In this document: positions 1 through 64,000 of the stretch, one piece after another | Layout: every line of letters starts with the position of its first letter | Position numbering within the stretch: the first letter of the stretch is position 1 | Assembly: GCA_002011165.2 (NCBI GenBank) | Contig: MTMI02000007.1 | Span: 62,001 to 126,000, forward strand | DNA: 64,000 nucleotides | From: Candidatus Mnemosynella biddleae | GTDB taxonomy: Archaea > Halobacteriota > Archaeoglobi > Mnemosynellales > Mnemosynellaceae | Reading direction: 5' to 3' | Made by a program: the position numbers and the translations under genes | Notes under the pieces: model-generated | Seen by the model: the letters and a program-made list of their open reading frames with translations, nothing else | What the model was told of the DNA's origin: nothing | The model's database searches: none

Positions 1-5
1 ACACC

Positions 6-437
6 TCAGTTCTCCTTCTGAATGCTCATTGCAATCTCATGCGCAGTGTTGTCGAGGAAAGACATACCTTTCGGAGTGATTCTTCTTCCTTCTTTCACCC
101 TCTCTACAAATCCTGCTCTCTCAAGCTGTTGGAGAGCCTTTCTAATGATCGAGCCACTGCCTTTCCTGAATCTCGGTGGTTTGACGCCCCTTCTCTTTCT
201 ACCTCCGTAGTAGGTTCTCAATCTTGAAACACCCACCGGTCCGTCAATATAGATTCTTCTAAGAATTGATGCACATCTGATGTACCACCAGTTCTCTTGA
301 GTTGGAGGAAGTTCTTTATGAGCTCCGGTCTTCACATAAATCGCCCACTCTGGTGGCTTTATTTCATCCATTTTCTCTAGTTTTTCTGCAACCTTCTCTA
401 TCAGTTTATCTGCTGGAACATCATAAACTGTAGTCAT
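6..437 (-). CDS. rps19e: 30S ribosomal protein S19e
   Basis: Small-subunit ribosomal protein found in archaea and eukaryotes but not bacteria. The 143-residue product carries the typical S19e core: [11 protein letters not shown] near residue 29, the [12 protein letters not shown] helix, and the [12 protein letters not shown] loop followed by a winged-helix-like C-terminus. Its ATG (435-437) lies 3 nt beyond the yhbY stop, and its GGAGGG ribosome binding site is inside the yhbY 3' end, so the two are almost certainly co-transcribed and translationally coupled. Complete; the stop is at 6-8. Confidence 0.95.
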
Positions 438-440
438 TTT

Positions 441-692
441 TCAAACCCTCCTTTTGTTCTTCATCTTTCTCAGCACTGCAGTCCTTCCTCTAATATCCTC
501 CACTTTAGAGTTCGTCTTCATCGCTATCTCCTCGATAAGATCCTTAACATCTCTTTCTTTGGTGATGCTTTTCATGAATCTGATTTTCACGATTTTTCTA
601 TCTTCTAGCTGACGCTTAACCTCTTCGATGACACCTTCAGTTAATCCAGCTTTTCCAATCTGTACGTGAGCTTTAGAATGGATCACATTCAT
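441..692 (-). CDS. YhbY/CRM-domain RNA-binding protein
   Basis: Single CRM (YhbY) domain of 83 residues. The GKAGLTEG loop near residues 13-20 is the GxxG RNA-binding signature of the family, whose bacterial members associate with pre-50S particles. It is first gene of a two-gene unit with rps19e, consistent with a ribosome-assembly role. An A/T-rich TATA-like stretch about 25 bp upstream of the ATG (around 711-721) suggests a leaderless or near-leaderless mRNA. Confidence 0.85.
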   Translation of the reverse strand: MNVIHSKAHVQIGKAGLTEGVIEEVKRQLEDRKIVKIRFMKSITKERDVKDLIEEIAMKTNSKVEDIRGRTAVLRKMKNKRRV

Positions 693-747
693 GTATTACA
701 CACTCAGCTATTCAATTTAAATCTTTGCAATGATCACGCCAAAAACA

Positions 748-757
748 TTTATATATT
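748..757 (+). promoter_or_regulatory. TATA box of the ADP-dependent sugar kinase
   Basis: TTTATATATT about 65 bp upstream of the chosen TTG start. It would place the transcription start near 780, downstream of the TTG at 761, and so argues against that longer reading. Confidence 0.55.
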
Positions 758-817
758 GCTTTGTTATCAACTTTTCTACGCCCCTCCCCCACCCCCTTTC
801 TTCTTCGAGGTGAAAGA

Positions 818-2053
818 TTGAAGGATATTCGGGAGATTTTCGAGCTTTCGTATTCAAAAATAAAACCTTCAAAAGTAATCTCAGCTTTCTCCGCTAACAT
901 TGATAAAGTTGTAAGGTTAAAAAAAGAACACGGAAAATTCTTTTCCGAAGTTCCTCAAGAGTTGCCCTCGAGAGAAGTTCTGAATTCGTGCGACGAGCTT
1001 CTTAAAGTTCTGATAGCTCATGTGAAGGAGGGAAGAGGAGCAGAGTGGTTGATAGGGAAAAAGGATGTTTGCGAGAAACTCGAGAAGCTATTCCTATTTT
1101 CGGAGAGACTTGGAGGAAACGCAGCTCACGTTGCGAATATTCTCTCCTCTCTCGGGTTTGAAGTTCTTCTGAATGTTCCAAGGCTCACGGAAAAGCAGTC
1201 ATCTCTCTTTCACGAGAATGTTCGATGCTTTGATTCTGAAGGAAATCTCAGACATCCTATTGAACTTTCTGGAGAAAAAGAGGACATACTTCATTACATC
1301 TTCGAATTTATCGAAGGAGAGTCGCTCGATATTGGAGGATTTGAGTTGAAATTTCCTGCTACTGGAAGATTCATCGCTAGCTACGATGTTCCTTCACCTT
1401 CTCACTACTTGAACGACTTTTTCGTGAAATTTTCGCAGGAGTATGCGAAGAAAGCCAAAGGAGTCTTCCTTTCAGGTTTTCATCTCTTCAGAAGTGATGA
1501 AGGGTTTGAGAAATTCGTTTCTCTGATTGAGTCTTGGGGTTCTCTCAAGATTCACATCGAATTGGGAGATTTTGAAAGCGAGAAAGTTCTCAAAAGAGTT
1601 CTGAATGAGATCGTACCTCTCACCTCCTCTCTCGGAATGAACGAGCTTGAGCTCCAGGAAGTATCTTCGTTTTTTTCAATTTCCTGTGGAGATGATCCGA
1701 AATCAATGGCTTATGCCTCGAAAAAACTTGAAAAGATTCTCAATGTTCCTGTTGTTGTGCATCACCCTTATTTTTCTTTCTCGCTATACGAGGAAGAGAT
1801 CTCTCTTCAGGGACTCGCTCTTGGAACACTATTCGCTTCGATGAAAGCAGAATCAGGCGAATTTTATCCTGAGAATCTAAAGCGCTTCATCTCTTCTGTT
1901 AAGCCACATCCTATTGGTTTGAAAGCAGTTGAAAAGATAGAGAATCTTGTCTCTGCCGTTTTTCCATCAGTTCTCGTGAAAAAATTCGAAAGCTCTGTTG
2001 GTCTGGGCGATTCATTTTCTGCGGGTTATTTCATTGCTCTCATTTCAAGATAA
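818..2053 (+). CDS. ADP-dependent glucokinase/phosphofructokinase
   Basis: Member of the archaeal ADP-dependent sugar kinase family (ribokinase fold), which phosphorylates glucose or fructose 6-phosphate with ADP. Visible signatures are GGNAAHVANILSSLGF for the sugar/nucleotide lid region and GLGDSFSAGYF near the C-terminus, the GxGD catalytic motif. The TTG at 818 is chosen because GAGGTG lies 5 nt upstream and the reading from 761 would begin before the predicted transcription start. The product is about 411 residues, slightly shorter than the usual 450-460. The neighbouring FBP aldolase/phosphatase, pgk and gap support a place in the modified Embden-Meyerhof pathway. Glucokinase and phosphofructokinase activity cannot be told apart by eye. 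Confidence 0.85.
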   Translation: MKDIREIFELSYSKIKPSKVISAFSANIDKVVRLKKEHGKFFSEVPQELPSREVLNSCDELLKVLIAHVKEGRGAEWLIGKKDVCEKLEKLFLFSERLGGNAAHVANILSSLGFEVLLNVPRLTEKQSSLFHENVRCFDSEGNLRHPIELSGEKEDILHYIFEFIEGESLDIGGFELKFPATGRFIASYDVPSPSHYLNDFFVKFSQEYAKKAKGVFLSGFHLFRSDEGFEKFVSLIESWGSLKIHIELGDFESEKVLKRVLNEIVPLTSSLGMNELELQEVSSFFSISCGDDPKSMAYASKKLEKILNVPVVVHHPYFSFSLYEEEISLQGLALGTLFASMKAESGEFYPENLKRFISSVKPHPIGLKAVEKIENLVSAVFPSVLVKKFESSVGLGDSFSAGYFIALISR

Positions 2054-2054
2054 G

Positions 2055-2066
2055 TTTTTATAAATT
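2055..2066 (+). promoter_or_regulatory. TATA box of fbp
   Basis: TTTTTATAAATT is centred about 35 bp before the fbp ATG. It overlaps the 3' end of nothing and gives a very short leader that still holds the GAGGTGAT ribosome binding site. Confidence 0.5.
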
Positions 2067-2096
2067 ACCCCCAATTTATAAAATGAGGTGATGAAT

Positions 2097-3200
2097 ATGA
2101 GTGAAAAGGTAACTCTTTCAGTCATAAAGGCTGATATAGGGAGTTTTCCAGGACATTCTCGCGTGCATCCAGATCTTTTGAAGAAAGCAGAAGATTCAAT
2201 GAAAGAGGCAAAAGAAAGTGGTTTGATTCTTGATTACCATGTCACTGCATGTGGTGACGATCTTCAGTTAATCATGACTCATCGGAAGGGAGAAGATAAC
2301 AGCGAAATTCATGAACTTGCTTGGAACACTTTCTTAAAATGTACTGAAATCGCCAGAAAGCTGAAGCTCTACGGTGCAGGTCAAGATCTCCTGAGTGATA
2401 CCTTCAGCGGAAATGTTAAGGGAATGGGCCCAGGAGTTGCTGAGATAGAGTTCGAAGAAAGAGCTTCAGATCCAGTGATAGTTTTTATGGCTGACAAAAC
2501 AGAACCTGGGGCATGGAATATAATTCTCTATAAGATCTTCGCAGATCCCTTTAACACCGCTGGACTTGTGATCGATCCCAGTATGCATGACGGCTTCATA
2601 TTCGAGGTTCATGATCTCTTCGAGAGCAGAAAAATTGAGCTCAAGACGCCAGAAGAATCTTATGATCTTCTTGCTTTCATAGGGGCTCCTTCGAGATATG
2701 TAATAAAAAGAGTTGTTAAGAAGGATGGGACTCCTGCAGCAGCATCTTCAACCCAGCGTCTCAATCTGATCGCGGGAAGGTATGTTGGGAAAGACGATCC
2801 TGTCTGTATCGTCAGATGTCAGCATGGACTTCCTGCAGTTGGAGAGGTTCTAGAACCTTTTGCAACACCACGGATCGTTGCAGGCTGGATGAGAGGAAGT
2901 CATCATGGACCTCTCATGCCAGTTTCTGTCCAAGATGCTCATCCAACGAGGTTTGATGGACCTCCGAGAGTGATAGCTCTTGGCTTCCAGATTGCAAACG
3001 GTATGCTTATAGGTCCTGCAGATCTCTTTGACGATCCCGCATTCGATCTCGTCAGAATGAAGGTTAATGAACTGGCTGACATCTTCAGAGCACAGGGTCC
3101 CTTTGAGCCACACAGACTTTCAATGGAAGAGATGGAATATACTACTCTCCCAGCGGTTGAGAAGAAGCTTGAGGGAAGGTGGAAGCCGATAGAGGAGTAA
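2097..3200 (+). CDS. fbp: fructose-1,6-bisphosphate aldolase/phosphatase
   Basis: Bifunctional gluconeogenic enzyme (FBPase class V) that condenses triose phosphates and dephosphorylates the bound FBP. The 367-residue length is typical. The N-terminal metal/phosphatase motif (VIKADIGSFPGHSRVHPD) is present, as is SRYVIKRVVKKDGTP, which carries the family's Tyr and Schiff-base Lys. ATG 2097 is chosen over GTG 2088 because GAGGTGAT sits immediately upstream. It is followed by pgk with a 2-nt gap and then gap, which suggests a gluconeogenic operon. Confidence 0.95.
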   Translation: MSEKVTLSVIKADIGSFPGHSRVHPDLLKKAEDSMKEAKESGLILDYHVTACGDDLQLIMTHRKGEDNSEIHELAWNTFLKCTEIARKLKLYGAGQDLLSDTFSGNVKGMGPGVAEIEFEERASDPVIVFMADKTEPGAWNIILYKIFADPFNTAGLVIDPSMHDGFIFEVHDLFESRKIELKTPEESYDLLAFIGAPSRYVIKRVVKKDGTPAAASSTQRLNLIAGRYVGKDDPVCIVRCQHGLPAVGEVLEPFATPRIVAGWMRGSHHGPLMPVSVQDAHPTRFDGPPRVIALGFQIANGMLIGPADLFDDPAFDLVRMKVNELADIFRAQGPFEPHRLSMEEMEYTTLPAVEKKLEGRWKPIEE

Positions 3201-3202
3201 TT

Positions 3203-6698
<3,496 letters not shown>

Positions 6699-6708
<10 letters not shown>

Positions 6709-7463
6709 TTACAGATCTTATGACGATTTTCGGAGTTCTAGTCGTCGTCCTTGCGTTTCTCTCATCCGCAATAAGAATAGTGAAGGAGTATGAAAGAGGA
6801 GTCATCTTCAGACTTGGAAGACTTGTTGGAGCAAAAGGTCCCGGTCTCTTCTTTATAATTCCAATTTTCGATAAAATGGTAAAAGTTGATCTCAGAACTG
6901 TGACCTTTGATGTACCTGTTCAAGAAGTCATCACAAAGGATAACGTCCCAGTTAGGGTTAATGCTGTTGTTTATTATCGTGTGGTCGATCCTGAGAAAGC
7001 GGTAATACAAGTGGAGAATTATCATGAAGCAACCTCTCAGATCTCTCAGACAACTCTCAGAAGTATAATTGGTCAGGTCGAGTTAGATCAACTTCTCTCT
7101 GAGAGGGAGGAACTAAATAAAAGGCTTCAGAAGATCATTGATGAAGCCACAGATCCATGGGGTGTGAAGGTCTCTACGGTAGAGATCAAGGATGTGGAAC
7201 TTCCAAAGGAGATGCAAAGAGCGATGGCATCACAGGCTGAAGCTGAAAGAAGCAGAAGGGCCAGAATCATTCAGGCGGAAGGAGAGAGACAAGCTGCAGA
7301 AAAACTCGCAGAAGCTTCGAGAATTTTGGGGGAGAACAAATATGCTCTCTATTTGAGAACACTTCAAACCATTGCGGAAGTTTCCGCAGAAGGCTCAACT
7401 ACTGTAGTTCTTCCACTACCTATCGAACTCTTGGAGTTCTTTAAAAGGTTCGGGGAGAAGTAA
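6699..7463 (+). CDS. stomatin/prohibitin (SPFH) family membrane protein
   Basis: 254 residues: an N-terminal membrane helix (about residues 7-27), an SPFH domain ([38 protein letters not shown]), then a long Glu/Ala/Arg-rich coiled coil ([20 protein letters not shown]) and a hydrophobic tail ending [14 protein letters not shown], the region that partner proteases cut in Pyrococcus. AAAGGAGGTG lies just upstream of the ATG. Forms a two-gene unit with the NfeD protease. Confidence 0.92.
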
Positions 7464-7510
7464 CCTCGAAACTTCTTTTCCCTTTTTTATGCAATAAAAA
7501 ATAATAAAAA

Positions 7511-7518
7511 TTATATAT
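7511..7518 (+). promoter_or_regulatory. TATA box of the eha-type operon
   Basis: TTATATAT sits in an A/T-rich 90-bp gap between the stomatin gene and the first hydrogenase gene, 37 bp before its ATG. It is the only clear promoter before the 15-gene run. Confidence 0.5.
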
Positions 7519-7554
7519 CGTTCACCGCATGAAGAATAGAAGCGAGGGAGAACC

Positions 7555-7809
7555 ATGGAAATGTATGTGCTCGGCGCTTTGATCTCCTTCATTCTTGGGT
7601 GGATCCTCAGGATGCCACTGTTTCCAAGAGATAAATTCTCATTTGAGCCAACTGCTCTCTTTCCCACTGTTCCCTTAACTCTTGGATTCCTCGCTGTTGC
7701 TGAGCTTTTACTGAAGCTCAATCTCTTTGTAACTTTCTCAATCTCACTTGCAGTCCCCCTCTTCGTGAAATACTTATTAAATAATCTCTGTCCGGTGGTG
7801 GAAGCTTGA
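7555..7809 (+). CDS. energy-converting hydrogenase subunit, EhaA-like membrane protein
   Basis: 84 residues with about three hydrophobic helices (residues 4-20, 35-55, 58-75) and a basic cytoplasmic loop. First gene of a tightly packed operon whose order and sizes follow Eha hydrogenase (A to P) of hydrogenotrophic methanogens. Assignment as subunit A rests on position and size rather than on a recognisable motif. Stop overlaps the TTG start of the next gene. Confidence 0.6.
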
Positions 7810-8297
7810 TACTGCAAATCATCGTTGCTTTCATCGTCTGCTGGCTAAACTTCGTAATAATAGATGTCTTCCTTGGACTTCCTGAAAGACCGGGTGTGAG
7901 AGGTGTTAGACAGATTGCCCAATCTATCAAAGAGTACAGAGGTCATATCAACGGAGGATATATGATGGGGAATATTGTTTGCTCTCCCGACGCTTCTGCA
8001 GGAACTCTTTTGGCATCCGCTTGTTACTACGCTTTTTCATCACCTCTTGGAGGATTAGTTGCAGCTCTTGCAGTCTTTTTCGGAAATAGAATATGTTCTG
8101 ATCCGGGTTATGCAGGAACTACAGGAGCTCTCACAACGACTCTCTGGATTTACCTCTTCTCTTCTTACTTGGGCTTCCAACCCGAGTACTTCATAGCAGG
8201 GATGGTCCTCGCAATATTTACAATTCAAGCTCTTCATCACAGATTCTCTTCGAAGCTTCTAGCCAGAATCGCAAAGAAACTGGGGGTGATCGAGTGA
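7806..8297 (+). CDS. energy-converting hydrogenase subunit, EhaB-like membrane protein
   Basis: 163-residue integral membrane protein with about four to five helices. The loop [20 protein letters not shown] and the following small-residue-rich segments are distinctive. It starts with TTG overlapping the previous stop (TTGA). Size and second place in the operon match EhaB (about 160 aa). It is a small non-catalytic membrane subunit of unknown individual role. Confidence 0.65.
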
Positions 8298-8539
8298 TTG
8301 TGGAACTCATCGGTCTCATCACCGCTTACAGCGCTGTCATGGCAATTCTCACAGAGGACACGAGAAGAAAAATGCCTTACATAAATGCAATGAATTTTGG
8401 AGTTACCGCTTTAATAGCTCTCTCTGTTAAACACCCTCTCAGCGGAGTTGCTGCTCTCGCGTATTTCATCTTCTCAACAATGGAGTCAAATGCAATTGCA
8501 AGCACGATAGATAGACTGAAGGAGGTCGAATCAAGGTGA
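8294..8539 (+). CDS. energy-converting hydrogenase subunit, EhaC-like
   Basis: 81 residues with two or three membrane helices and a charged C-terminus ([12 protein letters not shown]). GTG start overlaps the preceding stop. It fits EhaC in order and size; the small Eha membrane subunits are related to the MrpE/F/G-like and NuoK-like subunits of group 4 hydrogenases, but this protein has no diagnostic residue I can name. Confidence 0.6.
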
Positions 8540-8775
8540 TGGAATTTATATTCTCCTTCATAACAATCATCGGAGCGATTGCAACAGCTCTCTACGTTGA
8601 TCCTATTGAAAAACTTCTCATGCTTACGATAACTTCTGGAGGGGTAATTGGGCTCATCGCCATAAAAGCGATGCTTGACGTTGCAATAGCAACAGCAATA
8701 CTCATCCCAATTTCCACCATCATCATCCTCGTAGGTCTAATAAGGTTGAAGGAGGTCACCGGAGATGTATACTGA
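8539..8775 (+). CDS. energy-converting hydrogenase subunit, EhaD-like
   Basis: 78 residues forming two to three membrane helices, with DPIEKLLMLTITSGGVIGLI in the first half. ATG 8539 overlaps the TGA of the upstream gene; GTG at 8536 is an alternative start. Matches EhaD by order and size. Overlaps the next gene by 11 nt. Confidence 0.6.
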   Translation: MEFIFSFITIIGAIATALYVDPIEKLLMLTITSGGVIGLIAIKAMLDVAIATAILIPISTIIILVGLIRLKEVTGDVY

Positions 8776-9028
8776 CATCATCTTCTACGTTGGGTGCTTT
8801 TTAATCATCTTCGGAGCTTTCGCAGTCGTTTTTGGTCCAGAGGTTGGGAGAAGCGCGATTGTGAGGTATATAAATCTTGAAATATCCTCTTTTGGTGTTA
8901 TGCTTCTTTTCCTTTACTATTTCGAGACTCTTGCCCTTCTGACCTATGTTGCAGCAACAACTCTCATAACTCTCGTCTTCATGCGTCTCTTCGTCAAAAA
9001 CGCTGAAATGAGGAGGGTCGAAAAGTGA
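8765..9028 (+). CDS. energy-converting hydrogenase subunit, EhaE-like
   Basis: 87-residue, three-helix membrane protein with Gly/Phe-rich first helix and a final cytoplasmic FVKNAEMRRVEK. The pattern IVRYINLEISSFGVMLLFLYYFETLALLTY resembles NuoK/MnhC-type subunits, though I split that string here only to illustrate its hydrophobic character. By order and size it is EhaE. GGAGGTCACC precedes the ATG. Confidence 0.6.
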   Translation: MYTDIIFYVGCFLIIFGAFAVVFGPEVGRSAIVRYINLEISSFGVMLLFLYYFETLALLTYVAATTLITLVFMRLFVKNAEMRRVEK

Positions 9029-9477
9029 AATGGATGGATAAGGCATGGATGATCCTTTCTGATCCAAAAGAGCTACCAAAAATCTTTGCCATCTCCATAC
9101 TCTTTGTCTTCTTCGTTGGAATACTCCTCAACTACCCATATTATCCTGATCAGCTTTATCCGAAATCCTTCGAACTTTCGGGTCTCTACCCATACGATCG
9201 TGGGGGGACTCCTCTGAAAGAACCAGCAAAGATAGTTGCCCAATATCCCCAGAACTCCGAGATGATAGGATGGATCACTTCCTATCTCACACCTTTTTCA
9301 TCATGGTTGGCTTCGAAAACCCTCTATCTTGGAACAACGATAGTCTCGCATCCCGGAGGAATAGTAGATGAGATCCTTTACTACACAAGAGGTCTTGATA
9401 CAGTTCTGGAGTCCAGTATCATGATGATGGCGTTTTTGATAGTTGGATTTCTCATCAAGCTAAAGAGGGGAGGATAA
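9025..9477 (+). CDS. energy-converting hydrogenase subunit, EhaF-like
   Basis: 150 residues: one N-terminal membrane helix (about 20-38), an external loop rich in Tyr/Pro (NYPYYPDQLYPKSFELSGLY), and a C-terminal helix (about 130-147). This one-loop topology and the fourth-from-EhaC position match EhaF. GTG start overlaps the previous TGA. Function in the complex is not known individually. Confidence 0.6.
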   Translation: MKWMDKAWMILSDPKELPKIFAISILFVFFVGILLNYPYYPDQLYPKSFELSGLYPYDRGGTPLKEPAKIVAQYPQNSEMIGWITSYLTPFSSWLASKTLYLGTTIVSHPGGIVDEILYYTRGLDTVLESSIMMMAFLIVGFLIKLKRGG

Positions 9478-10130
9478 TGGAGCTCTCCGAGGCATATCAG
9501 TTCGGTATGATCATTGCAATGGGTGCAGCATTCATAACTTTCTTAGGATTCGCTCGTGAGAAAAGAGACCTTCACAGGTTAGTCATTTCCGATATGGTTG
9601 CAGGGATCACTCTTGTAATCGTCGCCATTGTGGGAACCGATCTTGCAGAGTGCCTAATCCTCCCAACTCTTGTTGTGAGCGTTGCTGAGGTTCTGGCGAT
9701 TGCAGAAATTCTGATTCACAAAGAGGAGCTGAAACTCAGAGAAGAGGGAGTAATTATCTCAACCCCAAATTACTCCCCACTGGGCATTGAGGTCTTTCAG
9801 AGCTCCTCAATAATTGTCGCTCTCATACTCATTATTTACGGAGCTATTTTAACCGGATTCACTGGGGGTGCAGTTGCTGGAGTTGGAATGGTTTACTATC
9901 TCCTCACGAGGTGGGACGGAAAAATAACCAAAGATTTCTGGGACGGAATATCTTCAGTCTCTGGAATTGCATGGACTCTCTGGCTTGTTGGCTTTCTGTT
10001 ATTCTTCATTGTTCCAGAGTTTTGGCTTTTCGCCCTCTTTCTCTCTGGAGGGGGCCTCGTTGTGAAAGTTGCGACAAAGTTCGGATTAATCGGGATTGAG
10101 GGTAGAGATTCCATGCGAGGTGAGAGCTAA
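9477..10130 (+). CDS. energy-converting hydrogenase subunit, EhaG-like
   Basis: 217-residue polytopic membrane protein, about six helices. The region DMVAGITLVIVAIVGTDLAE and the acidic AEILIHKEELKLREEG loop sit in the first half. The ATG overlaps the TAA of the upstream gene, and its own stop overlaps the next ATG. Order and exact size suit EhaG. Probably part of the membrane arm. Confidence 0.65.
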   Translation: MELSEAYQFGMIIAMGAAFITFLGFAREKRDLHRLVISDMVAGITLVIVAIVGTDLAECLILPTLVVSVAEVLAIAEILIHKEELKLREEGVIISTPNYSPLGIEVFQSSSIIVALILIIYGAILTGFTGGAVAGVGMVYYLLTRWDGKITKDFWDGISSVSGIAWTLWLVGFLLFFIVPEFWLFALFLSGGGLVVKVATKFGLIGIEGRDSMRGES

Positions 10131-10783
10131 TGCTCGAGGGAATTGGCGGAGAGATCTTGGGAGTCATTCGCTTCGGAGATATAGTCCCGTATATCACTCC
10201 CTTTACACTCTCGATGTTCATCTTAGCTCTTACACTTACTGTTTTGCTGGCTCTTGCAAAACCCGAGAATCAAATCCTCATGGTATTCGGGAAAGATAAA
10301 TACAGCTTAATAAAACCCACCATAGAGGAGATGAAGTTTAGAAGGTTTATGGTCATTGTCTGTGGTCTTGCACTTTCAGGTGCCATGATCACGGGAGATC
10401 TCTTTAACTTCACTCTCTTCGTGACTCTCGTAGGAATAACGAATATAGGAATAATAGCCGCAGTGAGAAGACCTTATGTGCTTGAGGCTGCGTTTCAGTA
10501 TGGACTGATCTGCACTCTCGCATCTCTTCCACTCTTCGGGGCTGCAGCAATTGTTCTAGGAACAGCTGGAACTCTTAGTCTCCATGAACTCGAAACCCTC
10601 TCAGTTCTTCCAATGGCAAAAATTCTTCTCGCATTCGGAGTTGCGGGAGAAACTGGAATAGCACCCTTCTATGCTGCGAAGGCAGAAGTCTTCAGAGCTC
10701 CCGGAGCACCTTACATACTCATGGTTCATCTCAGCGCAATTATGGTAGTTATAAGAACAGCTGAAATCCTCTTGCTACTGTGA
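10130..10783 (+). CDS. energy-converting hydrogenase antiporter-like subunit, EhaH-like
   Basis: 217-residue protein related to the ion-translocating NuoL/M/N and MrpA/D subunits but half their length. GDLFNFTLFVTLVGITNIG and GETGIAPFYAAKAEV resemble the conserved helices around the proton channel lysine and glutamate of that family. About six membrane helices. It would form, with the NuoH-like subunit, the ion-pumping part that couples ion flow to ferredoxin reduction. Confidence 0.75.
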   Translation: MLEGIGGEILGVIRFGDIVPYITPFTLSMFILALTLTVLLALAKPENQILMVFGKDKYSLIKPTIEEMKFRRFMVIVCGLALSGAMITGDLFNFTLFVTLVGITNIGIIAAVRRPYVLEAAFQYGLICTLASLPLFGAAAIVLGTAGTLSLHELETLSVLPMAKILLAFGVAGETGIAPFYAAKAEVFRAPGAPYILMVHLSAIMVVIRTAEILLLL

Positions 10784-10795
10784 GGTGATGGAAGG

Positions 10796-10996
10796 ATGAA
10801 ATATAAACTCGGTCTCCTCATATCTCTTGGAATCCTCGTGGCGTCGATCATCATAGATGTTCTTTATTCTCTTCCTCTCTTCGTTGATCTCTTCATAGTT
10901 CTCTTTGTCTTTCCTTTAACGCTCATGATGATAGGGTATGCTTACATGTCTCCAAGGAAGGAAGAGGAAGAGGAAATACCGTTCATAGGTTACTGA
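10796..10996 (+). CDS. energy-converting hydrogenase small membrane subunit, EhaI-like
   Basis: 66 residues, two membrane helices (5-25 and 30-50), then an acidic cytoplasmic tail (SPRKEEEEEIPFIGY). GGTGATGGAAGG precedes the ATG. Placed between the antiporter-like and NuoH-like genes, the position of EhaI. Confidence 0.6.
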   Translation: MKYKLGLLISLGILVASIIIDVLYSLPLFVDLFIVLFVFPLTLMMIGYAYMSPRKEEEEEIPFIGY

Positions 10997-11007
10997 GGTG
11001 GGTGAAA

Positions 11008-11868
11008 ATGCATCTCGTTAACATCCTCGGGCATACGATTGCTGCGATGATTGGAGGCCTTCTACTTATAGGACTCCACAGAAAGATCATAGCCAGAATT
11101 CAGCAGAGACCTGGACCTCCGGTTTGGCAGGAATTGCTTCATGCATTCAAGTTCTTCTTTAAGGAAACAGTTACTCCGAGAACTGCGAGCGAACCTCTTT
11201 ACAGTGGAATAGTCCTCCTTCACATGGCTTTGATGATCGGATCTCTTCTCGTTATTGTTTTCGGAGAGTCTCTCCTCATTATCATAGCTCTCTTTATGAT
11301 TTACAAGATAGTTCAGCACGGTGCAGGTCTCTCTTCGGGCTCTCCTTATGGGCGTTACGCTGGAGTAAGATCGATTTTCAGTATCGCCTCTGAGGTTCCC
11401 ATATTCGCGGCAATCGCTCCTATTTATGCTCTAACCGGGAGTTTGAGAGTTTCTGACATTTTGAGCTATCAGTCTTTGAACGGACCTCTAATTGTTCAGT
11501 TACCTCTCGTTGCTGGGGCTCTCTATATCCTCTTACTATCCAAAGTAAGATGGTCACCTTTTGATATTGCTTCTTCAAAGGATCTTGTTTCTGGATACAA
11601 AACAGAGCACTATGGGGTTCTGAGGAGCATCCTACTCTTTGCAGAGGGCATTGGCTTGTATGTAACTCTCTGGCTTTTTTTGATTCTCTTCTTTGGAGAA
11701 CTCTCTCTCATTCTCTATATCCTCGGAGGAATTCTCCTTCTGGTCTCTCTCTCCTTTATCTGCGCTATCACCCCTGTGCTTACTCCTCATCACTCTGTGA
11801 TTCTTCAGGTTGGTTTCGGAGCTCTGATGCTTCTTTATGCTCTCCTTATATACTGGGGGGTGATCTGA
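11008..11868 (+). CDS. ehaJ: energy-converting hydrogenase NuoH-like membrane anchor, EhaJ
   Basis: 286-residue NuoH/HyfC-family protein that anchors the hydrogenase module to the ion-translocating arm. ARIQQRPGPPVWQELLHAFK is the family signature on the first cytoplasmic loop, with VRWSPFDIASSKDLVSGYKTE as the second conserved loop facing the small subunit. About eight helices. ATG 11008 is chosen because GAGGTGGG lies 6 nt upstream; GTG 11002 would also be in frame. Confidence 0.88.
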   Translation: MHLVNILGHTIAAMIGGLLLIGLHRKIIARIQQRPGPPVWQELLHAFKFFFKETVTPRTASEPLYSGIVLLHMALMIGSLLVIVFGESLLIIIALFMIYKIVQHGAGLSSGSPYGRYAGVRSIFSIASEVPIFAAIAPIYALTGSLRVSDILSYQSLNGPLIVQLPLVAGALYILLLSKVRWSPFDIASSKDLVSGYKTEHYGVLRSILLFAEGIGLYVTLWLFLILFFGELSLILYILGGILLLVSLSFICAITPVLTPHHSVILQVGFGALMLLYALLIYWGVI

Positions 11869-12135
11869 GTGAGAAGATTGCTGAGGGCATCACTTGTTGT
11901 GGCTTTGATTCCTCTGATAGTGGCAGTAGCTGAGATATTCCGAAGTCAGGGAACTTCTTTCGTTAACTCTGCAATCTTGGCTTCACTCTCTCTCGGAGCT
12001 CTTTTTGCACTTATTCCTCTTCAGAAGAGTGAAAAAGCAAATCATCTCACGGAGAAAATGGAAATCATTATGATGTGGATCGTTGTCATCCTCTTTGTTA
12101 TTGCGATAGCATTGAGATGGGGGAATGTTCTATAG
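11869..12135 (+). CDS. energy-converting hydrogenase subunit, EhaK-like
   Basis: 88 residues, three membrane helices separated by a short basic loop (QKSEKANHLTEK). GTG start directly abuts the ehaJ stop. Agrees with EhaK in order and size. It overlaps the next gene by 19 nt in a different frame. Confidence 0.55.
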   Translation: MRRLLRASLVVALIPLIVAVAEIFRSQGTSFVNSAILASLSLGALFALIPLQKSEKANHLTEKMEIIMMWIVVILFVIAIALRWGNVL

Positions 12136-12509
12136 CGGAGCTTGAAGTCATGAAAAAGAGAATCCTCCTGAGCTACAGATATCAGGAGGACGTCGTGAAG
12201 CCTTTAGCAGAATTTCTCGAAATCTCTCCAGAAGAACTCATGGAGATAATGATCAAAAAGCTCGATATGGCAGGACTTGAAGCTCTCCATCCTAGGGCAA
12301 TGCAGGCTAGGAGAGAATGTCTCAGTAAAAAGCTTGAATTCGATCTGAATCTTTGCATCCTTTCCGATTTCCTCTTACTGATATCTATGGATGATAAAGA
12401 GAGAATCTTAGATGAGCTAGAAAAAATGATTGATGAAGGAAAGGATTACGAGAGCGTCCTGAGAGAAGGAAAAAGAATCATTCTTGAAATTCTCAGGAGG
12501 GTGGAGTGA
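12117..12509 (+). CDS. ehaM: EhaM-like soluble hydrogenase subunit (DUF1959)
   Basis: 130-residue helical soluble protein. [20 protein letters not shown] followed by [20 protein letters not shown] is the pattern I associate with the DUF1959/EhaM family of Eha complexes. Start uncertain: ATG 12117 lies inside ehaK, while ATG 12150 has a GGAG upstream. There is no separate EhaL gene between ehaK and this one, so L is missing or lies elsewhere. Confidence 0.75.
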
Positions 12510-12955
12510 TGATAGGGAAGCTGAAAAACCTTGTCAGAAGAAAATCGTTTCATGTTTGTCTTCTCAATGTTGGAAGCTGTAATGGATGCGATATTGAAGT
12601 TCTCGCATGTTTGGCACCTCGCTATGACATTGAGCAGTATGGAATTTACGTTCACAACAATCCGAGGGAAGCTGACGTAATTCTTGTGACAGGAGCGGTT
12701 ACAGACCAATGGGTGGAGAAAATTAAAGAGATCTACGCTAAGGTTCCTGAACCAAAAGCAGTCATTGCAATTGGTTCGTGTGCTCTTTCCGGTCATATGT
12801 TTGCAGAAGGATGCACACATCCTCCAGTCAGCAGACATATTCCGGTTGCAGTTGAGGTCCCCGGGTGTCCTCCAAGACCTCAAGAAATTCTTGATGCAAT
12901 TTTGAGCGTTGCTCCAGTAGTCTTCAAAGATTACGATGAGAAGGGAGGTGGATGA
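12509..12955 (+). CDS. ehaN: [NiFe] hydrogenase small subunit, EhaN
   Basis: 148-residue NuoB/HycG-family subunit carrying the proximal [4Fe-4S] cluster. Cluster cysteines are visible as [11 protein letters not shown] (CxxC), GSCALSG, and EVPGCPPRP, the usual set of four. Size matches EhaN (148 aa). ATG overlaps the TGA of the upstream gene (TGATG). Acts with EhaO on the cytoplasmic face of the membrane. Confidence 0.92.
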
Positions 12956-12956
12956 T

Positions 12957-14042
12957 TTGAAAGCTTATGATCTCTCGATCCCTCTTGGTCCGATGCATCC
13001 AGCTTTTAAGGAACCTCTCAGAGTAAAACTGAAGACTGAGGGTGAGGTCGTCGTCGGTGCGGAAGTTGATTTAGGATATGTACACAGAGGGATAGAGAAG
13101 ATAATGAGGAGGAGGCCTTGGCAAAAAGCAGTGTTTCTTGCTGAAAGAGTTTGCGGAATCTGTTCCAATTCTCATAATCTCACATTTATAGAGACCCTCG
13201 AGAAGATCTCTGATGTGGAGATTCCAGAAAGAGCAAAATATCTCAGACTTCTTGCACAGGAGCTTAACAGATTACACAGCCATATTCTTGCTAATTTAGC
13301 TCTCTTTCTCGCCATTGAGCACGAAACTCTTGCAATGATGCTTTTAAATGTCAGAGAAAGAGTTTTAGACTGTCAGGAACTCCTCTGTGGAAACAGAGTT
13401 ATCCTCTCCTATAACGTGGTTGGAGGCGTCAGATTCGACACAACCCCGTCCATTCTCAAAGAAATTCTTGCGGTTATAGACGAGATCGAACCTAAACTCA
13501 GAAGATACGCAGAGATGTTTGAACATGGACCGCTTCTGCGGATGAGAACAGAGGGAATTGGATATATGTCTAAAAGGGAAGCAGAACTCGCTCCTGCGGT
13601 TGGCCCGATTGCAAGAGGTTCTGGAGTGAGATTCGATTGGAGAATGAAGCATCCAGATTACGTGGATATACTCGATTTCAAGCCAGTTTGGAGAGAAGAA
13701 GGTGATGCAAGAGCGAGATATATGGTTAGATTTGATGAGATTTTCGAATGTATAAAGATGATAAGATATCTCTGTGAGAACATGCCAAAAGGAGAGATAA
13801 GAAGGAGGGCAGAAGTGAAAAGTGGAGAAGCGGTTCATACTCAGGAGGCTCCGAGAGGAGATCTGACTTATTTCGTTCGAACCGACTCTTTCGGAAGGAT
13901 AGAGGATATAACGATAAGAACTCCAACAATCCCCAATCTCGGTGCTTTCGTGAAATACATGTTGAGAAACTCTCCTACTATTGCAGATGCGGTCGTCATC
14001 TATGCAAGCATAGATCCGTGTATAGCCTGTTTGGAGAGGTGA
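12957..14042 (+). CDS. ehaO: [NiFe] hydrogenase large subunit, EhaO
   Basis: 361-residue catalytic subunit. Both Ni-binding cysteine pairs are intact: ERVCGICSNSH near the N-terminus and DPCIACLER at the C-terminus, so this is a true hydrogenase and not a complex I-like 49 kDa relative. GYVHRGIEKI is the conserved segment before the first pair. TTG 12957 is preferred because GGGAGGTG lies 7 nt upstream; ATG 12936 is in frame inside ehaN. The protein stops two residues after the last conserved Cys region, so no long C-terminal extension is cleaved off. Confidence 0.92.
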   Translation: MKAYDLSIPLGPMHPAFKEPLRVKLKTEGEVVVGAEVDLGYVHRGIEKIMRRRPWQKAVFLAERVCGICSNSHNLTFIETLEKISDVEIPERAKYLRLLAQELNRLHSHILANLALFLAIEHETLAMMLLNVRERVLDCQELLCGNRVILSYNVVGGVRFDTTPSILKEILAVIDEIEPKLRRYAEMFEHGPLLRMRTEGIGYMSKREAELAPAVGPIARGSGVRFDWRMKHPDYVDILDFKPVWREEGDARARYMVRFDEIFECIKMIRYLCENMPKGEIRRRAEVKSGEAVHTQEAPRGDLTYFVRTDSFGRIEDITIRTPTIPNLGAFVKYMLRNSPTIADAVVIYASIDPCIACLER

Positions 14043-14047
14043 GCGAG

Positions 14048-14674
14048 ATGTCTTCAATAGTTTGGTATCTTCACGAGTTCGTGAACTCCGAGTGGGTCAA
14101 GAAGTTCATCTATGTTAGAACTCCTTACAATCTTCCTCAAATCAGATTCAGGAGTGCAGTGAAAGTTGATGCCGAGAAATGCACTTACTGTGGAGCTTGT
14201 ATGGCAGTTTGTCCAGTTCCGAACTGCATAAGAGTTTCGAGAGCAACCGGAGAGAACATTCCTGAGATAGATGTAAGAAAATGTATAAGGTGTGGAATGT
14301 GCGTTGAAGTCTGCGCTCCAGGAGCTCTGAGTGCAGGGAGGATTAGAGAGGATACGGAAGTTCTTGTGATGGAGTTGAGAGCAAAGATTCTCGTGGATTC
14401 TGAGAAGTGTATGGGATGCGGATCATGCGTTGTGGCGTGCCCATCCAATGAAGAAATAGATGAAAGCTCAGTCTCAGGAAAAGGCCCAGTGGAACCTCTC
14501 GTGCTCAATGTAATAAACGGAAAAGTTGTAAACCCGCTTCCAGAGTTCTGCAGGGGTTGTATGACCTGTGTAATGGTATGTCCGAAAGACGCTCTTGAGC
14601 TCGTTGTCGAGTGTATTCCAGCTCAGCTCGTGACAATTTCGGAAGAAGAAAAAGCTCACTCAGAGGTGAGATAA
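14048..14674 (+). CDS. polyferredoxin subunit of the hydrogenase, EhaP-like
   Basis: 208-residue iron-sulfur protein with four CxxCxxCxxxC motifs: CTYCGACMAVC, CIRCGMCVEVC, CMGCGSCVVAC and CRGCMTCVMVC. It would accept electrons from EhaN and pass them to ferredoxin or to formylmethanofuran dehydrogenase. ATG 14048 follows GAGGTGAGC. The usual Eha operon carries further polyferredoxin genes (Q and others); here the operon ends at this gene, which meets lrp tail to tail with a 19-bp overlap. Confidence 0.85.
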   Translation: MSSIVWYLHEFVNSEWVKKFIYVRTPYNLPQIRFRSAVKVDAEKCTYCGACMAVCPVPNCIRVSRATGENIPEIDVRKCIRCGMCVEVCAPGALSAGRIREDTEVLVMELRAKILVDSEKCMGCGSCVVACPSNEEIDESSVSGKGPVEPLVLNVINGKVVNPLPEFCRGCMTCVMVCPKDALELVVECIPAQLVTISEEEKAHSEVR

Positions 14675-15165
14675 GATCTTAGCTTTCTGAAATCCTCAAC
14701 ATCTGGGACAACATGATAATGACGCATAGTTCTTGTTAGGGTTGTTACTTCAACATTTCTTACTCCACGCATCTCTTTGATCGTTGTTATTATTTGGCTC
14801 ATTTCTTTGTTGTCGAGAGCCATTAGCATTACGAAGACATCATAAGCACCGAAACCCTCGTAAACAGCTCTAACTCTATTTGGCTTTACGTTCTCCATAA
14901 GTTTCTCATAAAATTCCTGAGGTGTGATCTCCTGAAAGTTGAGATTTATAACGAGGAGGGCAGAAACTCCCCACAATTTCTGAGAGTTGACATCAGCACG
15001 CATCTCTTCTATTATCCTCATCTTCTTCATTTTTGAGATTCTGGCGCTTACGGTTCTCTGGTCTAATCCAAGCTCTTCTGCAATCTCCTTATACGTTTTC
15101 GAAGAATCTTCGACCACAATATTCAATATCTTTATATCTATCTCATCGAGACTGTGATATTTCAT
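14656..15165 (-). CDS. Lrp/AsnC-family transcriptional regulator
   Basis: 169 residues: N-terminal HTH (DEIDIKILNIVVEDSSKTYK, then EIAEELGLDQRTVSARISKM) and a C-terminal RAM ligand-binding domain containing AVYEGFGAYDVFVMLMA. ATG 15165 has GGTAGG upstream; a TTG at 15177 is also possible. The gene converges on the hydrogenase operon and has its own promoter region facing yjbQ. Ligand and targets are unknown; adjacency to the eha genes is suggestive only. Confidence 0.88.
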   Translation of the reverse strand: MKYHSLDEIDIKILNIVVEDSSKTYKEIAEELGLDQRTVSARISKMKKMRIIEEMRADVNSQKLWGVSALLVINLNFQEITPQEFYEKLMENVKPNRVRAVYEGFGAYDVFVMLMALDNKEMSQIITTIKEMRGVRNVEVTTLTRTMRHYHVVPDVEDFRKLRSYLTSE

Positions 15166-15266
15166 GGTACCTACCAAATATTACACCACCCACCCTATTA
15201 AAAGATTTTTAATGACACGTCAAAACTCCGAAAGTGTTATATGCGCTCAGTGTAATTTCAAAGTCT

Positions 15267-15686
15267 GTGAAGTCCTTCGTAACCGAGCTGTATTTGGAGA
15301 CGAAAGGATTCTCCGATATAATTGATATTACCTCTCAGGTTCGAGATGCGGTTCGGAATTCAGAGATAACCAATGGTTTCGCCCTAGTTTTTATTCCAGG
15401 AGCAACTGCAGCAGTGACGACGATGGAATATGAGTCTGGATTGATAGAGGATATGAAAAGAGCTCTGGAAGTCATTGCTCCAATAAATCAATCCTATAAA
15501 CATGATCTCAGGTGGGGTGACGGAAACGGATTTTCTCATGTTAGGGCGTCATTTCTCGGCCCTTCGCTTACGATTCCCATAGTTAATAAGGAGCTAATTC
15601 TTGGAGTTTGGCAACAGATCGTTGTAATCGATATGGATAATAAACCGAGAAGAAGAAGAGTTGTTATTGGAGTTTATGGAGAGTGA
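15267..15686 (+). CDS. YjbQ/UPF0047 family protein
   Basis: 139-residue single-domain protein. GFALVFIPGATAAVTTMEYE, the DLRWGDGNGFSHVRASFLGP stretch (given here in two parts: DLRWGDGNG, SHVRASFLGP) and LGVWQQIVVIDMDN are the family signature; members have weak thiamine-phosphate synthase activity. The family normally starts near VKSFVTELYLETKG, so GTG 15267 is preferred; GTG 15234 would add 11 residues. Overlaps the next gene's upstream reading by 4 nt. Confidence 0.82.
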   Translation: MKSFVTELYLETKGFSDIIDITSQVRDAVRNSEITNGFALVFIPGATAAVTTMEYESGLIEDMKRALEVIAPINQSYKHDLRWGDGNGFSHVRASFLGPSLTIPIVNKELILGVWQQIVVIDMDNKPRRRRVVIGVYGE

Positions 15687-15691
15687 GAGAA

Positions 15692-16240
15692 ATGAAAGAG
15701 ATTAATCTCTCAGATGCAAGATTTCTTCTCTATCCAAAGTCTGTCGTTCTTGTGACATCAAAAGCGGAAGATAAAGAGAACGTTCTCTCAGTTGCTTGGC
15801 ATATGCCCACTTCTCATAATCCCCCGTTGGTTCTAATAAGCATTGCTTTCAAAAGATTCAGCTATGAGCTGATAAAGAAGAGTGGAGAATTCGTTATAAA
15901 TATTCCTCCAAAAGAGCTTGCTGAGGCAGTTGAGCTCTGCGGAACTCTTTCAGGGAAAGAGGTTGATAAGTTTGAAGTTGCGAACATAACGAAGACTCCT
16001 TCTAAGAAGGTCTCGGCTCCGAGCATAAAGGAATGCATAGCTCATGTAGAATGCAGGGTTGTAGATTCTTTCGTCACAGGAGATCATGAGGTCTTCGTCG
16101 GAGAGGTTGTTTACGCTCAAGCAGATGAGGAAGCTTTTGAGAAGAACAGCTTTACACTTAAGAAAAAAACTCCTCTCCTCTTCCTCGGAGGAAATAAATA
16201 TACTTTTTGCGTTGAGTCTTTTGAACCAAAAAGAAAATAA
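15692..16240 (+). CDS. flavin reductase-like FMN-binding protein
   Basis: 182 residues of the FMN-binding split-barrel family (FlaRed-like). VVLVTSKAEDKENVLSVAWH, then SHNPPLVLISIAFKRFSYE and GEFVINIPPKEL, are the characteristic strand-loop segments that bind the flavin phosphate. GAGAGAA precedes the ATG; 5 nt after yjbQ, so the two are probably one transcript. Substrate unknown; relatives act as flavin reductases or ferric/flavodoxin-like electron carriers. Confidence 0.85.
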   Translation: MKEINLSDARFLLYPKSVVLVTSKAEDKENVLSVAWHMPTSHNPPLVLISIAFKRFSYELIKKSGEFVINIPPKELAEAVELCGTLSGKEVDKFEVANITKTPSKKVSAPSIKECIAHVECRVVDSFVTGDHEVFVGEVVYAQADEEAFEKNSFTLKKKTPLLFLGGNKYTFCVESFEPKRK

Positions 16241-16306
16241 AGGTTTTAGTTGTTGATCTCAATTAAAGAGAAAAAAGAACAAAAAATTAGGAAAATTTTT
16301 AGGATT

Positions 16307-16507
16307 TCAGTAAAGCTTCGTATACTTTACACCCTCGGGACAATATTGCACGCAGAGGTTGCAGAATGTGCACTCGTCCTCGTTCTCCTCAACAACCACT
16401 ACCTTCCCGTCTTTCACAGCGAAGATATCTACCGGACAGATTTCTACAAGTTTCTCCGCTTCTTTGCACTTCTCTGGATTGACTTCAACCTTTACGAAAA
16501 CTCCCAT
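16307..16507 (-). CDS. single-cluster ferredoxin-like protein
   Basis: 66 residues. The second half has a full CTFCNLCVQYCPEG motif, but the first motif keeps only two cysteines (CKEAEKLVEICP). By analogy with 2[4Fe-4S] ferredoxins this leaves ligands for one [4Fe-4S] cluster (three Cys of CTFCNLC plus the ICP Cys). It is last in the ccl-sucC-sucD-like operon, 14 nt after the alpha subunit, so it may serve an oxidoreductase linked to that module. Confidence 0.8.
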   Translation of the reverse strand: MGVFVKVEVNPEKCKEAEKLVEICPVDIFAVKDGKVVVVEENEDECTFCNLCVQYCPEGVKYTKLY

Positions 16508-16521
16508 CCTTGCAACCTCCT

Positions 16522-17424
16522 TTACTTCATCTTAAGGACTTCCTTCAACAGAGTAATGATTTCAGAGTGATAATCAGCAACGAGAACTCCAGCATCTCTA
16601 AGAGCTTCCTTCTTTCCTTCAACAGATCCCTTCTTTCCTGTGACGATAACTGCAGCATGACCAAATCTCTGACCGGGCATCTTGTCCACGAAACCGCCTC
16701 CAATGAAAGCAACAACGGGTTTGGAGAATCCATGTTCCTTGATGTAATCTGCGAGAGTCTCTTCTGCAACTGTTCCGGGTTCTCCATAGATCACAACCGC
16801 TCTGGTTTCAGGATCTTTTTCGAGAAGCGGTAGGAGTTCGTGAAACATACTCCCTATTATTGGATCTCCTCCAACATTAATTGCGACACTTTGTCCTATT
16901 CCGTTGACACTCATGAGACTGCATGTCTCAGTCATCATACCTCCACTTCTCGAAAGAACCGCAACAGGCCCAGGTGTGTAGGCTTTATTGGTCTCCTCTG
17001 TTGGCCCTCCAATTGCAGCTAGTTTAGCCTTTCCGGGAACTATTGAACCGAGAGAGTTCGGTCCTATTATTCTAGCTCCATGATCCTTTGCAAATTGGAT
17101 CATCTCAATAACATCGCTTCTTGGAACTCTCTCTGTGAAGACACTCACAAGTTCGATTCCAGCATCTATTGCTTCCATCACAGCATCTTTTGTGAATCTC
17201 GGAGGAACCGAAACAACCGAAGTATTTGCATCATGATTTTCCACAGCTGCTTTCACAGTATTGTAAACCGGAACGCCATGAACCTTCATTCCCTCTTTAC
17301 CCGGAGTGACTCCGGCTACAACCTTTGTTCCATAATCCAGCATCCATTCTGTGAAGGAAGCAGCCTCTCTTCCAGTGATTCCCTGGACAACAACTCTTGT
17401 ATTCTCATCAATTAGAATTCCCAT
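16522..17424 (-). CDS. acyl-CoA synthetase alpha subunit, SucD family (candidate citryl-CoA synthetase small subunit)
   Basis: 300-residue NDP-forming acyl-CoA synthetase alpha subunit: N-terminal CoA-binding Rossmann domain (VVVQGITGREAASF) and ligase domain with the phosphohistidine in GQRFGHAAVIVTGKKG. It deviates from ordinary SucD at GPNSLGSIVPG, where GPNCPG is usual. Adjoins its beta subunit without a gap. The operon also has a short citrate-synthase-like lyase, so citrate, rather than succinate, is a possible substrate. Succinyl-CoA synthetase remains the conservative alternative. Confidence 0.85.
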   Translation of the reverse strand: MGILIDENTRVVVQGITGREAASFTEWMLDYGTKVVAGVTPGKEGMKVHGVPVYNTVKAAVENHDANTSVVSVPPRFTKDAVMEAIDAGIELVSVFTERVPRSDVIEMIQFAKDHGARIIGPNSLGSIVPGKAKLAAIGGPTEETNKAYTPGPVAVLSRSGGMMTETCSLMSVNGIGQSVAINVGGDPIIGSMFHELLPLLEKDPETRAVVIYGEPGTVAEETLADYIKEHGFSKPVVAFIGGGFVDKMPGQRFGHAAVIVTGKKGSVEGKKEALRDAGVLVADYHSEIITLLKEVLKMK

Positions 17425-18756
17425 TTACAATCCCTCCAAAACCTTCTTTGCAACTTCTTCTCCAAGAACTTTCTTAACAAACTCCTCGGTTTTAATGTAC
17501 TGCGCGACTTCCTTCTGGGCTTCCTCTAAACTCTTTCCTTCTTTCTCCTTCTCTTCAATCAGTTTGAGCATCTCAACAGCGAGTTTAGCAGCTTGATCCA
17601 TTCCAAGCCTTCTGTCGTAGTATCTAACTCCGTACTTTCTAAGAATTGCGTATCCATCCTCCTCAAAAGCTCCAGCTCCTCTGTAAACCACCGGATATTC
17701 AGCCGGGTTGATTCCAAGATCCAGCATTGCCTTTATAACTCCTCTTGCAACCAGATCAACTCTTGAGTTAGAGTAGACGTTGTGGCATACGAGAAGTCCC
17801 TTAACTCCAGGTTTCGAAAGCACGAGTTTCGCAAGTCCGTAAACTTTCTTAACTGGTGGATTTCCTCCAACCTCGCAGTAGTTAGCTGGATTTCCTCCAT
17901 ATCTCAGAATGGCATCGAATGTCGTGAGAGATCCTCCACCAGCACCTATTATACATCCTAGAGATCCTCCGAAGTCAATTGCTCTTCCAGCAACTCCTCT
18001 GTGATCTGACATATCGTTCTCCTCAGCGAGTTTTTCAAACTCAGTTGGCTCTCTGGGAGTACTCGGTCTGTCATGAATGCCCATTCCCTCGAGCCTCTGT
18101 TGCTGTCGATACATCGCATCATCTTCTATCTCTATGTGAGCATCTGCAGCCACTATCTTTCCATCCTTTGTTAGAACGAGTGGATTTATCTCAGCAAGGG
18201 TTGTATCGTAATCAACTGCGAGGTTGTATAACCTCATGATTACACTCTGAAGCGCTCTGTCGGCATCCTTTGGAAGTTTCAGGAAATCGGCCATCTTCTT
18301 GGCTTTAAATGCCATCATTCCGTAGAACGGATTAAACCACTCTCTGTACACTCTTGAAGGATCTTTCTCAACCACCTCGTTAATGTCAACTCCACCAGCA
18401 TCGCTTATCAGCATGATTCTCTGTTTCGCAACTTCATCGTAAGTGCAGGCAAGAAAGAGCTCTTTATCAATATTAAGAAGCTCCTCTACAAGGACAGCAA
18501 CGACAGGGAAGTCGTTTATCTTCATTTTAAGGATCTCTTCAGTAAGCTTCTTAGCCTCTTCGGGAGAATTTGCAATCTTTATACCACCTGCTTTCCCCCT
18601 TCCTCCAGTGAGAACTTGAGCTTTAATAACCGCTTTACCTCCGAGCTCTTCAACAGCTTTAGCAGCTTCTTCTGGAGTTTTGACAAGAATCCTCTTAGGT
18701 AAAGGAATTCCGTACTTTTCAAGCAACATTTTGCTTTCGTATTCATATAATCTCAT
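17425..18756 (-). CDS. acyl-CoA synthetase beta subunit, SucC family (candidate citryl-CoA synthetase large subunit)
   Basis: 443 residues, about 55 longer than standard SucC. The ATP-grasp N-terminal domain is ordinary (LYEYESKMLLEKYGIPLP, AQVLTGGRGKAGGI, LAEINPLV), but the ligase half is divergent. It has GAGGGSLTTFDAILRYGG where SucC has GAGLAM, LVCHNVYSNSRVDLVARG in place of the NIFGGI loop, an inserted acidic linker near residues 225-250, and a Glu/Lys-rich C-terminal tail. These features and the neighbouring lyase resemble the two-step ATP-citrate cleavage systems of Aquificaceae (CcsA about 430 aa). Malate- or succinate-CoA ligase activity is also possible. Confidence 0.8.
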   Translation of the reverse strand: MRLYEYESKMLLEKYGIPLPKRILVKTPEEAAKAVEELGGKAVIKAQVLTGGRGKAGGIKIANSPEEAKKLTEEILKMKINDFPVVAVLVEELLNIDKELFLACTYDEVAKQRIMLISDAGGVDINEVVEKDPSRVYREWFNPFYGMMAFKAKKMADFLKLPKDADRALQSVIMRLYNLAVDYDTTLAEINPLVLTKDGKIVAADAHIEIEDDAMYRQQQRLEGMGIHDRPSTPREPTEFEKLAEENDMSDHRGVAGRAIDFGGSLGCIIGAGGGSLTTFDAILRYGGNPANYCEVGGNPPVKKVYGLAKLVLSKPGVKGLLVCHNVYSNSRVDLVARGVIKAMLDLGINPAEYPVVYRGAGAFEEDGYAILRKYGVRYYDRRLGMDQAAKLAVEMLKLIEEKEKEGKSLEEAQKEVAQYIKTEEFVKKVLGEEVAKKVLEGL

Positions 18757-18803
18757 TCTCTTTCACCTCCAAAAAGAAAGGGAAATAAAGAGGGGAGACC
18801 CCC

Positions 18804-19601
18804 TCACTTCTTCTTGAATCTATCGGGAAGAGGTCTGATTTCTGGACCATCATAGGTGCACTCATCAAGAGTGACATGTCTCCAGGGTCTCTCTCTGGTC
18901 ATCTCTTCAATTGCATGGGCTGTCAGACCAGCCGCTCTTGGAACGAAGAATGCTGCCTTTCCAAACATTGGATCCACTCCAATGTCAGCGAGAACTGCTG
19001 CCATTGCACCATCAACGTTTATTATCAGTTTCCTTCCTATGAGCTCCTCAGTTTTAGCCTCAATTGCCTCTGCGAGAGCTATACAATCTCCCGCAACTCC
19101 GTACTCTTTCGCAAGCTCAAATAATCTGAATCTTCTTGAGTCATTGTTGTGGATCGGATGACCAAATCCGAGAATCCTCTTTCCAGCCTCTCTGTGCTCC
19201 TTTATGATAATTTCAGCCATCTCTTCGAGACTCTTTCCTTCTTTCTTTGCTCTCTCAACTCCTTCTTTCAGCATTCTTGCGCATCCTTCAATCGCTCCTC
19301 CGTGCAAGTCTCCAATGGCTATAACTCCCGCTGCAACTGCAGCCTGAACTGGGACACCGCAAGAGGCGACAAATCTAACAGCTCCGGTGGACGGTGCATT
19401 CAATGAGAAGTCAGCCGCAATCACGAACATGTCTTCTAAGATCTTTCCTTCATTTCCCTTTGGAAGCTCTCCTGTCCAGAGAAGATAGACAACGTCTCCA
19501 AAAGTAACGTTTCCGGCGAGCTCCGTAACATCATATCCTCTGATGTAAACTCTGTTTGGCACCACTTTTGATATTGCAGTTCTCCACGGGTTTGACGTCA
19601 T
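18804..19601 (-). CDS. short citrate synthase-family protein, probable citryl-CoA lyase
   Basis: 265 residues, whereas citrate synthases have 370-430. The start (RGYDVTELAGNVTFGDVVYLLWTGELP, split here as RGYDVTELA / VVYLLWTGELP) and all three catalytic positions survive: His in GDLHGGAIEG, His in GFGHPIHNN and Asp in IINVDGAMAA. About 100 residues of the internal helical segment between GELP and the first His are absent. That compact form is what citryl-CoA lyases of the CcsAB-Ccl system show. First gene of the operon, GAGGTGAAAG before the ATG; divergent from porCDAB. Confidence 0.78.
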   Translation of the reverse strand: MTSNPWRTAISKVVPNRVYIRGYDVTELAGNVTFGDVVYLLWTGELPKGNEGKILEDMFVIAADFSLNAPSTGAVRFVASCGVPVQAAVAAGVIAIGDLHGGAIEGCARMLKEGVERAKKEGKSLEEMAEIIIKEHREAGKRILGFGHPIHNNDSRRFRLFELAKEYGVAGDCIALAEAIEAKTEELIGRKLIINVDGAMAAVLADIGVDPMFGKAAFFVPRAAGLTAHAIEEMTRERPWRHVTLDECTYDGPEIRPLPDRFKKK

Positions 19602-19736
19602 ACTTTCACCTCAATCATGTAACTACGTGAGCAGAGTAATAAAAGTTTTTGCACCTCTTTTGCAATTAATTCCTTTGAAATTTTAATGATTATTCATTTT
19701 TTGCCCTCATTATGAGTGGTGCGATGGGAAATAGAA

Positions 19737-19745
19737 TTATATATT
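19737..19745 (+). promoter_or_regulatory. TATA box of the por operon
   Basis: ATTATATATT region within the 211-bp divergent gap between the lyase operon and porC. It leaves a leader of roughly 40 nt containing GGGAGGT before the GTG start. The same gap holds the lyase promoter on the other strand, so joint regulation is possible. Confidence 0.5.
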
Positions 19746-19812
19746 GGGGGCTTAAAGTTTTAAAAGTCTAAAGGTGAAGTTAAGGGATAACTATGTGAAG
19801 GGAGGTAAAAAG

Positions 19813-20358
19813 GTGAAGGAAATAAGGATTCATGGAAGAGGGGGTCAGGGTTCTGTTACTGCTGCAGAGCTTCTTGCTGTTGCTGCTTTTGAAGATGGCT
19901 ATTATTCTCAAGCGTTTCCGGTTTTTGGAGTGGAGCGAAGGGGCGCACCAGTAATGGCATTTACGAGAGTTGATGAAAAGCCGATCAGAGTGAGATATCA
20001 GGTCTACACACCGGATTACGTCATGGTCCAAGACCCAACACTCATTCCAGCGGGCATCGATGTTCTCGCTGGGTTGAAACCCGGTGGGATGGTAATAGTA
20101 AATACTGCGAGAAAACCGGAAGAAGTAGGACTTAAGGCGGAGAATGTTGAGATCTTAACAATAAATGCAACGAGAATAGCGTTGAAGCACATAGGAAGAC
20201 CGATAACCAATACCACGATGCTTGGAGCTTTTGCAGGAGCAACTGGTTTGGTGAGCTTAGATTCTGTGATAAAAGCCATAGAGGAGCGTTTCACAGATAA
20301 ACTCAGAGAAGTGAATGTTGCTGCGATAAAAGAGGCTTATGAAGCGATAAGGGGTTGA
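19813..20358 (+). CDS. porC: pyruvate:ferredoxin oxidoreductase gamma subunit
   Basis: 181-residue gamma subunit of a four-subunit 2-oxoacid:ferredoxin oxidoreductase. [20 protein letters not shown] is the family N-terminus, with [18 protein letters not shown] next. GTG 19813 is preferred because GGGAGGT lies 6-7 nt upstream. The gamma-delta-alpha-beta order and the TPP subunit motifs fit pyruvate synthase (acetyl-CoA + CO2 + reduced ferredoxin to pyruvate). Confidence 0.9.
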
Positions 20359-20633
20359 TGAATATGGTAGAAAAGCTTACTTTTGCCTGTACGGGACTTC
20401 CCGGGTCTTCGAGGATGAATAAAACAGGGAGCTGGAGAGTCTTCCGTCCAGTAGTTGATCATGAAAAATGCATAAAGTGCGGAACCTGCTGGCTTGTCTG
20501 TCCGGATAATGCAATGAAGAAGATAAATGGAGGAGAGAAATACGAACCTGATCTGGATTACTGTAAAGGTTGTGGAGTCTGCGCTAACGAGTGTCCTAAA
20601 AATGCAATAGAAATGGTTGAGGAGGAGAAGTAA
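20358..20633 (+). CDS. porD: pyruvate:ferredoxin oxidoreductase delta subunit (ferredoxin)
   Basis: 91 residues with two complete [4Fe-4S] motifs, CIKCGTCWLVCP and CKGCGVCANECP, and the delta-specific N-terminal segment ending GSWRVFRPVVDHEKC. It relays electrons from the beta-subunit TPP site to external ferredoxin. ATG 20358 overlaps the porC stop (TGATG); ATG 20364 is an alternative. Confidence 0.92.
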   Translation: MNMVEKLTFACTGLPGSSRMNKTGSWRVFRPVVDHEKCIKCGTCWLVCPDNAMKKINGGEKYEPDLDYCKGCGVCANECPKNAIEMVEEEK

Positions 20634-20634
20634 T

Positions 20635-21822
20635 ATGGTGAAGAAAGTTCTTGAAGGATCACATGCTGTTGCTGAAGCTGTAAAACTTTGCAAACCAGAT
20701 GTCATTTCAGCATACCCAATTACTCCACAGACACACATCATTGAGAGACTCTCCGAATTCCATGCTGACGGAGAGCTTGGAAATTGTCAGTTCATAAGAG
20801 TTGAGTCTGAACACTCCGCTATGTCTGTCTGTTTGGGAGCGTCTCTTGTGGGTGCGAGAGCCTATTCTGCCTCCACTTCTCAGGGACTTGCTTTGATGTA
20901 TGAAGTTCTGTTCAACGTTGCTGGATTAAGACAGCCTGTCGTCATGACTACAGCAAACAGAGCTCTTTCAGCTCCGATAAACATATGGAATGATTGGCAG
21001 GATGCTATATCCGCAAGAGACAGTGGTTGGATTCAACTCTACGCTGAAAATGCTCAAGAAGCTGTTGATTATACAATTCAAGCTTTCAAGATAGCGGAAA
21101 GCCATGACATCCTTCTTCCAGCAATGGTTTGCATAGACGGTTTCGTGATTACTCACACATATGAGGTTGTTGACATCCCATCTCAGGAGGATGTTGATGC
21201 ATTCCTTCCAAAGAAGGTTCCGTATCTTCCGCTTGATCCAGAGAATCCAATTGGATATGGAATGATAGGAACTCCTGAGGTCTATGAGGAGACTAGATAC
21301 CTCATTCAGGAGACTATGGAAAAAGCCAAGAAGAAGATCGTTGAAGTTGGACAAGAGTTCGAGAAAAAGTTTGGAAGACCTCAGGGAGGGTTGATCGATA
21401 CATATAAACTTGAAGACGCCGAGGTTGCAATCCTGTCTATGGGTGCAATTCTTCAGACGATGAGAGAAGTGGTAGATAACCTCAGAGAGGAAGGAGTCCC
21501 AGTTGGTCTCATTAAGGTGAAATCTTACAGACCTTTCCCGAAGGATGAGATAAGGAAAGCTGTAGAGGGCCTCAAGGCTATTGCAGTTATTGATAGGGAC
21601 ATTTCTCTAGGTCATGAGGGTGCTCTATTCACTGATGTGAAATCTGCTTTATATGGAAGTGGAGAGAGACCGCTGGTTAAGGGCTATATAGCTGCACTTG
21701 GAGGTAGAGACTTCCCAGAGACAACTGTCAGAAAGATCGTTGATGACATCATAAAAGTGGCGAAGGAAGGAAAAGTGGATAAAGAAGTTGAATGGCCAGA
21801 TCTCAGAAGAGAGATTCTGTGA
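20635..21822 (+). CDS. porA: pyruvate:ferredoxin oxidoreductase alpha subunit
   Basis: 395-residue alpha subunit. [40 protein letters not shown] (Glu of the TPP activation loop), and [20 protein letters not shown] are typical of PorA rather than KorA. GGAGGAG just before the ATG. Third gene of porCDAB. Confidence 0.93.
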
Positions 21823-21832
21823 GGTGATGGAA

Positions 21833-22732
21833 ATGGCAAGTAAAGTGGATATGGATTTTGAAGGTCTTGCTTCTGGTCATCGAGCATGTGCTGGGTGTGG
21901 TGCTGCAATAGCCGTGAGACTCATTCTCAAGGGAACTGGGAAGAATACGATCATTGCAAATGCAACTGGATGCGTTGAAGTCTTCACAACTCCCTATCCA
22001 GAGTGTGCTTGGAATGTTCCCTACGTTCACTCACTCTTCGAGAACACTGCGGCGGTTGCAGCAGGGATTGAAGCTGGTTTAAAGGCTCTTGGAAAGAAGG
22101 AAGGAATCAATGTTGTTGCAATTGCGGGAGACGGAGGAACCGCAGACATAGGGCTTCAATCTCTTTCGGGAATGCTTGAAAGAGGTCATGATGTGCTTTA
22201 TATAATGTATGATAACGAAGCTTACATGAACACGGGAATCCAGAGAAGTGCTTCAACTCCGTATGGAGCCACTACAACAACTAGTCCAGCTGGAAAAGTT
22301 TCCATCGGTCAGGAAACAAGAAAGAAATTCGTCGCTGAGATTGCTGCTGCGCATCACATTCCGTATGTTGCAACAGCATCAGTGGGTTATCCGAGAGATC
22401 TGATAAACAAGGTGAACAAAGCGGTGAACATTAAAGGACCTAAGTTCATTCAAGTTCATGCACCTTGTGTTCCTGGGTGGAACTATCCAGAAAGTAAAAC
22501 TGTAGAGATTGCTCGCCTTGCAGTTGAGACAGGTCTCTGGCCGATTTTCGAGATGGAGAACGGAGTGATAACTAGCGTTAGGAAGATCAAGGAAAAGAAG
22601 CCAGTAGAGGAGTATTTGAAGGCACAGAGAAGATTTGCTCACCTATTCAAGGACGAGAGAGGAAAGAAGGTCATTGAAGAGATCCAGAAACTAGCAGATG
22701 AGAACATAAAGAGATATGGTTTGATGGACTGA
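21833..22732 (+). CDS. porB: pyruvate:ferredoxin oxidoreductase beta subunit
   Basis: 299-residue TPP-binding subunit. [15 protein letters not shown] gives two cluster cysteines, [20 protein letters not shown] is the PorB substrate region, [15 protein letters not shown] the TPP/Mg loop (GDG...), and [14 protein letters not shown] the downstream metal loop. GAGGTGATGG lies before ATG 21833; ATG 21827 also fits. Its stop overlaps the purO start (TGATG). Confidence 0.93.
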
Positions 22733-23334
22733 TGTACGTTGGAAGAATAGTTTCTGTAGGGTGCTCGATGGGCAACGAGTTCGTTGCCTATCGGGTATCC
22801 TCTCGATCTTTTCCAAATAGACTTGCAGAGAAGAGGAACAATCTAATTTCCATCATTCCAAAAAATATGGAAGATCTGAGGAAAAATCCATACATCTCTT
22901 ATAACTGCGTAAGAATTGTTGCTGATTATGCGATTGTCTCAAATGGGTCCCACACTGACGTCATAGCAGAGAAACTCCTTATGGGGTATCCTCCAAGAGA
23001 TGCTCTTTCGCTAGCTCTACTTTCTATGGATTATGAGAAGGATGACTACAGAACACCGAGAGTTGCGGGAATCGTTTCGAAGGGGTCTCTCTATCTCGGA
23101 ATAGTTGCAGAGGATCGTCTTTTGGTCAAAAAACTTCCTTGGAAGGAGAACGTCTCTTACATGATTGCAACTTATGAAGTTCAGGATTTCATGGAGATTG
23201 AGCTCAGAGGCTATTCAGCAGAAGAAATAGCAAGAGAAATTTACGAGCTCAAGGAATACGAGCTTCCAGTTTGCTCAGCGTCAGCAATAAGAAAAGGAAA
23301 CTCATACGAACTTGCTGTTTACAATCCCGAATGA
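22732..23334 (+). CDS. purO: IMP cyclohydrolase, archaeal PurO type
   Basis: 200-residue archaeal enzyme closing the purine ring (FAICAR to IMP). [31 protein letters not shown] and the central VSNGSHTDVIAEKLLMGYPP are the PurO signature. Starts at the porB stop (TGATG), so it is read from the por transcript. Usual length. Confidence 0.9.
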   Translation: MYVGRIVSVGCSMGNEFVAYRVSSRSFPNRLAEKRNNLISIIPKNMEDLRKNPYISYNCVRIVADYAIVSNGSHTDVIAEKLLMGYPPRDALSLALLSMDYEKDDYRTPRVAGIVSKGSLYLGIVAEDRLLVKKLPWKENVSYMIATYEVQDFMEIELRGYSAEEIAREIYELKEYELPVCSASAIRKGNSYELAVYNPE

Positions 23335-23375
23335 AATCACAATATTTTTAATCATTCTTCACTTCATTTTTCATC

Positions 23376-24257
23376 ATGCATCTTAATGGTGTTGAAATTG
23401 AGGATACTTATGCAGAAGCCTTTCCGATGTTTCTCTCTCGTCTCATCGTAACAGCTGTTACCAAAAAGTGGGCTTTTGAAGCAGCTAAGGAGGCCACCGG
23501 CTTTGCAACTTCCATTATCGGCTGTCCCGCTGAAGCGGGAATTGAGAGAGTTCTCAAAACAGACGAAACACCTGATAGGAGACCTGGAGTCTCAATTCTA
23601 ATCTTTCATGTCTCTAAGAAGAAACTCAAAGAACAAGTTCTTGAAAGAGCAGGTAACTGCGTTCTCACAGCTCCAAGCTGTTCCCTCTTCAATGGACTCG
23701 ATTCTGATGAGAGTTTTGAAATAAAGCTTAGATATTTCGGTGACGGGTTTGAAAAGAAAGTGGAGAAATATGGAAAAGAGCTCTGGAGCATCCCAATAAT
23801 GTCGGGAGAGTTTCTTTACGAGGAGAAAATCGGAGTTAAAAGAGGTGTAGGTGGAGGTAATTTTCTCATTTTTGCCGAAAACGAAATGAGCGGTTTGATA
23901 GCGGCTGAGGTTGCAGTGGATGCAATCTCTGAGCTTGAGGGAGTTATAACTCCATTTGTTGGTGGAATTGTTTCTGCTGGGTCAAAGGTGGGATCGAGGA
24001 AATATAAATTCATGAAAGCAACAACAAATGAGAAGTTCTGTCCGAGTTTGAGAAAAGAAGTGGAGTCACCTCTCCCTGAAGATGTTAAAGCTGTTTATGA
24101 GATTGTGATAAACGGTGTAAGCGAGGAAGCGATCAAAAAGGCGATGAAGATTGGAATAGAGAGTGCAACAAAAGTGAGCGGTGTTCTGAGAATTTCAGCT
24201 GGAAATTATGGAGGAAATCTTGGAAAATACATTATAAATCTTCACGACCTGTGGTGA
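23376..24257 (+). CDS. ftr: formylmethanofuran:tetrahydromethanopterin formyltransferase
   Basis: Transfers the formyl group from formylmethanofuran to H4MPT in the archaeal C1 pathway. 293 residues, standard size. MHLNGVEIEDTYAEAFPMF is the conserved start; GFATSIIGCPAEAGIERVL, the two-domain repeat and the C-terminal RISAGNYGGNLGKY segment are typical. A TATA-like ATATTTTTAAT at about 23,342-23,352 gives it its own promoter after purO. Overlapping-to-adjacent mch supports one C1 unit. Confidence 0.95.
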   Translation: MHLNGVEIEDTYAEAFPMFLSRLIVTAVTKKWAFEAAKEATGFATSIIGCPAEAGIERVLKTDETPDRRPGVSILIFHVSKKKLKEQVLERAGNCVLTAPSCSLFNGLDSDESFEIKLRYFGDGFEKKVEKYGKELWSIPIMSGEFLYEEKIGVKRGVGGGNFLIFAENEMSGLIAAEVAVDAISELEGVITPFVGGIVSAGSKVGSRKYKFMKATTNEKFCPSLRKEVESPLPEDVKAVYEIVINGVSEEAIKKAMKIGIESATKVSGVLRISAGNYGGNLGKYIINLHDLW

Positions 24258-24262
24258 GAACC

Positions 24263-25198
24263 ATGATGAATGAAAGAGCAGCTGAGGTTGTTGAAGATGA
24301 GCTTTTGAGTTATGAGGAAGAGCTCAAAATAGAGGTTCAGGAAAAAGGAGATCACGTTATCGTCGACTGTGGAGTTCGGGCTCCAGGAAGTTATGAAGCA
24401 GGCTTAATATTCACGGAAATATGTATGGGAGGACTTGGAAGTGCGACATTGAGTATCAGGTCATTAGGAGAGATCAATCTTCCCTTCATAGAGATCTTCA
24501 CGGAGTATCCTCTTAAAGCATGTATGTTCTCTCAGATGGCGGGGTGGAGAATAAAGAAGGGGGATTACTTTGCCATGGCATCAGGTCCTGCTAGAGCTCT
24601 TGCAAAAATTCCTTTCGAGCTTTTTGAGGAGTTTGAATACGAAGAGGATTCAGATATTGCAGTTATAACTCTGGAATCCTCGAAACTTCCAAGTAGGGAG
24701 GTTCTTGACTTCATAGCAGAGAGGTGCAATACTCAGAGTGTTTACGCTCTTGTTGCTCCAACTGCAAGCCTTGTTGGATCTGTTCAGATCTCAGGGAGAG
24801 TTGTAGAGACGGCAATTCACAGAATGCACACCTTAGGAATGAATCTGAAAAATATTCTTTCAGCTTGCGGAACTGCTCCGATTGCTCCAATTGCTGAGAA
24901 CGATCTTGAGGCCATGGGAAGGACAAACGATTGTATAATCTATTACGGAAGCGTTCATCTCATTTTAGATGAGATGGAGGATCTTTCACGAGCAGTATCT
25001 TCATCTTCTCAATCTTACGGAGATCCTTTCTATGAGATTTTCAAGTCCCATAACTTCGATTTCTATGCTCTGGATCCCTCTCTTTTCGCTCCAGCCGAGA
25101 TATCAGCGAACTCAATAAAAACAGGGGAATTCAGGAAATTCGGGGATGTAAACTCTGAGGTTCTACTGAGATCATTTGGATTTCAAAAAATCTCCTGA
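24263..25198 (+). CDS. mch: methenyl-tetrahydromethanopterin cyclohydrolase
   Basis: 311-residue cyclohydrolase converting formyl-H4MPT to methenyl-H4MPT, the step after Ftr. GLIFTEICMGGLGSATLS, GWRIKKGDYFAMASGPARAL and the C-terminal GRTNDCIIYYGSVHL are the conserved blocks. ATG 24263 chosen with GGTGAG 5 nt upstream. Together with ftr and Eha it indicates a working H4MPT branch of the Wood-Ljungdahl or methanogenic pathway; no mcr, fwd, mtd or mer gene is inside the window. Confidence 0.95.
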   Translation: MMNERAAEVVEDELLSYEEELKIEVQEKGDHVIVDCGVRAPGSYEAGLIFTEICMGGLGSATLSIRSLGEINLPFIEIFTEYPLKACMFSQMAGWRIKKGDYFAMASGPARALAKIPFELFEEFEYEEDSDIAVITLESSKLPSREVLDFIAERCNTQSVYALVAPTASLVGSVQISGRVVETAIHRMHTLGMNLKNILSACGTAPIAPIAENDLEAMGRTNDCIIYYGSVHLILDEMEDLSRAVSSSSQSYGDPFYEIFKSHNFDFYALDPSLFAPAEISANSIKTGEFRKFGDVNSEVLLRSFGFQKIS

Positions 25199-25734
25199 AT
25201 GAAAGAGACTACAGTTTCAACAAGCTCTTGAAGAGCTCCGGTATAGAAGTGATCCGTTTCAAGCTTTACGATTCTCTTTACATTTCTTCCACTTTTCAGA
25301 AGTTCTTCAAGTTCTTCCACATTCACAAATTCATCTTTCATTCCAAAAATCACATATTTTTCCTCCACTCCATCTACTCTCAGCTTTATGTCGTCAATCT
25401 CTGGAAGTGGAGACATCAAAATCTGCGTTTCGTTGGAATGAGATGCAACTACAGCTCCAAATGAGTAACCGAGAACTACTATTTTATTCCACTTCTCCTT
25501 AGAGAACTCGATAACCTCTCTCATATCTTCTATCTCTCCTGTTCCTCCGGAAAACTCACTTCTGTAATCCATTCTCAACGAAGATACTCCGATCTCTTCA
25601 AGAGTGTTTGCAATCCTCTTTAATCTAATGTCATATCTGCTTCCGCCCATCAAGGGATGCGGTGGACACATAATCACACAACGATCTCCACTTCCCTGAA
25701 CAGTTGCATTTATATCTCCTATCTTCACTTCCAT
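25183..25734 (-). CDS. alpha/beta hydrolase
   Basis: 183 residues, a compact alpha/beta hydrolase lacking a cap domain. Likely triad: Ser in VLGYSFGAVVAS, Asp in FGMKDEFVNVEE, His in LETDHFYTGALQE. PPHPLMGGSRYD is the oxyanion-hole loop as in the COG2945 group. Its stop overlaps mch tail to tail by 16 bp, and its ATG follows trm5 immediately. Substrate unknown. Confidence 0.82.
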   Translation of the reverse strand: MEVKIGDINATVQGSGDRCVIMCPPHPLMGGSRYDIRLKRIANTLEEIGVSSLRMDYRSEFSGGTGEIEDMREVIEFSKEKWNKIVVLGYSFGAVVASHSNETQILMSPLPEIDDIKLRVDGVEEKYVIFGMKDEFVNVEELEELLKSGRNVKRIVKLETDHFYTGALQELVETVVSFIQEIF

Positions 25735-26661
25735 TTACACCACCAAATCAAACACGTAGATATTTTTCGAAGGTGAATAGGAGTGAACTATTTTGTATGA
25801 AACTTTCGAAAATCTTTTCGACAACTCCTTCTTTTTCGTTTCAAGCTCCTCCTCATCGAGAACGAGGTATAGATGAATCAAACCTTTCTCTGTAACATTC
25901 TTTAGAGCAACAGGAAGAAATCTCTCTGAGTCATGAGGTAGATTCATGATTACTCTATGAACACTCTCCTCTAGTTCCACTTCCTTTGCATCACCTTCAA
26001 TAACGGTAACGTTCTCAACTTTATTCATTTTGAGATTCTCTCTGAGGAGTTTTACCGCATGAGGATTTTTTTCAACTGCATAAACTTTCCTTACCATCTT
26101 TGCTATTGGAATCGTGAATGGTCCAACTCCTGCAAAAAGGTCGAGAACTGTTTCATCTTTTTTGCACATTTTTGCAATTCTCTGACGCTCATTTGCAAGA
26201 CGGGGATTAAAATAAACTTTTCCGAGATCAACTCTATAGACATTTCCATACTCTCTATGGATTGTCTCTGTTCTATTTTCTCCTGCAACAAACTCGTATC
26301 TTCTCACTCTAAACTCTCCTTCAACCTCTCCTGCTTTCCTTAGAACGACCCTCACATTTTTGTGAACCCTCATTATGGCGTCAGCCTCTTTTCTTCCGCC
26401 CTCTTCAAGAATTGCGATATCACCTATCACTTCAAATGGAGGAGAATATCCGAGAATTTCAGAGACACTTTTTAGTTCATATTTCCGAAAAGTTCTTCTA
26501 ACAATCTCGTATCCTCCAATCAAGGATTTTACGGGAAAATAAACGTAATTTTCATCTGAAGAAGGTCTTAGATCCTTCCTTATAAATTCTAAAATCCTTT
26601 TTCTCGTCTCTTCAGCTTCTTTCTTTGGAACTTTTACCGCAAACGTCTCCTCTTCTCCCAT
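25735..26661 (-). CDS. trm5: tRNA (guanine37-N1)-methyltransferase Trm5
   Basis: 308-residue class I SAM-dependent methyltransferase making m1G37, needed for reading-frame maintenance. VYFNPRLANERQRIA precedes the SAM loop VLDLFAGVGPFTIPIA; the acidic loop AVEKNPHAVK and the catalytic NLPHDSERFLP follow. The start ATG 26661 has GGTG upstream and gives the family-like FAVKVPKKEAEE N-terminus; upstream in-frame ATGs at 26685 and 26718 would run into the divergent dphB gene. Confidence 0.88.
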   Translation of the reverse strand: MGEEETFAVKVPKKEAEETRKRILEFIRKDLRPSSDENYVYFPVKSLIGGYEIVRRTFRKYELKSVSEILGYSPPFEVIGDIAILEEGGRKEADAIMRVHKNVRVVLRKAGEVEGEFRVRRYEFVAGENRTETIHREYGNVYRVDLGKVYFNPRLANERQRIAKMCKKDETVLDLFAGVGPFTIPIAKMVRKVYAVEKNPHAVKLLRENLKMNKVENVTVIEGDAKEVELEESVHRVIMNLPHDSERFLPVALKNVTEKGLIHLYLVLDEEELETKKKELSKRFSKVSYKIVHSYSPSKNIYVFDLVV

Positions 26662-26672
26662 CTTCACCACAG

Positions 26673-26680
26673 TTATATAT
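26673..26680 (+). promoter_or_regulatory. TATA box of dphB in a 43-bp divergent promoter
   Basis: TTATATAT is centred 28 bp upstream of the dphB ATG, so the mRNA is predicted to be leaderless. The trm5 promoter must occupy the same 43 bp on the other strand. Confidence 0.55.
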
Positions 26681-26704
26681 CTCATCGTATTTATGAATTC
26701 ATAG

Positions 26705-27475
26705 ATGCTGATCTTCATTGGTATGGGTCTTTACAACGAAAAAGACATTTCAATTAAGGGATTTGAAGCTGTAAAGAATGCGGATGTTGTTTACGTTGAG
26801 TTCTACACGCATAAAGGAGCTTGGTCTTTAGAGAGACTTAACGATTTCTTCGGGAGAGAAGTAAAAGAGCTTAAGAGAGAGGATCTTGAAGAGAGAGCAG
26901 AGGAAATAATTGGTGAGGCAAGAGATAAGAACGTCATCATCCTCTCGGGAGGAGATGCGATGGTTTCAACCACTCATGTGGATCTCAGAATTAGGGCTAA
27001 AAGGATGGGTGTTGAAACCAAAGTAATTCATGCATCCTCAATTATATCTGCCATTCCTGGATTAACAGGTTTGCAGAATTATCGGTTTGGGAAATCTGCA
27101 ACTGTTGTTTATCCCTATTTTATAAACGGGAGGAAAATTCTGCCCGAAACACCTTATAACGTCGTTCTTGAGAATCTCAGAAACGATGCTCATACTATGC
27201 TCTTTTTAGATATTCGGGAAAAATGTATGACAATTGGTGAGGCAGTGGAAATTCTTCTTGAGATAGATCGAAAGAGAGATAAGATTCTTTCAGGAAAACT
27301 TGCCATAGGGGTTGCAAGAGCGGGAAGTGAAGATGCTCTGGTCATTGCAGATGTTATTGAGAAGCTGAAAAATTACGATTTCGGAGACCCTCCTCACACT
27401 CTTGTGATCCCCGCATCTCTTCACGTAATCGAAGAGGAATACATTAAAGAGGTAATAGGTGCATCTTTAAGATAA
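26705..27475 (+). CDS. dphB: diphthine synthase
   Basis: SAM-dependent methylase of the diphthamide pathway that modifies the EF-2 histidine. 256 residues, usual size. MLIFIGMGLYNEKDISIKGF is the tetrapyrrole-methylase-fold start, with VILSGGDAMVSTTHVDLRIR and HASSIISAIPGLTGLQNYRF as conserved loops. Predicted leaderless. Followed after 23 bp by the HerA-like gene. Confidence 0.94.
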   Translation: MLIFIGMGLYNEKDISIKGFEAVKNADVVYVEFYTHKGAWSLERLNDFFGREVKELKREDLEERAEEIIGEARDKNVIILSGGDAMVSTTHVDLRIRAKRMGVETKVIHASSIISAIPGLTGLQNYRFGKSATVVYPYFINGRKILPETPYNVVLENLRNDAHTMLFLDIREKCMTIGEAVEILLEIDRKRDKILSGKLAIGVARAGSEDALVIADVIEKLKNYDFGDPPHTLVIPASLHVIEEEYIKEVIGASLR

Positions 27476-27498
27476 AAGTATTCGGGCTGAGTGAGCTT

Positions 27499-29022
27499 AT
27501 GAGGGGTGCAATTGGCGTAATATTCGGTGAGACAAACACGAGGGAGTTTAGATTCGTCATTTCAAATCCCGACGTCAAGAAAGGAGATTACGTCAAGGTT
27601 TGGCATGATCAGGATGGTTGGGTCCTCTCTCAGATCATCTCCATAACGAGAACCAGTGAGATCTCATCTCCTGATGTTGCAATGGAGCTTGTGGAAGGTA
27701 GATCCAGCGGATCTGAAGATATAATGGTGGCAAAGGCAACAATCATCGGAGTAAGAGACTCTGAAGGGCTTTTAAGAGCTCCAAGAACACCTTTTTCTCC
27801 GGGAGACCGTGTTTTTCTTGCAAATGAATCTCTCATTCAAGAAACACTTGGTTTGAAAAGTGGAGATGCTTACATAGGTCTTCTCGATGGTCATGATGTT
27901 CGAGTTTATTTGGATATAAATCAGCTTGTTCAGAAACACGTTTCGATTCTTGCAAGAACAGGAAGCGGAAAGTCATATACCACGGGGGTCATCATTGAGG
28001 AACTTCTTGAGAGAAACGTCCCGCTCGTAATCATAGATCCTCATGGAGAATATGCATCCATGAAATATCCAAACTCAAATCCGGATGAAATTGAGAAGAT
28101 GGTGAAGTACGGAATATCTCCGAAAGGTTATGCAGATAAGATAGTTGTTTACACTCCAGCAAACTTTGCGATAAATCCGAATGCAGATAGAGTGTTCAGG
28201 ATAGACGGAATAAATCTTCATCCCAGAGAGATCGTCGAAATGATACCTGGAAGAATGTCAAGTGCTCAGGAGGAACTACTCTATGAAATCGTCACGAAGT
28301 TGAGAAATGAAGTTGATAGTTACGATATCCACGACATCATAAGAGCGGTTGAGAAGTCGAAGAATAAAGCAAGGTGGGGTTTAATTACCCATCTTGAAGC
28401 TCTCAGGGATAGTGGAATCATCTCTAGTGAGCCTGTCTCTATCAGGGAGCTCGTAAGGAGAGGAATTGCTTCAATCATAGATATGACTGGAGTGTCTCCG
28501 GAGATGCAAAAGGTGATTGTTGCTTATCTATGCAGGGAGATCTTCGAGTCGAGAAAGAGGAACAGAGTCCCTCCCGCAATGATAGTAATGGAGGAGGCTC
28601 ATAATTTCTGTCCAGAGAGAGGTTATGACCGTGCTCCGAGCACGGAGATAATAAGAACAATTGCATCTGAGGGAAGAAAATTCGGGCTCGGTCTTCTAGT
28701 TGTCTCTCAAAGACCTGCAAGAGTCGACAAGAACATTCTCTCTCAATGCAATACTCAGATAATTCTCAAAGTGACGAATCCGAACGATATAAGAGCTATA
28801 AGCAAGGGGTTAGAGGGTATGAGTTCTGAGCTTGAGGAGGAGATAAAGAGATTGCCCCCGGGAGTAGCACTTCTTGTGAGCACATACATAGAGAGACCGA
28901 TATTCGTGGATATTAGAGTTAGGAGAAGCCAGCATGGTGGAGAATCTCCTTCTGTAATTCACAGGGGAAGGAGTGAGAGAAATGACGGAATACTCGAAAA
29001 AATCTTCAGGAGAAGGAAATGA
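27499..29022 (+). CDS. HerA-like hexameric ATPase (DUF87)
   Basis: 507 residues. An N-terminal HAS-barrel (1-100), then a RecA-like ATPase with Walker A ARTGSGKSYTTG, Walker B MIVMEEAHNF and the arginine region SQRPARVDKNILSQCNTQI. HerA proteins translocate on double-stranded DNA and normally pair with NurA, Mre11 and Rad50 in end resection. None of these is adjacent here, so this is either a stand-alone HerA or a paralogue. Overlaps the UPF0212 gene by 41 nt. Confidence 0.9.
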   Translation: MRGAIGVIFGETNTREFRFVISNPDVKKGDYVKVWHDQDGWVLSQIISITRTSEISSPDVAMELVEGRSSGSEDIMVAKATIIGVRDSEGLLRAPRTPFSPGDRVFLANESLIQETLGLKSGDAYIGLLDGHDVRVYLDINQLVQKHVSILARTGSGKSYTTGVIIEELLERNVPLVIIDPHGEYASMKYPNSNPDEIEKMVKYGISPKGYADKIVVYTPANFAINPNADRVFRIDGINLHPREIVEMIPGRMSSAQEELLYEIVTKLRNEVDSYDIHDIIRAVEKSKNKARWGLITHLEALRDSGIISSEPVSIRELVRRGIASIIDMTGVSPEMQKVIVAYLCREIFESRKRNRVPPAMIVMEEAHNFCPERGYDRAPSTEIIRTIASEGRKFGLGLLVVSQRPARVDKNILSQCNTQIILKVTNPNDIRAISKGLEGMSSELEEEIKRLPPGVALLVSTYIERPIFVDIRVRRSQHGGESPSVIHRGRSERNDGILEKIFRRRK

Positions 29023-29353
29023 CTATCTTGTGAAACTGGAGGGAGCTTGGATAGTTAATGACGTTAAGAGTGTTGACGATGCTATTAATATAGCGATATC
29101 TGAAGCGAAAAAGAAGCTCAAACCTCATGTGGAATTCGTGGAACTCTATGTTGAGGAGATTCCATGTCCTTATTGTGGCGAAAATCTTGAGGGAGCTTTC
29201 ATTGTTGCTGGAAAAGCACTTGTGAGGTTGATTTTTGAGCTTAGAGTTTTTGACGCAGAGGGAGAGGAACACGCTTCGAGAATCGCGAAATCTGTAGTGG
29301 GAAGATTTCTTCCAGGAGTTCCTCTTAAAGTTGGGGAGGTGAGCAGATTATAA
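28982..29353 (+). CDS. UPF0212/DUF555 family protein
   Basis: 123-residue archaeal protein of unknown function. The line DYLVKLEGAWIVNDVKSVDD, the zinc-finger-like PCPYCGENLEGAF (one CxxC), and EEHASRIAKSVVGRFL match the family I know as UPF0212. ATG lies within the HerA gene, giving a 41-nt overlap and translational coupling. Confidence 0.85.
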   Translation: MTEYSKKSSGEGNDYLVKLEGAWIVNDVKSVDDAINIAISEAKKKLKPHVEFVELYVEEIPCPYCGENLEGAFIVAGKALVRLIFELRVFDAEGEEHASRIAKSVVGRFLPGVPLKVGEVSRL

Positions 29354-29355
29354 AA

Positions 29356-30240
29356 ATGATTAACATATTCGGTCACATAGCTTTGGATTATATTTGCTTC
29401 ATCGAAAAATTTCCAAATGTGAACGCATCATCTAAGATAAAAAAGATGGGACGTTTCTTCGGAGGAGGCGCGGCCAACGTCTCCGCTATTATTGCTTCTC
29501 TCGGAGGAAATGTAAAGCTTTTCTCTGCTGCAGGAGGGGATTTCATATCTTCAGGATATTCATCTCATTTAACATCACTTGGAGTTGATATAAGCGGAGT
29601 TAAAGTCTTTGAAGAGGAACTCAGTGCTCATGCTTTCATATTCAACGACTCATATGGAAATCAGATTACCTTTTTCTACTGGGGCGCTTCTGACAGAATA
29701 ACCGAGATAGAGATACCCTCCGACCTCGATTTTGTTCATATCGCCACAGGAAATGCGGAGTTCAATAAAAAAGTTGCGAACTCTTCGAATTTCCTATCAT
29801 TCGACGCTGGACAGGACATTTATGGGTATAAAAGAGAAGACATTCTCGAAATCCTTAAGTTCACGAATATTCTCTTTTCCAATGAACACGAAATAGAATT
29901 CATTAAGAAGGAGTGTGGAATGAAGGAAGCTGATATTCTAGAGATTGTAGACATCCTAGTTATTACGTATGGAGAAAAAGGAAGTAAGGTGGTATCTTCC
30001 TCAGAGGAAATCTTTGTTCCTTCTCTGAAGATTCGTGCAATTGATCCTACTGGTGCTGGAGATGCCTATAAAGCTGGTTTCCTCTTTGCTTTAGGCTCGG
30101 GTCTCTCTCTTAAGGAGTGTGCGGAAATAGGAACGGTTTGTGCTTCTTTTGTAGTCGAGTCATACGGCAGTCAGACAAAACTTCCAAAATGGGATGAGGT
30201 CGAGGAGAGACGAAGAAAGTTTTTTGGTGAAATGAAATGA
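29356..30240 (+). CDS. PfkB-family carbohydrate/nucleoside kinase
   Basis: 294 residues. GRFFGGGAANVSAIIASLGG is PfkB signature 1, and IDPTGAGDAYKAGFLFALG is signature 2 with the catalytic Asp. Substrate not evident; adenosine, inosine-guanosine or ribose-type kinases are candidates. Ends with an ATGA overlap into the DUF2070 gene. Confidence 0.88.
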   Translation: MINIFGHIALDYICFIEKFPNVNASSKIKKMGRFFGGGAANVSAIIASLGGNVKLFSAAGGDFISSGYSSHLTSLGVDISGVKVFEEELSAHAFIFNDSYGNQITFFYWGASDRITEIEIPSDLDFVHIATGNAEFNKKVANSSNFLSFDAGQDIYGYKREDILEILKFTNILFSNEHEIEFIKKECGMKEADILEIVDILVITYGEKGSKVVSSSEEIFVPSLKIRAIDPTGAGDAYKAGFLFALGSGLSLKECAEIGTVCASFVVESYGSQTKLPKWDEVEERRRKFFGEMK

Positions 30241-31976
30241 ATGCCGAGGAGAAGCTTGGAAAGATGATAAGATATCTTATAAGAGCTCCTGACTGGAGTC
30301 TAAGCTTTCTTGCCATAATTATAATTTCCATTTTCGGTGGATTTGCAATGTTTAGTGAAGGAGCTACAAAAGATGCTCTGTCTGGATTTCTCATTTTTGG
30401 TCTTCCCACTATTCTCTCAGCTCTCGTCATTTTTATTTCAATTAGAGCCCTTTCCGGAGTCATCACACTTGATAGAAGTTTTCTCTTCTCTTTAGTTGCA
30501 TGCTCTATCTCCGTCTCTCTCAGCTCTCTTGGGCATTTAGTTTCTAGTATTCTTTCTGGACTCTTTGAGTGGAATTTCTATGTACTCTCTCTCGGAATTG
30601 TGGGCGGTCTCTCATTCCTCGCTTTCTTCACAACCGCTTTTCCAGGAAAGTTTCTGAAATCGGTTCTTATTTCTTCGATCTATCCTCTCTTCGGATCTAT
30701 CTCAGTTTTCGTAACTCTTGGAAATCCACCTCTTCATCTCTCCTTCAGTGTCTGGATGATCTCAATTGGAATTACTGCTCTTTTAATCCGCTATCTTGAC
30801 GCTCCCTTGAAGTCAATGGGTGTAAGTGGTTTTGAGTTCGTTTATCACTTTTTAGAACACGAAAGAAGTGGATCTTCTGGGATGGAGGAAATCTTCAGAA
30901 AGATAGGAGAAGAAGTTGTAACTCCAGTTAATATTCTCTCTTTTAAAAGTAGTGAAGAACTCGTTGGAGCTCTTATCGTTCCAAACATCCATCCAGGACC
31001 ACTTGGAGAGATTGGAGGAGGTAATTTCCCTTCTTCAATCTCTTCTTCTTTTTCATTTCCAGTTCTTGTGGCTCATGGGACCTGCAATCACGATTTCAAC
31101 CCAGTTTCGAGAGATGAAGTAAAAAAAATCGTGTTGACTGTTGAGAAAAGTATCTATAAAATTAAGTATTCCCCTTTTGCATCACTTCCTGTGAGAGTTA
31201 AAGAGGGATCTGTAAATCTTCTTGCTCAGAGGTTTGGAGATTCTGTTCTTATGGTCTGCACAACTTCACCCGAACCAACTGAAGATATTGATCTCGGAAT
31301 AGGTCTCTCAGCTTGTTACTCGGTTAAATCTCAGGGATACGAAAATGTAGCTCTAATTGATGCCCATAACTGTGGAGAGCCATACTGTAGAGAAATCTTT
31401 CCAGGGGATAAAAGAGCCCTCGAGGTCATTAGAGCTGCAGAAAAGGTGGGGAGATCTCTGAAAAAAGCTGAGATGATGAAAACAAGAATCGGAATAGCTT
31501 CGCATCCTCCTGTAGGAAGTAGGAAAGAAGGTTTTGGAGACGATGGAATAAAAGCTTTAGTCGTCGAAACTGGAGAATTCAGAACTGCTTATGTGCTGAT
31601 AGACGGTAATAACATGGTTAAAGGGTTAAGAGAGGAGATATTGAGAGAACTTCCTGTTGATGAAGCTGAGATAATGACAACGGATAATCATGTGGTGAAT
31701 ATAAAAGGTGGAGACCTCTTTGTAGGAGCAAGCGGAAAGAGGAAAAGAATTGTAGAAGCTTGCGTGAAGACGGTGGAGGAAGCAATATCTAATTTGAGGG
31801 ATGCGGAGGTTGGAATGGTAACTGAATTCGTTGAAGGTATTAGGGTTTTTGGAGTTGGAAAGTCTTCTCAGCTCTCTGTAACTGCTGCTGTAACTCTTTC
31901 GATTGGAAAAGGTCTCGTGATTTATGCTCTTCTTTCTGTAGTCTCCTTGTGTCTCTTAGCCTTTCTACTCTTTTGA
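30237..31976 (+). CDS. DUF2070 family membrane protein
   Basis: 579 residues. The N-terminal third (about residues 18-195) holds six or seven membrane helices, followed by a soluble domain with VPNIHPGPLGEIGGGNFP, VAHGTCNHDFNPVSR and DAHNCGEPYC, then a final membrane helix at the C-terminus. This is the layout of the archaea-specific DUF2070 family. His/Asp/Cys-rich motifs suggest a metal-dependent activity, but none is established. ATGA overlap with the PfkB kinase gene. Confidence 0.85.
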   Translation: MNAEEKLGKMIRYLIRAPDWSLSFLAIIIISIFGGFAMFSEGATKDALSGFLIFGLPTILSALVIFISIRALSGVITLDRSFLFSLVACSISVSLSSLGHLVSSILSGLFEWNFYVLSLGIVGGLSFLAFFTTAFPGKFLKSVLISSIYPLFGSISVFVTLGNPPLHLSFSVWMISIGITALLIRYLDAPLKSMGVSGFEFVYHFLEHERSGSSGMEEIFRKIGEEVVTPVNILSFKSSEELVGALIVPNIHPGPLGEIGGGNFPSSISSSFSFPVLVAHGTCNHDFNPVSRDEVKKIVLTVEKSIYKIKYSPFASLPVRVKEGSVNLLAQRFGDSVLMVCTTSPEPTEDIDLGIGLSACYSVKSQGYENVALIDAHNCGEPYCREIFPGDKRALEVIRAAEKVGRSLKKAEMMKTRIGIASHPPVGSRKEGFGDDGIKALVVETGEFRTAYVLIDGNNMVKGLREEILRELPVDEAEIMTTDNHVVNIKGGDLFVGASGKRKRIVEACVKTVEEAISNLRDAEVGMVTEFVEGIRVFGVGKSSQLSVTAAVTLSIGKGLVIYALLSVVSLCLLAFLLF

Positions 31977-31978
31977 CT

Positions 31979-32599
31979 TCACTTTCCAAATTTTCTCTCT
32001 CTCTTCTGATAATCTCTTATGGCCCTGAGAAAATCAATCTCTCTGAAGTTCTTCCAGTTTACTTCAGTAAAATAAAGCTCAGAATAAATGCTCTGCCATA
32101 TAAGTGCATCAGCCAGAGCCGAGCCTCCAGTTCTTATAATCAAGTCCGGTTCTTTTTTGAATACAAGATGTTTTTTCACAAGCTCTTCATCTATTTCCTC
32201 CGCTTTAATCTCTCCTCTGAGAACCTTTTTTGCCATTCTCCTAACTGCATTTATTATCTCCTCTCTTCCACTCACACCAAAGAAAATTCTAACAGTTGTA
32301 TTTCCTCCTTTTCCCTCAGTTCTCAAGGAATTTTCCTCCAAAATCTCAACTTTGAATCTCTTTTTTAATTTTTCTACAAGGTCATCTAAATTCGTTTTGC
32401 CTTTTGTATGAAAGGTAAGCTCCTTTATCCCTATTTTCTCGGCCCATTTCGAAATTTCCTTAATTTTTTCAAGCCTTTCAGGTTCGTCACCCATTATTAC
32501 AACAACATGGGTGGGTAACTTATTTTTCTCGATTCTTCTAATCAGGTTCGAGACATAAATCCTTTCAATAATTCTTTTTATCATCCCAAATAACGACAA
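31979..32599 (-). CDS. divergent cis-prenyltransferase (UppS family) lacking the DGNR motif
   Basis: 206 residues, shorter than the second homologue at 41,846-42,607 (253). The C-terminal half is well kept: PDLIIRTGGSALADALIWQS and YFTEVNWKNFREIDFLRAI. The N-terminal catalytic motif, MDGNRRFAM in the other copy, is replaced by MGDEPERLEK, and FAYGGRAEI by FFGVSGREEI. The usual catalytic Asp is therefore missing or shifted by one position. It may be a non-catalytic partner in a heteromeric enzyme, like NgBR/Nus1, or have altered chemistry. Lies next to DUF92, also tied to polyprenol metabolism. Confidence 0.82.
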   Translation of the reverse strand: MSLFGMIKRIIERIYVSNLIRRIEKNKLPTHVVVIMGDEPERLEKIKEISKWAEKIGIKELTFHTKGKTNLDDLVEKLKKRFKVEILEENSLRTEGKGGNTTVRIFFGVSGREEIINAVRRMAKKVLRGEIKAEEIDEELVKKHLVFKKEPDLIIRTGGSALADALIWQSIYSELYFTEVNWKNFREIDFLRAIRDYQKRERKFGK

Positions 32600-32633
32600 G
32601 TTTTTTCTTCTTTATATAACAAACTGTTTTGAG

Positions 32634-33839
32634 ATGCCCAGTAAATACGAAAGAATTGCAACTCTTGCAACCATCTTCTTAGCTCTCTTATTACCAATTA
32701 TCCCTTTACAAGCTCTTTTTCTTTCCTTCATCTTTCTTCTTTTTTTCTCTCTTTACATCTCGTGGAAATCTGATTTCATACTCTTTATTCTTCTCCTCTT
32801 TCTCTCAACACTTCAACTCGGTCTAGAATACTACATTCTTGGTTCATCAATATTGTTAGCTTCGCTTATTACATTGCTGAAAAATCCAAGAAGCTCTAGT
32901 TTCACAATTTTCGAACTTCTACTATCTTTTTTACTTTTATTCTCTTTCATCTCGATTTTAATCCTTCTTAAAGGAAATTATCCCAACTTTTCTTATATTC
33001 TCTTTCTATCTGTCGTCGGAGGAATGAGCTCAACTCTTCTTGATCTCATAACCCGCAAAAACAAGGAAAGTATAATCCTTCTTGGGAGTTCGATGAGCAT
33101 GTGGCTCTTTGTCTCTTTTGGTCATTCCATTGAACTTAATCATCTTCTCTTAGCTCTTGTTCTCTCTCTCGGGGTTGGATATCTTTCCTATCGTTCTGGG
33201 GCAACTGACGAGGCTGGAATGATCAGCGGAGCACTTTTAGGCATCATCGTGATTCTCTTCTCGGATCTCAGATGGTTTATTTTAATCCTTATTTTCTTCT
33301 TTGTTGCGGGAGTCTTCACAAAATACAAATACGAGGTGAAACTCTCAAGGGGGATGGCTGAGGATAGGAAAGGAAGAAGAAGTTATAATAACGTTTTTGG
33401 AAACGGAATTGTGCCAACCTCTTTAGCCATATTGTACGGCTTAACAGGAAATGAAATCTTTTCACTTGGTTTCATAGCATCTCTCTCCACCGTAACCGCA
33501 GATACATTAGGAAGTGAGATCGGAGGTCTCTCGCAAAAAGAACCGAGAATGATAACAAATTTTAGGAGAGTTCCTTATGGAACAAATGGGGCAATCTCTC
33601 CACTGGGTGAGGTTGCTACCATCTTTGGAGCCCTTATGATAGTTCTCTCAGCCTTTCTACTTGATGTCGCAAGTGGGAGGATCGCTCTAATAGCATTCAT
33701 CTCTGGAGTTCTTGGAGCTCACGTGGATAGTCTCCTTGGAGCAACACTAGAAACCAGGGGAAAAATAGGAAACTCTACCGTGAATTTTCTTGCATCACTT
33801 TCGGGAAGCATCATCTCTTTTCTCCTCTACTCCACGTAG
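32634..33839 (+). CDS. DUF92 family integral membrane protein (phytyl/polyprenyl phosphate kinase-like)
   Basis: 401 residues, about ten membrane helices. The C-terminal half contains the DUF92/VTE6 core: RKGRRSYNNVFGNGIVPTSL, TVTADTLGSEIGGLS and RRVPYGTNGAISPLGEVATI. Plant VTE6 converts phytyl phosphate to the diphosphate, so a prenol-phosphate kinase role in archaeal isoprenoid salvage is plausible. It is divergent from the odd cis-prenyltransferase, 34 bp away. Ends 13 bp inside the abce1 tail. Confidence 0.82.
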   Translation: MPSKYERIATLATIFLALLLPIIPLQALFLSFIFLLFFSLYISWKSDFILFILLLFLSTLQLGLEYYILGSSILLASLITLLKNPRSSSFTIFELLLSFLLLFSFISILILLKGNYPNFSYILFLSVVGGMSSTLLDLITRKNKESIILLGSSMSMWLFVSFGHSIELNHLLLALVLSLGVGYLSYRSGATDEAGMISGALLGIIVILFSDLRWFILILIFFFVAGVFTKYKYEVKLSRGMAEDRKGRRSYNNVFGNGIVPTSLAILYGLTGNEIFSLGFIASLSTVTADTLGSEIGGLSQKEPRMITNFRRVPYGTNGAISPLGEVATIFGALMIVLSAFLLDVASGRIALIAFISGVLGAHVDSLLGATLETRGKIGNSTVNFLASLSGSIISFLLYST

Positions 33840-35593
33840 TAGTATTCTCCTATGGATTTCTGCCATCTATCCACTTGAGAGTCGAGTTTGTTTATTCTCG
33901 GTCTCTTCGTCTCTTCGTCTCTTCTGAATGTTATTCCGAGTTCTTTGAGGAATCTGTTCATACCCTCTCTCATTGGTAGAGGTGGAGACGCCTCTCCTCT
34001 GACTCCGGGTTCTCCACTGAATATCATGAGTCTTTCTGAGAGAAGATCAATCATGTAAATATCGTGATCGACCACGAGAACACTCTTTTCAGAACTCTCT
34101 GCAAATCTCCTGAGAACTCTCGTAACTCCAATTCTCTGTTCTATATCCAGATGAGCACTAGGTTCGTCGAGCAGATATAGATCTGCATCCCTTGAGAGCG
34201 TTGCAGCAATTGCAACCCTCTGGAGCTCGCCTCCACTAAGGTCACAGAGTCTGGAGTCGAGAATATTTCTAAGCTGGAGTGGCTTAATAAACTCTGTTTC
34301 GTAATAACTCGTTCCGAATTGTGGAGTAAGAGATGAAAGAAGCATTCTCACCGTTCTCTCATCATCTTCTGCGCTGAGATATTGCGGTTTGTATGATACA
34401 TTGATCTCTCCACTCACTTCTCCATCTACAGGCTTTAAAACTCCTGCAAGAACTTTGGCGAAAGTGCTCTTACCTATCCCATTTGGTCCGAGAACTCCGA
34501 TTACCTCACCTCTCCGAATCTCTCCACTTTCTACTCTCAGCTTAAATGTTCCATAGTCTACGAGGATTTCATTAAAGGTTATTAGAATCTCTTTTTCACT
34601 CCCCTCCTGAGGTGCCCTCACTTCAAAGGTGATGGGCTCAGATCTGATTCTTACGTTCTCTTCTCGAAGATATCCGTCAAGATACTGATTTACACCATTT
34701 CTCGTGCTTTTTCCTCTTGTAATGATTCCATAAACAGAGGGTTTTCCGTATGCAATATGTACTAAATCCGCAAGGAGATCTAAAATAGCGAGGTCATGTT
34801 CCACGACAATTGAAGATCTTCCTTTCGTGTATTCTCTGATCACCGAGGTAACGTTCATTCTCTGGTATATATCGAGATATGGTGTAATTTCGTCGAAGAA
34901 GTAAAATTCCGCATCTTTCATGAGCGTTGCAGCAATTGCAACCCTCTGGAGCTCGCCTCCACTAAGATGCCTTATCTCTCTCTTCATGCAATTTTCGAGT
35001 TGAAGATCTATTGTTAAATCTTTTAAAATCCCTCTCTCATCTACTTTTTTAAGCAGTGTGACAACCTCACCGCTGTAGATTTTCGGAATTCCATCTATAT
35101 ATTGCGGTTTTACTGAAATTCTTATCCTCCCCTCCGAAACCCTTTTGAAGTAATTCTGAAGTTCTGAGCCCGAAAATCTCTTAATTATCTCATCCCATTC
35201 AAACTCTTTTTCTCCTCCAAAATTTGGTTTGAGAGCTCCAGAGAGTATTCTAATGCAGGTACTTTTACCTATTCCGTTTGGTCCGAGAATTCCTACTATT
35301 TTATCTCTCTTTGGTATGGGGAGTCCGTAAAGGGCAAATCCATTCTTTCCGTATCTGTGAACGATCCCCTTTTCTAGTTCTTCTGGGATATTTACGATGG
35401 AAATTGCATCAAAAGGACATTTGTGAACACAAATACCACATCCCGCACAGAGAATTTCAGAGATCTCTGGTTTACCTCTTTCCCCTATCACTATTGCCTC
35501 TTCTCCAGTTCTGACCTTGGGACAGAACTTTATGCAAATGTAATTGCACTTTTTTGGTTGACATTTGTCTCTATTTAGCACTGCAATCCTCAT
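33827..35593 (-). CDS. abce1: ABCE1/Rli1 ribosome recycling ATPase
   Basis: 588 residues. The N-terminal Fe-S domain has two clusters (CQPKKCNYICIKFCPKVR and CAGCGICVHKCPF). Two ABC domains follow, with Walker A GPNGIGKST in each, LSGGELQRVAIAATL signatures, and Walker B/H-loop segments (FDEITPY, LDEPSAHLD). It splits terminating ribosomes together with aRF1/Pelota. Full length and standard. Confidence 0.96.
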   Translation of the reverse strand: MRIAVLNRDKCQPKKCNYICIKFCPKVRTGEEAIVIGERGKPEISEILCAGCGICVHKCPFDAISIVNIPEELEKGIVHRYGKNGFALYGLPIPKRDKIVGILGPNGIGKSTCIRILSGALKPNFGGEKEFEWDEIIKRFSGSELQNYFKRVSEGRIRISVKPQYIDGIPKIYSGEVVTLLKKVDERGILKDLTIDLQLENCMKREIRHLSGGELQRVAIAATLMKDAEFYFFDEITPYLDIYQRMNVTSVIREYTKGRSSIVVEHDLAILDLLADLVHIAYGKPSVYGIITRGKSTRNGVNQYLDGYLREENVRIRSEPITFEVRAPQEGSEKEILITFNEILVDYGTFKLRVESGEIRRGEVIGVLGPNGIGKSTFAKVLAGVLKPVDGEVSGEINVSYKPQYLSAEDDERTVRMLLSSLTPQFGTSYYETEFIKPLQLRNILDSRLCDLSGGELQRVAIAATLSRDADLYLLDEPSAHLDIEQRIGVTRVLRRFAESSEKSVLVVDHDIYMIDLLSERLMIFSGEPGVRGEASPPLPMREGMNRFLKELGITFRRDEETKRPRINKLDSQVDRWQKSIGEYYYVE

Positions 35594-35603
35594 GAAGATC
35601 CCT

Positions 35604-36806
35604 TCACATCAGTTTTTTAGTGCTCTCATCAACGATCTTCTCGATCTCATCTTTCAATCTTCTTGGAATTTCAGGAATCTTCACCTTCATAAATCCTCTT
35701 ACTATTATTGAAGTCGCCTCCTCCTCGCTTAATCCTCGGGACATAAGGTAAAAAATCTCATCTTCTGCAATTTTTCCAACTGCAGCTTCGTGTGAGAGCT
35801 CTACTCCCTCATATCCTCCTTCTATCTCAGGAATTGTATGGATAACTCCATCTCCGAGAATAATTCCTCTACACTCCAGATGTCCTCTGCATTCTGGATT
35901 ATCTCCTATTAGATGGCCTCTTGCAATCATGTAACCTTTTTTCGAGGCAATATTTCTGGATATAATCTCTGCTCTACTTCCTTTACCTCTTAAGAAAATC
36001 CTTGATCCGAGGTCTATATAGCTCTTATTGGTTGCCATTGTAATTGTGTTAAAAATAGCGGAAGAATTCTCTCCTTCACACCATACATTCGGGTAGCTCT
36101 GGAGACTTCTCACTTCAGACATGCAGATGTAGTTATTTATGAAAGTTCCACCTCTCTCAATCTTCACCCCAGTTCGCGGACGAACATGTGAGTCTTTTGC
36201 CCAGTGATGTATCATTGTAAAGGATATCTTTGCGTTCTCCTCTACGTAGAACTCACTTATTCCCAAATGAAATCCACTGTGCGCTCCAGTTGTACATCCA
36301 GTGAGAATGTGGATTTCAGAGTCTCGTTCAGCTATGATTATGTTGTGGACGTTTTGAAGAACTCCTTCTTTGTTTATTAAAAGGCAAGTCTGAACTGGAA
36401 TATTCAGTTTCACTCCCTCTCGCACTCGGATGAAGTAACCTTCTGCTGGATGAAGAGCAGAAAAAGCAGTGTATTTGTCCGCATCGGGCTGAACAAGTTT
36501 GAAATAACGATCTTTCAGCCACTTATATTTTTTCATTGCTTCACTTAGGGGAAGAATCTCAACACCCTCTCCAAGAGACATTGAAAATAAAGCAGACTGA
36601 TCTACTTGAAAATATCCAAGAGATGATGATTTCGAGGAAACACCGACTTTTTCCACTTCTTTAGTGAAATTCTCTGGAATTTCTTCAGCAGATTCGAACT
36701 TCTCTCCTTTAAGAAATCCAAGTTCGTATTCACTAAGATCTACATCTGGACCAAATGGAGCCTTTTTGTTCAGAGCTCTTTTTGCTCTCTCTTCTATCTC
36801 AGACAT
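35604..36806 (-). CDS. sufB: SufB/SufD family Fe-S cluster scaffold
   Basis: 400 residues. The C-terminal beta-helix core includes GCTTGAHSGFHLGISEFYVE, the IHHWAKDSHVRPRTG region, and ELSHEAAVGKIAEDEIFYLM with the conserved SHEA...G motif of SufB. It forms SufBC2 with the adjacent ATPase and assembles [Fe-S] clusters. ATG 36806 is inside the sufC 3' end (13-bp overlap). No sufD is seen; a minimal sufBC pair is common in archaea. Confidence 0.93.
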   Translation of the reverse strand: MSEIEERAKRALNKKAPFGPDVDLSEYELGFLKGEKFESAEEIPENFTKEVEKVGVSSKSSSLGYFQVDQSALFSMSLGEGVEILPLSEAMKKYKWLKDRYFKLVQPDADKYTAFSALHPAEGYFIRVREGVKLNIPVQTCLLINKEGVLQNVHNIIIAERDSEIHILTGCTTGAHSGFHLGISEFYVEENAKISFTMIHHWAKDSHVRPRTGVKIERGGTFINNYICMSEVRSLQSYPNVWCEGENSSAIFNTITMATNKSYIDLGSRIFLRGKGSRAEIISRNIASKKGYMIARGHLIGDNPECRGHLECRGIILGDGVIHTIPEIEGGYEGVELSHEAAVGKIAEDEIFYLMSRGLSEEEATSIIVRGFMKVKIPEIPRRLKDEIEKIVDESTKKLM

Positions 36807-37507
36807 GATGCACACCTCGAATAACCCTCGCTTATTATGCTTGAGAGAAGCTTGTGAGGATCCCCGGAGCACGCAATTCTTCCATTCATCATCACATGTC
36901 CGAAGTCCACATCCACATATTTGAGAATGTATCCCAGATGAGTGATTATAAGTCCTGATCTTCCTCTAAGAAGCTCGTTTATTGCATTTCCCACAATTTC
37001 AATGTTTTCTACATCCACTCCCGAGTCGGGTTCGTCCATCATCGCCAATTTTGGCTTTAATAATAGCAGTTGAAGTATCTCAGACCTCTTTATCTCTCCA
37101 CCAGAAAAACCTGAATTTACATCTCTTTTAAGAAAATCTGTGGGCATCTTCAACTTTTCTAAGAGAATCCTCTCCTCTTCACCAATCCTCTCTTTTCTAG
37201 AGCATATTTTGATTATATCTTCAAGAGTAACTCCTTTGATACTTGGGGGATGCTGATAAGCCAGCCCTATTCCAAGTCTAACTCTCTCGTTCATTGCCAT
37301 CTCCGTTATATCCACACCGTTGAACTCAATCCTTCCTTGAATAATTTTATACCTTGGGAATCCCATAATCGTCATGAGAAGTGTTGATTTTCCAGATCCG
37401 TTCGGCCCGAAAAGAACGTGTTTTTCGCCATCTCCGATCGTCAGATCTATACCTTTGAGGATCTCCTTTCTTCCAACTTCCACTCTCAGGTCTTCGACGA
37501 CGAGCAA
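36794..37507 (-). CDS. sufC: SufC Fe-S assembly ABC ATPase
   Basis: 237 residues. Walker A FGPNGSGKSTLL, signature NSGFSGGEIKRSEILQL, Walker B LAMMDEPDSGVD, typical of SufC (Asp after Walker B and SGVD). The fourfold Cys near the C-terminus (CASC) is unusual but minor. First gene of sufCB. Confidence 0.94.
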   Translation of the reverse strand: MLVVEDLRVEVGRKEILKGIDLTIGDGEKHVLFGPNGSGKSTLLMTIMGFPRYKIIQGRIEFNGVDITEMAMNERVRLGIGLAYQHPPSIKGVTLEDIIKICSRKERIGEEERILLEKLKMPTDFLKRDVNSGFSGGEIKRSEILQLLLLKPKLAMMDEPDSGVDVENIEIVGNAINELLRGRSGLIITHLGYILKYVDVDFGHVMMNGRIACSGDPHKLLSSIISEGYSRCASCLR

Positions 37508-37557
37508 GTAGAATCACCAAGAAAAGATAGACGTCGGATGCCAACTTAAACTTTCTC

Positions 37558-37959
37558 TTATGGTTCCATTTCAGAGAACCACGGGCTCTTCTTCATCTCG
37601 TCTGCGTCAACACTTATCCATTCTCTTTTGTAGAATATTCCCCTCTCCCACAGAACTCTCAGATAGCACATAGTTAAAGTGTCAAAGCTGTATATTTCGT
37701 AGCAAACTCCTTTGAGAATTTCAGTTTGCTTGATACCAGAGTCGAAATTCTCTCCTTTTGATATTTCCATCTTCTGATATTCTCCGTTTTTTAATCCTCT
37801 AAGTTCTTTTTCTATAATTTCAAGTATTGCAGAGTAGAGTTCCTCGGAGGCCTCATTAGTGTTAATTGAGAAGACTCTTACCAGACCTTCTTCTTTCGTT
37901 AAGTAAGGTAGGGAGAATCTCTTTTTGATTTCTTCGAAAACTCTTTCTGGGTCGAACAT
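37558..37959 (-). CDS. hypothetical protein
   Basis: 133 residues, no family recognised. Soluble, mixed alpha/beta character, with a YEIYSFDTLTMCYLRVLWER segment and acidic ends. Located between sufC and a dolichol kinase-like gene on the same strand, separated by 50 and 21 bp, so it may be in the same transcript. Codon use resembles its neighbours. Confidence 0.6.
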   Translation of the reverse strand: MFDPERVFEEIKKRFSLPYLTKEEGLVRVFSINTNEASEELYSAILEIIEKELRGLKNGEYQKMEISKGENFDSGIKQTEILKGVCYEIYSFDTLTMCYLRVLWERGIFYKREWISVDADEMKKSPWFSEMEP

Positions 37960-37980
37960 GAAATCAGATGTGTCCTATCA

Positions 37981-38556
37981 TTAAGAAAAAATTTCCTTAA
38001 GAAGATAGGAACAAATTGCCACGCTTAATGGAACAGAGAAATTATCGTTTGGTGGTATCCCTATGAGCTCAACCAAAGCCCCGAATAAGGAGCTGAGAAT
38101 TGCGATTGGGAGAGGAAGAAAGATCAGAAGAATAAGGGTAGAAGTTAGGAAGTATGATGCGAAACCTTCAAGAGTCTTGTTCCGAAATTTCAGCTTTCCA
38201 AATCTCTCTCCGATGAGTGCTGCAGAGGCATCTCCAAAGGAGGATGAGAGGATTGAACCAATTGCGATTTCTCGAGGGAAGACAATTAGAATGATAAGGG
38301 CAGAAAGTGTTAAATATATGTGAGCACCCAGAGATCTTCGTTCACGATTTCTTGCGAGTTTTTCAAATCCGAAAATTTTTCCTTTCTTTATTCTGAAGTA
38401 TTCGAGGATGGAAAACAGAACAAGAGCAAGGAAAACAATTTTAAGTGTCTGGTACTTTCCAAGAGAATAGTAAAGAAAAGGAATGGCCAAGGCAAGAATG
38501 TGGAGTGATTTCCTCATGAGTTCAATTTTCTTCACAAGATTTATCTTTGCGGGCAC
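37981..38556 (-). CDS. dolichol/phytol kinase-like membrane protein (CTP-dependent family)
   Basis: 191 residues with about six membrane helices. LMRKSLHILALAIPFLYY at the N-terminus, SLGAHIYLTLSALI, and SSFGDASAALIGERFGKLKF with EGFASYFLTS are the SEC59/VTE5-like kinase pattern. Likely phosphorylates a polyprenol or prenol. Its presence with DUF92 and two cis-prenyltransferases in 10 kb suggests a local isoprenoid theme. Confidence 0.78.
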   Translation of the reverse strand: MPAKINLVKKIELMRKSLHILALAIPFLYYSLGKYQTLKIVFLALVLFSILEYFRIKKGKIFGFEKLARNRERRSLGAHIYLTLSALIILIVFPREIAIGSILSSSFGDASAALIGERFGKLKFRNKTLEGFASYFLTSTLILLIFLPLPIAILSSLFGALVELIGIPPNDNFSVPLSVAICSYLLKEIFS

Positions 38557-38592
38557 TAACTTTAAATATTCAGCGGAAGAGAATTGGGGAGG

Positions 38593-39189
38593 ATGAAACC
38601 CAAAGTCTCTTTCTACGATGAAAAGCGATGGAACAACTGGATATCGAAATTCAGGGAGATGAACTTGGAGAAAACTTCGGAGGAGGATCTCTCCTCATTC
38701 CTCATTAACATGATGGATGACGTAGTTGTGGCTCTTCTGAAGGTTGTAAGAAGTTTTGAGAGGGAAATCTTAGATAAAGAAGAGGCAAAGAAAATTATAA
38801 GGGAGATCGGGGAGATCATAGCAAAACCTGTGAAGATGGAAGATGAGCTGAAGGAGATGCACATTCAATCCATTCAAAATGCTCTTTTCGGAGCTCTCAC
38901 GTCTTTCGAGAAATTTATCGATAATCCAAAAGTAGAGAAAAGTATTGAGGAGCTTCTGAGAGAAGCAGTTGAAGCTGAAAAGAGAGGAGAATACGAAAGA
39001 GCTCTTGAACTTGTAAGTGAAATTGGAGTTAAGGTTTTGAGAGGCGAAAGTCTTCCTGATTCACTCCTCTCCATAGTCCCAGATGGTATGGTTATGGAGT
39101 GGCTTGACGGAATAGACTCCATAGCAGCTGCAATGACATTGGATGTAACTGTTGAAGTAGAAGATGGAGAAGAGGAGGAAGAGTTTTAG
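38593..39189 (+). CDS. DUF2150-like archaeal protein
   Basis: 198 residues, predominantly helical, strongly acidic at the C-terminus ([11 protein letters not shown]). [18 protein letters not shown] near the start and the middle helical repeats resemble the archaeal DUF2150 family as I recall it. No catalytic motif. GGGAGG is just upstream of the ATG. Converges on argG with a 4-bp stop overlap. Confidence 0.6.
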
Positions 39190-40367
39190 TTAGCTTTTCT
39201 TCTTTTTTCAGCCATTATTGCTTGAAGCCCGTGGAATTTCGAGTATCCTTCTGCATCTTTCTGGTTGAGCACTTTCGTATCGAAGGAAACAAGTTCTTCA
39301 GAATAAATGGAGTAATCCGATCTTCTCGAAACCACTGTTGCAGAACCTCTATAGAGTTTGAGTGTCACCTCTCCCGTAACGTATTTTTGGGTAGAATCTA
39401 TGAAAGCGTTAAGATCCTCATAAAGAGGCTCGATGACAAGACCCTTATAAACGAGCTCGCTCCATTTCTCTTCAATTATTCTCTTAAATGCTAACTGTTC
39501 TCTCGTCAAAACGAGTTGTTCGAGATCTCTATGAGCTTTGAGAAGAATTGTTGCAGCAGGATGTTCGTAATTTTCTCTGGCTTTTAGTCCGAGGACTCGA
39601 TCTTCTATCATATCTGTCCTTCCCACTCCGTTTCTTCCTCCTATCTCGTTCAAACTTCTTATCAGCGTTATTCCATCCATCCTCTCTCCATTAAGTGAAA
39701 TCGGAATACCCTGTTCAAAACCGATTGTAACGTATTCTCCATCTCCCGCTCTTTCTGGTGAAACTGTCCACTTATAGATCTCCTCAGGCGGTTCAAACGA
39801 AGGATCTTCAAGTTTTCCACCCTCTATACTTCTGCTCCAGATATTTTCATCGACACTCCAGATCTTTTCTTTTGTTGCTTTAACGGGAATTCCTCTGGAT
39901 TTTGCATACTCGATTTCCTCCTCTCTTGTCATATTTAGATCTCTCATCGGGGCAATAACTTCAAGTCCAGTTGCTCTGAAGATGACCTCAAATCTAAGCT
40001 GATCATTTCCCTTTCCCGTGCATCCATGTGCGAGAGCATGGGCTCCCTCTTTTTTTGCAATTTCAACCGTCTTCATCGCTATGAGAGGTCTTGCAATGGC
40101 TGTTCCGAGGACATAACCTTCGTAGCATCCATTCGCTTTTATAAGAGGAAATATGTAATCTTTCACAAACTCTTCAAGAGCGTTTATTGTGTAGTGCTTA
40201 TCGCTCAAAATCTTCGCTTTTTCTTCAGCTTCCTTCAATTCTTCTTCGGGCTGTCCAACATTCACCGTGACGGTTATCACCTCGTCAAATCCGTATTTTT
40301 CTTTAAGGAGTGGAATACACACAGAGGTATCGAGACCTCCAGAGTAAGCGAGAACAACCCTCCTCAT
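39186..40367 (-). CDS. argG: argininosuccinate synthase
   Basis: 393 residues. [20 protein letters not shown] is the PP-loop, [16 protein letters not shown] and [20 protein letters not shown] are further fixed blocks. Joins citrulline and aspartate using ATP in arginine synthesis. ATG 40367 is preferred over 40409 because GAAGGTGAAGG precedes it and the family begins at this point. Confidence 0.95.
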
Positions 40368-40488
40368 TTCCTTCACCTTCTCCCTTACCTTTTTCTTTAC
40401 CAACATCATAAAGTTTCTCTTTATTCACCTTCGGTCCCTTCTTTGGGAACTTTTTAATAAAACAACGTTAAAGTGTAATGCGAGGAGT

Positions 40489-40779
40489 ATGAAGACAAGA
40501 TGTGAATCTGCAATATGGTACATTATTCCTGCACTCAGAAGAGAACTTACGAGAGAACTCCACAACTATGGACTCTCTCAAAAAGAAATCTCAGAGTGTC
40601 TGGGAATTACTCAGGCTGCAGTATCTCAGTATCTCAAGAATAAAAGAGGAGCCACCGTCGAACTAAGTGATGAAGTTAGGGAGGAAATAAAAGAGCTTGC
40701 AAAAAGAATCAAAAACGGAGAAAGACCTGCTTTGGAGGAGGAGATTTGCAAACTCTGCAGGAAGATAGGTGACATTTGA
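40489..40779 (+). CDS. small HTH transcriptional regulator
   Basis: 96 residues. Residues 18-60 form an HTH (REL.NYGLSQKEISECLGITQAAVSQYLKNKR); the C-terminus has CKLCRKIG, a CxxC that could bind metal or sense redox state. Resembles archaeal COG2522 regulators, which are often next to purine or thiouridine genes. Overlaps the thiI upstream reading by 11 nt. Confidence 0.8.
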   Translation: MKTRCESAIWYIIPALRRELTRELHNYGLSQKEISECLGITQAAVSQYLKNKRGATVELSDEVREEIKELAKRIKNGERPALEEEICKLCRKIGDI

Positions 40780-40789
40780 AGGTGATTCT

Positions 40790-41863
40790 TTGATACTGGC
40801 AAGATACTCTGAGGTAGCCCTCAAGTCACCTTATGTCAGGAGAGAGTGGGAAAGGGCAATCATCAGGGATATTAAGGAGAAATGCGGTGTAGGGGCTTTT
40901 GCAAAGATGGGAAGAATTTTTGTCGAAGATTGTAATGAAGAATGCTTAAAGAAAGTTTTTGGGATTGTGAGCTTTTCACCTTGTGTTGAAATCAGTTTGG
41001 AGGAACTTCCAGAAAAGGTTCTGGAATTTGCGTTAAATAGAATACAAGGAAAAAAATTTGTCTTAAGAGTTAAAAGAAGTGGAAATCATCCTTTCACCTC
41101 TCAGGACATTGCGAGAGAGCTCGGAGCTGAACTTCTGAAACATTCACAATCTTCCTCGGTAGATCTGAAGAATCCCGATATTGAGATTTTCGTAGAGATA
41201 AGGGATGAGAAATGTTATCTCTATGATCGGATAATTCCGGGATTGGGTGGACTTCCACGAGGAGTTTCTGGAAAACTTGTCTCACTTTTTTCTGGAGGAA
41301 TAGACTCTCCTGTTGCATCCTTCCTTGTGATGAAGAGAGGATGCGAAGTCATCCCTCTCTACGTAAAAAATGGATATACTCATGATGACTCTCTTCAGAG
41401 GGCTCAAGAAGTTGCGGAGATTCTCAAAGAATATCAACCTGACTTTGAGCTGAGAATCGTGGATATTTCTGAGAGATTCACGAGATTACTTCAAAAAGCT
41501 AAGGAGCTCAACGCGGAAAGATATACTTGCATCTTTTGTAAGAGGCTCATGTATAGGGAGGCAGAGAGATTAGCCAAGGAGGAAGGAGCTTTGGGAATTG
41601 TCACGGGAGAATCTATTGGACAAGTTGCGTCTCAAACTCTCGAGAATCTTCTTGCTATAACTTCCTCTTGTACTCTTCCTGTGTATAGACCTCTCATAGG
41701 ATTAGATAAAATTGAGATTGAAAGGATCGCTAGATCCATTGGGACTTTTGAAGCCTCATCTCGGTCTGTGAAATCCTGTGAGGCAGTTCCAAAAAAGCCT
41801 ACGACGAAAGCAAAGATCGAGAAAATACTCGAAGTGGAAAGAGCCTCAGGAGAGTTGAGCTAA
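40790..41863 (+). CDS. thiI: ThiI-type tRNA 4-thiouridine sulfurtransferase
   Basis: 357 residues: N-terminal ferredoxin-like and THUMP domains (KKFVLRVKRSGNHPFTSQDI) and a PP-loop adenylation domain (LFSGGIDSPVASFLVMKRG, YTCIFCKRLMYREAERLAKE, GESIGQVASQTLENL). The TTG at 40,790 is chosen since AAGGTGA lies 5 nt upstream and it matches the family start at ILARYSEVALKS. No rhodanese domain, as in other archaea. Confidence 0.88.
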   Translation: MILARYSEVALKSPYVRREWERAIIRDIKEKCGVGAFAKMGRIFVEDCNEECLKKVFGIVSFSPCVEISLEELPEKVLEFALNRIQGKKFVLRVKRSGNHPFTSQDIARELGAELLKHSQSSSVDLKNPDIEIFVEIRDEKCYLYDRIIPGLGGLPRGVSGKLVSLFSGGIDSPVASFLVMKRGCEVIPLYVKNGYTHDDSLQRAQEVAEILKEYQPDFELRIVDISERFTRLLQKAKELNAERYTCIFCKRLMYREAERLAKEEGALGIVTGESIGQVASQTLENLLAITSSCTLPVYRPLIGLDKIEIERIARSIGTFEASSRSVKSCEAVPKKPTTKAKIEKILEVERASGELS

Positions 41864-42607
41864 TCTCTGCTGATAAGTTCTGATTGCCCTCAATAGGTCT
41901 ATTCTCCTGAACTCAGGCCAATAAGGTGAGCAAAAGTAAACGGTGGATTCATTTCCCATCGACTGCCAAGGAAGAAAGTTAGAAATCCTTCGCTCCCCTC
42001 CAGTTCTTATTATCAGATCAACATCAGGAGGAATCTTCTCCCCATTCAAATACATGAACTTCGTGAGAGAATCCTCAGTTATTTTTTCAGGAGAGATTTT
42101 TCTGAGGAGAACTTCTCTCATTAGTTTTTTAATCGCATCCGTTATTTCCGCTCTTCCGCCATACGCAAAAGCGATATTCAAGAAGAAGTTCTCATAACTT
42201 GATGTCACTTTTTCTACTTTGTTAATTAAAGAAACCAGATCTCTTGGTAAAAGTTCTCTCTTTCCTATAACTTTTATTCTAACCTTTTTTTCGTGTATGA
42301 GTCTATCCTTCATCAACTCTTTAAGTTTCCTCTTGAAGAGCTCAAAAATGATCTCTCTCTCTTCTTTACTTCTTTTGAAATTTTCTGTCGAGAATGCGTA
42401 GACCGTGATTTGCTGTATTCCGAGTTGGAGTAGCCATCTTAAAACTTCTTCAGTCTTCTTGGCTCCGAAAAAATAACCTTTGCAAAAACTTTCACCCCTC
42501 TTCATAGCAAATCTTCTATTCCCATCCATTATTATTGCAACATGCTTTGGGAGAGGCCTCTTCATAACCTCTCTTTCAAGAATTTTCTCATAAATTCTAT
42601 AAATCAT
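41846..42607 (-). CDS. uppS: cis-prenyltransferase (undecaprenyl diphosphate synthase family)
   Basis: 253 residues with complete motifs: HVAIIMDGNRRFAMKRG (catalytic Asp), YAFSTENFKRSKEE, FAYGGRAEITDAI and VDLIIRTGGERRISNFLPWQ. Makes long cis-polyprenyl diphosphates that become the lipid carrier for N-glycosylation. Overlaps thiI tail to tail by 18 bp. Probably the catalytic partner of the divergent copy at 31,979-32,599 if the two form a heteromer. Confidence 0.92.
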   Translation of the reverse strand: MIYRIYEKILEREVMKRPLPKHVAIIMDGNRRFAMKRGESFCKGYFFGAKKTEEVLRWLLQLGIQQITVYAFSTENFKRSKEEREIIFELFKRKLKELMKDRLIHEKKVRIKVIGKRELLPRDLVSLINKVEKVTSSYENFFLNIAFAYGGRAEITDAIKKLMREVLLRKISPEKITEDSLTKFMYLNGEKIPPDVDLIIRTGGERRISNFLPWQSMGNESTVYFCSPYWPEFRRIDLLRAIRTYQQRLAQLS

Positions 42608-42631
42608 TCCAGACTCCCCTTGGGAGCAGAC

Positions 42632-43312
42632 TCACTCTTCGCTTTTCAATTCAATCCATTTACTTGCTTTGAAGGGATATTTCACAATTCTCATCAGAGG
42701 AGAATTCTCTCCTCGTTTAACCTCTATAAGGACGTTACAGAGCTGTTTTATCATTGTTTCAATCTCTTTTGAGTGCATATCTTCTTCTAATACGTAAACT
42801 CCAAGCATTTTCATAGTCTTCACTCTACCACTAAGAGAATGCATGAACCTATAGATCACCTGAGGATTGTTGTACATCAGAAAAGTGGAAAGTGAATTAA
42901 TACCGAGTCTTATTCTTGGTTTTTCTCCTTCTTTTAGATATCTCTCCATAACTTGAGCTATTTTAATGTTCAAAACCGTTATATCTGCGGGAGACGGAAC
43001 GATCTGTATGTGCTCTTTTTCTTCCATTCTTTCATGAATCATTGAAGAGATTGAATCCACGAAAGTGATGCACCCGCTTTTGATACCCTTCTTTTCGTAA
43101 TAAAACTCGCATTCCGAGATTCCAGATATCGTGGAGGTTACAAGAATCGCCCTCTCACCTCTTAAAAGTCCTTCAAGTAAAATTCTCTTGAGGATTAGAT
43201 CTTTTCCACACTCTGGAGGGCCAACTATAAGGATGTTAGAACCCGAAGGCACTGTGTTGAATTCTTCTCCAAATTCAGAAAATCCTAAAGAGTATTCCGA
43301 GTGGGATTGCAT
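42632..43312 (-). CDS. RecA/KaiC-like ATPase with altered Walker A
   Basis: 226 residues of a KaiC/RadA-like single domain. The P-loop reads ILIVGPPECGKDLIL, where the Thr/Ser after GK is Asp, and the Walker B is weak (GCITFVDSISSM). Either ATP binding is altered or this is a pseudo-ATPase. Archaeal relatives often act in signal output or DNA processes. Followed downstream by uppS on the same strand. Confidence 0.7.
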   Translation of the reverse strand: MQSHSEYSLGFSEFGEEFNTVPSGSNILIVGPPECGKDLILKRILLEGLLRGERAILVTSTISGISECEFYYEKKGIKSGCITFVDSISSMIHERMEEKEHIQIVPSPADITVLNIKIAQVMERYLKEGEKPRIRLGINSLSTFLMYNNPQVIYRFMHSLSGRVKTMKMLGVYVLEEDMHSKEIETMIKQLCNVLIEVKRGENSPLMRIVKYPFKASKWIELKSEE

Positions 43313-43400
43313 TTGATGGTTGGTTCTTCGCCCTAATATATAAACTTTATTTTCTCCCTCAAATTTTTATATTTTCAAACTTAGAACTCTTTTGGTCAAT

Positions 43401-44024
43401 ATGGAGAAAGGAATTTTCATAGTTGTGGAAGGTATTGATGGAGCTGGCAAGAAAACTCAATGTGAATTGCTTTGCGAGAGACTCCAGAAAGAGGGTTGCA
43501 AAAGCATTCTTACCGAAGAACCAACAAACGGAGAGATCGGAAAGCTCATCAGAGAATATCTCAAAAAAGATGATCTCTCTCCAGAAACTCTTGCTTTACT
43601 TTTTGCAGCAGATAGGAGAGAGCATGTAAAGTTCATAGAGAGTTCTCTTTCAAAGAATTCGACCGTCATCTCCGAGAGATACCTTTTCTCATCTTTAGCT
43701 TATCAATCTTCTCAGGGTGTTGATGAGAAGTGGATCTGGGAAATAAACAAGTTCGCACCTTTACCTGATTTTGTCATTCTTCTTGATCTTTCTCCTGAAA
43801 TAGCTTTGGAAAGGGTTAGAAATTCGAGAGATAAGCGAGAATATTTTGAAACTCTGGAATTTCTCCAAGAAGTGAGAAAAAAATATCTCGAGATTTTTAA
43901 GAAGGAGAATCCGAAACTAAGAGGTATGAAGTTCTTCGTTGTAAATGCAGAGAGACCTTCAGACGTTATTTCTGAAGAGATCTGGGAAAATCTTAAGAGG
44001 TGGTTGAATCTTGGAACTCCTTAG
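43401..44024 (+). CDS. tmk: thymidylate kinase
   Basis: 207 residues. P-loop VVEGIDGAGKKTQCELL, DR(R)EHV, SERYLFSSLAYQSSQG and the LID region (RDKREYFE). Phosphorylates dTMP to dTDP. TATA-like TTATAT at about 43,337-43,345. The start of the following membrane protein overlaps it by 14 nt. Confidence 0.93.
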   Translation: MEKGIFIVVEGIDGAGKKTQCELLCERLQKEGCKSILTEEPTNGEIGKLIREYLKKDDLSPETLALLFAADRREHVKFIESSLSKNSTVISERYLFSSLAYQSSQGVDEKWIWEINKFAPLPDFVILLDLSPEIALERVRNSRDKREYFETLEFLQEVRKKYLEIFKKENPKLRGMKFFVVNAERPSDVISEEIWENLKRWLNLGTP

Positions 44025-44370
44025 ATACATTCTTGTCTTCCTTTTAAGCGGAGCCATCGTTACCGCATCAGTTTATTTTGGAGCAGTTGTGAAAGATCCT
44101 TTCTATGCAGCTCTGATAATCTTTCTCCCTCTCATCACCATGACAAGCATAATCTTCACGTATCTTTTCACAGGAGATGCTGAGACAGCAATTAAAATCC
44201 TCTATCCGAATTGTCTCATTGCTTTAATTCCATGGCTCGGGTATGTAGGATTCACTGTTCTGAGTTACAGATTTATAGGTCTTGTTCCAGCACTCTTCAC
44301 AGGCTTGGTCATCTACCTTCTCGTAATGCTTGGAATAAAGTATTCTGGACTTTTAAATTTAATTTCTTGA
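44011..44370 (+). CDS. small four-helix membrane protein
   Basis: 119 residues with four predicted membrane helices (about 5-25, 32-52, 65-85, 90-112), starting at TTG inside tmk. No family recognised with confidence; topology is similar to small GlpM-like proteins. Co-transcribed with tmk by overlap. Confidence 0.6.
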   Translation: MELLRYILVFLLSGAIVTASVYFGAVVKDPFYAALIIFLPLITMTSIIFTYLFTGDAETAIKILYPNCLIALIPWLGYVGFTVLSYRFIGLVPALFTGLVIYLLVMLGIKYSGLLNLIS

Positions 44371-44445
44371 GTCAAAAGGTAAAGTATTTCATTTCCTCAG
44401 TCATTCATAATACTTAATAAGCTCTAAGAACTTCGGAGATTTGGG

Positions 44446-46233
44446 ATGACTGAAATAATCTTTGAACCAATTGGGAAGAAGGTAATCAGCAAAGAGACCC
44501 TTCTCCTTGAGCTCGCAAGGGAAGCAGGAGTTCAGATTAGATCTGATTGTGGAGGTCAGGGAGTCTGCGGTAAGTGCAGGGTTGTTGTTGTGGAAGCTGA
44601 GAATCTCAACGGAATTACGGAGTTTGAGAAAAGGCATTTGACAGAAGTGGAAATGAAAAAGGGTTATCGTTTAGCGTGTCAACTCAGGGTTATAGGGAAA
44701 GCCAGAATATTCATTCCTCCAGAGAGCAGAACTGAGACACGTAAAATTTCTGATCTCTCTCTGGAAAAGGATGTGGAATTATCTCCTGGAGTTAAGAAGA
44801 TTTACCTGAAACTTAGAAAACCATCTTTAGAAGATCCTCTTGCGGATTTAGAGAGGTTAAAAAGAGAAATTGGAGATTTTGAGATATCTTTACCTCTTCT
44901 CAGAAAATTACCTTTCACCCTCAGAGAATCAGATTGGAACATTACGGCGGTTCTCTGGAATGAAAAGCTTGTAGGAGTTGAGGAAGGGGATACAAGGGGA
45001 AGATGTTATGGAATCGCGATTGATATCGGCTCATCAAAGCTCATCTGTCATCTCGTAGATCTTAACACAGGTGAGACTGTCTCAAAAGGCTTCTCAGAAA
45101 ATCCTCAGATAGCATACGGAGAAGACATTGTTTCAAGAATCACTTATGCATCCAAGAGCGAGGAGAATTTAAGGAAACTACAAAAAATTGTCGTTGAAGC
45201 TCTGAATGAGATTATTCGAAGAATTTGTAGAGAAGCAAATGTGAGGGAAGAAGAGATTTATGAAGCTGTCATCGTTGGAAATTCCGTGATGCATCATCTC
45301 TTTTTTGGAATCACGCCCAAATTCATCGGAGCATCTCCTTTCGCACCCGCGGTTAGAAATTTCATAAGCTATCCTTCGAGAGAGATTGGATTGGAAATCA
45401 ATGAAGAAGCTCTTGTGACATCTCTTCCTCTAATTGCCGGATTTGTTGGTGCGGATGCAGTCTCAAATCTGCTCTTTACAAGGATATACAAGAGCGAAGA
45501 GTTAAGCATGGTAATAGATATAGGGACAAATACTGAGATTCTTCTCGGAAATAAGAATGGAATTCTTGTTTGCTCCGCTCCTTCAGGTCCAGCATTTGAA
45601 GGCGCTCACATAACTTATGGGATGAAAGCTGTGAGTGGAGCAATCGAAAAAGTCAAAATCGCTGATACTGAGATCTTCTGTAAAACAATAAATGGAGAAA
45701 GACCTAGAGGAATTTGTGGGAGTGGTATGATCGATCTGATTGCAGAGTTATACAAAAATGGGTGGATAAATAGAAACGGGAAGTTTGTGAGAAAGGGCGA
45801 GAGAATTTTAGAGAAATCTCCTCGGAGACTAATCCTTATCTCTCCTGAGAAAAGTTGGAACGGAAGAGAAATAACTGTAAGTGAAAAAGATATAAATGAG
45901 TTTTTAATGGCAAAAGGAGCGATAAGAGCGGGTTGGATGACTCTTATGAAGAAACTCGGAATTCCTCCAGAGAAGATCGAGAGGATTTATATTGCTGGCT
46001 CCTTTGGAAGACATGTGGATGTCGAAAATGCAAAGGTCATAGGTCTTCTTCCAGAGATTGAGAACCCCAAAGTCATCTTTGTGGGAGACAGTGCAGTAGA
46101 AGGAGCTAAAATGGTCCTTAAGTCCATAAAGGAGAGAGAAGAGGTTAAAAAAGCTCTAAAAATAGTTGAATATGTGGAACTTTCTGCAGAGAGTGAGTTT
46201 TATCGAACTTTTGTAAGATCAATCCAGCTGTGA
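44446..46233 (+). CDS. RACE-type reductive activator of corrinoid proteins (ASKHA ATPase with 2Fe-2S domain)
   Basis: 595 residues. The N-terminal plant-type [2Fe-2S] domain has CGGQGVCGKC and a later RLACQLRV. After a linker comes an ASKHA ATPase region with AIDIGSSKLICHLVD, DIGTNTEILLGN, and SGPAFEGAHITYGMKA (DUF4445). RamA/RACE proteins use ATP to re-reduce inactive Co(II) corrinoids. No corrinoid protein or methyltransferase gene is next to it here. Confidence 0.88.
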   Translation: MTEIIFEPIGKKVISKETLLLELAREAGVQIRSDCGGQGVCGKCRVVVVEAENLNGITEFEKRHLTEVEMKKGYRLACQLRVIGKARIFIPPESRTETRKISDLSLEKDVELSPGVKKIYLKLRKPSLEDPLADLERLKREIGDFEISLPLLRKLPFTLRESDWNITAVLWNEKLVGVEEGDTRGRCYGIAIDIGSSKLICHLVDLNTGETVSKGFSENPQIAYGEDIVSRITYASKSEENLRKLQKIVVEALNEIIRRICREANVREEEIYEAVIVGNSVMHHLFFGITPKFIGASPFAPAVRNFISYPSREIGLEINEEALVTSLPLIAGFVGADAVSNLLFTRIYKSEELSMVIDIGTNTEILLGNKNGILVCSAPSGPAFEGAHITYGMKAVSGAIEKVKIADTEIFCKTINGERPRGICGSGMIDLIAELYKNGWINRNGKFVRKGERILEKSPRRLILISPEKSWNGREITVSEKDINEFLMAKGAIRAGWMTLMKKLGIPPEKIERIYIAGSFGRHVDVENAKVIGLLPEIENPKVIFVGDSAVEGAKMVLKSIKEREEVKKALKIVEYVELSAESEFYRTFVRSIQL

Positions 46234-46485
46234 GGGAATTAATTAATGTTGTTTTTAAATTACTTTCAGAGATTTATTGGATTTATATAAGGCGTTAGAC
46301 TATGATATGAGATATCTACGATCTTTTTAGGATTTTAAACCTTATAAAGTGCACAATGAAGCTGATTTGGAAAAAGAGCTTTATCTCATTTAAGAGGAAG
46401 AAATTTAACTCAAGGAGGTAACACCTCGGATGGCAGGTGCTATAAGAGAAAATCTGTATATTCCAGACATTGTTGTTGGTTCAAC
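46234..46485 (+). other. 252-bp gap with an orphan promoter and short reading frames
   Basis: A good TATA box (TTTATATAA, 46,282-46,290) is followed by no normal gene. At 46,356-46,421 there is a 21-codon frame beginning MKLIWKKS, and at 46,430-46,489 a 19-codon frame beginning MAGAIRENLYIPDI with an excellent AAGGAGGT ribosome binding site. The second could be the start of a truncated gene or a tiny peptide. Its stop touches the MFS gene end. Confidence 0.4.
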
Positions 46486-47682
46486 CTAGCTTTCAATTCG
46501 CATTTTGCTCAAAGGAACAATCATCAGAAACATCGCTAAAAAGTTCATGAAGGCAGAATATAAAAATCCAAGTTGTAGAGAGCTGATTTGCCAGAGATAT
46601 CCCACTATAATTGAAGCTGGTAGAACAAAAACACCAAAAACAGTATGGTAAGCACCTATAACCGTCCCTCTTTCAAACTCTTCTGCCAAGTCTGCCATAT
46701 ATGCTCTTGGAACTGTATCTTCTATTCCCATGTAAACTCCGTAAAAGATGAAACCAAGGAGTAAAGTTGCAAAATTCTGGGCGTAAGCAAATAACATAGA
46801 AGCTAAAGTTGCAACTCCAAAACCCAGTGTAATCATAAGCCTTTTTCCAATTTTATCCGAGTAATATCCTACAGGATAAGCTGAAAGAGCATAGATTGCA
46901 TTAAAAATAGCATAGAATCCAAGACTATGGAGTATGGAGTAACTGAGTTCTTCCGCTTTCCATAGAGTGAATGCATAGCTGTATCTCCCTAAGGCTCCGA
47001 TGGCTACTACAATTAGAAATAATCTTAAGTTTCTGCTTTTCAAAGCCGATATTCTCTCTATTTTTCTTTTAACTCCCCATCCCCTATCACGAATCAGAAA
47101 GATAACTAAAAGAACTCCAATGAATCCGGGAATCGCTGATATCAGAAAAATCAAGCGATAAGTTAATTCTGGGGGATAGGAGCTCATCAAAGCTAACAAT
47201 CCCATAGCAGTGATAGGCCCAGCTACAGCACCCAAAGTATCCATCATCCTGTGAAAACCGAAAGATTTACCACTCTCTTCTTTTTTACTTGAGTCTGCTA
47301 TTAGTGCATCTCTTGGGGCAGTTCTTATACCTTTTCCAACCCTGTCACTAATTCTAAGCGCTAGAAAATCCCACCAGAAATGTGTAAATGCCAAAGCTCC
47401 TTTTGAAACATTGGAGATAAGATAACCAAGAGTTACAAACAGTTTTCTCCTTTTAAATTTATCACTCAAATATCCGAAGAAAACCTTAAAAAGCGAACTC
47501 GAACTCTCTATTAGCCCCATTATTGAACCGCTTGCTATTTTTCCAATTTCAAGGACATTTAAGAGATATGCAGGAACTATGGGGATAATCATTTCACTGC
47601 TCATGTCATTTAAGAAACTGACTAGCCCCAAGAAGAAGACATTTCGATTAATACCAAAAATCCTTTTTTCTTCTTCACTCAT
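46486..47682 (-). CDS. major facilitator superfamily transporter
   Basis: 398 residues, twelve membrane helices. FLNDMSSEMIIPIVPAYLL near the start, the KFKRRKLFVTLGYLISNV loop between helices 2 and 3, and GKGIRTAPRDALIADSS are typical of archaeal and bacterial MFS efflux-type proteins. ATG 47,682 overlaps the PadR stop region by 8 nt, so both are one transcript controlled by PadR. Substrate unknown; drug or metabolite efflux is the usual role in this arrangement. Confidence 0.9.
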   Translation of the reverse strand: MSEEEKRIFGINRNVFFLGLVSFLNDMSSEMIIPIVPAYLLNVLEIGKIASGSIMGLIESSSSLFKVFFGYLSDKFKRRKLFVTLGYLISNVSKGALAFTHFWWDFLALRISDRVGKGIRTAPRDALIADSSKKEESGKSFGFHRMMDTLGAVAGPITAMGLLALMSSYPPELTYRLIFLISAIPGFIGVLLVIFLIRDRGWGVKRKIERISALKSRNLRLFLIVVAIGALGRYSYAFTLWKAEELSYSILHSLGFYAIFNAIYALSAYPVGYYSDKIGKRLMITLGFGVATLASMLFAYAQNFATLLLGFIFYGVYMGIEDTVPRAYMADLAEEFERGTVIGAYHTVFGVFVLPASIIVGYLWQISSLQLGFLYSAFMNFLAMFLMIVPLSKMRIES

Positions 47683-47971
47683 CCAAAATCTCCTCGTAGA
47701 GCTCTCTAACTTTCTTTTTGCCCTCTTCCAGTATTTCAAATCCTTTTGGAGTTATCTCGTAGACTCTAATTCTTTTCCCATCTTTGATCTCCCACCTGCT
47801 TGTTAGAACTTCGAATTTTTCCATTTTGTGGAGCAGCGGATAAATCGTTCCTGGACCAATAGAATATCCGTGTCTCTTCAATTCTTTCATCATGAAACTA
47901 CCGGTAATTGGCTCTTTACTTGCATGATAGAGTATGTGGAGCTCTATAAATCCCAAAATCACACGTCGCAT
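47675..47971 (-). CDS. PadR-family transcriptional regulator
   Basis: 98 residues. Winged-helix core GFIELHILYHASKEPITGSF, SIGPGTIYPLLHKMEKFEVL, with KDGKRIRVYEITPKGFEILE as wing and C-terminal coiled coil for dimerisation. First gene of padR-mfs. A 32-bp palindrome starts 1 bp upstream of its ATG, consistent with autoregulation. Confidence 0.92.
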   Translation of the reverse strand: MRRVILGFIELHILYHASKEPITGSFMMKELKRHGYSIGPGTIYPLLHKMEKFEVLTSRWEIKDGKRIRVYEITPKGFEILEEGKKKVRELYEEILDE

Positions 47972-48003
47972 AATATCGAACTCCGATATCAGATTTCGAT
48001 ATT
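47972..48003. promoter_or_regulatory. 32-bp palindromic PadR operator
   Basis: Perfect 9-bp arms AATATCGAA (47,972-47,980) and TTCGATATT (47,995-48,003) flank GATATC exactly at the centre (47,985-47,990). The whole is symmetric about 47,987.5, with only the two 4-nt spacers unpaired. It lies between the padR ATG and an A/T-rich TATA-like stretch at 48,003-48,012, so binding would block transcription start. Confidence 0.75.
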
Positions 48004-48200
48004 AATAAATAAAAAACTTCTGGTCTCTTATTCGTAGATGCACAAGATGCGATAGAAGTTGAAGTAATAGCGTCTAATCTCAATTTAAAAAATTGATGAA
48101 TGAGGTTCTACCGAAGATCAAAAAGGTCTTCAAGTGTTTGCAAGAATTTATGAGAAAAAGAAAGAGAAAAACTCAGAATATGTGTGAGCGAACAAAAAAT

Positions 48201-48209
48201 ATTAATATA
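48201..48209 (+). promoter_or_regulatory. TATA box of tRNA-Glu
   Basis: ATTAATATA is centred 28 bp before the tRNA 5' end. Confidence 0.5.
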
Positions 48210-48232
48210 AGTGGAATAATTCTTCGATGAAA

Positions 48233-48307
48233 GCTCCGGTAGTGTAGCCCGGCCAATCATGTCGGCCTTTCGAGCCGACGACTCGGGTTCAAATCCCGAC
48301 CGGAGCA
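48233..48307 (+). tRNA. tRNA-Glu (UUC)
   Basis: A 75-nt cloverleaf: acceptor GCTCCGG pairing CCGGAGC, anticodon stem TCGGC/GCCGA with loop CTTTCGA (anticodon TTC, preceded by T33), T-loop GGTTCAAAT, discriminator A. CCA is not encoded. It is the integration target: from the anticodon stem (48,265) onward the sequence is repeated exactly at 63,149, so its 3' half was supplied by the incoming element while its function was kept. Confidence 0.95.
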
Positions 48308-48497
48308 TGACTTTCTTCTTCTTATATGCCTCGTAGAGGGTTAAGAACTCATCGAGTAGCTCGTTTATCAATTTTGAGCGATTGAATCCGAGCTCTTCGC
48401 ATTTTCTCCACAAATCATCTCTTATTTTGATATGTCTGTCAATATATTTTCGGCCTAATTCGTCCACATTTATCCATTTGTGGATATCTTTATCCAT
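48265..48497 (-). pseudogene. integrase N-terminal fragment, int(N), left end
   Basis: Encodes the first 77 residues of the integrase (MDKDIHKWINVDELGRKYID, then an RHH-like helix pair RDDLWRKCEELGFNRS). It ends where the frame runs antisense through the tRNA (SGFEPESSARKA); beyond the anticodon stem it reads into host DNA (to a stop at 48,108) and has no catalytic domain. A TATA box (48,520-48,527, reverse strand) lies 26 bp upstream of the ATG. In the circular form this N-terminus would be joined to the C-terminal part at the right end. Confidence 0.85.
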
Positions 48498-48509
48498 AAC
48501 ACGCCGTAT
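48265..48509. repeat. left copy of the 245-bp terminal direct repeat (attL region)
   Basis: Identical over 245 bp to 63,149-63,393. It covers the 3' part of tRNA-Glu from the anticodon stem, 1 nt of acceptor-adjacent spacer, the reverse-strand integrase codons 1-77, and 12 nt upstream of that ATG. Identity stops at once on both sides. Confidence 0.9.
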
Positions 48510-48542
48510 TGTTTCGAGGTATATATCATTAATCATCCCTCA

Positions 48543-49388
48543 TCAACCCTCCATACTAATTTGAAAGAGAATTTTTCTCGGAAGAGGAAACGTTTTCAAG
48601 CGATATCCAAAAGTTTTTTCAATCCAATCTCTAATCGCCTCATCAGAAAGCTGATAATTTGAATTATAGAACTTAGCAAGTCTTTTTCGTTGTTCTGCAT
48701 TAAGCATCTCGAAAAACTCAGCATCATCTCTGTGTATTTCACTAAGTGCTTTTTTGAATGTATCATTTCTTTTCTCGAGTTCTCTTGCAATCTGTTCATG
48801 GGTTTTTCTAATTTCTCGCTGGAAATTGTAAATTCTCTTAAGAATTTCATCATCCAAACTCTCTGTGAAATCGTGTATGAACTTTGAAAAAATCTCCTCG
48901 TAAAACGGAGTGAGACGGTAAAACTTTGCTTTTTTAGCGTGAAAATCTCCTGCCGTCGTCTTTTTCCGAATCACGGATTTGAAGATCTCTTTTTCTTTCA
49001 GATTTTCAGATGGGGGAACTTCTTCTATTATTCCGGCACTGAGGAGATCTTCGAGAGATCTCTGGAGAAGAGATGGATTTATTTGGAGAACCTTCCTGAA
49101 TCCCTGAAAATATCCAACTTTTGTAACAAGTAACATGAAGATGATTGTCATCTTTGTTTTACTCTTCGTGACTTTTAAGTTAGTTACCAAATTTTCGAGA
49201 AAAGTAACCAATTCAGATATATTAGAGAAAGAATTGGAGTTAGATATATAGTTACTGAAGTAAGTAACTAACTCTCCTTTATTACTATATACCCCTGAAT
49301 TAGTTACTGAATTTTGATTTTTAGTAACCATCATATTATCTAAGTTAGTTACATTTTTCTCGAAATTTGTGACTAACTTATTGCTCAT
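48543..49388 (-). CDS. winged-helix regulator with repeated Val-Thr N-terminus
   Basis: 281 residues. The first 90 contain eight Val-Thr units (LVTNFEKNVTNL, MVTKNQNSVTNS, LVTYFSNYISNS, LVTFLENLVTNL, KVTK), a low-complexity repeat. Residues 90-190 look like a winged helix (FRKVLQINPSLLQRSLEDLL, then KFYRLTPFYEEIFSKF), and the rest is helical and charged. The coding DNA of the repeat has paired GTTAC/GTAAC elements that could be binding sites. Overlaps the upstream nuclease gene by 11 nt. Possibly replication initiator or regulator; no function known to me. Confidence 0.75.
   Translation of the reverse strand: MSNKLVTNFEKNVTNLDNMMVTKNQNSVTNSGVYSNKGELVTYFSNYISNSNSFSNISELVTFLENLVTNLKVTKSKTKMTIIFMLLVTKVGYFQGFRKVLQINPSLLQRSLEDLLSAGIIEEVPPSENLKEKEIFKSVIRKKTTAGDFHAKKAKFYRLTPFYEEIFSKFIHDFTESLDDEILKRIYNFQREIRKTHEQIARELEKRNDTFKKALSEIHRDDAEFFEMLNAEQRKRLAKFYNSNYQLSDEAIRDWIEKTFGYRLKTFPLPRKILFQISMEG
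49178..49380. repeat. cluster of GTTAC/GTAAC elements, imperfect inverted repeats
   Basis: GTTAC occurs at about 49,183, 49,251, 49,303 and 49,348 and the complementary GTAAC at about 49,205, 49,264 and 49,324. Two units of about 30 bp, starting TTAGTTAC and ending AGTAACCA, lie 120 bp apart. All are Val-Thr codons of the regulator on the minus strand, so the array may be a protein repeat, an iteron-like site, or both. Confidence 0.6.
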
Positions 49389-49956
49389 CTTCGCCTCCTC
49401 CAAAGAAATCAAATAAATTTCTAATAGAGGCTGAAACTTTAGCCTCTTCAACTAGTTCTCTTACTACTCTATCGACTTCCACTTTCGCCAAATGCTCAAT
49501 TAAATACTTGATTGAACCTCTATGGTATTTCGCTGGAATGAGAATTTTAATGAAATCCCTCTCCCATAAGATCCATCCAATTCCTGAATCCAGCAGTAAA
49601 ATCAAACTTTCAACGTTTGGAACAATGTTTCTTGTCGCAATCCACATGTAGTCGACATATTCTCTCCTTATTACAGCCTGTGAAACCACTTTTCTGAAGT
49701 CACTTTCTTTGAATTCAATGCCAATCACTCGCCTATACTTTCTGTCACTTCTCCACTCCAAGTGCATCAAAAGATCAAATTCCAGACGTTCTTTTTCTGT
49801 AAAAATCCAATGTCGTGGATATACCTCAATATTCAGATCTTCATAGATTATTCTTCTAAGATGCCAATCCACAATACAATTTGCTACATCATAAGCCCTC
49901 TTCTCTTCCCGTTTACCATTCTTATTTAGCCATTCTTTGTATTCTTTAAGATTCAT
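49378..49956 (-). CDS. PD-(D/E)XK nuclease-like protein
   Basis: 192 residues. LEFDLLMHLEWRSDRKYRRV followed by IGIEFKESDFRKVVSQAVIR gives the D...(E)xK arrangement of this fold, and YVDYMWIATRNIVP follows as in restriction-like nucleases. SSV1 and relatives carry nucleases of this superfamily (such as D212). ATG 49,956 has GCAGGAG 4 nt upstream. Part of the early operon of overlapping genes. Confidence 0.72.
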   Translation of the reverse strand: MNLKEYKEWLNKNGKREEKRAYDVANCIVDWHLRRIIYEDLNIEVYPRHWIFTEKERLEFDLLMHLEWRSDRKYRRVIGIEFKESDFRKVVSQAVIRREYVDYMWIATRNIVPNVESLILLLDSGIGWILWERDFIKILIPAKYHRGSIKYLIEHLAKVEVDRVVRELVEEAKVSASIRNLFDFFGGGEDEQ

Positions 49957-50093
49957 CTCCTGCACCTCGCAAAGCTCAGCATCGCAACAAAGTCCTCCCA
50001 AGCCTCTCCTTTCTCTATTCTCTCTTCTTTGTGAACGAGCTTGCCTCTCTCATAACTCTCAGTGACAGAAATCCTCAGAACGGTTCTTAGCAT
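49953..50093 (-). CDS. 46-aa hypothetical protein in the early operon
   Basis: A short frame with start ATG overlapping the upstream stop (TGATG), AAGGAGTG ribosome binding site, and stop overlapping the nuclease gene start. Begins MLRTVLRISVTESYERGKLV and ends FARCRR; charged and helical. Tight overlaps on both sides argue that it is a real gene. Confidence 0.6.
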   Translation of the reverse strand: MLRTVLRISVTESYERGKLVHKEERIEKGEAWEDFVAMLSFARCRR

Positions 50094-50530
50094 CACTCCT
50101 TCCCCCCGTAACGCCTTGCGAAGAACCTCTTCAGCTCATCTCTTTTCATCCTCGCAAACTCAGATCTCGAAAAAAGTATCTGCTTCTGATTCCTCCCATT
50201 CACCGACACAGCCTCTCTCTTCTCAAATCTGTCAATCTCTGTGACGAAAAACTCTTTGCCGTCGAAAACGATGAAGAACGAATCAGATCTCAGCATTTTT
50301 GCAACTTTCTTCAAGAGAACATACTCGTGAGCTGGGAGAAAGAACGTGCTGTAAGCAGAGGCATTCGCATACCTCTTGAGCTCTGCTATTGCCTCGATTC
50401 TCTTTCCAACTTCAATCACAAGATCGATGTCGCAGATGTTCAACTTTTTCCCATTCAGAGATATTGAAAGTCCAACATCAACAGGCTTATACGGACAGTT
50501 TTCACAAAGCTGAATCTGTCTCGAGATCAT
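50093..50530 (-). CDS. Cas4/Hjc-like PD-(D/E)XK nuclease domain protein
   Basis: 145 residues. ICDIDLVIEVGKRIEAIAELKRY shows D...ExK spacing (given in parts: ICDIDLVIE, AIAELKRY) typical of RecB/Cas4-type nucleases. CENCPYKP near the N-terminus gives a CxxC, but the four-cysteine cluster of Cas4 is not complete. The C-terminus is basic (MKRDELKRFFARRYGGKE). No cas genes or CRISPR nearby, so a viral recombination or repair nuclease is more likely. Confidence 0.65.
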   Translation of the reverse strand: MISRQIQLCENCPYKPVDVGLSISLNGKKLNICDIDLVIEVGKRIEAIAELKRYANASAYSTFFLPAHEYVLLKKVAKMLRSDSFFIVFDGKEFFVTEIDRFEKREAVSVNGRNQKQILFSRSEFARMKRDELKRFFARRYGGKE

Positions 50531-50533
50531 CGC

Positions 50534-50662
50534 CTAAACCTCCACGACAGTAAAATATGGGCAATGTCCACATCGCCTAAATCCACATTCCTCCGGTTCG
50601 AAATCATCTCTGACTGCAGACATGTAGTAATAAGAATACGGGTTTTCACAGACTCCTTTCAT
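50534..50662 (-). CDS. 42-aa cysteine-rich small protein
   Basis: Frame starting MKGVCENPYSYYYMSAVRDD and containing ECGFRRCGHCPYF, so five cysteines that could bind zinc. The ATG overlaps the stop of the zinc-ribbon gene (TGATG), AAAGGAG is just downstream for reuse, and 3 nt separate it from the Cas4-like gene. Confidence 0.6.
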   Translation of the reverse strand: MKGVCENPYSYYYMSAVRDDFEPEECGFRRCGHCPYFTVVEV

Positions 50663-50823
50663 CAAAACCAGCCTCCTAAACCATCACCATACTGCTCTCT
50701 AAACGCATTGATACCTTCCCTAATACAATTCCAACAGAATACTTCCCCATCAATTTCATAGACCATTCCACCTGAACCGCAGCAATCACAAACTCCTTCA
50801 CGTTTTTTCATCTTCTCCATCAT
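50662..50823 (-). CDS. 53-aa zinc-ribbon protein
   Basis: Starts MMEKMKKREGVCDCCGSGGM and continues with FCWNCIREGINAF, giving CDCC and CWNC knuckles of a zinc ribbon. ATG overlaps the stop of the RHH gene and its stop overlaps the next ATG. Likely DNA-binding or protein-interaction module of the virus early region. Confidence 0.65.
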   Translation of the reverse strand: MMEKMKKREGVCDCCGSGGMVYEIDGEVFCWNCIREGINAFREQYGDGLGGWF

Positions 50824-51029
50824 TCCTGCACCTCCTCAGAAGCAGAAGCGAGCTTATCAGCTCTGACAAAACCATGCCTCTCTGGATTAATTCCGAGAAG
50901 TCCCTTCTCCACGAGGTCTTTTTTGATGAGTTCTCTGATGTATGGCGAGATTTTATCCCAACCCTCTATTTTAGCCGCTTTTCTGATTAGTTCGTTCCAT
51001 CTTGGGGGAACATCACTCCATACCTTCAT
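50820..51029 (-). CDS. RHH-like small DNA-binding protein
   Basis: 69 residues. KVWSDVPPRWNELIRKAAKI, then ISPYIRELIKKDLVEKGLLG has the strand-helix-helix order of CopG-type regulators. First gene of the seven-gene early operon reading toward the tRNA. Controls probably its own promoter and the divergent winged-helix gene. Confidence 0.72.
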   Translation of the reverse strand: MKVWSDVPPRWNELIRKAAKIEGWDKISPYIRELIKKDLVEKGLLGINPERHGFVRADKLASASEEVQE

Positions 51030-51040
51030 GTTGATTTCCT

Positions 51041-51142
51041 CCTACTTAGTGGAATATATTCTACAAAATGTATTTAAAAGTTTCTAAAAATCAACTTAGT
51101 AGGAAGTTCTCAAGCTACACTTATTAGTTTCTAAAACTCAAC
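51041..51142. promoter_or_regulatory. divergent early control region with repeats
   Basis: Between the RHH gene and the winged-helix gene (51,030-51,151). It has GAATATATTC (51,052-51,061), a palindrome doubling as TATA box of the RHH operon, and two copies of AGTTTCTAAAANTCAAC (51,079-51,095 and 51,126-51,142, one mismatch). CCTACTTAG (51,041-51,049) is nearly repeated inverted as CTTAGTAGG (51,094-51,102). Such layered repeats suggest a genetic switch bound by both flanking regulators. Confidence 0.6.
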
Positions 51143-51151
51143 ATCATTGTA

Positions 51152-51517
51152 ATGCAGAAACAAAATGAAGAACAAAGTGAGTTTAGAAACATCTTGAAAA
51201 CATTAGGCAAACGTGGTGGAGTGGAGATTCTCTTTGCTCTAAAAGATGGAAGGAAAAAATGGGCAGATCTCGAAAAAGCAGTAAAAGAGAAAAAATCAAC
51301 ATCTTTTAGGATTAAAGAACTTCTGCGCTCTGGATTAGTTCAAGTTATTATAATTCACGATACTCCAACCGGAACAAAATATTATCAGCTCACTCCATTT
51401 GGAGAAAAGATTCTCGAAAAAATTGAGGAGATTGAAAGACTCGTTGAGGAGGAGAAAAAGAAGAGACTTCCGGAAGAGCCGGAAGAGTTTGTTGGAGAGA
51501 TTTTAAAGGATGAGTGA
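51152..51517 (+). CDS. winged-helix transcriptional regulator
   Basis: 121 residues. KRGGVEILFALKDGRKKWAD, SFRIKELLRSGLVQVIIIHD and KYYQLTPFGEKILEKIEEIE form an ArsR/HxlR-like winged helix with a C-terminal coiled coil. Divergent from the early operon. It probably represses or activates one side of the divergent region. Confidence 0.78.
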   Translation: MQKQNEEQSEFRNILKTLGKRGGVEILFALKDGRKKWADLEKAVKEKKSTSFRIKELLRSGLVQVIIIHDTPTGTKYYQLTPFGEKILEKIEEIERLVEEEKKKRLPEEPEEFVGEILKDE

Positions 51518-51581
51518 GTCCAATAAATTGCTAAAGAGATTTTAAATAGATGCGTTAGGGGCAGAGGTTAATAGAAAGACT

Positions 51582-51590
51582 AATATAAAG
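51582..51590 (+). promoter_or_regulatory. TATA box of the ATPase-TOPRIM pair
   Basis: AATATAAAG is centred 27 bp before the ATPase ATG, so the mRNA is likely leaderless. Confidence 0.5.
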
Positions 51591-51612
51591 CGAACTTCCG
51601 AGAATACATACG

Positions 51613-53022
51613 ATGAAGTTAGTTGAAAATGGAGAATATAAGATAACAGAAATTAAGATTAAGAACTTTAAAAGTCTTAAAGACGTTAAAATTGAACTTA
51701 AAGGATTTAATCTGCTTGTTGGTCGTAATGGTGCGGGAAAAACGAACATCATAGAGGCTTTTAAACTCCTTAGAGAAATAAGACGATCCCCCGATTTTAT
51801 GTATTATAACCCATTCCATGAGTGGAGAGGGTATCAGAATGTAGTTTGGCGTGGTGAAGAAAAATTACCCATTACCTTATCTTACAAGCTTCATATACAG
51901 GATTATGAAATTTATTATGACATTTCTGTAACTGGCATTGGAGGTAGGTTTGAAGTTCTTAGAGAGAGTGTTAGTGTATCAAATGTGGTCAACATCATTC
52001 GTGAAGGAAATAAAGTTATAATAAAACACGCTCCCGAATTTATTGAGAGTGTGTGGAACGGTATTAAGTCGTTCCACCTACCTCCATTTTTGTGGAAATC
52101 CATCTCAAAAGAGAGTAAAGACTCATTAATTTACCAAGAGTATGAGTTACAAGATTCCTCTCCATGGAAACTTCTACCATATTATGGATACAGTGCCCAC
52201 TATAATGAGGGAATTGCAATTATGATCTTTAGCATACCCACCAAAAACGGCTCTCCACCGATACTTGTCTCTCCGGTTATTGAAGTTAGGAGAATGATGG
52301 CTGTTAGGAAATTTGGCAAATCTGAAATGAGAGAAGAGATCCATAGAGAACCCCTTATAGGATATGTTCTATTTCCTCCGAGAATGCAAAATATTCTCGT
52401 ATTAAAACAATTAAATTTCAAAGCAATTTCCGAGCCACATCTGGTTAAGAGAGAGATTATGCTATCGGAAGATGGTAGCAACTTAGCAAACGTACTCCAT
52501 ACAATGTACACAGACAAAGGAGGAATCCCTCCCAAGATTCAGAGAGTCATTCGGTATATTTTTGGTGATTTGGAGATTGGTATGCACTTAACAGAGGATG
52601 GAAGGGTTCAAGTTCAAGTATATGAAGATGGCTACCCCCTCCAAGGTTCGATGATTCCAGATGGCTTTTGGAAAGTATTGAGCATTCTTGTAGCTATCGA
52701 ACTAAAACCTACTCTGATATTGATAGATGAGCTGGAAAACTCACTCCATCCAGAGGCAATTGAATACATCGTATATGAACTGAAAAATTCGGGATGTACG
52801 GTAATAGCTTCCACCCACTCGCCAGCAGTAGTAGATATAGTAGAGCCAGAAGATTTGATTTTAGTTGAGAGAGATATAGAAGAGGGAACTAAAGTAGAAA
52901 GAATAAAGGATGTAGAAGCAGTGAAGCGTTGGTTAAGGGAGAGAGGAATAACGTTAAGTGAGGGGTGGCTTTATGGTTCGATCTTCTCAGAGGAAGGGAA
53001 GGAAGATCTTGATACTATGTGA
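51613..53022 (+). CDS. SMC/RecF-like ABC ATPase (OLD-like, RloA-type)
   Basis: 469 residues. ITEIKIKNFKSLKDVKIELK and NLLVGRNGAGKTNIIEAFKL (Walker A) open the protein; a long middle insert follows; then SMIPDGFWKVLSILVAIELK and LILIDELENSLHPEAIEYIV (signature-like and Walker B), with ASTHSP as H-loop. This ABC-AAA fold is common in defence genes such as OLD, PtuA and RloA. The downstream TOPRIM-like gene overlaps it by 50 nt. Confidence 0.85.
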   Translation: MKLVENGEYKITEIKIKNFKSLKDVKIELKGFNLLVGRNGAGKTNIIEAFKLLREIRRSPDFMYYNPFHEWRGYQNVVWRGEEKLPITLSYKLHIQDYEIYYDISVTGIGGRFEVLRESVSVSNVVNIIREGNKVIIKHAPEFIESVWNGIKSFHLPPFLWKSISKESKDSLIYQEYELQDSSPWKLLPYYGYSAHYNEGIAIMIFSIPTKNGSPPILVSPVIEVRRMMAVRKFGKSEMREEIHREPLIGYVLFPPRMQNILVLKQLNFKAISEPHLVKREIMLSEDGSNLANVLHTMYTDKGGIPPKIQRVIRYIFGDLEIGMHLTEDGRVQVQVYEDGYPLQGSMIPDGFWKVLSILVAIELKPTLILIDELENSLHPEAIEYIVYELKNSGCTVIASTHSPAVVDIVEPEDLILVERDIEEGTKVERIKDVEAVKRWLRERGITLSEGWLYGSIFSEEGKEDLDTM

Positions 53023-53512
53023 GGATCGGTACGGAAAACCTTTTTTTGAGAAATTTGTTGAAAGATTAAAAAACGAAGAATTGATTCGAACCTCACAAAA
53101 AGTTGACGTTAAACATCTTCCTGGAAAATGCTATCCTAAGACTGATCGGGTTTTAAGAGCTCTTGACTTTAAAGATATAAGTAAAATAATTATTGTCGCG
53201 GATGCAGAGGGTGGAGATTTAGAGCATGCAAGAGAAGAAGTTGAACAACATGTTCCGAATCACCTTAAAGATCTTACAAGATATGTTATACTTCCATATT
53301 CTATTGAGGATTGGTTGTGTGATGGACTAAATATTGGAGGATCCAAATCCATTCCTTCTTTTCAACGCTTACGTAGTTATGTTCGAAATACAAGAGGAGA
53401 AAGTTATGAAAAGAACATGTTGCCGGAATTTGCCTCTAAGATTGATATAGAGTTACTACGTGGAAAAAATGAAGAATTTAAGAAGTTTATAGATTATTTA
53501 AATTATCTGTAA
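52973..53512 (+). CDS. TOPRIM-like protein (DUF4276/RloB type)
   Basis: 179 residues. ILILCEDRYGKPFFEKFVER has the conserved Glu of the TOPRIM strand and IIIVADAEGGDLEHAREEVE the Asp-rich second motif; SIEDWLCDGLNI and GKNEEFKKFIDYLNYL come later. Such proteins pair with ABC-type ATPases (RloAB, OLD) in antiphage systems. ATG 52,973 has GAGGGGTGG upstream. Together the two likely form an ATPase-nuclease complex. Confidence 0.78.
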   Translation: MVRSSQRKGRKILILCEDRYGKPFFEKFVERLKNEELIRTSQKVDVKHLPGKCYPKTDRVLRALDFKDISKIIIVADAEGGDLEHAREEVEQHVPNHLKDLTRYVILPYSIEDWLCDGLNIGGSKSIPSFQRLRSYVRNTRGESYEKNMLPEFASKIDIELLRGKNEEFKKFIDYLNYL

Positions 53513-53549
53513 AAATTGAGAATCAACTTAATGGAAGTGTAAACTTTAT

Positions 53550-54656
53550 TTAGTCATCATAAGACACACCATATTCTGATAAATCTTTATACTGTTTTGC
53601 AATCTCCTCTTTTATCATTTCCTCTGCTCTCTTAAGTGATTTTTCTTTTGAATTCTTAGTTACGTAATTTTCTATGTATTTTCTCTCCAAATTATCTTTC
53701 ACAGTGTCCATGCGCTCTCCTCTACAGAGGATTCGATATCTGTCTTGAGATATTTCTTCAAAAATTTCATATTCTAAACCGTGAGTTATTATTTCATCTG
53801 CTTTTCTCTCTGCAATAACTCTTCTTTTCTCATCATCTATTGCTAAATCTTCAAATTCTTCGACTAACTTATCTACTACTTCACTACGGGTGAACTCTTT
53901 TGGGTTTAAGTCCCCATATCTATACTTTGTCACATAAATTTTCTCATAGATTATTTTTTCAATGTATCTCCATGGATGAGAAGAATATTCTAAATCTAAA
54001 TTACATATCGATTCAAATTGTGGTGGATCGCTCATAATCTTCTCAAATTCTTCATCAAGATGGTGACCAAATGTTTTTATTATTCTAGTCTCCCTCTCTA
54101 ATACTACCCAAACTATAATTTTCCTAATATCATCTAATTCTAGCCCCCCAAATACTGAACTACTTTTATTTCCTGTCACTCTATTAATATGAGCTTGAAT
54201 AGATTGTTGGAGAGCTTCATGAGTAATAGTGTCTACACAAATAATATATTCTGCTTTGTCAAAAGTGAATCCTAAAATCTTTTCAAGCTGTTGTTGATAT
54301 TTTTTAAAAGAGAGAATTTTCTCCACAAAACTTTTTAGTTCTACTCTTGTGGAAGTTCCACCCTTACACTCTATAAGCGAGATTATATTTGTTTTAATAT
54401 TAACTGCTATTAAGTCAAAAATTGCAATATTATCTTCCTCTAAAGAAATATCGAGCAACGGTTCTCTCAGTACGACAATATTTTCGTCCAGATTTGAAAG
54501 AAAAGATTTACAATCTCTAAGAAGGGAACAATGCCGTTTATCTAAATCAATACTCCGATGAAGATTTGCTCTAATATTATTCTCCACTTCACTTATTATC
54601 TCTTCAGCTCTTTTCTCTATCCTCTCCCTCAGTTTACTCTTCTTTTTTCTTGGCAT
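53550..54656 (-). CDS. PD-(D/E)XK nuclease-like protein of an unknown two-gene pair
   Basis: 368 residues. A basic coiled N-terminus (MPRKKKSKLRERIEKRAEEI) precedes a nuclease core: AIFDLIAVNIKTNIISLIEC with Asp, then SLIECKGGTSTRV (ExK) and a helix KILSFKKYQQQL. The C-terminal 150 residues are charged and helical. Lies 6 nt downstream of the next gene on the same strand, so they are one unit. Region is more A+T-rich than the host flanks. Confidence 0.68.
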   Translation of the reverse strand: MPRKKKSKLRERIEKRAEEIISEVENNIRANLHRSIDLDKRHCSLLRDCKSFLSNLDENIVVLREPLLDISLEEDNIAIFDLIAVNIKTNIISLIECKGGTSTRVELKSFVEKILSFKKYQQQLEKILGFTFDKAEYIICVDTITHEALQQSIQAHINRVTGNKSSSVFGGLELDDIRKIIVWVVLERETRIIKTFGHHLDEEFEKIMSDPPQFESICNLDLEYSSHPWRYIEKIIYEKIYVTKYRYGDLNPKEFTRSEVVDKLVEEFEDLAIDDEKRRVIAERKADEIITHGLEYEIFEEISQDRYRILCRGERMDTVKDNLERKYIENYVTKNSKEKSLKRAEEMIKEEIAKQYKDLSEYGVSYDD

Positions 54657-54662
54657 ATTAGA

Positions 54663-55766
54663 TCAAGTTAAAGAAGCATTTACATCAAGGAATGATTTTA
54701 CAGACTGGAAAAATCTAAGAGAAGACCCAAAGTCAAGGGTTTTAGATGGATACACCTTTAAGTCCTCATTTCTACAGATTACTGAGAACTCATTTGGCTT
54801 CATCATATCTATGACTCTAAAGTAACTAAAGTCTAAGAATTCTGAATTTTCATCATTTCTCTTAATATCGACATCTATAGGTAAAAATTCCCACTCACTC
54901 TCTAAAACTTTAATAAATTCCTCAAACTTTACGACCTCAATAATTTCAGATAATTTCACAGACCACGGAAATTTTAAGCTTGTTTTAAATTCTTTTCTTC
55001 CAACTTTCATAGGTTTATCAAAAACATGGGCTTTGGTGATTTTTTCTTTTGAAATATCGACTTCTGAAATAATTTCATCCATAGTCTGACAAACAAAGCT
55101 AAAAGAGGATCTTGGTTTAGCAACTACTATTCCTTGATAATCCAACCTAAATGTCCCATAACCTAATATATTGAACTCAAATACTCTGGGAAGTATTCCA
55201 TATTCGTATTTAAACTCTTCATATGATTGGAGTGCATCATCTCCTCTATACTCTACAAATCGCGTTAAATTCGGTCTCCTCTCCGCTTTTCGTTTGAAGA
55301 GCGGACTATATGTCCCTGTAAAGTACGTTGCAGTTATATCATCTTTATATTCTTCTTTAAGATTTTCAATTAATTCATCCATTCTTGTTAAACTTATCCA
55401 TAAATTAGAGATATTTTTTGCTCTCTTCAAATAATCGAGCAATGTTGGAGGTATCTCTTTTGTTTTAGTAGCCAAAGTGAAGAAAATTGGATTTCCATCC
55501 TCAGTATATAAAGCAAGATACTCCACATTTCCGTATTTTTCAGAGTGTTTTAATAGACGGAAAACTATACCATGAGCGGAAACCACCCTAAATCCAGATT
55601 TTTTAAGATCTTCGAGAAATTCTTCTGGAGTTTTAAAATTTGAGAGAGTGAAAATTGCTTTAATAGATGTTGAAGCATCTCTCAATATATCGTCTACATA
55701 TCTTATAAAATCCTCAGAGTCGTTAAAATTTTCTCCTTTAAGCAGTTCCCCCATCTTCATAGCCAT
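54663..55766 (-). CDS. hypothetical protein, partner of the nuclease
   Basis: 367 residues; I recognise no family. Alternating alpha/beta, no membrane helices, no clear catalytic motif. Strings such as YLALYTEDGNPIFFTLATKT and FEFNILGYGTFRLDYQGIVV suggest a beta-rich centre. First gene of the pair with the nuclease. Its own promoter contains AGAATATATTCT (55,782-55,793). Could be the sensor or immunity part of a defence or toxin system; this is inference from position only. Confidence 0.6.
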   Translation of the reverse strand: MAMKMGELLKGENFNDSEDFIRYVDDILRDASTSIKAIFTLSNFKTPEEFLEDLKKSGFRVVSAHGIVFRLLKHSEKYGNVEYLALYTEDGNPIFFTLATKTKEIPPTLLDYLKRAKNISNLWISLTRMDELIENLKEEYKDDITATYFTGTYSPLFKRKAERRPNLTRFVEYRGDDALQSYEEFKYEYGILPRVFEFNILGYGTFRLDYQGIVVAKPRSSFSFVCQTMDEIISEVDISKEKITKAHVFDKPMKVGRKEFKTSLKFPWSVKLSEIIEVVKFEEFIKVLESEWEFLPIDVDIKRNDENSEFLDFSYFRVIDMMKPNEFSVICRNEDLKVYPSKTLDFGSSLRFFQSVKSFLDVNASLT

Positions 55767-55781
55767 CAGCCCGAATTAGTT

Positions 55782-55793
55782 AGAATATATTCT
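55782..55793. promoter_or_regulatory. palindromic TATA element shared with the early operon
   Basis: AGAATATATTCT is a perfect 12-bp palindrome 16-27 bp before the ATG of the 54,663-55,766 gene. Its core GAATATATTC recurs at 51,052-51,061 before the RHH operon. Confidence 0.5.
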
Positions 55794-55926
55794 GTTAACA
55801 ACCCTTAGCAAACGATACTCTCTACATTAACATTGTCTGAGTCATTTACAATATAATATTTTCTACATATTTTCTTGCTCACCTCTGCACCTCTCTCTGT
55901 TAGATTCGAGCCCCAGAAAACTATTT

Positions 55927-56178
55927 TTATCTAACTTCACTATACTCCTCCATCGCCTCTCTTACTTTTTCCTCATCTATCAGATACATCATCACCTCCC
56001 AGAGTTCTTCCATCAAATCCTTTCCCATTTCGAGTTTAATCTGTTCGAAATCCACCCTGAAAATTCCATTCCTCATCGATATGCTGTTTCTGAGTGCTAT
56101 CTTCCTCGCATCAACTGAAACTGCGTGATCTTCTCCATTTCCACTTTTAACAGTTACTCGGAGTCTGAAGTCTCCCAT
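55927..56178 (-). CDS. hypothetical protein
   Basis: 83 residues: N-terminal strand-rich FRLRVTVKSGNGEDHAVSVD then two acidic helices. No family known to me. It stands between the cargo pair and the late operon, 160 bp from the former, which has no gene I can support (55,767-55,926). Confidence 0.5.
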   Translation of the reverse strand: MGDFRLRVTVKSGNGEDHAVSVDARKIALRNSISMRNGIFRVDFEQIKLEMGKDLMEELWEVMMYLIDEEKVREAMEEYSEVR

Positions 56179-56269
56179 ATTTTAGTGTTTATCCAATTGA
56201 AGTGACATAAGGTTAAAGTGAGAGTGAACTGAAAGTATTAGAAAATATGATCTTCCAATGCTTGTTAGA

Positions 56270-56482
56270 TTATAATTTAAATAAAATTTTGATTGATATA
56301 TAACCACAAAAGTAGAAAAATAATACAAAAAACATGAAAATAAAATAGTTCAAAATTGTTGGATTGGGATAATCTAAAATAAATTTGCTGGCCGCAAGAA
56401 TTGTTGTTCCAGCAAAAACTCCACTAAAGTATGCTATTTTGTAATCTCTCAATAACTCTTCTCTGCTACTACTCATAGTCAT
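56270..56482 (-). CDS. two-helix small membrane protein
   Basis: 70 residues. Two hydrophobic segments (about residues 18-37 and 45-66) with a short charged N-terminus (MTMSSSREELLRDYK). TATA box TTTTTATATAAAC at about 56,501-56,513 predicts a transcript beginning at ATG 56,482, so it seems to be a separate, leaderless gene. Confidence 0.6.
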   Translation of the reverse strand: MTMSSSREELLRDYKIAYFSGVFAGTTILAASKFILDYPNPTILNYFIFMFFVLFFYFCGYISIKILFKL

Positions 56483-56545
56483 AATCAATGTGGTCATCTG
56501 TTTATATAAAAATAAGGAACTCCCTCGAAAGTATTTCCAGAAAAT

Positions 56546-57424
56546 TCACCCTCTGCTTTTAACACCGTTTAAGCTCTCCTCCTCTAGGAGTGAATGCTCG
56601 AAAACTCCTTTGTAACGGACTCTCCCAAGGCTCTCTCCATCATCATAGCGAGGAAGTTTGATTATATCGCTAAAGAGCTTAGTTGGATAGACTATAATGC
56701 ACTCATCAGTTTTAAGCTTCTCAAACAGAGGATTGAATCTCTGCAATTTCGGTTGGTCTGAGCTAAAAGATGCCCCTCTTCTGCATATTATCCAGTTGAA
56801 ACAATCTCTAACTCCCTTCTTAATTTTCGTCCATCCTTGAGTTGTTGCAACAAACCGAATCTTAAGACTCCTCAGTCTTTCGATGTTCAGCTGAACAACC
56901 GACCCATAACGATAGTGCTTTTCTGAGAGTCCATGTCCACGAGCTGGTGCAACAGTATGAAACTCATCATAAAAAATCGTGAGTGGAGTTTTGATCCTGT
57001 ATTCGTGTGCATAGCGAATCAATGATGTGAAGATTTTAGCAACAACCTCAGTAAAAATAACTGGATCCAGAATGAAACTCCATATCGTTATAACGTTGAT
57101 TCTGTTTTCATCCAGTCTCATCCAGATCTCATTTAAATCTCCGATGTATGTTTTACTCACGTCTATTTCTCTCTCGCTCTCAATTTCAACATCTAAACCC
57201 TCGGGAATTAAGAGATTGAGCTCTTTCATTGTCGAAAGTGTGAGAATCTCACTTGATTTTCCAGAATCAAACCAAACAATAGTATCTTTGCTATGGTGAA
57301 TCAAACCCTCAAGAATCCAGTATAAGCCTTGAGTTTTCCCACTTCCAGTTATTCCAACTTCTATGAGATGTTCTCCGCTCCTCTTCAGAAATTCCTTAGT
57401 GAATCTGCCGATCCATCCCTCCAT
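56546..57424 (-). CDS. FtsK/HerA-superfamily packaging-type ATPase
   Basis: 292 residues. Walker A EVGITGSGKTQGLYW, Walker B TPLTIFYDEFHTVAPARG, and an arginine-containing IRFVATTQGWTKIKKGVRD, in a single RecA-like domain. Fuselloviruses (B251) and many tailless archaeal viruses have such an ATPase for genome packaging or virion assembly. It is the last gene of the late operon and overlaps the gene upstream by 29 nt. A decayed homologue occurs at 63,500-63,650. Confidence 0.82.
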   Translation of the reverse strand: MEGWIGRFTKEFLKRSGEHLIEVGITGSGKTQGLYWILEGLIHHSKDTIVWFDSGKSSEILTLSTMKELNLLIPEGLDVEIESEREIDVSKTYIGDLNEIWMRLDENRINVITIWSFILDPVIFTEVVAKIFTSLIRYAHEYRIKTPLTIFYDEFHTVAPARGHGLSEKHYRYGSVVQLNIERLRSLKIRFVATTQGWTKIKKGVRDCFNWIICRRGASFSSDQPKLQRFNPLFEKLKTDECIIVYPTKLFSDIIKLPRYDDGESLGRVRYKGVFEHSLLEEESLNGVKSRG

Positions 57425-57785
57425 CTCCCCACCTCGTTGCATAGACCTCCTGAAGAATCTTTGGATTCACGAGTTCGTAGTCGTTGATAAGTGTGAGGAG
57501 GTCTCTTATGACCTCATCGAGAACAATCTCAAAAGCTATTTTCTTCTCAAAAACCTCAAGAGACGCATCCATCACTGGTTCATAGCTTTCTCTAAGCAAT
57601 TTCAGTTTCTCTTCAATTTTTTCAAGCCATTCTAAAGCCTCTTTATCAGCATATTTCAGCATCGCATATGAGCAATTGAAGATAAAGAACGCAAGGTTAA
57701 GCCTCCTGTAAATTTGAGAAGATGATGAGCGAATAAGCGTGAAAATCGCATCTGCCAAGTGATATGCAAGAGGATTCGAGCTCAT
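57396..57785 (-). CDS. hypothetical helical protein
   Basis: 129 residues, helical with one hydrophobic stretch (LNLAFFIFNCSYAMLKYA) and a long amphipathic helix (ALEWLEKIEEKLKLLRESYE). Overlaps neighbours at both ends (29 and 4 nt). No family known; late-operon gene. Confidence 0.6.
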   Translation of the reverse strand: MSSNPLAYHLADAIFTLIRSSSSQIYRRLNLAFFIFNCSYAMLKYADKEALEWLEKIEEKLKLLRESYEPVMDASLEVFEKKIAFEIVLDEVIRDLLTLINDYELVNPKILQEVYATRWGDGGMDRQIH

Positions 57786-58153
57786 CTCCTTCTCCTCCAG
57801 AATCTGAGGGCTGAGAGCCAGCCTCTCTTAGTCTCTTCCTCCTCATTTTCGAACTCATACGGGATAACAGAATATGATGGTCTCTTCTTCATGACTTCAA
57901 CGAATTCCTGTCTTCCTAGCCTGTCTCTGCTTCTTCTGAGAGAAATCAGCTCTTCAACGAACTTTAAAGTAGCTGGAATCTCTATGATGTGCTTGTTTAG
58001 AGCTCTGAAAAGTGCAATGGCAGTTATTTCCTTTTCATGCAAGTCTGTTAGAGCATCATTCAGCTCTTCGACAAGCAAATCAATCTTCCTCAATCTCTGA
58101 AGCTCAGGAGAATACTGAGTTACTCTTTCTCTTAACATCTCCTCATAATTCAT
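57782..58153 (-). CDS. hypothetical helical protein with basic C-terminus
   Basis: 123 residues. Long amphipathic helices (LRKIDLLVEELNDALTDLHE) followed by acidic EFENEEEETK and basic tail RGWLSALRFWRRRR. No family known. The arginine tail could contact DNA or membrane phosphates. ATG overlaps the next gene's stop by 10 nt spacing on the operon. Confidence 0.6.
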   Translation of the reverse strand: MNYEEMLRERVTQYSPELQRLRKIDLLVEELNDALTDLHEKEITAIALFRALNKHIIEIPATLKFVEELISLRRSRDRLGRQEFVEVMKKRPSYSVIPYEFENEEEETKRGWLSALRFWRRRR

Positions 58154-58163
58154 CTATTTCACC

Positions 58164-58559
58164 TCAGAAGAAAAGAGCACCTACTATCCAACCTAAAATG
58201 ACTCCGATTATCAGGGATGCGATGATCTGACGTGTTTCGACTCTTATCGAGAATGCTTGCTGGATTAGTCTGCTGTCAATTATCTTCCCAACGAGATCTG
58301 GATTCGTCTTCAGCTTGAGAACACTATCATCTCTCTCAACTTCAACCGTGCATCCTTTTTCAGAATCAACAAGATAAGCTATCTTCCTCTTCTTCCCATC
58401 TTTAAGAATGATTGGCTTTGTTGCTATTGTGTAATGTCTTCCTATAAGTCCATCTACGAGCATATTTCCGTCTTTAGTGACTTTTCCAATGACAACTTCT
58501 TTCAGCCCGTTATCAAAGGCTATAATATCGATTTTCTCTCCTCTTCTGAAAATTCCCAT
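58164..58559 (-). CDS. tail-anchored membrane protein
   Basis: 131 residues: a soluble beta-rich domain (residues 1-95; EKIDIIAFDNGLKEVVIGKV, GCTVEVERDDSVLKLKTN) and one C-terminal membrane helix (ASLIIGVILGWIVGALFF). This tail-anchor form is common for membrane-associated virion or assembly proteins. No known family. Confidence 0.62.
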   Translation of the reverse strand: MGIFRRGEKIDIIAFDNGLKEVVIGKVTKDGNMLVDGLIGRHYTIATKPIILKDGKKRKIAYLVDSEKGCTVEVERDDSVLKLKTNPDLVGKIIDSRLIQQAFSIRVETRQIIASLIIGVILGWIVGALFF

Positions 58560-58560
58560 T

Positions 58561-58800
58561 TTATCTCCTCCTCAATCGTTTTGCGAGAATGAGTGCACTG
58601 TAAAGCGATCTCTCTCTTTTAGTAACTCCTCCTTTCTTCAGTCTCTTTATTTCCTTATTCAGATACTCCATTTTAATCTCTCCACCTCTCGTGAACGCTT
58701 TATTTCCGTATTTCCTCTTCAAATGTCTTCTCACTCTTCCCGGTCTTTTAATCGCTTTTTGAATCCATTTTTTCTTTCTTCTCAAATTTCCCACCCCCAT
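58561..58800 (-). CDS. small basic WIQ-AIK-PG protein
   Basis: 79 residues, strongly basic. KKWIQKAIKRPGRVRRHLKR at the start followed by a helix EYLNKEIKRLKKGG and ending SLYSALILAKRLRRR. I recall the W-I-x-x-A-I-K-x-P-G pattern as recurring in short proteins of many phages and archaeal viruses, often near structural genes, so it supports a virus. It may coat DNA, as VP2 does in SSV1. Confidence 0.65.
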   Translation of the reverse strand: MGVGNLRRKKKWIQKAIKRPGRVRRHLKRKYGNKAFTRGGEIKMEYLNKEIKRLKKGGVTKRERSLYSALILAKRLRRR

Positions 58801-58915
58801 TATTCAAATACTTCTTTTTAACGAATCTATTAGCTTTAAAAATCGTCTCCTCAATGCTTTTTGCGTGAAACTCAGCTATTTTACATCCATTATCTATTAT
58901 CACGATCTTGAACAT
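58748..58915 (-). CDS. 55-aa hypothetical protein
   Basis: Begins MFKIVIIDNGCKIAEFHAKS and ends KKEKMDSKSD. A strong GGAGGG precedes the ATG. It overlaps the WIQ-AIK-PG gene by 53 nt in another frame and starts 11 nt after the upstream gene's stop. Overlap size makes it less certain than its neighbours. Confidence 0.45.
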   Translation of the reverse strand: MFKIVIIDNGCKIAEFHAKSIEETIFKANRFVKKKYLNNGGGKFEKKEKMDSKSD

Positions 58916-58925
58916 TTTCCCTCCC

Positions 58926-59840
58926 TCATGTTGGTTTTAGAGCCTGAACTATGCTCGAAATTGTCGTAACTATTGATCTGATAATCGAGATGACAAAATT
59001 GAAGAGTTCGATGTGCATTTTAGCAAATCTTGAAAAGAACTGAAGAATATCACGTGAAAGAGACGCATATATTAGCGTGAACGATTCAAATAAGATAAAA
59101 ATCAGCAGGAAGTTATCTACAAAGATGAAAATGAATAAGGAGATGAATGTGTAGAAAAGAGAGTAAAGCTTAGAGAAAATTAAAAACATTTCTTGAGCAT
59201 ATGGAATTGAATAAATGAGATCTCTAACTGCATCTGTTAGAAATTGAGGTAAAATCGATGGAGATTCTTCTTCAATGATTTCGTAATAGTCCTCTGTTGT
59301 CATATAAATTACTTCAACATGAGCTTGTGTGGTTGAATAAAATTGAACTTCTGAAAATGCAATATAATAGGGAAGAACGAGATTCATGTTCTCAGGTATG
59401 AGATCAATGCTAAATGGATTCAAATAGACGTAAATATCAACATCTAAGCCTATTCCTTCATCTAACTGAGTTAAAGTATATTGTATTCTTAAATCGTAGT
59501 CTTGTGCTAATAATTCGAGAACTTCCAAAGATTGATTATAAATTTGTCCTTCTGGTGTCTCCAATTGTATGAAAAAGCTTTTCCATCCGTTTAAAGTCCC
59601 GAAAGAACTTGAGTTTACGGTAATTGTGTAAATTTTTCCATAAGCATCCATTATGAAAGTCTGATTTGAGTTGAAGGCTATGTTTGTTGCATAGATTGAT
59701 GTGATAACGTAACCATCTTCAACCGTATAGTTTGCTTCTGTTACCTCTCCTAAATCTGCTGTGTAATAATCTGTTGCTGAAGCAGGGATCATGAAAATTG
59801 GAAGTAGAAAGAGGAAGAGCACGAGAATTCTAATGTTCAT
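58926..59840 (-). CDS. secreted protein with C-terminal membrane helices
   Basis: 304 residues. A signal peptide (MNIRILVLFLFLLPIFMIPASA) leads to a beta-rich extracellular domain (residues 23-215), then two or three hydrophobic helices (YSLFYTFISLFIFIFVDNFL, LIFILFESFTLIYA) and an amphipathic end. No family known. It probably is a virion envelope or spike protein; overlaps the next gene with ATGA. Confidence 0.6.
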   Translation of the reverse strand: MNIRILVLFLFLLPIFMIPASATDYYTADLGEVTEANYTVEDGYVITSIYATNIAFNSNQTFIMDAYGKIYTITVNSSSFGTLNGWKSFFIQLETPEGQIYNQSLEVLELLAQDYDLRIQYTLTQLDEGIGLDVDIYVYLNPFSIDLIPENMNLVLPYYIAFSEVQFYSTTQAHVEVIYMTTEDYYEIIEEESPSILPQFLTDAVRDLIYSIPYAQEMFLIFSKLYSLFYTFISLFIFIFVDNFLLIFILFESFTLIYASLSRDILQFFSRFAKMHIELFNFVISIIRSIVTTISSIVQALKPT

Positions 59841-61009
59841 CTTCTCCTTCTCCCCCCAGCCATTTTGAAGAGGTTCAAAAGTGCTATCAGGATAACAAGA
59901 GAAACTAAGGAATCGAGGTTAGAATAGAGAACATATAAAGCTGTATTCACTTTCTCAGTTTTTATTATATCCAGTTGTTCTTCAGAGATTACAGCAGGAG
60001 TAGGTGTTGCTGTTCCGTTTGTAGCTCCTCCTCCTGTGTCTGGTTGTGTTACAGAGAAATTAGAATCGAAAGTATATGTATTCGCTTGAGAGCCTGAAAG
60101 ATAAACTGCTAAGTTTGTATCATATATTTCTCTTCCTTGCTGGAACCCTGAGTGACTTATTGACCATGAGCTTTTATTACTCCAATCCAATAATCCATTT
60201 TTTAACGGAACAACATAAGATGCTGAACCCATTTGCATCGCTATTTTTATGTATGCTTTAGTGTCCGAGATGAGTAATAATCCGCCGTATGCAGTTCCGA
60301 ACACGTCATTGTCTGTTGTGAAAAGCTGTATTTGTGTTCCGTTGTGTGCAAAAACCACAACTCTGGCAGGATATGTAGAAGATGAAGTTCTGTAATCATG
60401 CACAACGTAAACGTAGTCATGATTTACCGCTAATCCAGAAATACCCTGAGTATATGAACTTCCTCCTAGATTCACAGTTTTAAATTGTGCAATAGAGCCG
60501 TAATTTGAAAGGTCTATGTAGTATATTACCGATTTTGTGAAAAAGTAAATTCTATTTTCGATTGGAGCTAAACCACGAGCACCGCCATAAGATCCAAGTT
60601 TAATGAAGTAATTTGGATCATCTTTGTAGAGATAAAAATCAAGAGGATTGGTTGAAATTGAGTTTCTGACCCATATCTCTCCGTTTGAGAGAATGAAATA
60701 AACTTTATGATTTGATGCTATGCACAATGAGTTAATTGAGCTTGAAATATTTGTAACGATAATTGCATCTGAATAAGTTCCATCTTGGTTTAATGCAACG
60801 TAACGAATTCTATATTTCGTTGTGCCATTGTCATCATAACTTTGAGCATAAAGAAACTGAGCTCTCTCGTCTGCGGTCATAAATTTATAGCCAGCCCCAA
60901 CAGAAACAACGTTTGAACCTATTGTTAGAGCACTCGAAGGAGTGGTTAAAGCACTCATAGATGCTATAAGGATGAGCGAGATAATGAGAGCGGAGATAAT
61001 TTTCCTCAT
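59837..61009 (-). CDS. large secreted membrane-anchored protein, candidate receptor-binding or spike protein
   Basis: 390 residues. Signal peptide (residues 1-27), then about 290 residues with repeating strand-rich segments (VYVVHDYRTSSSTY, IYFFTKSVIYYIDLSNYG, KVYFILSNGEIWVRNSI) that look like a beta-propeller. A Thr/Pro/Gly linker (GGGATNGTATPTPA) precedes one membrane helix and ends GRRRR. This stalk-and-anchor layout suits a spike or adhesin of an enveloped virus, or a cell-surface protein. Confidence 0.65.
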   Translation of the reverse strand: MRKIISALIISLILIASMSALTTPSSALTIGSNVVSVGAGYKFMTADERAQFLYAQSYDDNGTTKYRIRYVALNQDGTYSDAIIVTNISSSINSLCIASNHKVYFILSNGEIWVRNSISTNPLDFYLYKDDPNYFIKLGSYGGARGLAPIENRIYFFTKSVIYYIDLSNYGSIAQFKTVNLGGSSYTQGISGLAVNHDYVYVVHDYRTSSSTYPARVVVFAHNGTQIQLFTTDNDVFGTAYGGLLLISDTKAYIKIAMQMGSASYVVPLKNGLLDWSNKSSWSISHSGFQQGREIYDTNLAVYLSGSQANTYTFDSNFSVTQPDTGGGATNGTATPTPAVISEEQLDIIKTEKVNTALYVLYSNLDSLVSLVILIALLNLFKMAGGRRRR

Positions 61010-61010
61010 C

Positions 61011-61313
61011 TTATCCCTCCGTTAAAAACCTGAGATTATTGTATGCTATGAGAAGATAGAGGAGGTTTATTGAAAAAGAGGATAATTTGAACGCCTTTGC
61101 ATCCATGTGATAGATCTCATAAAGAAGTAAAGCGATTAAAACTGTTAAGACAATTTTCACAGGCGTATAGAGTTCTAGTGTCATCAGAGATGCCATAATG
61201 GGATTTCCTTCATGTCCCCTTCCAGAAGAAATGAGATAGGAAGTTGTGATAAAGTCGAAGAGGCTCAAAAGAACGAATACTGAGATTAATAAGACTGCAT
61301 GACTCTTTTTCAT
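61011..61313 (-). CDS. four-helix small membrane protein, DUF5658-like
   Basis: 100 residues, three or four membrane helices. FDFITTSYLISSGRGHEGNP followed by IMASLMTLELYTPVKIVLTV is the E-G-N-P pattern I associate with DUF5658. Shares 4 nt with the gene upstream. Role unknown. Confidence 0.58.
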   Translation of the reverse strand: MKKSHAVLLISVFVLLSLFDFITTSYLISSGRGHEGNPIMASLMTLELYTPVKIVLTVLIALLLYEIYHMDAKAFKLSSFSINLLYLLIAYNNLRFLTEG

Positions 61314-61663
61314 CTTATTATCACCCTTCCAATTATGTATCCTGTTGCAACTATCACAACGAAGAAAAGAGCATAGCTCAGAAATGTTGGCATGGTTGCC
61401 TTAAAGAGCTCAATTGCATTCAGAGGATTTGAGAACCAAACCTGTTCTGTGGGCTTGAAAACAAAGATGTAGCTAGTATTATCTGAGAGCGTTATGGTAT
61501 CTGTTGTGTTATATTCTCCTATGAAATTGCCTTGAGCATCGTAAACTAAAATTTTCACGTCTTTTTTCAGATTTAAATCGCTGAAAGTGATTGTTATTGC
61601 AGATGCTGAAGTTACGAGAGAGAGCACTAAAAGAAAAGAGAGAAGAAGAGGAACCGCTCTCAT
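61310..61663 (-). CDS. small secreted protein with C-terminal anchor
   Basis: 117 residues. Signal peptide (MRAVPLLLSFLLVLSLVTSA), short beta-domain (ITITFSDLNLKKDVKILVYD, GEYNTTDTITLSDN) and one membrane helix (FLSYALFFVVIVATGYIIG). No known family; virion membrane protein by context. Confidence 0.6.
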   Translation of the reverse strand: MRAVPLLLSFLLVLSLVTSASAITITFSDLNLKKDVKILVYDAQGNFIGEYNTTDTITLSDNTSYIFVFKPTEQVWFSNPLNAIELFKATMPTFLSYALFFVVIVATGYIIGRVIIR

Positions 61664-61669
61664 CTCTGC

Positions 61670-61990
61670 TCATCTCCTGAAGGTTCTGAATGCATCCTGA
61701 ATCGCACCTATGATTCCATCGAAAAGCCCGACGACGAATCCGACAATAACCAGAATCAGCAGAATTGGAACTACTGCGATCACGAGATTTCCAATGCTTG
61801 GCATCAATTCACCAGCACCAGTTATTACATCGCTAATCTGAGTCCAGTTGACAGAAAGGGTTTGTGTGCTCTCATTGGTTTGTGCAGATGCGAGGGTTGG
61901 AGAAACTGCAACCATTAGAGCGAAAACGAAAACCATTATCTTCGCTTTATGTTTCTTCACTCTCACTTTTATTTTAGTCATAAATTTCAT
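61670..61990 (-). CDS. small membrane protein, candidate major virion protein
   Basis: 106 residues. ATG 61,990 has GAGGTG 7 nt upstream. A signal-like segment (IMVFVFALMVAVSPTLASAQ), a short Asn/Thr/Ser-rich loop, then a very hydrophobic segment (GNLVIAVVPILLILVIVGFV) and an amphipathic end (AIQDAFRTFRR). First gene of the late operon. Size, processing and two hydrophobic helices recall the major coat proteins of spindle-shaped viruses, but I cannot show homology. Confidence 0.6.
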   Translation of the reverse strand: MKFMTKIKVRVKKHKAKIMVFVFALMVAVSPTLASAQTNESTQTLSVNWTQISDVITGAGELMPSIGNLVIAVVPILLILVIVGFVVGLFDGIIGAIQDAFRTFRR

Positions 61991-62068
61991 TCTTTCTTTC
62001 ACCTCCTCAGAAAATACAGCCATTATTTCGATTTTTTCAAAAATTAGAAGATAAAATAGCCGAAATCT

Positions 62069-62100
62069 GGAGAAATTCTCCGTATATGGAGAGATACTCC
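62069..62100. promoter_or_regulatory. tandem GGAGANATNCTCC palindromes upstream of the late operon
   Basis: Two 13-bp palindromic units, GGAGAAATTCTCC (62,069-62,081) and GGAGAGATACTCC (62,088-62,100), are separated by GTATAT. The central CTCCGTATATGGAG is also nearly palindromic. They lie 79-110 bp before the first late gene and next to the RHH gene end; likely operators of a repressor. Confidence 0.6.
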
Positions 62101-62129
62101 ACCATTTGTTACCGTTCACGAACAAACAA

Positions 62130-62303
62130 TTAGTGGAGGAGATTTCTTTCTCTAAGGTATTTCTCAAGAGCGATGTTTATTACATCGCTGATGTTGAATC
62201 CATGAGCTCTCAGAATATCGAGAAGTTCTCTCTCAATGAGAACATGAACATCCTCACGATTCTTTCTCTCAACCTTCAAAATTCTCTTCATTACAAAGCT
62301 CAT
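62130..62303 (-). CDS. 57-aa RHH protein, candidate lysogeny repressor
   Basis: Begins MSFVMKRILKVERKNREDVH and continues VLIERELLDILRAHGFNISD, VINIALEKYLRERN: beta strand, helix and helix of the ribbon-helix-helix fold. Starts inside the integrase gene 3' end with GGGAGGT 5 nt before the ATG. Located between integrase and the tandem palindromes, the same position and size as F55, the RHH repressor of SSV1 lysogeny. Confidence 0.72.
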   Translation of the reverse strand: MSFVMKRILKVERKNREDVHVLIERELLDILRAHGFNISDVINIALEKYLRERNLLH

Positions 62304-63381
62304 AACCTACCTCCCTTATCGGGAATTTATCAACAATTTTCGAATACCACTTATCAGCATCATCTCTAAGATCGAGATAGTTGAAGTTCTCAACACTCTT
62401 TGAGATCTCAGAATGTCTCCCTAAGATGAAGTTCCTCTCATCTTTTGGAACTCCACATCTTTTGAGGAAGTTATTAACCCACTTGCGAATGTATTTAGCT
62501 GAGACCGTCTTTTTGCTTGTTGTCTTGAAATTGATCATGTCAACCACTTTCTTATATTCGAGTTCCACTCGTTTGAGCCTCTTCGCCAACCACAGAGGCA
62601 TATAACACTCGTATGAATCTTTGTTCTCACTTCCGATTCCACTCATATCATAGCGAGCAAAGTTCTCAAAGACTTCAAGTTTCGCTGGGTTGAATGTTGC
62701 GAGCATCTGAATGAGATGCTCAAGTCTTAGACCGCTAAAAACGAGTAGATAAAAGACATTCATCAGATCGTCATCGAGCCTCTGTTTGAAGTATTTGTGA
62801 GCTTCAATGATATCGTCATTTGAGGGAATTTGTTTATCAGTTCCTGATTTTGGGATTTTTAACACTGTCTTGAATTCTTCTGCAATCAACTTTGGAAAGC
62901 CTCTCTTTTCTACCAAGAAATTTAGGAGATTCCTCACTCCTTTAGCGAAGTTTGCTCTGTTTTTTTCAAGCTCATCAAAAATTTCTTCAAGATCCTCCTT
63001 ATCGAAAATCTTCACACCTAAGAGTTTTTTATCCAAGAGCGAGACATAATTCTGCCATGTCGTCTTTTTATTTCTCTTCTGAATCCACTCAAGAAACTCC
63101 GCTCTATGCTTTTGATAATCAATATAGAAGAATTCTCTGAGTTTGTAAGCCTTTCGAGCCGACGACTCGGGTTCAAATCCCGACCGGAGCATGACTTTCT
63201 TCTTCTTATATGCCTCGTAGAGGGTTAAGAACTCATCGAGTAGCTCGTTTATCAATTTTGAGCGATTGAATCCGAGCTCTTCGCATTTTCTCCACAAATC
63301 ATCTCTTATTTTGATATGTCTGTCAATATATTTTCGGCCTAATTCGTCCACATTTATCCATTTGTGGATATCTTTATCCAT
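62269..63381 (-). CDS. int: SSV-type tyrosine integrase, intact across the right attachment site
   Basis: 370 residues. Residues 1-77 equal the int(N) at the left end (RHH-like DNA-binding region plus the antisense-tRNA peptide SGFEPESSARKA). The catalytic part has SGLRLEHLIQ (first Arg), YIRKWVNNFLKRCGVPKDER and GRHSEISKSVENFNYLDLRD with the nucleophile Tyr in NYLDL. A TATA box TTAATATTTT (63,401-63,412) lies 26 bp before ATG 63,381, so leaderless; an upstream in-frame ATG is at 63,417. Unusual: the gene is whole although the element is integrated. Confidence 0.88.
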   Translation of the reverse strand: MDKDIHKWINVDELGRKYIDRHIKIRDDLWRKCEELGFNRSKLINELLDEFLTLYEAYKKKKVMLRSGFEPESSARKAYKLREFFYIDYQKHRAEFLEWIQKRNKKTTWQNYVSLLDKKLLGVKIFDKEDLEEIFDELEKNRANFAKGVRNLLNFLVEKRGFPKLIAEEFKTVLKIPKSGTDKQIPSNDDIIEAHKYFKQRLDDDLMNVFYLLVFSGLRLEHLIQMLATFNPAKLEVFENFARYDMSGIGSENKDSYECYMPLWLAKRLKRVELEYKKVVDMINFKTTSKKTVSAKYIRKWVNNFLKRCGVPKDERNFILGRHSEISKSVENFNYLDLRDDADKWYSKIVDKFPIREVGYELCNEENFEG

Positions 63382-63393
63382 AACACGCCGTAT
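63149..63393. repeat. right copy of the 245-bp terminal direct repeat (attR region)
   Basis: Identical to 48,265-48,509. Begins with the 3' half of tRNA-Glu, without the 5' half, and carries integrase codons 1-77 plus 12 nt upstream. Sequence beyond 63,393 differs from that beyond 48,509. Confidence 0.9.
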
Positions 63394-63499
63394 GACTTCC
63401 AAAATATTAATTATCAAACATTAAAAAGAGACTGGAAAGAAAAAATAAGGAGAGAAGAGAAATTGAGCTGGATAGATTCTCTTTTCTTGACAAAGTCCA

Positions 63500-63650
63500 T
63501 CTGGAGGGAGGAACCATTTCCCCCATCTCAATACAGATTTATTCAAAATCCATGCCGAAACTCCTCTTTTAATCTTCACATATCCCGTATAGCTGCAATA
63601 AAGCAAATTTTAAGACTTCTCAGTCTCTCGCTGTTAATTTTCACCTCAGA
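63500..63650 (-). pseudogene. decayed packaging-type ATPase fragment
   Basis: On the reverse strand, one frame reads VKINSERLRSLKICFIAA, close to VQLNIERLRSLKIRFVAT of the ATPase at 56,546-57,424. After a frameshift another frame reads YVKIKRGVSAWILNKSVLRW against WTKIKKGVRDCFNWIICRRG. Both pieces are contiguous and in the same order as in the intact gene. No start or Walker motifs remain. It is outside the element, between the right repeat and trpC; a remnant of an older related element. Confidence 0.7.
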
Positions 63651-63664
63651 GCACACTCGCCTCT

Positions 63665-64000
63665 TCACGGAGCTCTTACAAAATTCCTAACAATCTCCCT
63701 AAGATTCCGAGCTCTCATGAAGGCTGTACCTATTAACACGGCATCTGCGCATTTCAGAGCTCTAGTTAAGTGCTCCAACGTGCTTATACCGCTCTCACTT
63801 ATCTTTAAAGCATCTCTTCTCACATATTTATACAGTCTCTCCGTAACTTCAACGCTTCCATCATCTTTTTCCATTTGGAAGATATCTCTGTTATTGATTC
63901 CTATCATTGGGGTTCTTGTCTCATTTACAATAGCGATATCCTCGGTTGTGTGCACCTCTACAAGAGGTTCTACTCCATGCTCTAGCGCATAATCCACAAA
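63665..64000 (-). CDS. trpC: indole-3-glycerol phosphate synthase, C-terminal part
   Basis: 111 codons of the C-terminal half of TrpC; the 5' part lies beyond the window. GVEPLVEVHTTEDIAIVNET, GINNRDIFQM and ISESGISTLEHLTRALKCAD are the fixed strands and phosphate-binding loops of this TIM barrel. Marks the return to host sequence. Partial because of the window edge, not because of damage. Confidence 0.88.
   Translation of the reverse strand, partial: FVDYALEHGVEPLVEVHTTEDIAIVNETRTPMIGINNRDIFQMEKDDGSVEVTERLYKYVRRDALKISESGISTLEHLTRALKCADAVLIGTAFMRARNLREIVRNFVRAP

Follow-up and report, generated by a model that had tools for sequence, protein, structure and literature searches.

In a window of 64,000 nucleotides from Candidatus Mnemosynella biddleae (contig MTMI02000007.1, positions 62,001 to 126,000), we found a cassette of four genes, all on the minus strand: a short lyase of citrate-synthase type (Ccl1), the SucC-like and SucD-like subunits of a CoA ligase, and a ferredoxin-like protein (Table 1). 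The host is a deep-subsurface Archaeoglobi MAG that shares its genus with Ca. Mnemosynella bozhongmuii. The three larger open reading frames have the places and lengths (265, 443 and 300 aa) given in the initial annotation, which proposed that they form the gene set for two-step ATP citrate cleavage. The subunit genes of the facing pyruvate synthase (POR) operon that it described were confirmed, and downstream of them lie IMP cyclohydrolase and then Ftr and Mch of the tetrahydromethanopterin (H4MPT) pathway. In Ca. M. bozhongmuii, a 5' fragment of Ccl adjoins the pyruvate synthase operon in the same arrangement. The cassette is conserved across phyla, recurring outside Mnemosynella in a few bacteria.

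Table 1. Features of the cassette and its surroundings, in window coordinates.
Feature	Position	Strand	Basis or remark
Ccl1, short citrate-synthase-type (hydroxy)acyl-CoA lyase, 265 aa	18804..19601	-	ORF, Pfam, NCBIfam, fold
SucC-like (ATP-grasp), CoA ligase large subunit, 443 aa	17425..18756	-	ORF, alignment, tree
SucD-like (CoA-binding), CoA ligase small subunit, 300 aa	16522..17424	-	ORF, alignment
Ferredoxin-like ORF, 66 aa	16307..16507	-	14 nt after sucD; order conserved
Facing pyruvate synthase (POR) operon, context only	19774..22732	+	porG, porD, porA, porB
porG	19774-20358	+	facing pyruvate synthase operon
porD	20355-20633	+	facing pyruvate synthase operon
porA	20617-21822	+	facing pyruvate synthase operon
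porB	21788-22732	+	facing pyruvate synthase operon
Ftr and Mch, tetrahydromethanopterin pathway, context only	23376..25198	+	

The lyase is a shortened citrate synthase homologue with its catalytic residues intact, as first described. Ccl1 matched the Pfam Citrate_synt model in two pieces (model positions 9-56 and 167-355 of 357), which leaves an internal gap of about 110 positions, and the alignment retained H100 (in HGG), H148 (in GFGH) and D197 (in NVD). The protein scored above the cut-offs of two NCBIfam 'citryl-CoA lyase' subfamilies (264 vs 245 bits and 252 vs 212 bits). Hydrogenobacter Ccl (6hxp) was its nearest relative by sequence, with 284.9 bits against 109.7 for the next best, and was also nearest to it in fold. 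The lyase tree gave no resolved placement, with seven of ten inner branches open. All ten lyase rows carry GHP or GHA where the Ccl, ATP-citrate lyase (ACL) and citrate synthase references carry GHR, and Ccl1 has F65 at a position that is His in 12 of the 13 aligned rows. The Arg positions of the 2-oxo-acid site of citrate synthase are kept, the third as R or K.

The loop CHNVYSNSR (C324-R332) of the SucC-like protein and the GPNS of the SucD-like protein are both present as initially reported. Within it, the citrate-loop Asn is retained in the SucC-like protein (N330), where succinyl-CoA synthetase (SCS) has G, and the SucC-like group shares other motifs of CCS/ACL type, namely GGG(A/G)S, GGNP and a DHRG-AG-type insert. 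A C-terminal extension of the SucC-like protein was found only in Mnemosynella. The phospho-His motif of the SucD-like protein, RFGHA (H256), is kept, and the His of FGHA is invariant in six of six SucD-like proteins. Where the 'VRR' motif of ACL and CcsA has its second Arg, all six SucC-like proteins carry another residue (G, G, V, S, S and S; G360 in the window protein). We take this Arg to be Arg379 in human ACLY numbering, a citrate-site residue. Two docking papers name ACLY Arg379 as a ligand contact.

Phylogenetic analysis placed the cassette ligase outside the succinyl-CoA synthetases, and a clear grouping with them, which the initial annotation had named as evidence against its reading, did not occur. 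The SCS proteins split from the cassette ligase at 100/99 in a tree of 17 rows, and 30 SCS rows separated from it at 99/100 in a tree of 37 rows. The cassette SucC-like proteins formed their own group (93/95), while CcsA paired with ACL (97/95, one row of each). Constraining the cassette ligase and CcsA to group together was 9.1 lnL worse (p-AU 0.034, again with one CcsA and one ACL row). The SucC-like protein scored below the cut-off of the SCS model (294.5 vs 370 bits), and the SucD-like protein was also under the NCBIfam SucD cut-off. The proposed citrate-cleavage gene set is supported as a pairing of CCS/CCL-type ligase and lyase, the lyase nearest Hydrogenobacter Ccl and the ligase outside SCS, and is not supported as CcsAB itself, given the constrained tree and the missing citrate-site Arg.

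A gene for the ferredoxin-like protein directly follows sucD in six of six readable cassettes. The protein has one full four-Cys cluster motif (Cys 46, 49, 52 and 56) and a second motif reduced to two Cys (14 and 24). That such an Fe-S protein is conserved is a specific oddity, the reactions expected of the cassette being non-redox; it could serve as a structural or regulatory subunit, or as an electron carrier for the pyruvate oxidoreductase that uses the product. We note that position 16307, the start coordinate of the initially annotated region, is the end of this ORF, though the gene was not mentioned there.

Related cassettes lie beside methylaspartate-pathway genes or an MmgE/PrpD gene rather than a reductive TCA set. 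In two of three Actinomycetota MAGs with the cassette, an operon for a B12-binding protein, MutL, MutE and methylaspartase faces it divergently; the third contig is too short. This methylaspartate operon is of the glutamate-fermentation type and, being divergent, belongs to a different transcript. All three MAGs contain a class I fumarase/mesaconase (PF05681) and only marginal matches to HpcH, and the two that were searched for a full-length citrate synthase lack one (the search left out G102). CitF was absent from all nine genomes searched, these three MAGs included. In JdFR-42 and G036, which also carry a full-length citrate synthase, an MmgE/PrpD gene lies next to Ccl, a placement compatible with citrate or methylcitrate no less than with citramalate. 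On plasmids, 104 records matched the SucC-like query at E 1e-5; among the eight matches listed, identity was at most 34.7%, six were annotated as succinate-CoA ligase, two had no annotation, and none yielded a further cassette. Four plasmid regions with relatives named citryl-CoA lyase are all catabolic clusters, and a CoA transferase adjoins in three of them; citrate as the substrate therefore cannot be read off the family name.

Elsewhere in the Mnemosynella genome, we found the ordinary sucCD that the initial annotation had suggested looking for, beside 2-oxoacid:ferredoxin oxidoreductase genes (L016). The full-length citrate synthase sought with it was not found by a Pfam Citrate_synt search; a second short Ccl is present at G000:C3:56009-56779. 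There are two aconitase-family large subunits, one of which sits with IDH-like and HMGL genes in an unassigned cluster whose members all fall below equivalog cut-offs. This cluster's aconitase-like subunit scored 400 bits against the aconitate hydratase model, compared with 326 bits for LeuC at C3, both under the cut-off. HMGL-family synthases that could supply citramalate or isopropylmalate by the ordinary route are also present. MutE had no match in Mnemosynella and none over the cut-off in any of 60 genomes, and on these results we reject a methylaspartate-linked pathway inside Mnemosynella. An HpcH-type citramalyl-CoA lyase was likewise rejected as this organism's enzyme, as the sole HpcH_HpaI gene appears by eye to be of the aldolase type and lies beside an Ldh2-type dehydrogenase.

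We tentatively read the cassette as encoding an ATP-dependent system that cleaves a 2-hydroxy acid in two steps, on a branch apart from CcsAB/Ccl, with citramalate the likeliest substrate, and give this reading a little under an even chance. We infer the chemistry from family membership; the substrate is our best guess from pocket residues and gene neighbours. In the first step, the SucC-like and SucD-like subunits would use a phospho-histidine mechanism to convert the 2-hydroxy acid, CoA and ATP to a hydroxyacyl-CoA, ADP and Pi, and in the second the short citrate-synthase fold would perform a retro-Claisen cleavage to acetyl-CoA and a 2-oxo acid. Overall, citramalate, ATP and CoA would yield acetyl-CoA and pyruvate. 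An acid with one carboxylate fewer suits a ligase that has lost one carboxylate-binding Arg and kept the hydroxy-acid loop. Against citramalate, the kept 2-oxo-acid Arg positions give no sign of a lost oxaloacetate site in the lyase. The NCBI subfamily name citryl-CoA lyase, the lack of a MutE match in Mnemosynella, the MmgE/PrpD genes beside Ccl in JdFR-42 and G036, the separate transcript of the Actinomycetota methylaspartate operon and the pocket differences of the Mnemosynella proteins also count against it. For the Actinomycetota, citramalate cleavage would complete the methylaspartate pathway by supplying its missing final step. The pyruvate formed in Mnemosynella would go to the facing pyruvate synthase; alternatively, the whole reaction may run backwards there, making citramalate with a gain of ATP. 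Still more tentative is the broader proposal that a SucC/SucD-like ligase, a citrate-synthase-fold lyase and a dedicated Fe-S protein form a third, as yet undescribed type of ATP-dependent hydroxyacid lyase that makes or breaks citramalate, is common to deep-subsurface Archaeoglobi and Actinomycetota with glutamate fermentation of the methylaspartate type, and replaces citramalate lyase in the latter.

The main rival is true two-step ATP citrate cleavage, in which citrate, CoA and ATP give citryl-CoA and then acetyl-CoA and oxaloacetate. It would supply oxaloacetate, along with acetyl-CoA, to a genome described without pyruvate carboxylase or malate-to-oxaloacetate conversion, and passages of the published Mnemosynellales reconstruction (PMC9635834) treat the oxaloacetate source as an open question. 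The lyase scores and nearest structure, the CCS/ACL motifs of the ligase including its citrate-loop Asn, the oxidoreductase genes with sucCD, and the HMGL-IDH-aconitase-like cluster, including its higher aconitate hydratase score, are all consistent with this reading. Nevertheless, we consider it somewhat unlikely: the CcsA/ACL Arg is absent from all six ligases, which branch apart from CcsA, the same passages of PMC9635834 report no citrate-to-isocitrate step, cassettes of relatives adjoin methylaspartate or MmgE/PrpD genes, and JdFR-42 and G036 have full-length citrate synthase too. The reductive TCA branch that had been suggested is not demonstrated, though the unassigned HMGL-IDH-aconitase-like cluster is present.

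The changed pocket positions of the Mnemosynella proteins relative to their relatives (lyase F65, ligase loop S329 and S331) suggest that the substrate there may differ. Together with Mnemosynella-specific changes in the ferredoxin, the MmgE/PrpD genes of JdFR-42 and G036 and the lack of a full-length citrate synthase in the genome, they allow for the same chemistry on a different 2-hydroxy acid, be it 2-methylcitrate, a longer 2-alkylmalate or one used by Mnemosynella alone, or for the synthetic direction, as an ATP-yielding citramalate or citrate synthase. We think this improbable, as the Mnemosynella neighbours indicate no particular acid and HMGL-family synthases that could produce citramalate or isopropylmalate are already present. 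A divergent succinyl-CoA or malate-CoA synthetase lying by chance beside an unrelated short citrate synthase is very unlikely: raw scores of both subunits were higher to SCS than to CcsA/CcsB, and a structure search with the SucC-like model matched both SCS and CCS with an SCS on top, but the ligase is outside the SCS clade in both trees, on which we reject ordinary SCS, its loop and GGNP are unlike SCS, an ordinary sucCD exists elsewhere, the cassette is conserved between phyla, and malate-CoA ligase is rejected by its MtkA model (222.7 bits, cut-off 604).

Short citrate-synthase genes receive the name 'citryl-CoA lyase', and genome surveys can count them towards a reductive TCA cycle; the passages of PMC9802188 on its rTCA2 list CCL and two CCS subunits as key enzymes. 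Should citramalate be what this branch cleaves, such counts would be unsafe. Glutamate fermentation would then gain an ATP-coupled variant yielding acetyl-CoA instead of acetate, and the evolution of SCS, citryl-CoA synthetase and ATP-citrate lyase would gain a third branch whose pocket differs.

Among known systems, Hydrogenobacter CcsA/CcsB (6hxq) with Ccl (6hxp) likewise consists of two SCS-superfamily ligase subunits and a short citrate-synthase-fold lyase, 6hxp being the solved structure nearest to the cassette lyase. The cassette ligase shares GGNP, the loop Asn and the DHRG-AG insert with CcsA, whereas it branches apart, has G, S or V for the second Arg, accompanies GHP/GHA rather than GHR lyases, and comes with a ferredoxin-like gene. 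ATP-citrate lyase (6hxj, human ACLY) combines the two activities predicted for the cassette in one complex and shares GGGAS, ANY-E and the loop Asn, but its lyase is fused to the SucD-like part, where the cassette lyase is a separate ORF, and the cassette ligase is missing the equivalent of its Arg379. SucCD resembles the ligase in overall architecture, phospho-His motif and EINP motif, and differs in loop, insert, GGNP and branch. The Proteobacteria PRK06224 'citryl-CoA lyase' belongs to the same lyase family (about 33-36% identity to the G102 lyase among 12 matches listed), with a CoA transferase beside it in three of the four plasmid regions noted above and a SucCD-like ligase in none. In the clostridial methylaspartate pathway, a citramalate lyase of CitDEF type gives a C2 unit and pyruvate. 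The cassette proteins are unrelated to CitDEF, yet by analogy the cassette would fill the same step, from citramalate to a C2 unit and pyruvate.

The initial annotation had placed a candidate citryl-CoA synthetase/citryl-CoA lyase operon in the window, and its three open reading frames (ORFs) were all found where it put them. The SucC and SucD homologues abut, and 47 nt separate the lyase (Ccl) from SucC. The internal gap described in the 265-aa protein was borne out, as Pfam Citrate_synt matched it in two pieces and skipped about 110 profile positions. Its catalytic trio was aligned at H100, H148, and D197, which we take to be the catalytic residues (H, H, D) of the citrate synthase family. 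The protein scored above two NCBI citryl-CoA lyase subfamily cut-offs, and an AlphaFold2 model (shallow 7-row alignment, mean pLDDT 73.5) had Hydrogenobacter Ccl (6hxp) as its best PDB match (TM 0.73), with its best 40 structural matches all citryl-CoA lyase or ATP-citrate lyase (ACL). At one position that is His in the other 12 of the 13 aligned rows, the window lyase has Phe. Both ligase subunits fell below the cut-offs of their models, at 294.5 versus 370 bits for SucC and 292.4 versus 353.2 bits for SucD. The SucC-like model (5 alignment rows, pLDDT 87.1, pTM 0.60) had succinyl-CoA synthetase (SCS) as top match and the citryl-CoA synthetase subunit CcsA at rank 6, a ranking that does not separate the two.

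Cassette genes in the window and a candidate synthase gene set elsewhere in the same genome
Feature	Length	Position	Strand	Remark
Short citrate-synthase homologue (Ccl)	265 aa	18804-19601	-	ORF
SucC homologue	443 aa	17425-18756	-	ORF
SucD homologue	300 aa	16522-17424	-	ORF
Ferredoxin-like ORF	66 aa	16307-16507	-	14 nt after sucD
HMGL-family synthase, IDH-like, aconitase-like large and small	411 aa (synthase)	L016:14801-18793 (G000:C7)		Consecutive

The start coordinate of the interval initially proposed coincides with the end of a fourth, ferredoxin-like ORF, although the annotation's text left that gene unmentioned. A small ferredoxin-like protein came next after sucD in all six cassettes readable on that side, which were those of the window, Ca. 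M. bozhongmuii (a same-genus relative), JdFR-42 (Archaeoglobi), and three Actinomycetota metagenome-assembled genomes (MAGs; G060, G061, G102). Alignment of the six gave 19 invariant columns. Four carry eight Cys, and both Mnemosynella copies carry six, having lost two Cys of the first cluster. All four proteins scanned passed the Pfam Fer4 cut-off, and among the matches listed none reached an NCBIfam cut-off. Gene order was SucC-SucD-Fdx-Ccl in JdFR-42 and Actinomycetota and Ccl-SucC-SucD-Fdx in Mnemosynella.

Scanning genome contigs with four lyase queries returned 10 loci. Lyase and ligase occurred together in JdFR-42, Ca. M. bozhongmuii, and two Actinomycetes MAGs, while among the ORFs listed no SucCD-like ligase adjoined the lyase in Thaumarchaeota UBA141, two Ca. 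Borrarchaeum, RBG_16_50_20, or a second Mnemosynella copy. In a class-level search of 40 genomes around one cassette-bearing genome, three (G060, G061, G102; query genome included) encoded the SucC-like protein with no less than 90% identity. Within the phylum of the window, its SucC was matched in 31 of 294 genomes (E <= 1e-60). Thirty loci were read out and 28 ORFs recovered, with the cassette-type loop in the window and JdFR-42 only and GGITRCD in 21.

Phylogeny placed the ligase outside SCS, as initially proposed, but also apart from CcsA, against that proposal. In a tree of 30 SCS rows, six cassette rows, and CcsA, which drew a long-branch warning from the program, SCS formed one side of a branch (99/100). 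With SCS thinned to nine rows and one ACL row added, support was 100/99 for SCS, 93/95 for the cassette group, and 97/95 for CcsA with ACL. Forcing the cassette and CcsA together was 9.1 log units worse (p-AU 0.034). On these data, weakened by having just one CcsA, one ACL, and no malate-CoA ligase row, the ligase is thus neither SCS nor CcsA. In the lyase tree, 7 of 10 inner branches were left open.

Most simply, the sequences suggest that the cassette is an ATP-dependent hydroxyacyl-CoA synthetase with its lyase, which could work in either direction, and citramalate is our first-choice substrate for the family. Genes for a B12-binding protein, MutL, methylaspartate mutase E, and methylaspartate ammonia-lyase run divergently from the cassette in G061 and G102 (families assigned by search in G061, ORFs read in both); the G060 contig ends too early to show this side. 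Such methylaspartate-type genes yield mesaconate. A class I fumarase (PF05681) was present in all three MAGs, and one study includes mesaconases in this family (PMC4682846). Three points favour citramalate: the mesaconate made by these neighbours in two MAGs, the failure to find any other gene for cleaving citramalate in the two, and a pocket that retains the hydroxy-acid contact yet is without one Arg. CitF of classical citramalate lyase was absent from all nine genomes searched. HpcH_HpaI matches in G060, G061, and G102 are probably another family, given their scores (20.8 to 25.0 bits, cut-off 25) and ORF lengths (475, 475, and 366 aa). No full-length citrate synthase was found in G060 or G061; JdFR-42, G036 (Archaeoglobi), UBA141, and RBG_16_50_20 have one. 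In JdFR-42 (L065:7722-9041) and G036 (L056:415-1785, assigned by eye), an MmgE/PrpD gene directly follows and overlaps Ccl.

Citrate may instead be the substrate in Mnemosynella, where there is no obvious citramalate source and oxaloacetate supply is puzzling. The study that described Mnemosynellales (PMC9635834) reports no step from citrate to isocitrate and leaves the origin of oxaloacetate open. The genome holding the window (1.5 Mb, 11 contigs, completeness figure 100%) lacked a full-length citrate synthase and had an ordinary sucCD, both of which the initial annotation had advised looking for; the latter lies at L016, above model cut-offs, after 2-oxoacid:ferredoxin oxidoreductase genes. 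HMGL-family synthase genes numbered three, with a further marginal match, and the aconitase family was represented by two large subunits. The consecutive set at L016 (Table) reached only subfamily cut-offs, below every equivalog cut-off, so a citrate, homocitrate, or other 2-oxo acid extension route is possible; it is a candidate Re-citrate synthase or homocitrate route. A second short lyase (G000:C3:56009-56779; L005:8007-8780), 53% identical to the window copy, ends a run with two FAD-oxidase and Fe-S/CCG-type genes, with an ADP-forming acyl-CoA synthetase pair about 8 kb away.

Several further features were observed. The second lyase retains the His that is Phe in the window copy. Adjacent 470-aa FAD-linked oxidase genes (L005:3861-5273 and 5400-6812) are near-identical for the most part but diverge at the N terminus and across the final third, such as a recent duplication or gene conversion would leave them. 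At L145:189-2023 (G000:C11), an HpcH_HpaI-type aldolase gene overlaps an Ldh2-type malate/lactate dehydrogenase-like gene, which may bear on the reported absence of malate dehydrogenase. In the window, an ORF at 44446-46233, with an N-terminal 2Fe-2S-like stretch and ASKHA-like body, resembles by eye a corrinoid reductive activator. An ORF that resembles an integrase by eye (62269-63417, minus strand) and a stretch of ORFs with no evident housekeeping role (~48500-61000) are possibly an integrated element.

The portions available of the open-licence literature on citramalyl-CoA, citramalate lyase, and archaeal citryl-CoA synthetase/lyase gave no account of such a synthetase/lyase system. Among plasmid relatives annotated as citryl-CoA lyase, we read four regions, picked out of 12 listed among 241 matching records. 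All were catabolic clusters; a CoA transferase adjoined the lyase in three, one of which had tricarboxylate transporter genes, and a SucCD-like ligase in none.

All 10 lyase rows have GHP or GHA, compared with GHR in the Ccl, ACL, and citrate synthase references. The Arg of GHR is presumably R976 of human ACL (ACLY). ACLY R976 contacts CoA, and R976E left background activity, according to PMC10115795. Two Arg, one in D(P/S)R and one in (A/S/P/G)R-x-x-GL, are retained in all 10, with R/K at the third place, so the oxaloacetate site is not evidently lost. For the ligases (L-INS-i alignment), the second Arg of 'VRR' is Arg in CcsA and ACL, compared with G, G, V, S, S, and S in six cassette rows; nine SCS rows have L/V/M. 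We take this residue to be ACLY Arg379, a citrate binder alongside Asn346 and Thr348. Two docking studies name these three as ACLY ligand contacts (PMC9504748, PMC9504274). Common to the cassette ligases, CcsA, and ACL are a GGG(A/G)S-type stretch and a loop Asn (N330 in the window), where SCS has Gly; GGNP and the DHRG-AG insert (shortened in JdFR-42) are common to the cassette ligases and CcsA.

Follow-up and report, generated by a model that had tools for sequence, protein, structure and literature searches.

In SSV1 and SSV2, pTN3/TKV4 and the pT26-2 family, the attachment core corresponds to the 3' part of a tRNA gene and is contained in the integrase gene. When the element integrates, int is divided, and its parts int(N) and int(C) come to lie at opposite ends (PMC8371274). 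With such suicidal integrases, excision takes place once a complete integrase is provided, and natural excision is believed to require an integrase from outside (PMC8371274, PMC5495485); in vitro excision between attL and attR has been carried out with the pTN3 integrase (PMC5495485). The routes known for the persistence and spread of proviruses that destroy their own integrase are the supply of a helper integrase by another element and the formation of a chimeric integrase by recombination (PMC8371274). Elements inserted in tandem at a single locus have also been described, as have int remnants at tRNA genes (PMC8371274, PMC6563490, PMC3718332).

The locus described here lies in a 64-kb window (the whole stretch of DNA that was analysed) on contig C7 of a 1.5-Mb genome assembled in 11 contigs, whose class-level relatives are Archaeoglobi. 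It shares the core placement and the split integrase with the systems above, whereas its repeat spans 245 bp where about 44 bp is usual, and a full-length frame is back at the right junction. We regard it as a real and well-anchored instance in which a relict int(N) has rejoined, in cis, the frame of a split integrase.

An SSV-type provirus with a rejoined integrase frame

The features of the provirus, its target site and its repeats are listed below; G027 and G008 are genomes carrying related proviruses.

48233 to 48307, plus strand: tRNA-Glu(TTC), the restored target gene at the left junction (ARAGORN)
48308 to 63191: integrated spindle-shaped-virus element of 14,884 bp, the length being the start-to-start spacing of the repeats
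48265 to 48509: left repeat copy, with core 48265-48307 and int(N) 48308-48509
63149 to 63393: right repeat copy, with core 63149-63191 and int(N) 63192-63393
48308 to 48536, minus strand: int(N) of the resident provirus, its start ATG 48536-48534 conserved in G027 and G008
62269 to 63148, minus strand: int(C), the catalytic part (Pfam PF16795), for which the SSV1 integrase catalytic domain is the best match in fold
62269 to 63417, minus strand: rejoined integrase frame of 382 codons, running through int(C), core and int(N)
56546 to 57442, minus strand: the provirus's own packaging-type ATPase gene, intact and homologous to the relict fragment described below

Integrated in an Archaeoglobi genome, the element is a provirus of the SSV type. 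It encodes a homologue of VP2, the fusellovirus DNA-binding virion protein, at 58561-58800 (Pfam PF25632, E 1.5e-26), as is characteristic of a spindle-shaped, fusellovirus-like virus, and relatives of its ATPase are present in other Archaeoglobi proviruses. ORF 61670-62167 shows two hydrophobic stretches by eye and is without a significant match to capsid families (VP1/VP3-like). An OLD/AAA_21-type ATPase gene (51613-53022, plus strand), oriented against the majority of the provirus, is overlapped by the gene downstream of it (52958-53512, plus strand), and this pair resembles two-gene defence modules (best PADLOC call HEC-01A; second gene a weak mad4 match). The host part of the window contains a 119-bp direct repeat (34122-34240 and 34848-34966, 77% identity, 726 bp apart), and a second, diverged integrase with an internal TGA in the same genome (G000:C9:3986-4798, L009; 29% identity) is probably another decayed element.

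The segments 48265-48509 and 63149-63393 are the same over 245 bp, with zero mismatches, and are made up of 43 bp of the tRNA-Glu 3' part (the attachment core) followed by 202 bp of int(N). A perfect repeat of this length ending at a tRNA is far beyond chance, and the measured identity of the two copies bears out the proposal of an earlier note on this DNA that the repeat sets a second int(N) beyond the right attachment site. The left int(N) fragment corresponds to ORF 48108-48536 (minus strand), the frame of which continues through the tRNA to 48108, while int(C) matches PF16795, an archaeal virus integrase domain, with an E-value of 6.6e-41. The attachment site is thus the tRNA 3' part inside the integrase gene, with int(N) (48308-48536) and int(C) (62269-63148) at opposite ends of the element; the same arrangement is found in G027 and G008, and the SSV-type split integrase that the note had recognized is confirmed.

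Integration of this type is expected to leave no intact integrase frame, yet a frame of 382 codons is present at the right junction. It is open across the right attachment site and sets the second int(N) in frame with int(C), as had been read before, with the 43-bp core coding for VMLRSGFEPESSARKA. This in-frame junction is not a coincidence, since the core is itself coding sequence, and this fixes the frame, relative to int(C), of any int(N) of the family that adjoins it. The int(N) that completes the frame lies outside the element, and the SSV-type class of the enzyme is not in doubt; the loss of an intact frame on integration is a consequence of the splitting and not a property of the enzyme itself. 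All catalytic residues (Arg...Arg...Arg...Tyr) are retained in the rejoined frame, with Arg231, Arg311, Arg334 and Tyr347 invariant among nine relatives and their catalytic role assigned from the family, and a structure model of the rejoined protein finds its best PDB fold match in the SSV1 integrase catalytic domain. Single-protein searches of viral and genome collections gave no matches; an alignment-based search recovered named Archaeoglobi relatives.

Start codons and possible expression of the two int(N) copies

The conserved start of int(N) is the ATG at 48536, 13 codons upstream of the ATG at 48497, and the int(N) of G027 and G008 have the same longer N-terminus, with Tyr, Glu and RVMDK at matching places. 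Given that a purine-rich GGAGGG lies upstream of this start and that only 6 nt separate it from the stop of the preceding gene (ORF 48543-49451), the left int(N) is probably translated within an operon. The ATG at 48497, and at 63381 in the right copy, is an internal Met. The earlier note had taken this shared ATG, 26 bp from a TATA box in both copies, as the integrase start, a reading that fails because the relatives start at the 48536 position; the left TATA box itself consists of the codons GAT ATA TAC (Asp-Ile-Tyr), which read GAT ATA TAT in the G027 relative.

The right copy offers, in frame, a TAA at 63423, TTG codons at 63417 and 63402 and a first ATG at 63381, and upstream of its int(N) neither the conserved ATG start nor an evident ribosome site was found. 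A better fit was obtained by aligning in frame from a TTG start, and a frameshifted ATG start at 63424 was rejected. Initiation at 63381 would remove the first helix, which is predicted at low confidence. Of the "whole, promoter-bearing" integrase claimed earlier, the whole frame of 382 codons stands; the description in full is unsupported, the normal ATG being absent in the right copy. Judging by its position, trpC, which lies upstream on the same strand, could supply read-through transcripts to the rejoined frame.

Origin of the second int(N)

Comparison with the junctions of relatives brings out what sets the right junction apart. The G027 provirus (Archaeoglobi; about 11.3 kb) is integrated in tRNA-Glu between direct repeats of 44 bp and that of G008 in tRNA-Pro between direct repeats of 46 bp; each has one int(N), with unrelated host sequence beyond int(C). 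In G001, a different species and the sole other genome of the same genus/order that was compared, about 10 bp separate tRNA-Glu from the end of trpC, and no int(N) lies between them. In the window, trpC is likewise the first host gene, but 473 bp (63192-63664) intervene. Judged by the G001 junction, the right int(N) copy is foreign DNA, and an origin as ancestral host sequence is rejected. The G001 tRNA-Glu itself (G001:C47, L055, 4266-4356) has about 15 extra bases in the anticodon region and is called tRNA-Arg TCG by ARAGORN; a small intron there would interrupt the attachment core and might block the window's integrase.

The right flank contains the following features:

63394 to 63420, minus strand: diverged first codons of an older int(N), LIINI-LEV against MINDIYLET, directly outside the identical tract
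63511 to 63659, minus strand: relict ATPase fragment, frameshifted, matching residues 178-226 of the provirus ATPase
63665 to 64000, minus strand: trpC (indole-3-glycerol phosphate synthase, PF00218), the host gene right of the relict; the complete gene extends to about 64387

Positions 63594-63635 align with the provirus ATPase gene on the same strand at 83% over 42 nt, a score reached by 0 of 1000 shuffles, and a frameshift-aware alignment of 63511-63659 scores 82 against 29 +/- 4 for shuffles (maximum 42). Two homologues from other genomes score 67 and 65; the nearest sequence is the ATPase of the window's own provirus, with 63% DNA identity overall to the resident gene. In the relict as in the provirus, int(N) is followed by the ATPase on the minus strand, a further gene of a related virus thus being found in the expected order and strand. 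For 63394-63420, comparison with three int(N) starts gave a combined p of 0.0024 at the protein level (5000 shuffles) and a weak p of about 0.07 at the DNA level alone. By these matches the 473-bp insert is largely viral. Sequence comparison gives good support to an earlier, related provirus of which two pieces are left, on account of the ATPase pseudogene fragment and of an int(N)-ATPase order and strand matching those of the provirus. The suggestion that an earlier element had left its int(N) there is in this way substantiated, by the fragment at 63511-63659 together with the int(N)-free tRNA-Glu/trpC junction in G001. A tandem second element still present to the right of the window was rejected: trpC, enolase and other host genes follow, with no further tRNA-Glu 3' copy nearby.

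The 202 bp of int(N) are 100% identical between the copies, synonymous sites included, beside relict sequence that is only about 60% alike. By computation, a run of 202 bases without a difference would hardly be expected between sequences of 90% identity or less. Common descent with the rest of the relict is excluded, since these 202 bp at 100% stand against 63% in the relict ATPase and against the diverged first int(N) codons. The simplest account is that the virus and relict copies recently exchanged a tract by homologous recombination or gene conversion, its limit being the point at which they cease to be similar; either copy may have served as the donor. The need for such an event was absent from the earlier note.

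We contend that the locus is quite probably the product of two related SSV-type viruses that arrived in succession at tRNA-Glu, with conversion between their int(N) sequences and a rejoined integrase frame as the outcome. A first SSV-type (suicidal) spindle virus would have integrated between tRNA-Glu and trpC and decayed, and its remains are an int(N), a broken ATPase gene fragment and about 85 bp of unassigned DNA. A second, related virus would then have recombined at the same 43-bp tRNA core, which in SSV-type geometry puts the resident int(N), in frame, straight past the right attachment site then formed and automatically gives int(C) a full-length frame. During or after this integration, 202 bp of the relict int(N) may have been overwritten by the virus copy, or the reverse, through homologous recombination or gene conversion. 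The rejoined frame is perhaps expressed by read-through from trpC or from the TTG or internal ATG starts, and the integrase, if expressed, could excise the provirus without a helper; self-excision by the rejoined integrase is a plausible hypothesis.

The main rival to conversion is a near-identical tandem copy of the same virus, nearly all of it deleted, that left its own int(N), the ATPase fragment then being a still older relict. This would explain the 100% identity directly and without gene conversion, and archaeal cases of tandem insertion at a single locus are on record (PMC8371274, PMC6563490). However, it requires three elements and a deletion end falling by chance in the first int(N) codons, and the sequence directly outside the repeat still resembles a diverged int(N) start; we therefore judge it a rather unlikely course of events. 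Two related elements of about 6.7 kb do stand in tandem beside tRNA-Asp in another genome (G018:C1, L090, 7833-20000); they were set aside as a parallel case, their integrases appearing unsplit.

Less probable still is that the arrangement reflects a choice made in assembly, in which a free circular virus bearing a single, whole integrase gene was joined through the 245 bp to a chromosome that has tRNA-Glu, relict int(N) and trpC. Both resolutions have identical junction sequences, and 245 bp exceeds usual short-read k-mers in an assembly of 11 contigs. Against this, the contig is unbroken through both copies, and integration of this kind is seen in related proviruses; even under this reading, the int(N) on the host side, next to 63394, would be real. 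Elsewhere, a sequence pair that is identical over its first ~100 bases and then diverges sharply may be another exchange tract or an assembly overlap.

It is very hard to credit that the int(N) on the host side belongs to the host as an ordinary gene, or has been retained for the host's own use as, for example, a DNA-binding regulator, for while it is an open frame by itself and its predicted strand-helix-helix unit (low model confidence) suggests DNA binding, it is absent at the same junction in G001, has lost its normal start, is flanked by a viral pseudogene and has no Pfam match as a regulator, the Pfam search of int(N) having found no ribbon-helix-helix.

Comparison with known proviruses

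Tandem SSV-type insertion is known already, and the new part of the succession of two viruses favoured here is the rejoined frame and the proposed conversion tract. In the literature surveyed, of which coverage was partial, no remnant completing the integrase frame of a later provirus and no conversion tract is described; priority is not claimable. The locus offers a third, directly testable route beside helper and chimeric integrases, namely rejoining in cis with a relict int(N), and the suggested exchange between relict and virus would bear on the evolution of int(N), att and int(C) as separate pieces. It can be speculated further, as a long shot, that relict int(N) at tRNA genes are landing pads that make a suicidal integrase reversible, that every virus arriving at one recovers a complete integrase, that recombination with the arriving virus keeps the pad matched, and that helper-free, self-excising lysogeny recurs.

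As in the remnants of tandem insertion described before, successive elements have apparently used one target and int remnants overlap the tRNA (PMC3718332, PMC6563490, PMC8371274). The catalytic domain shares its fold with that of SSV1. With the Archaeoglobus provirus ArcVen-P3, as far as the available part of its description goes, the window has in common an Archaeoglobi host, an SSV-like split integrase and a VP2 homologue, whereas that part gives perfect 55-nt repeats in tRNA-Ser and makes no mention of a second int(N) (PMC4158269). The G027 provirus is like that of the window in its target tRNA, in its int(C) and int(N), which share 73% identity with those of the window, and in a homologous ATPase (45%), and differs in having a 44-bp repeat only, with host sequence past the right site, where the window has a relict int(N) in frame.
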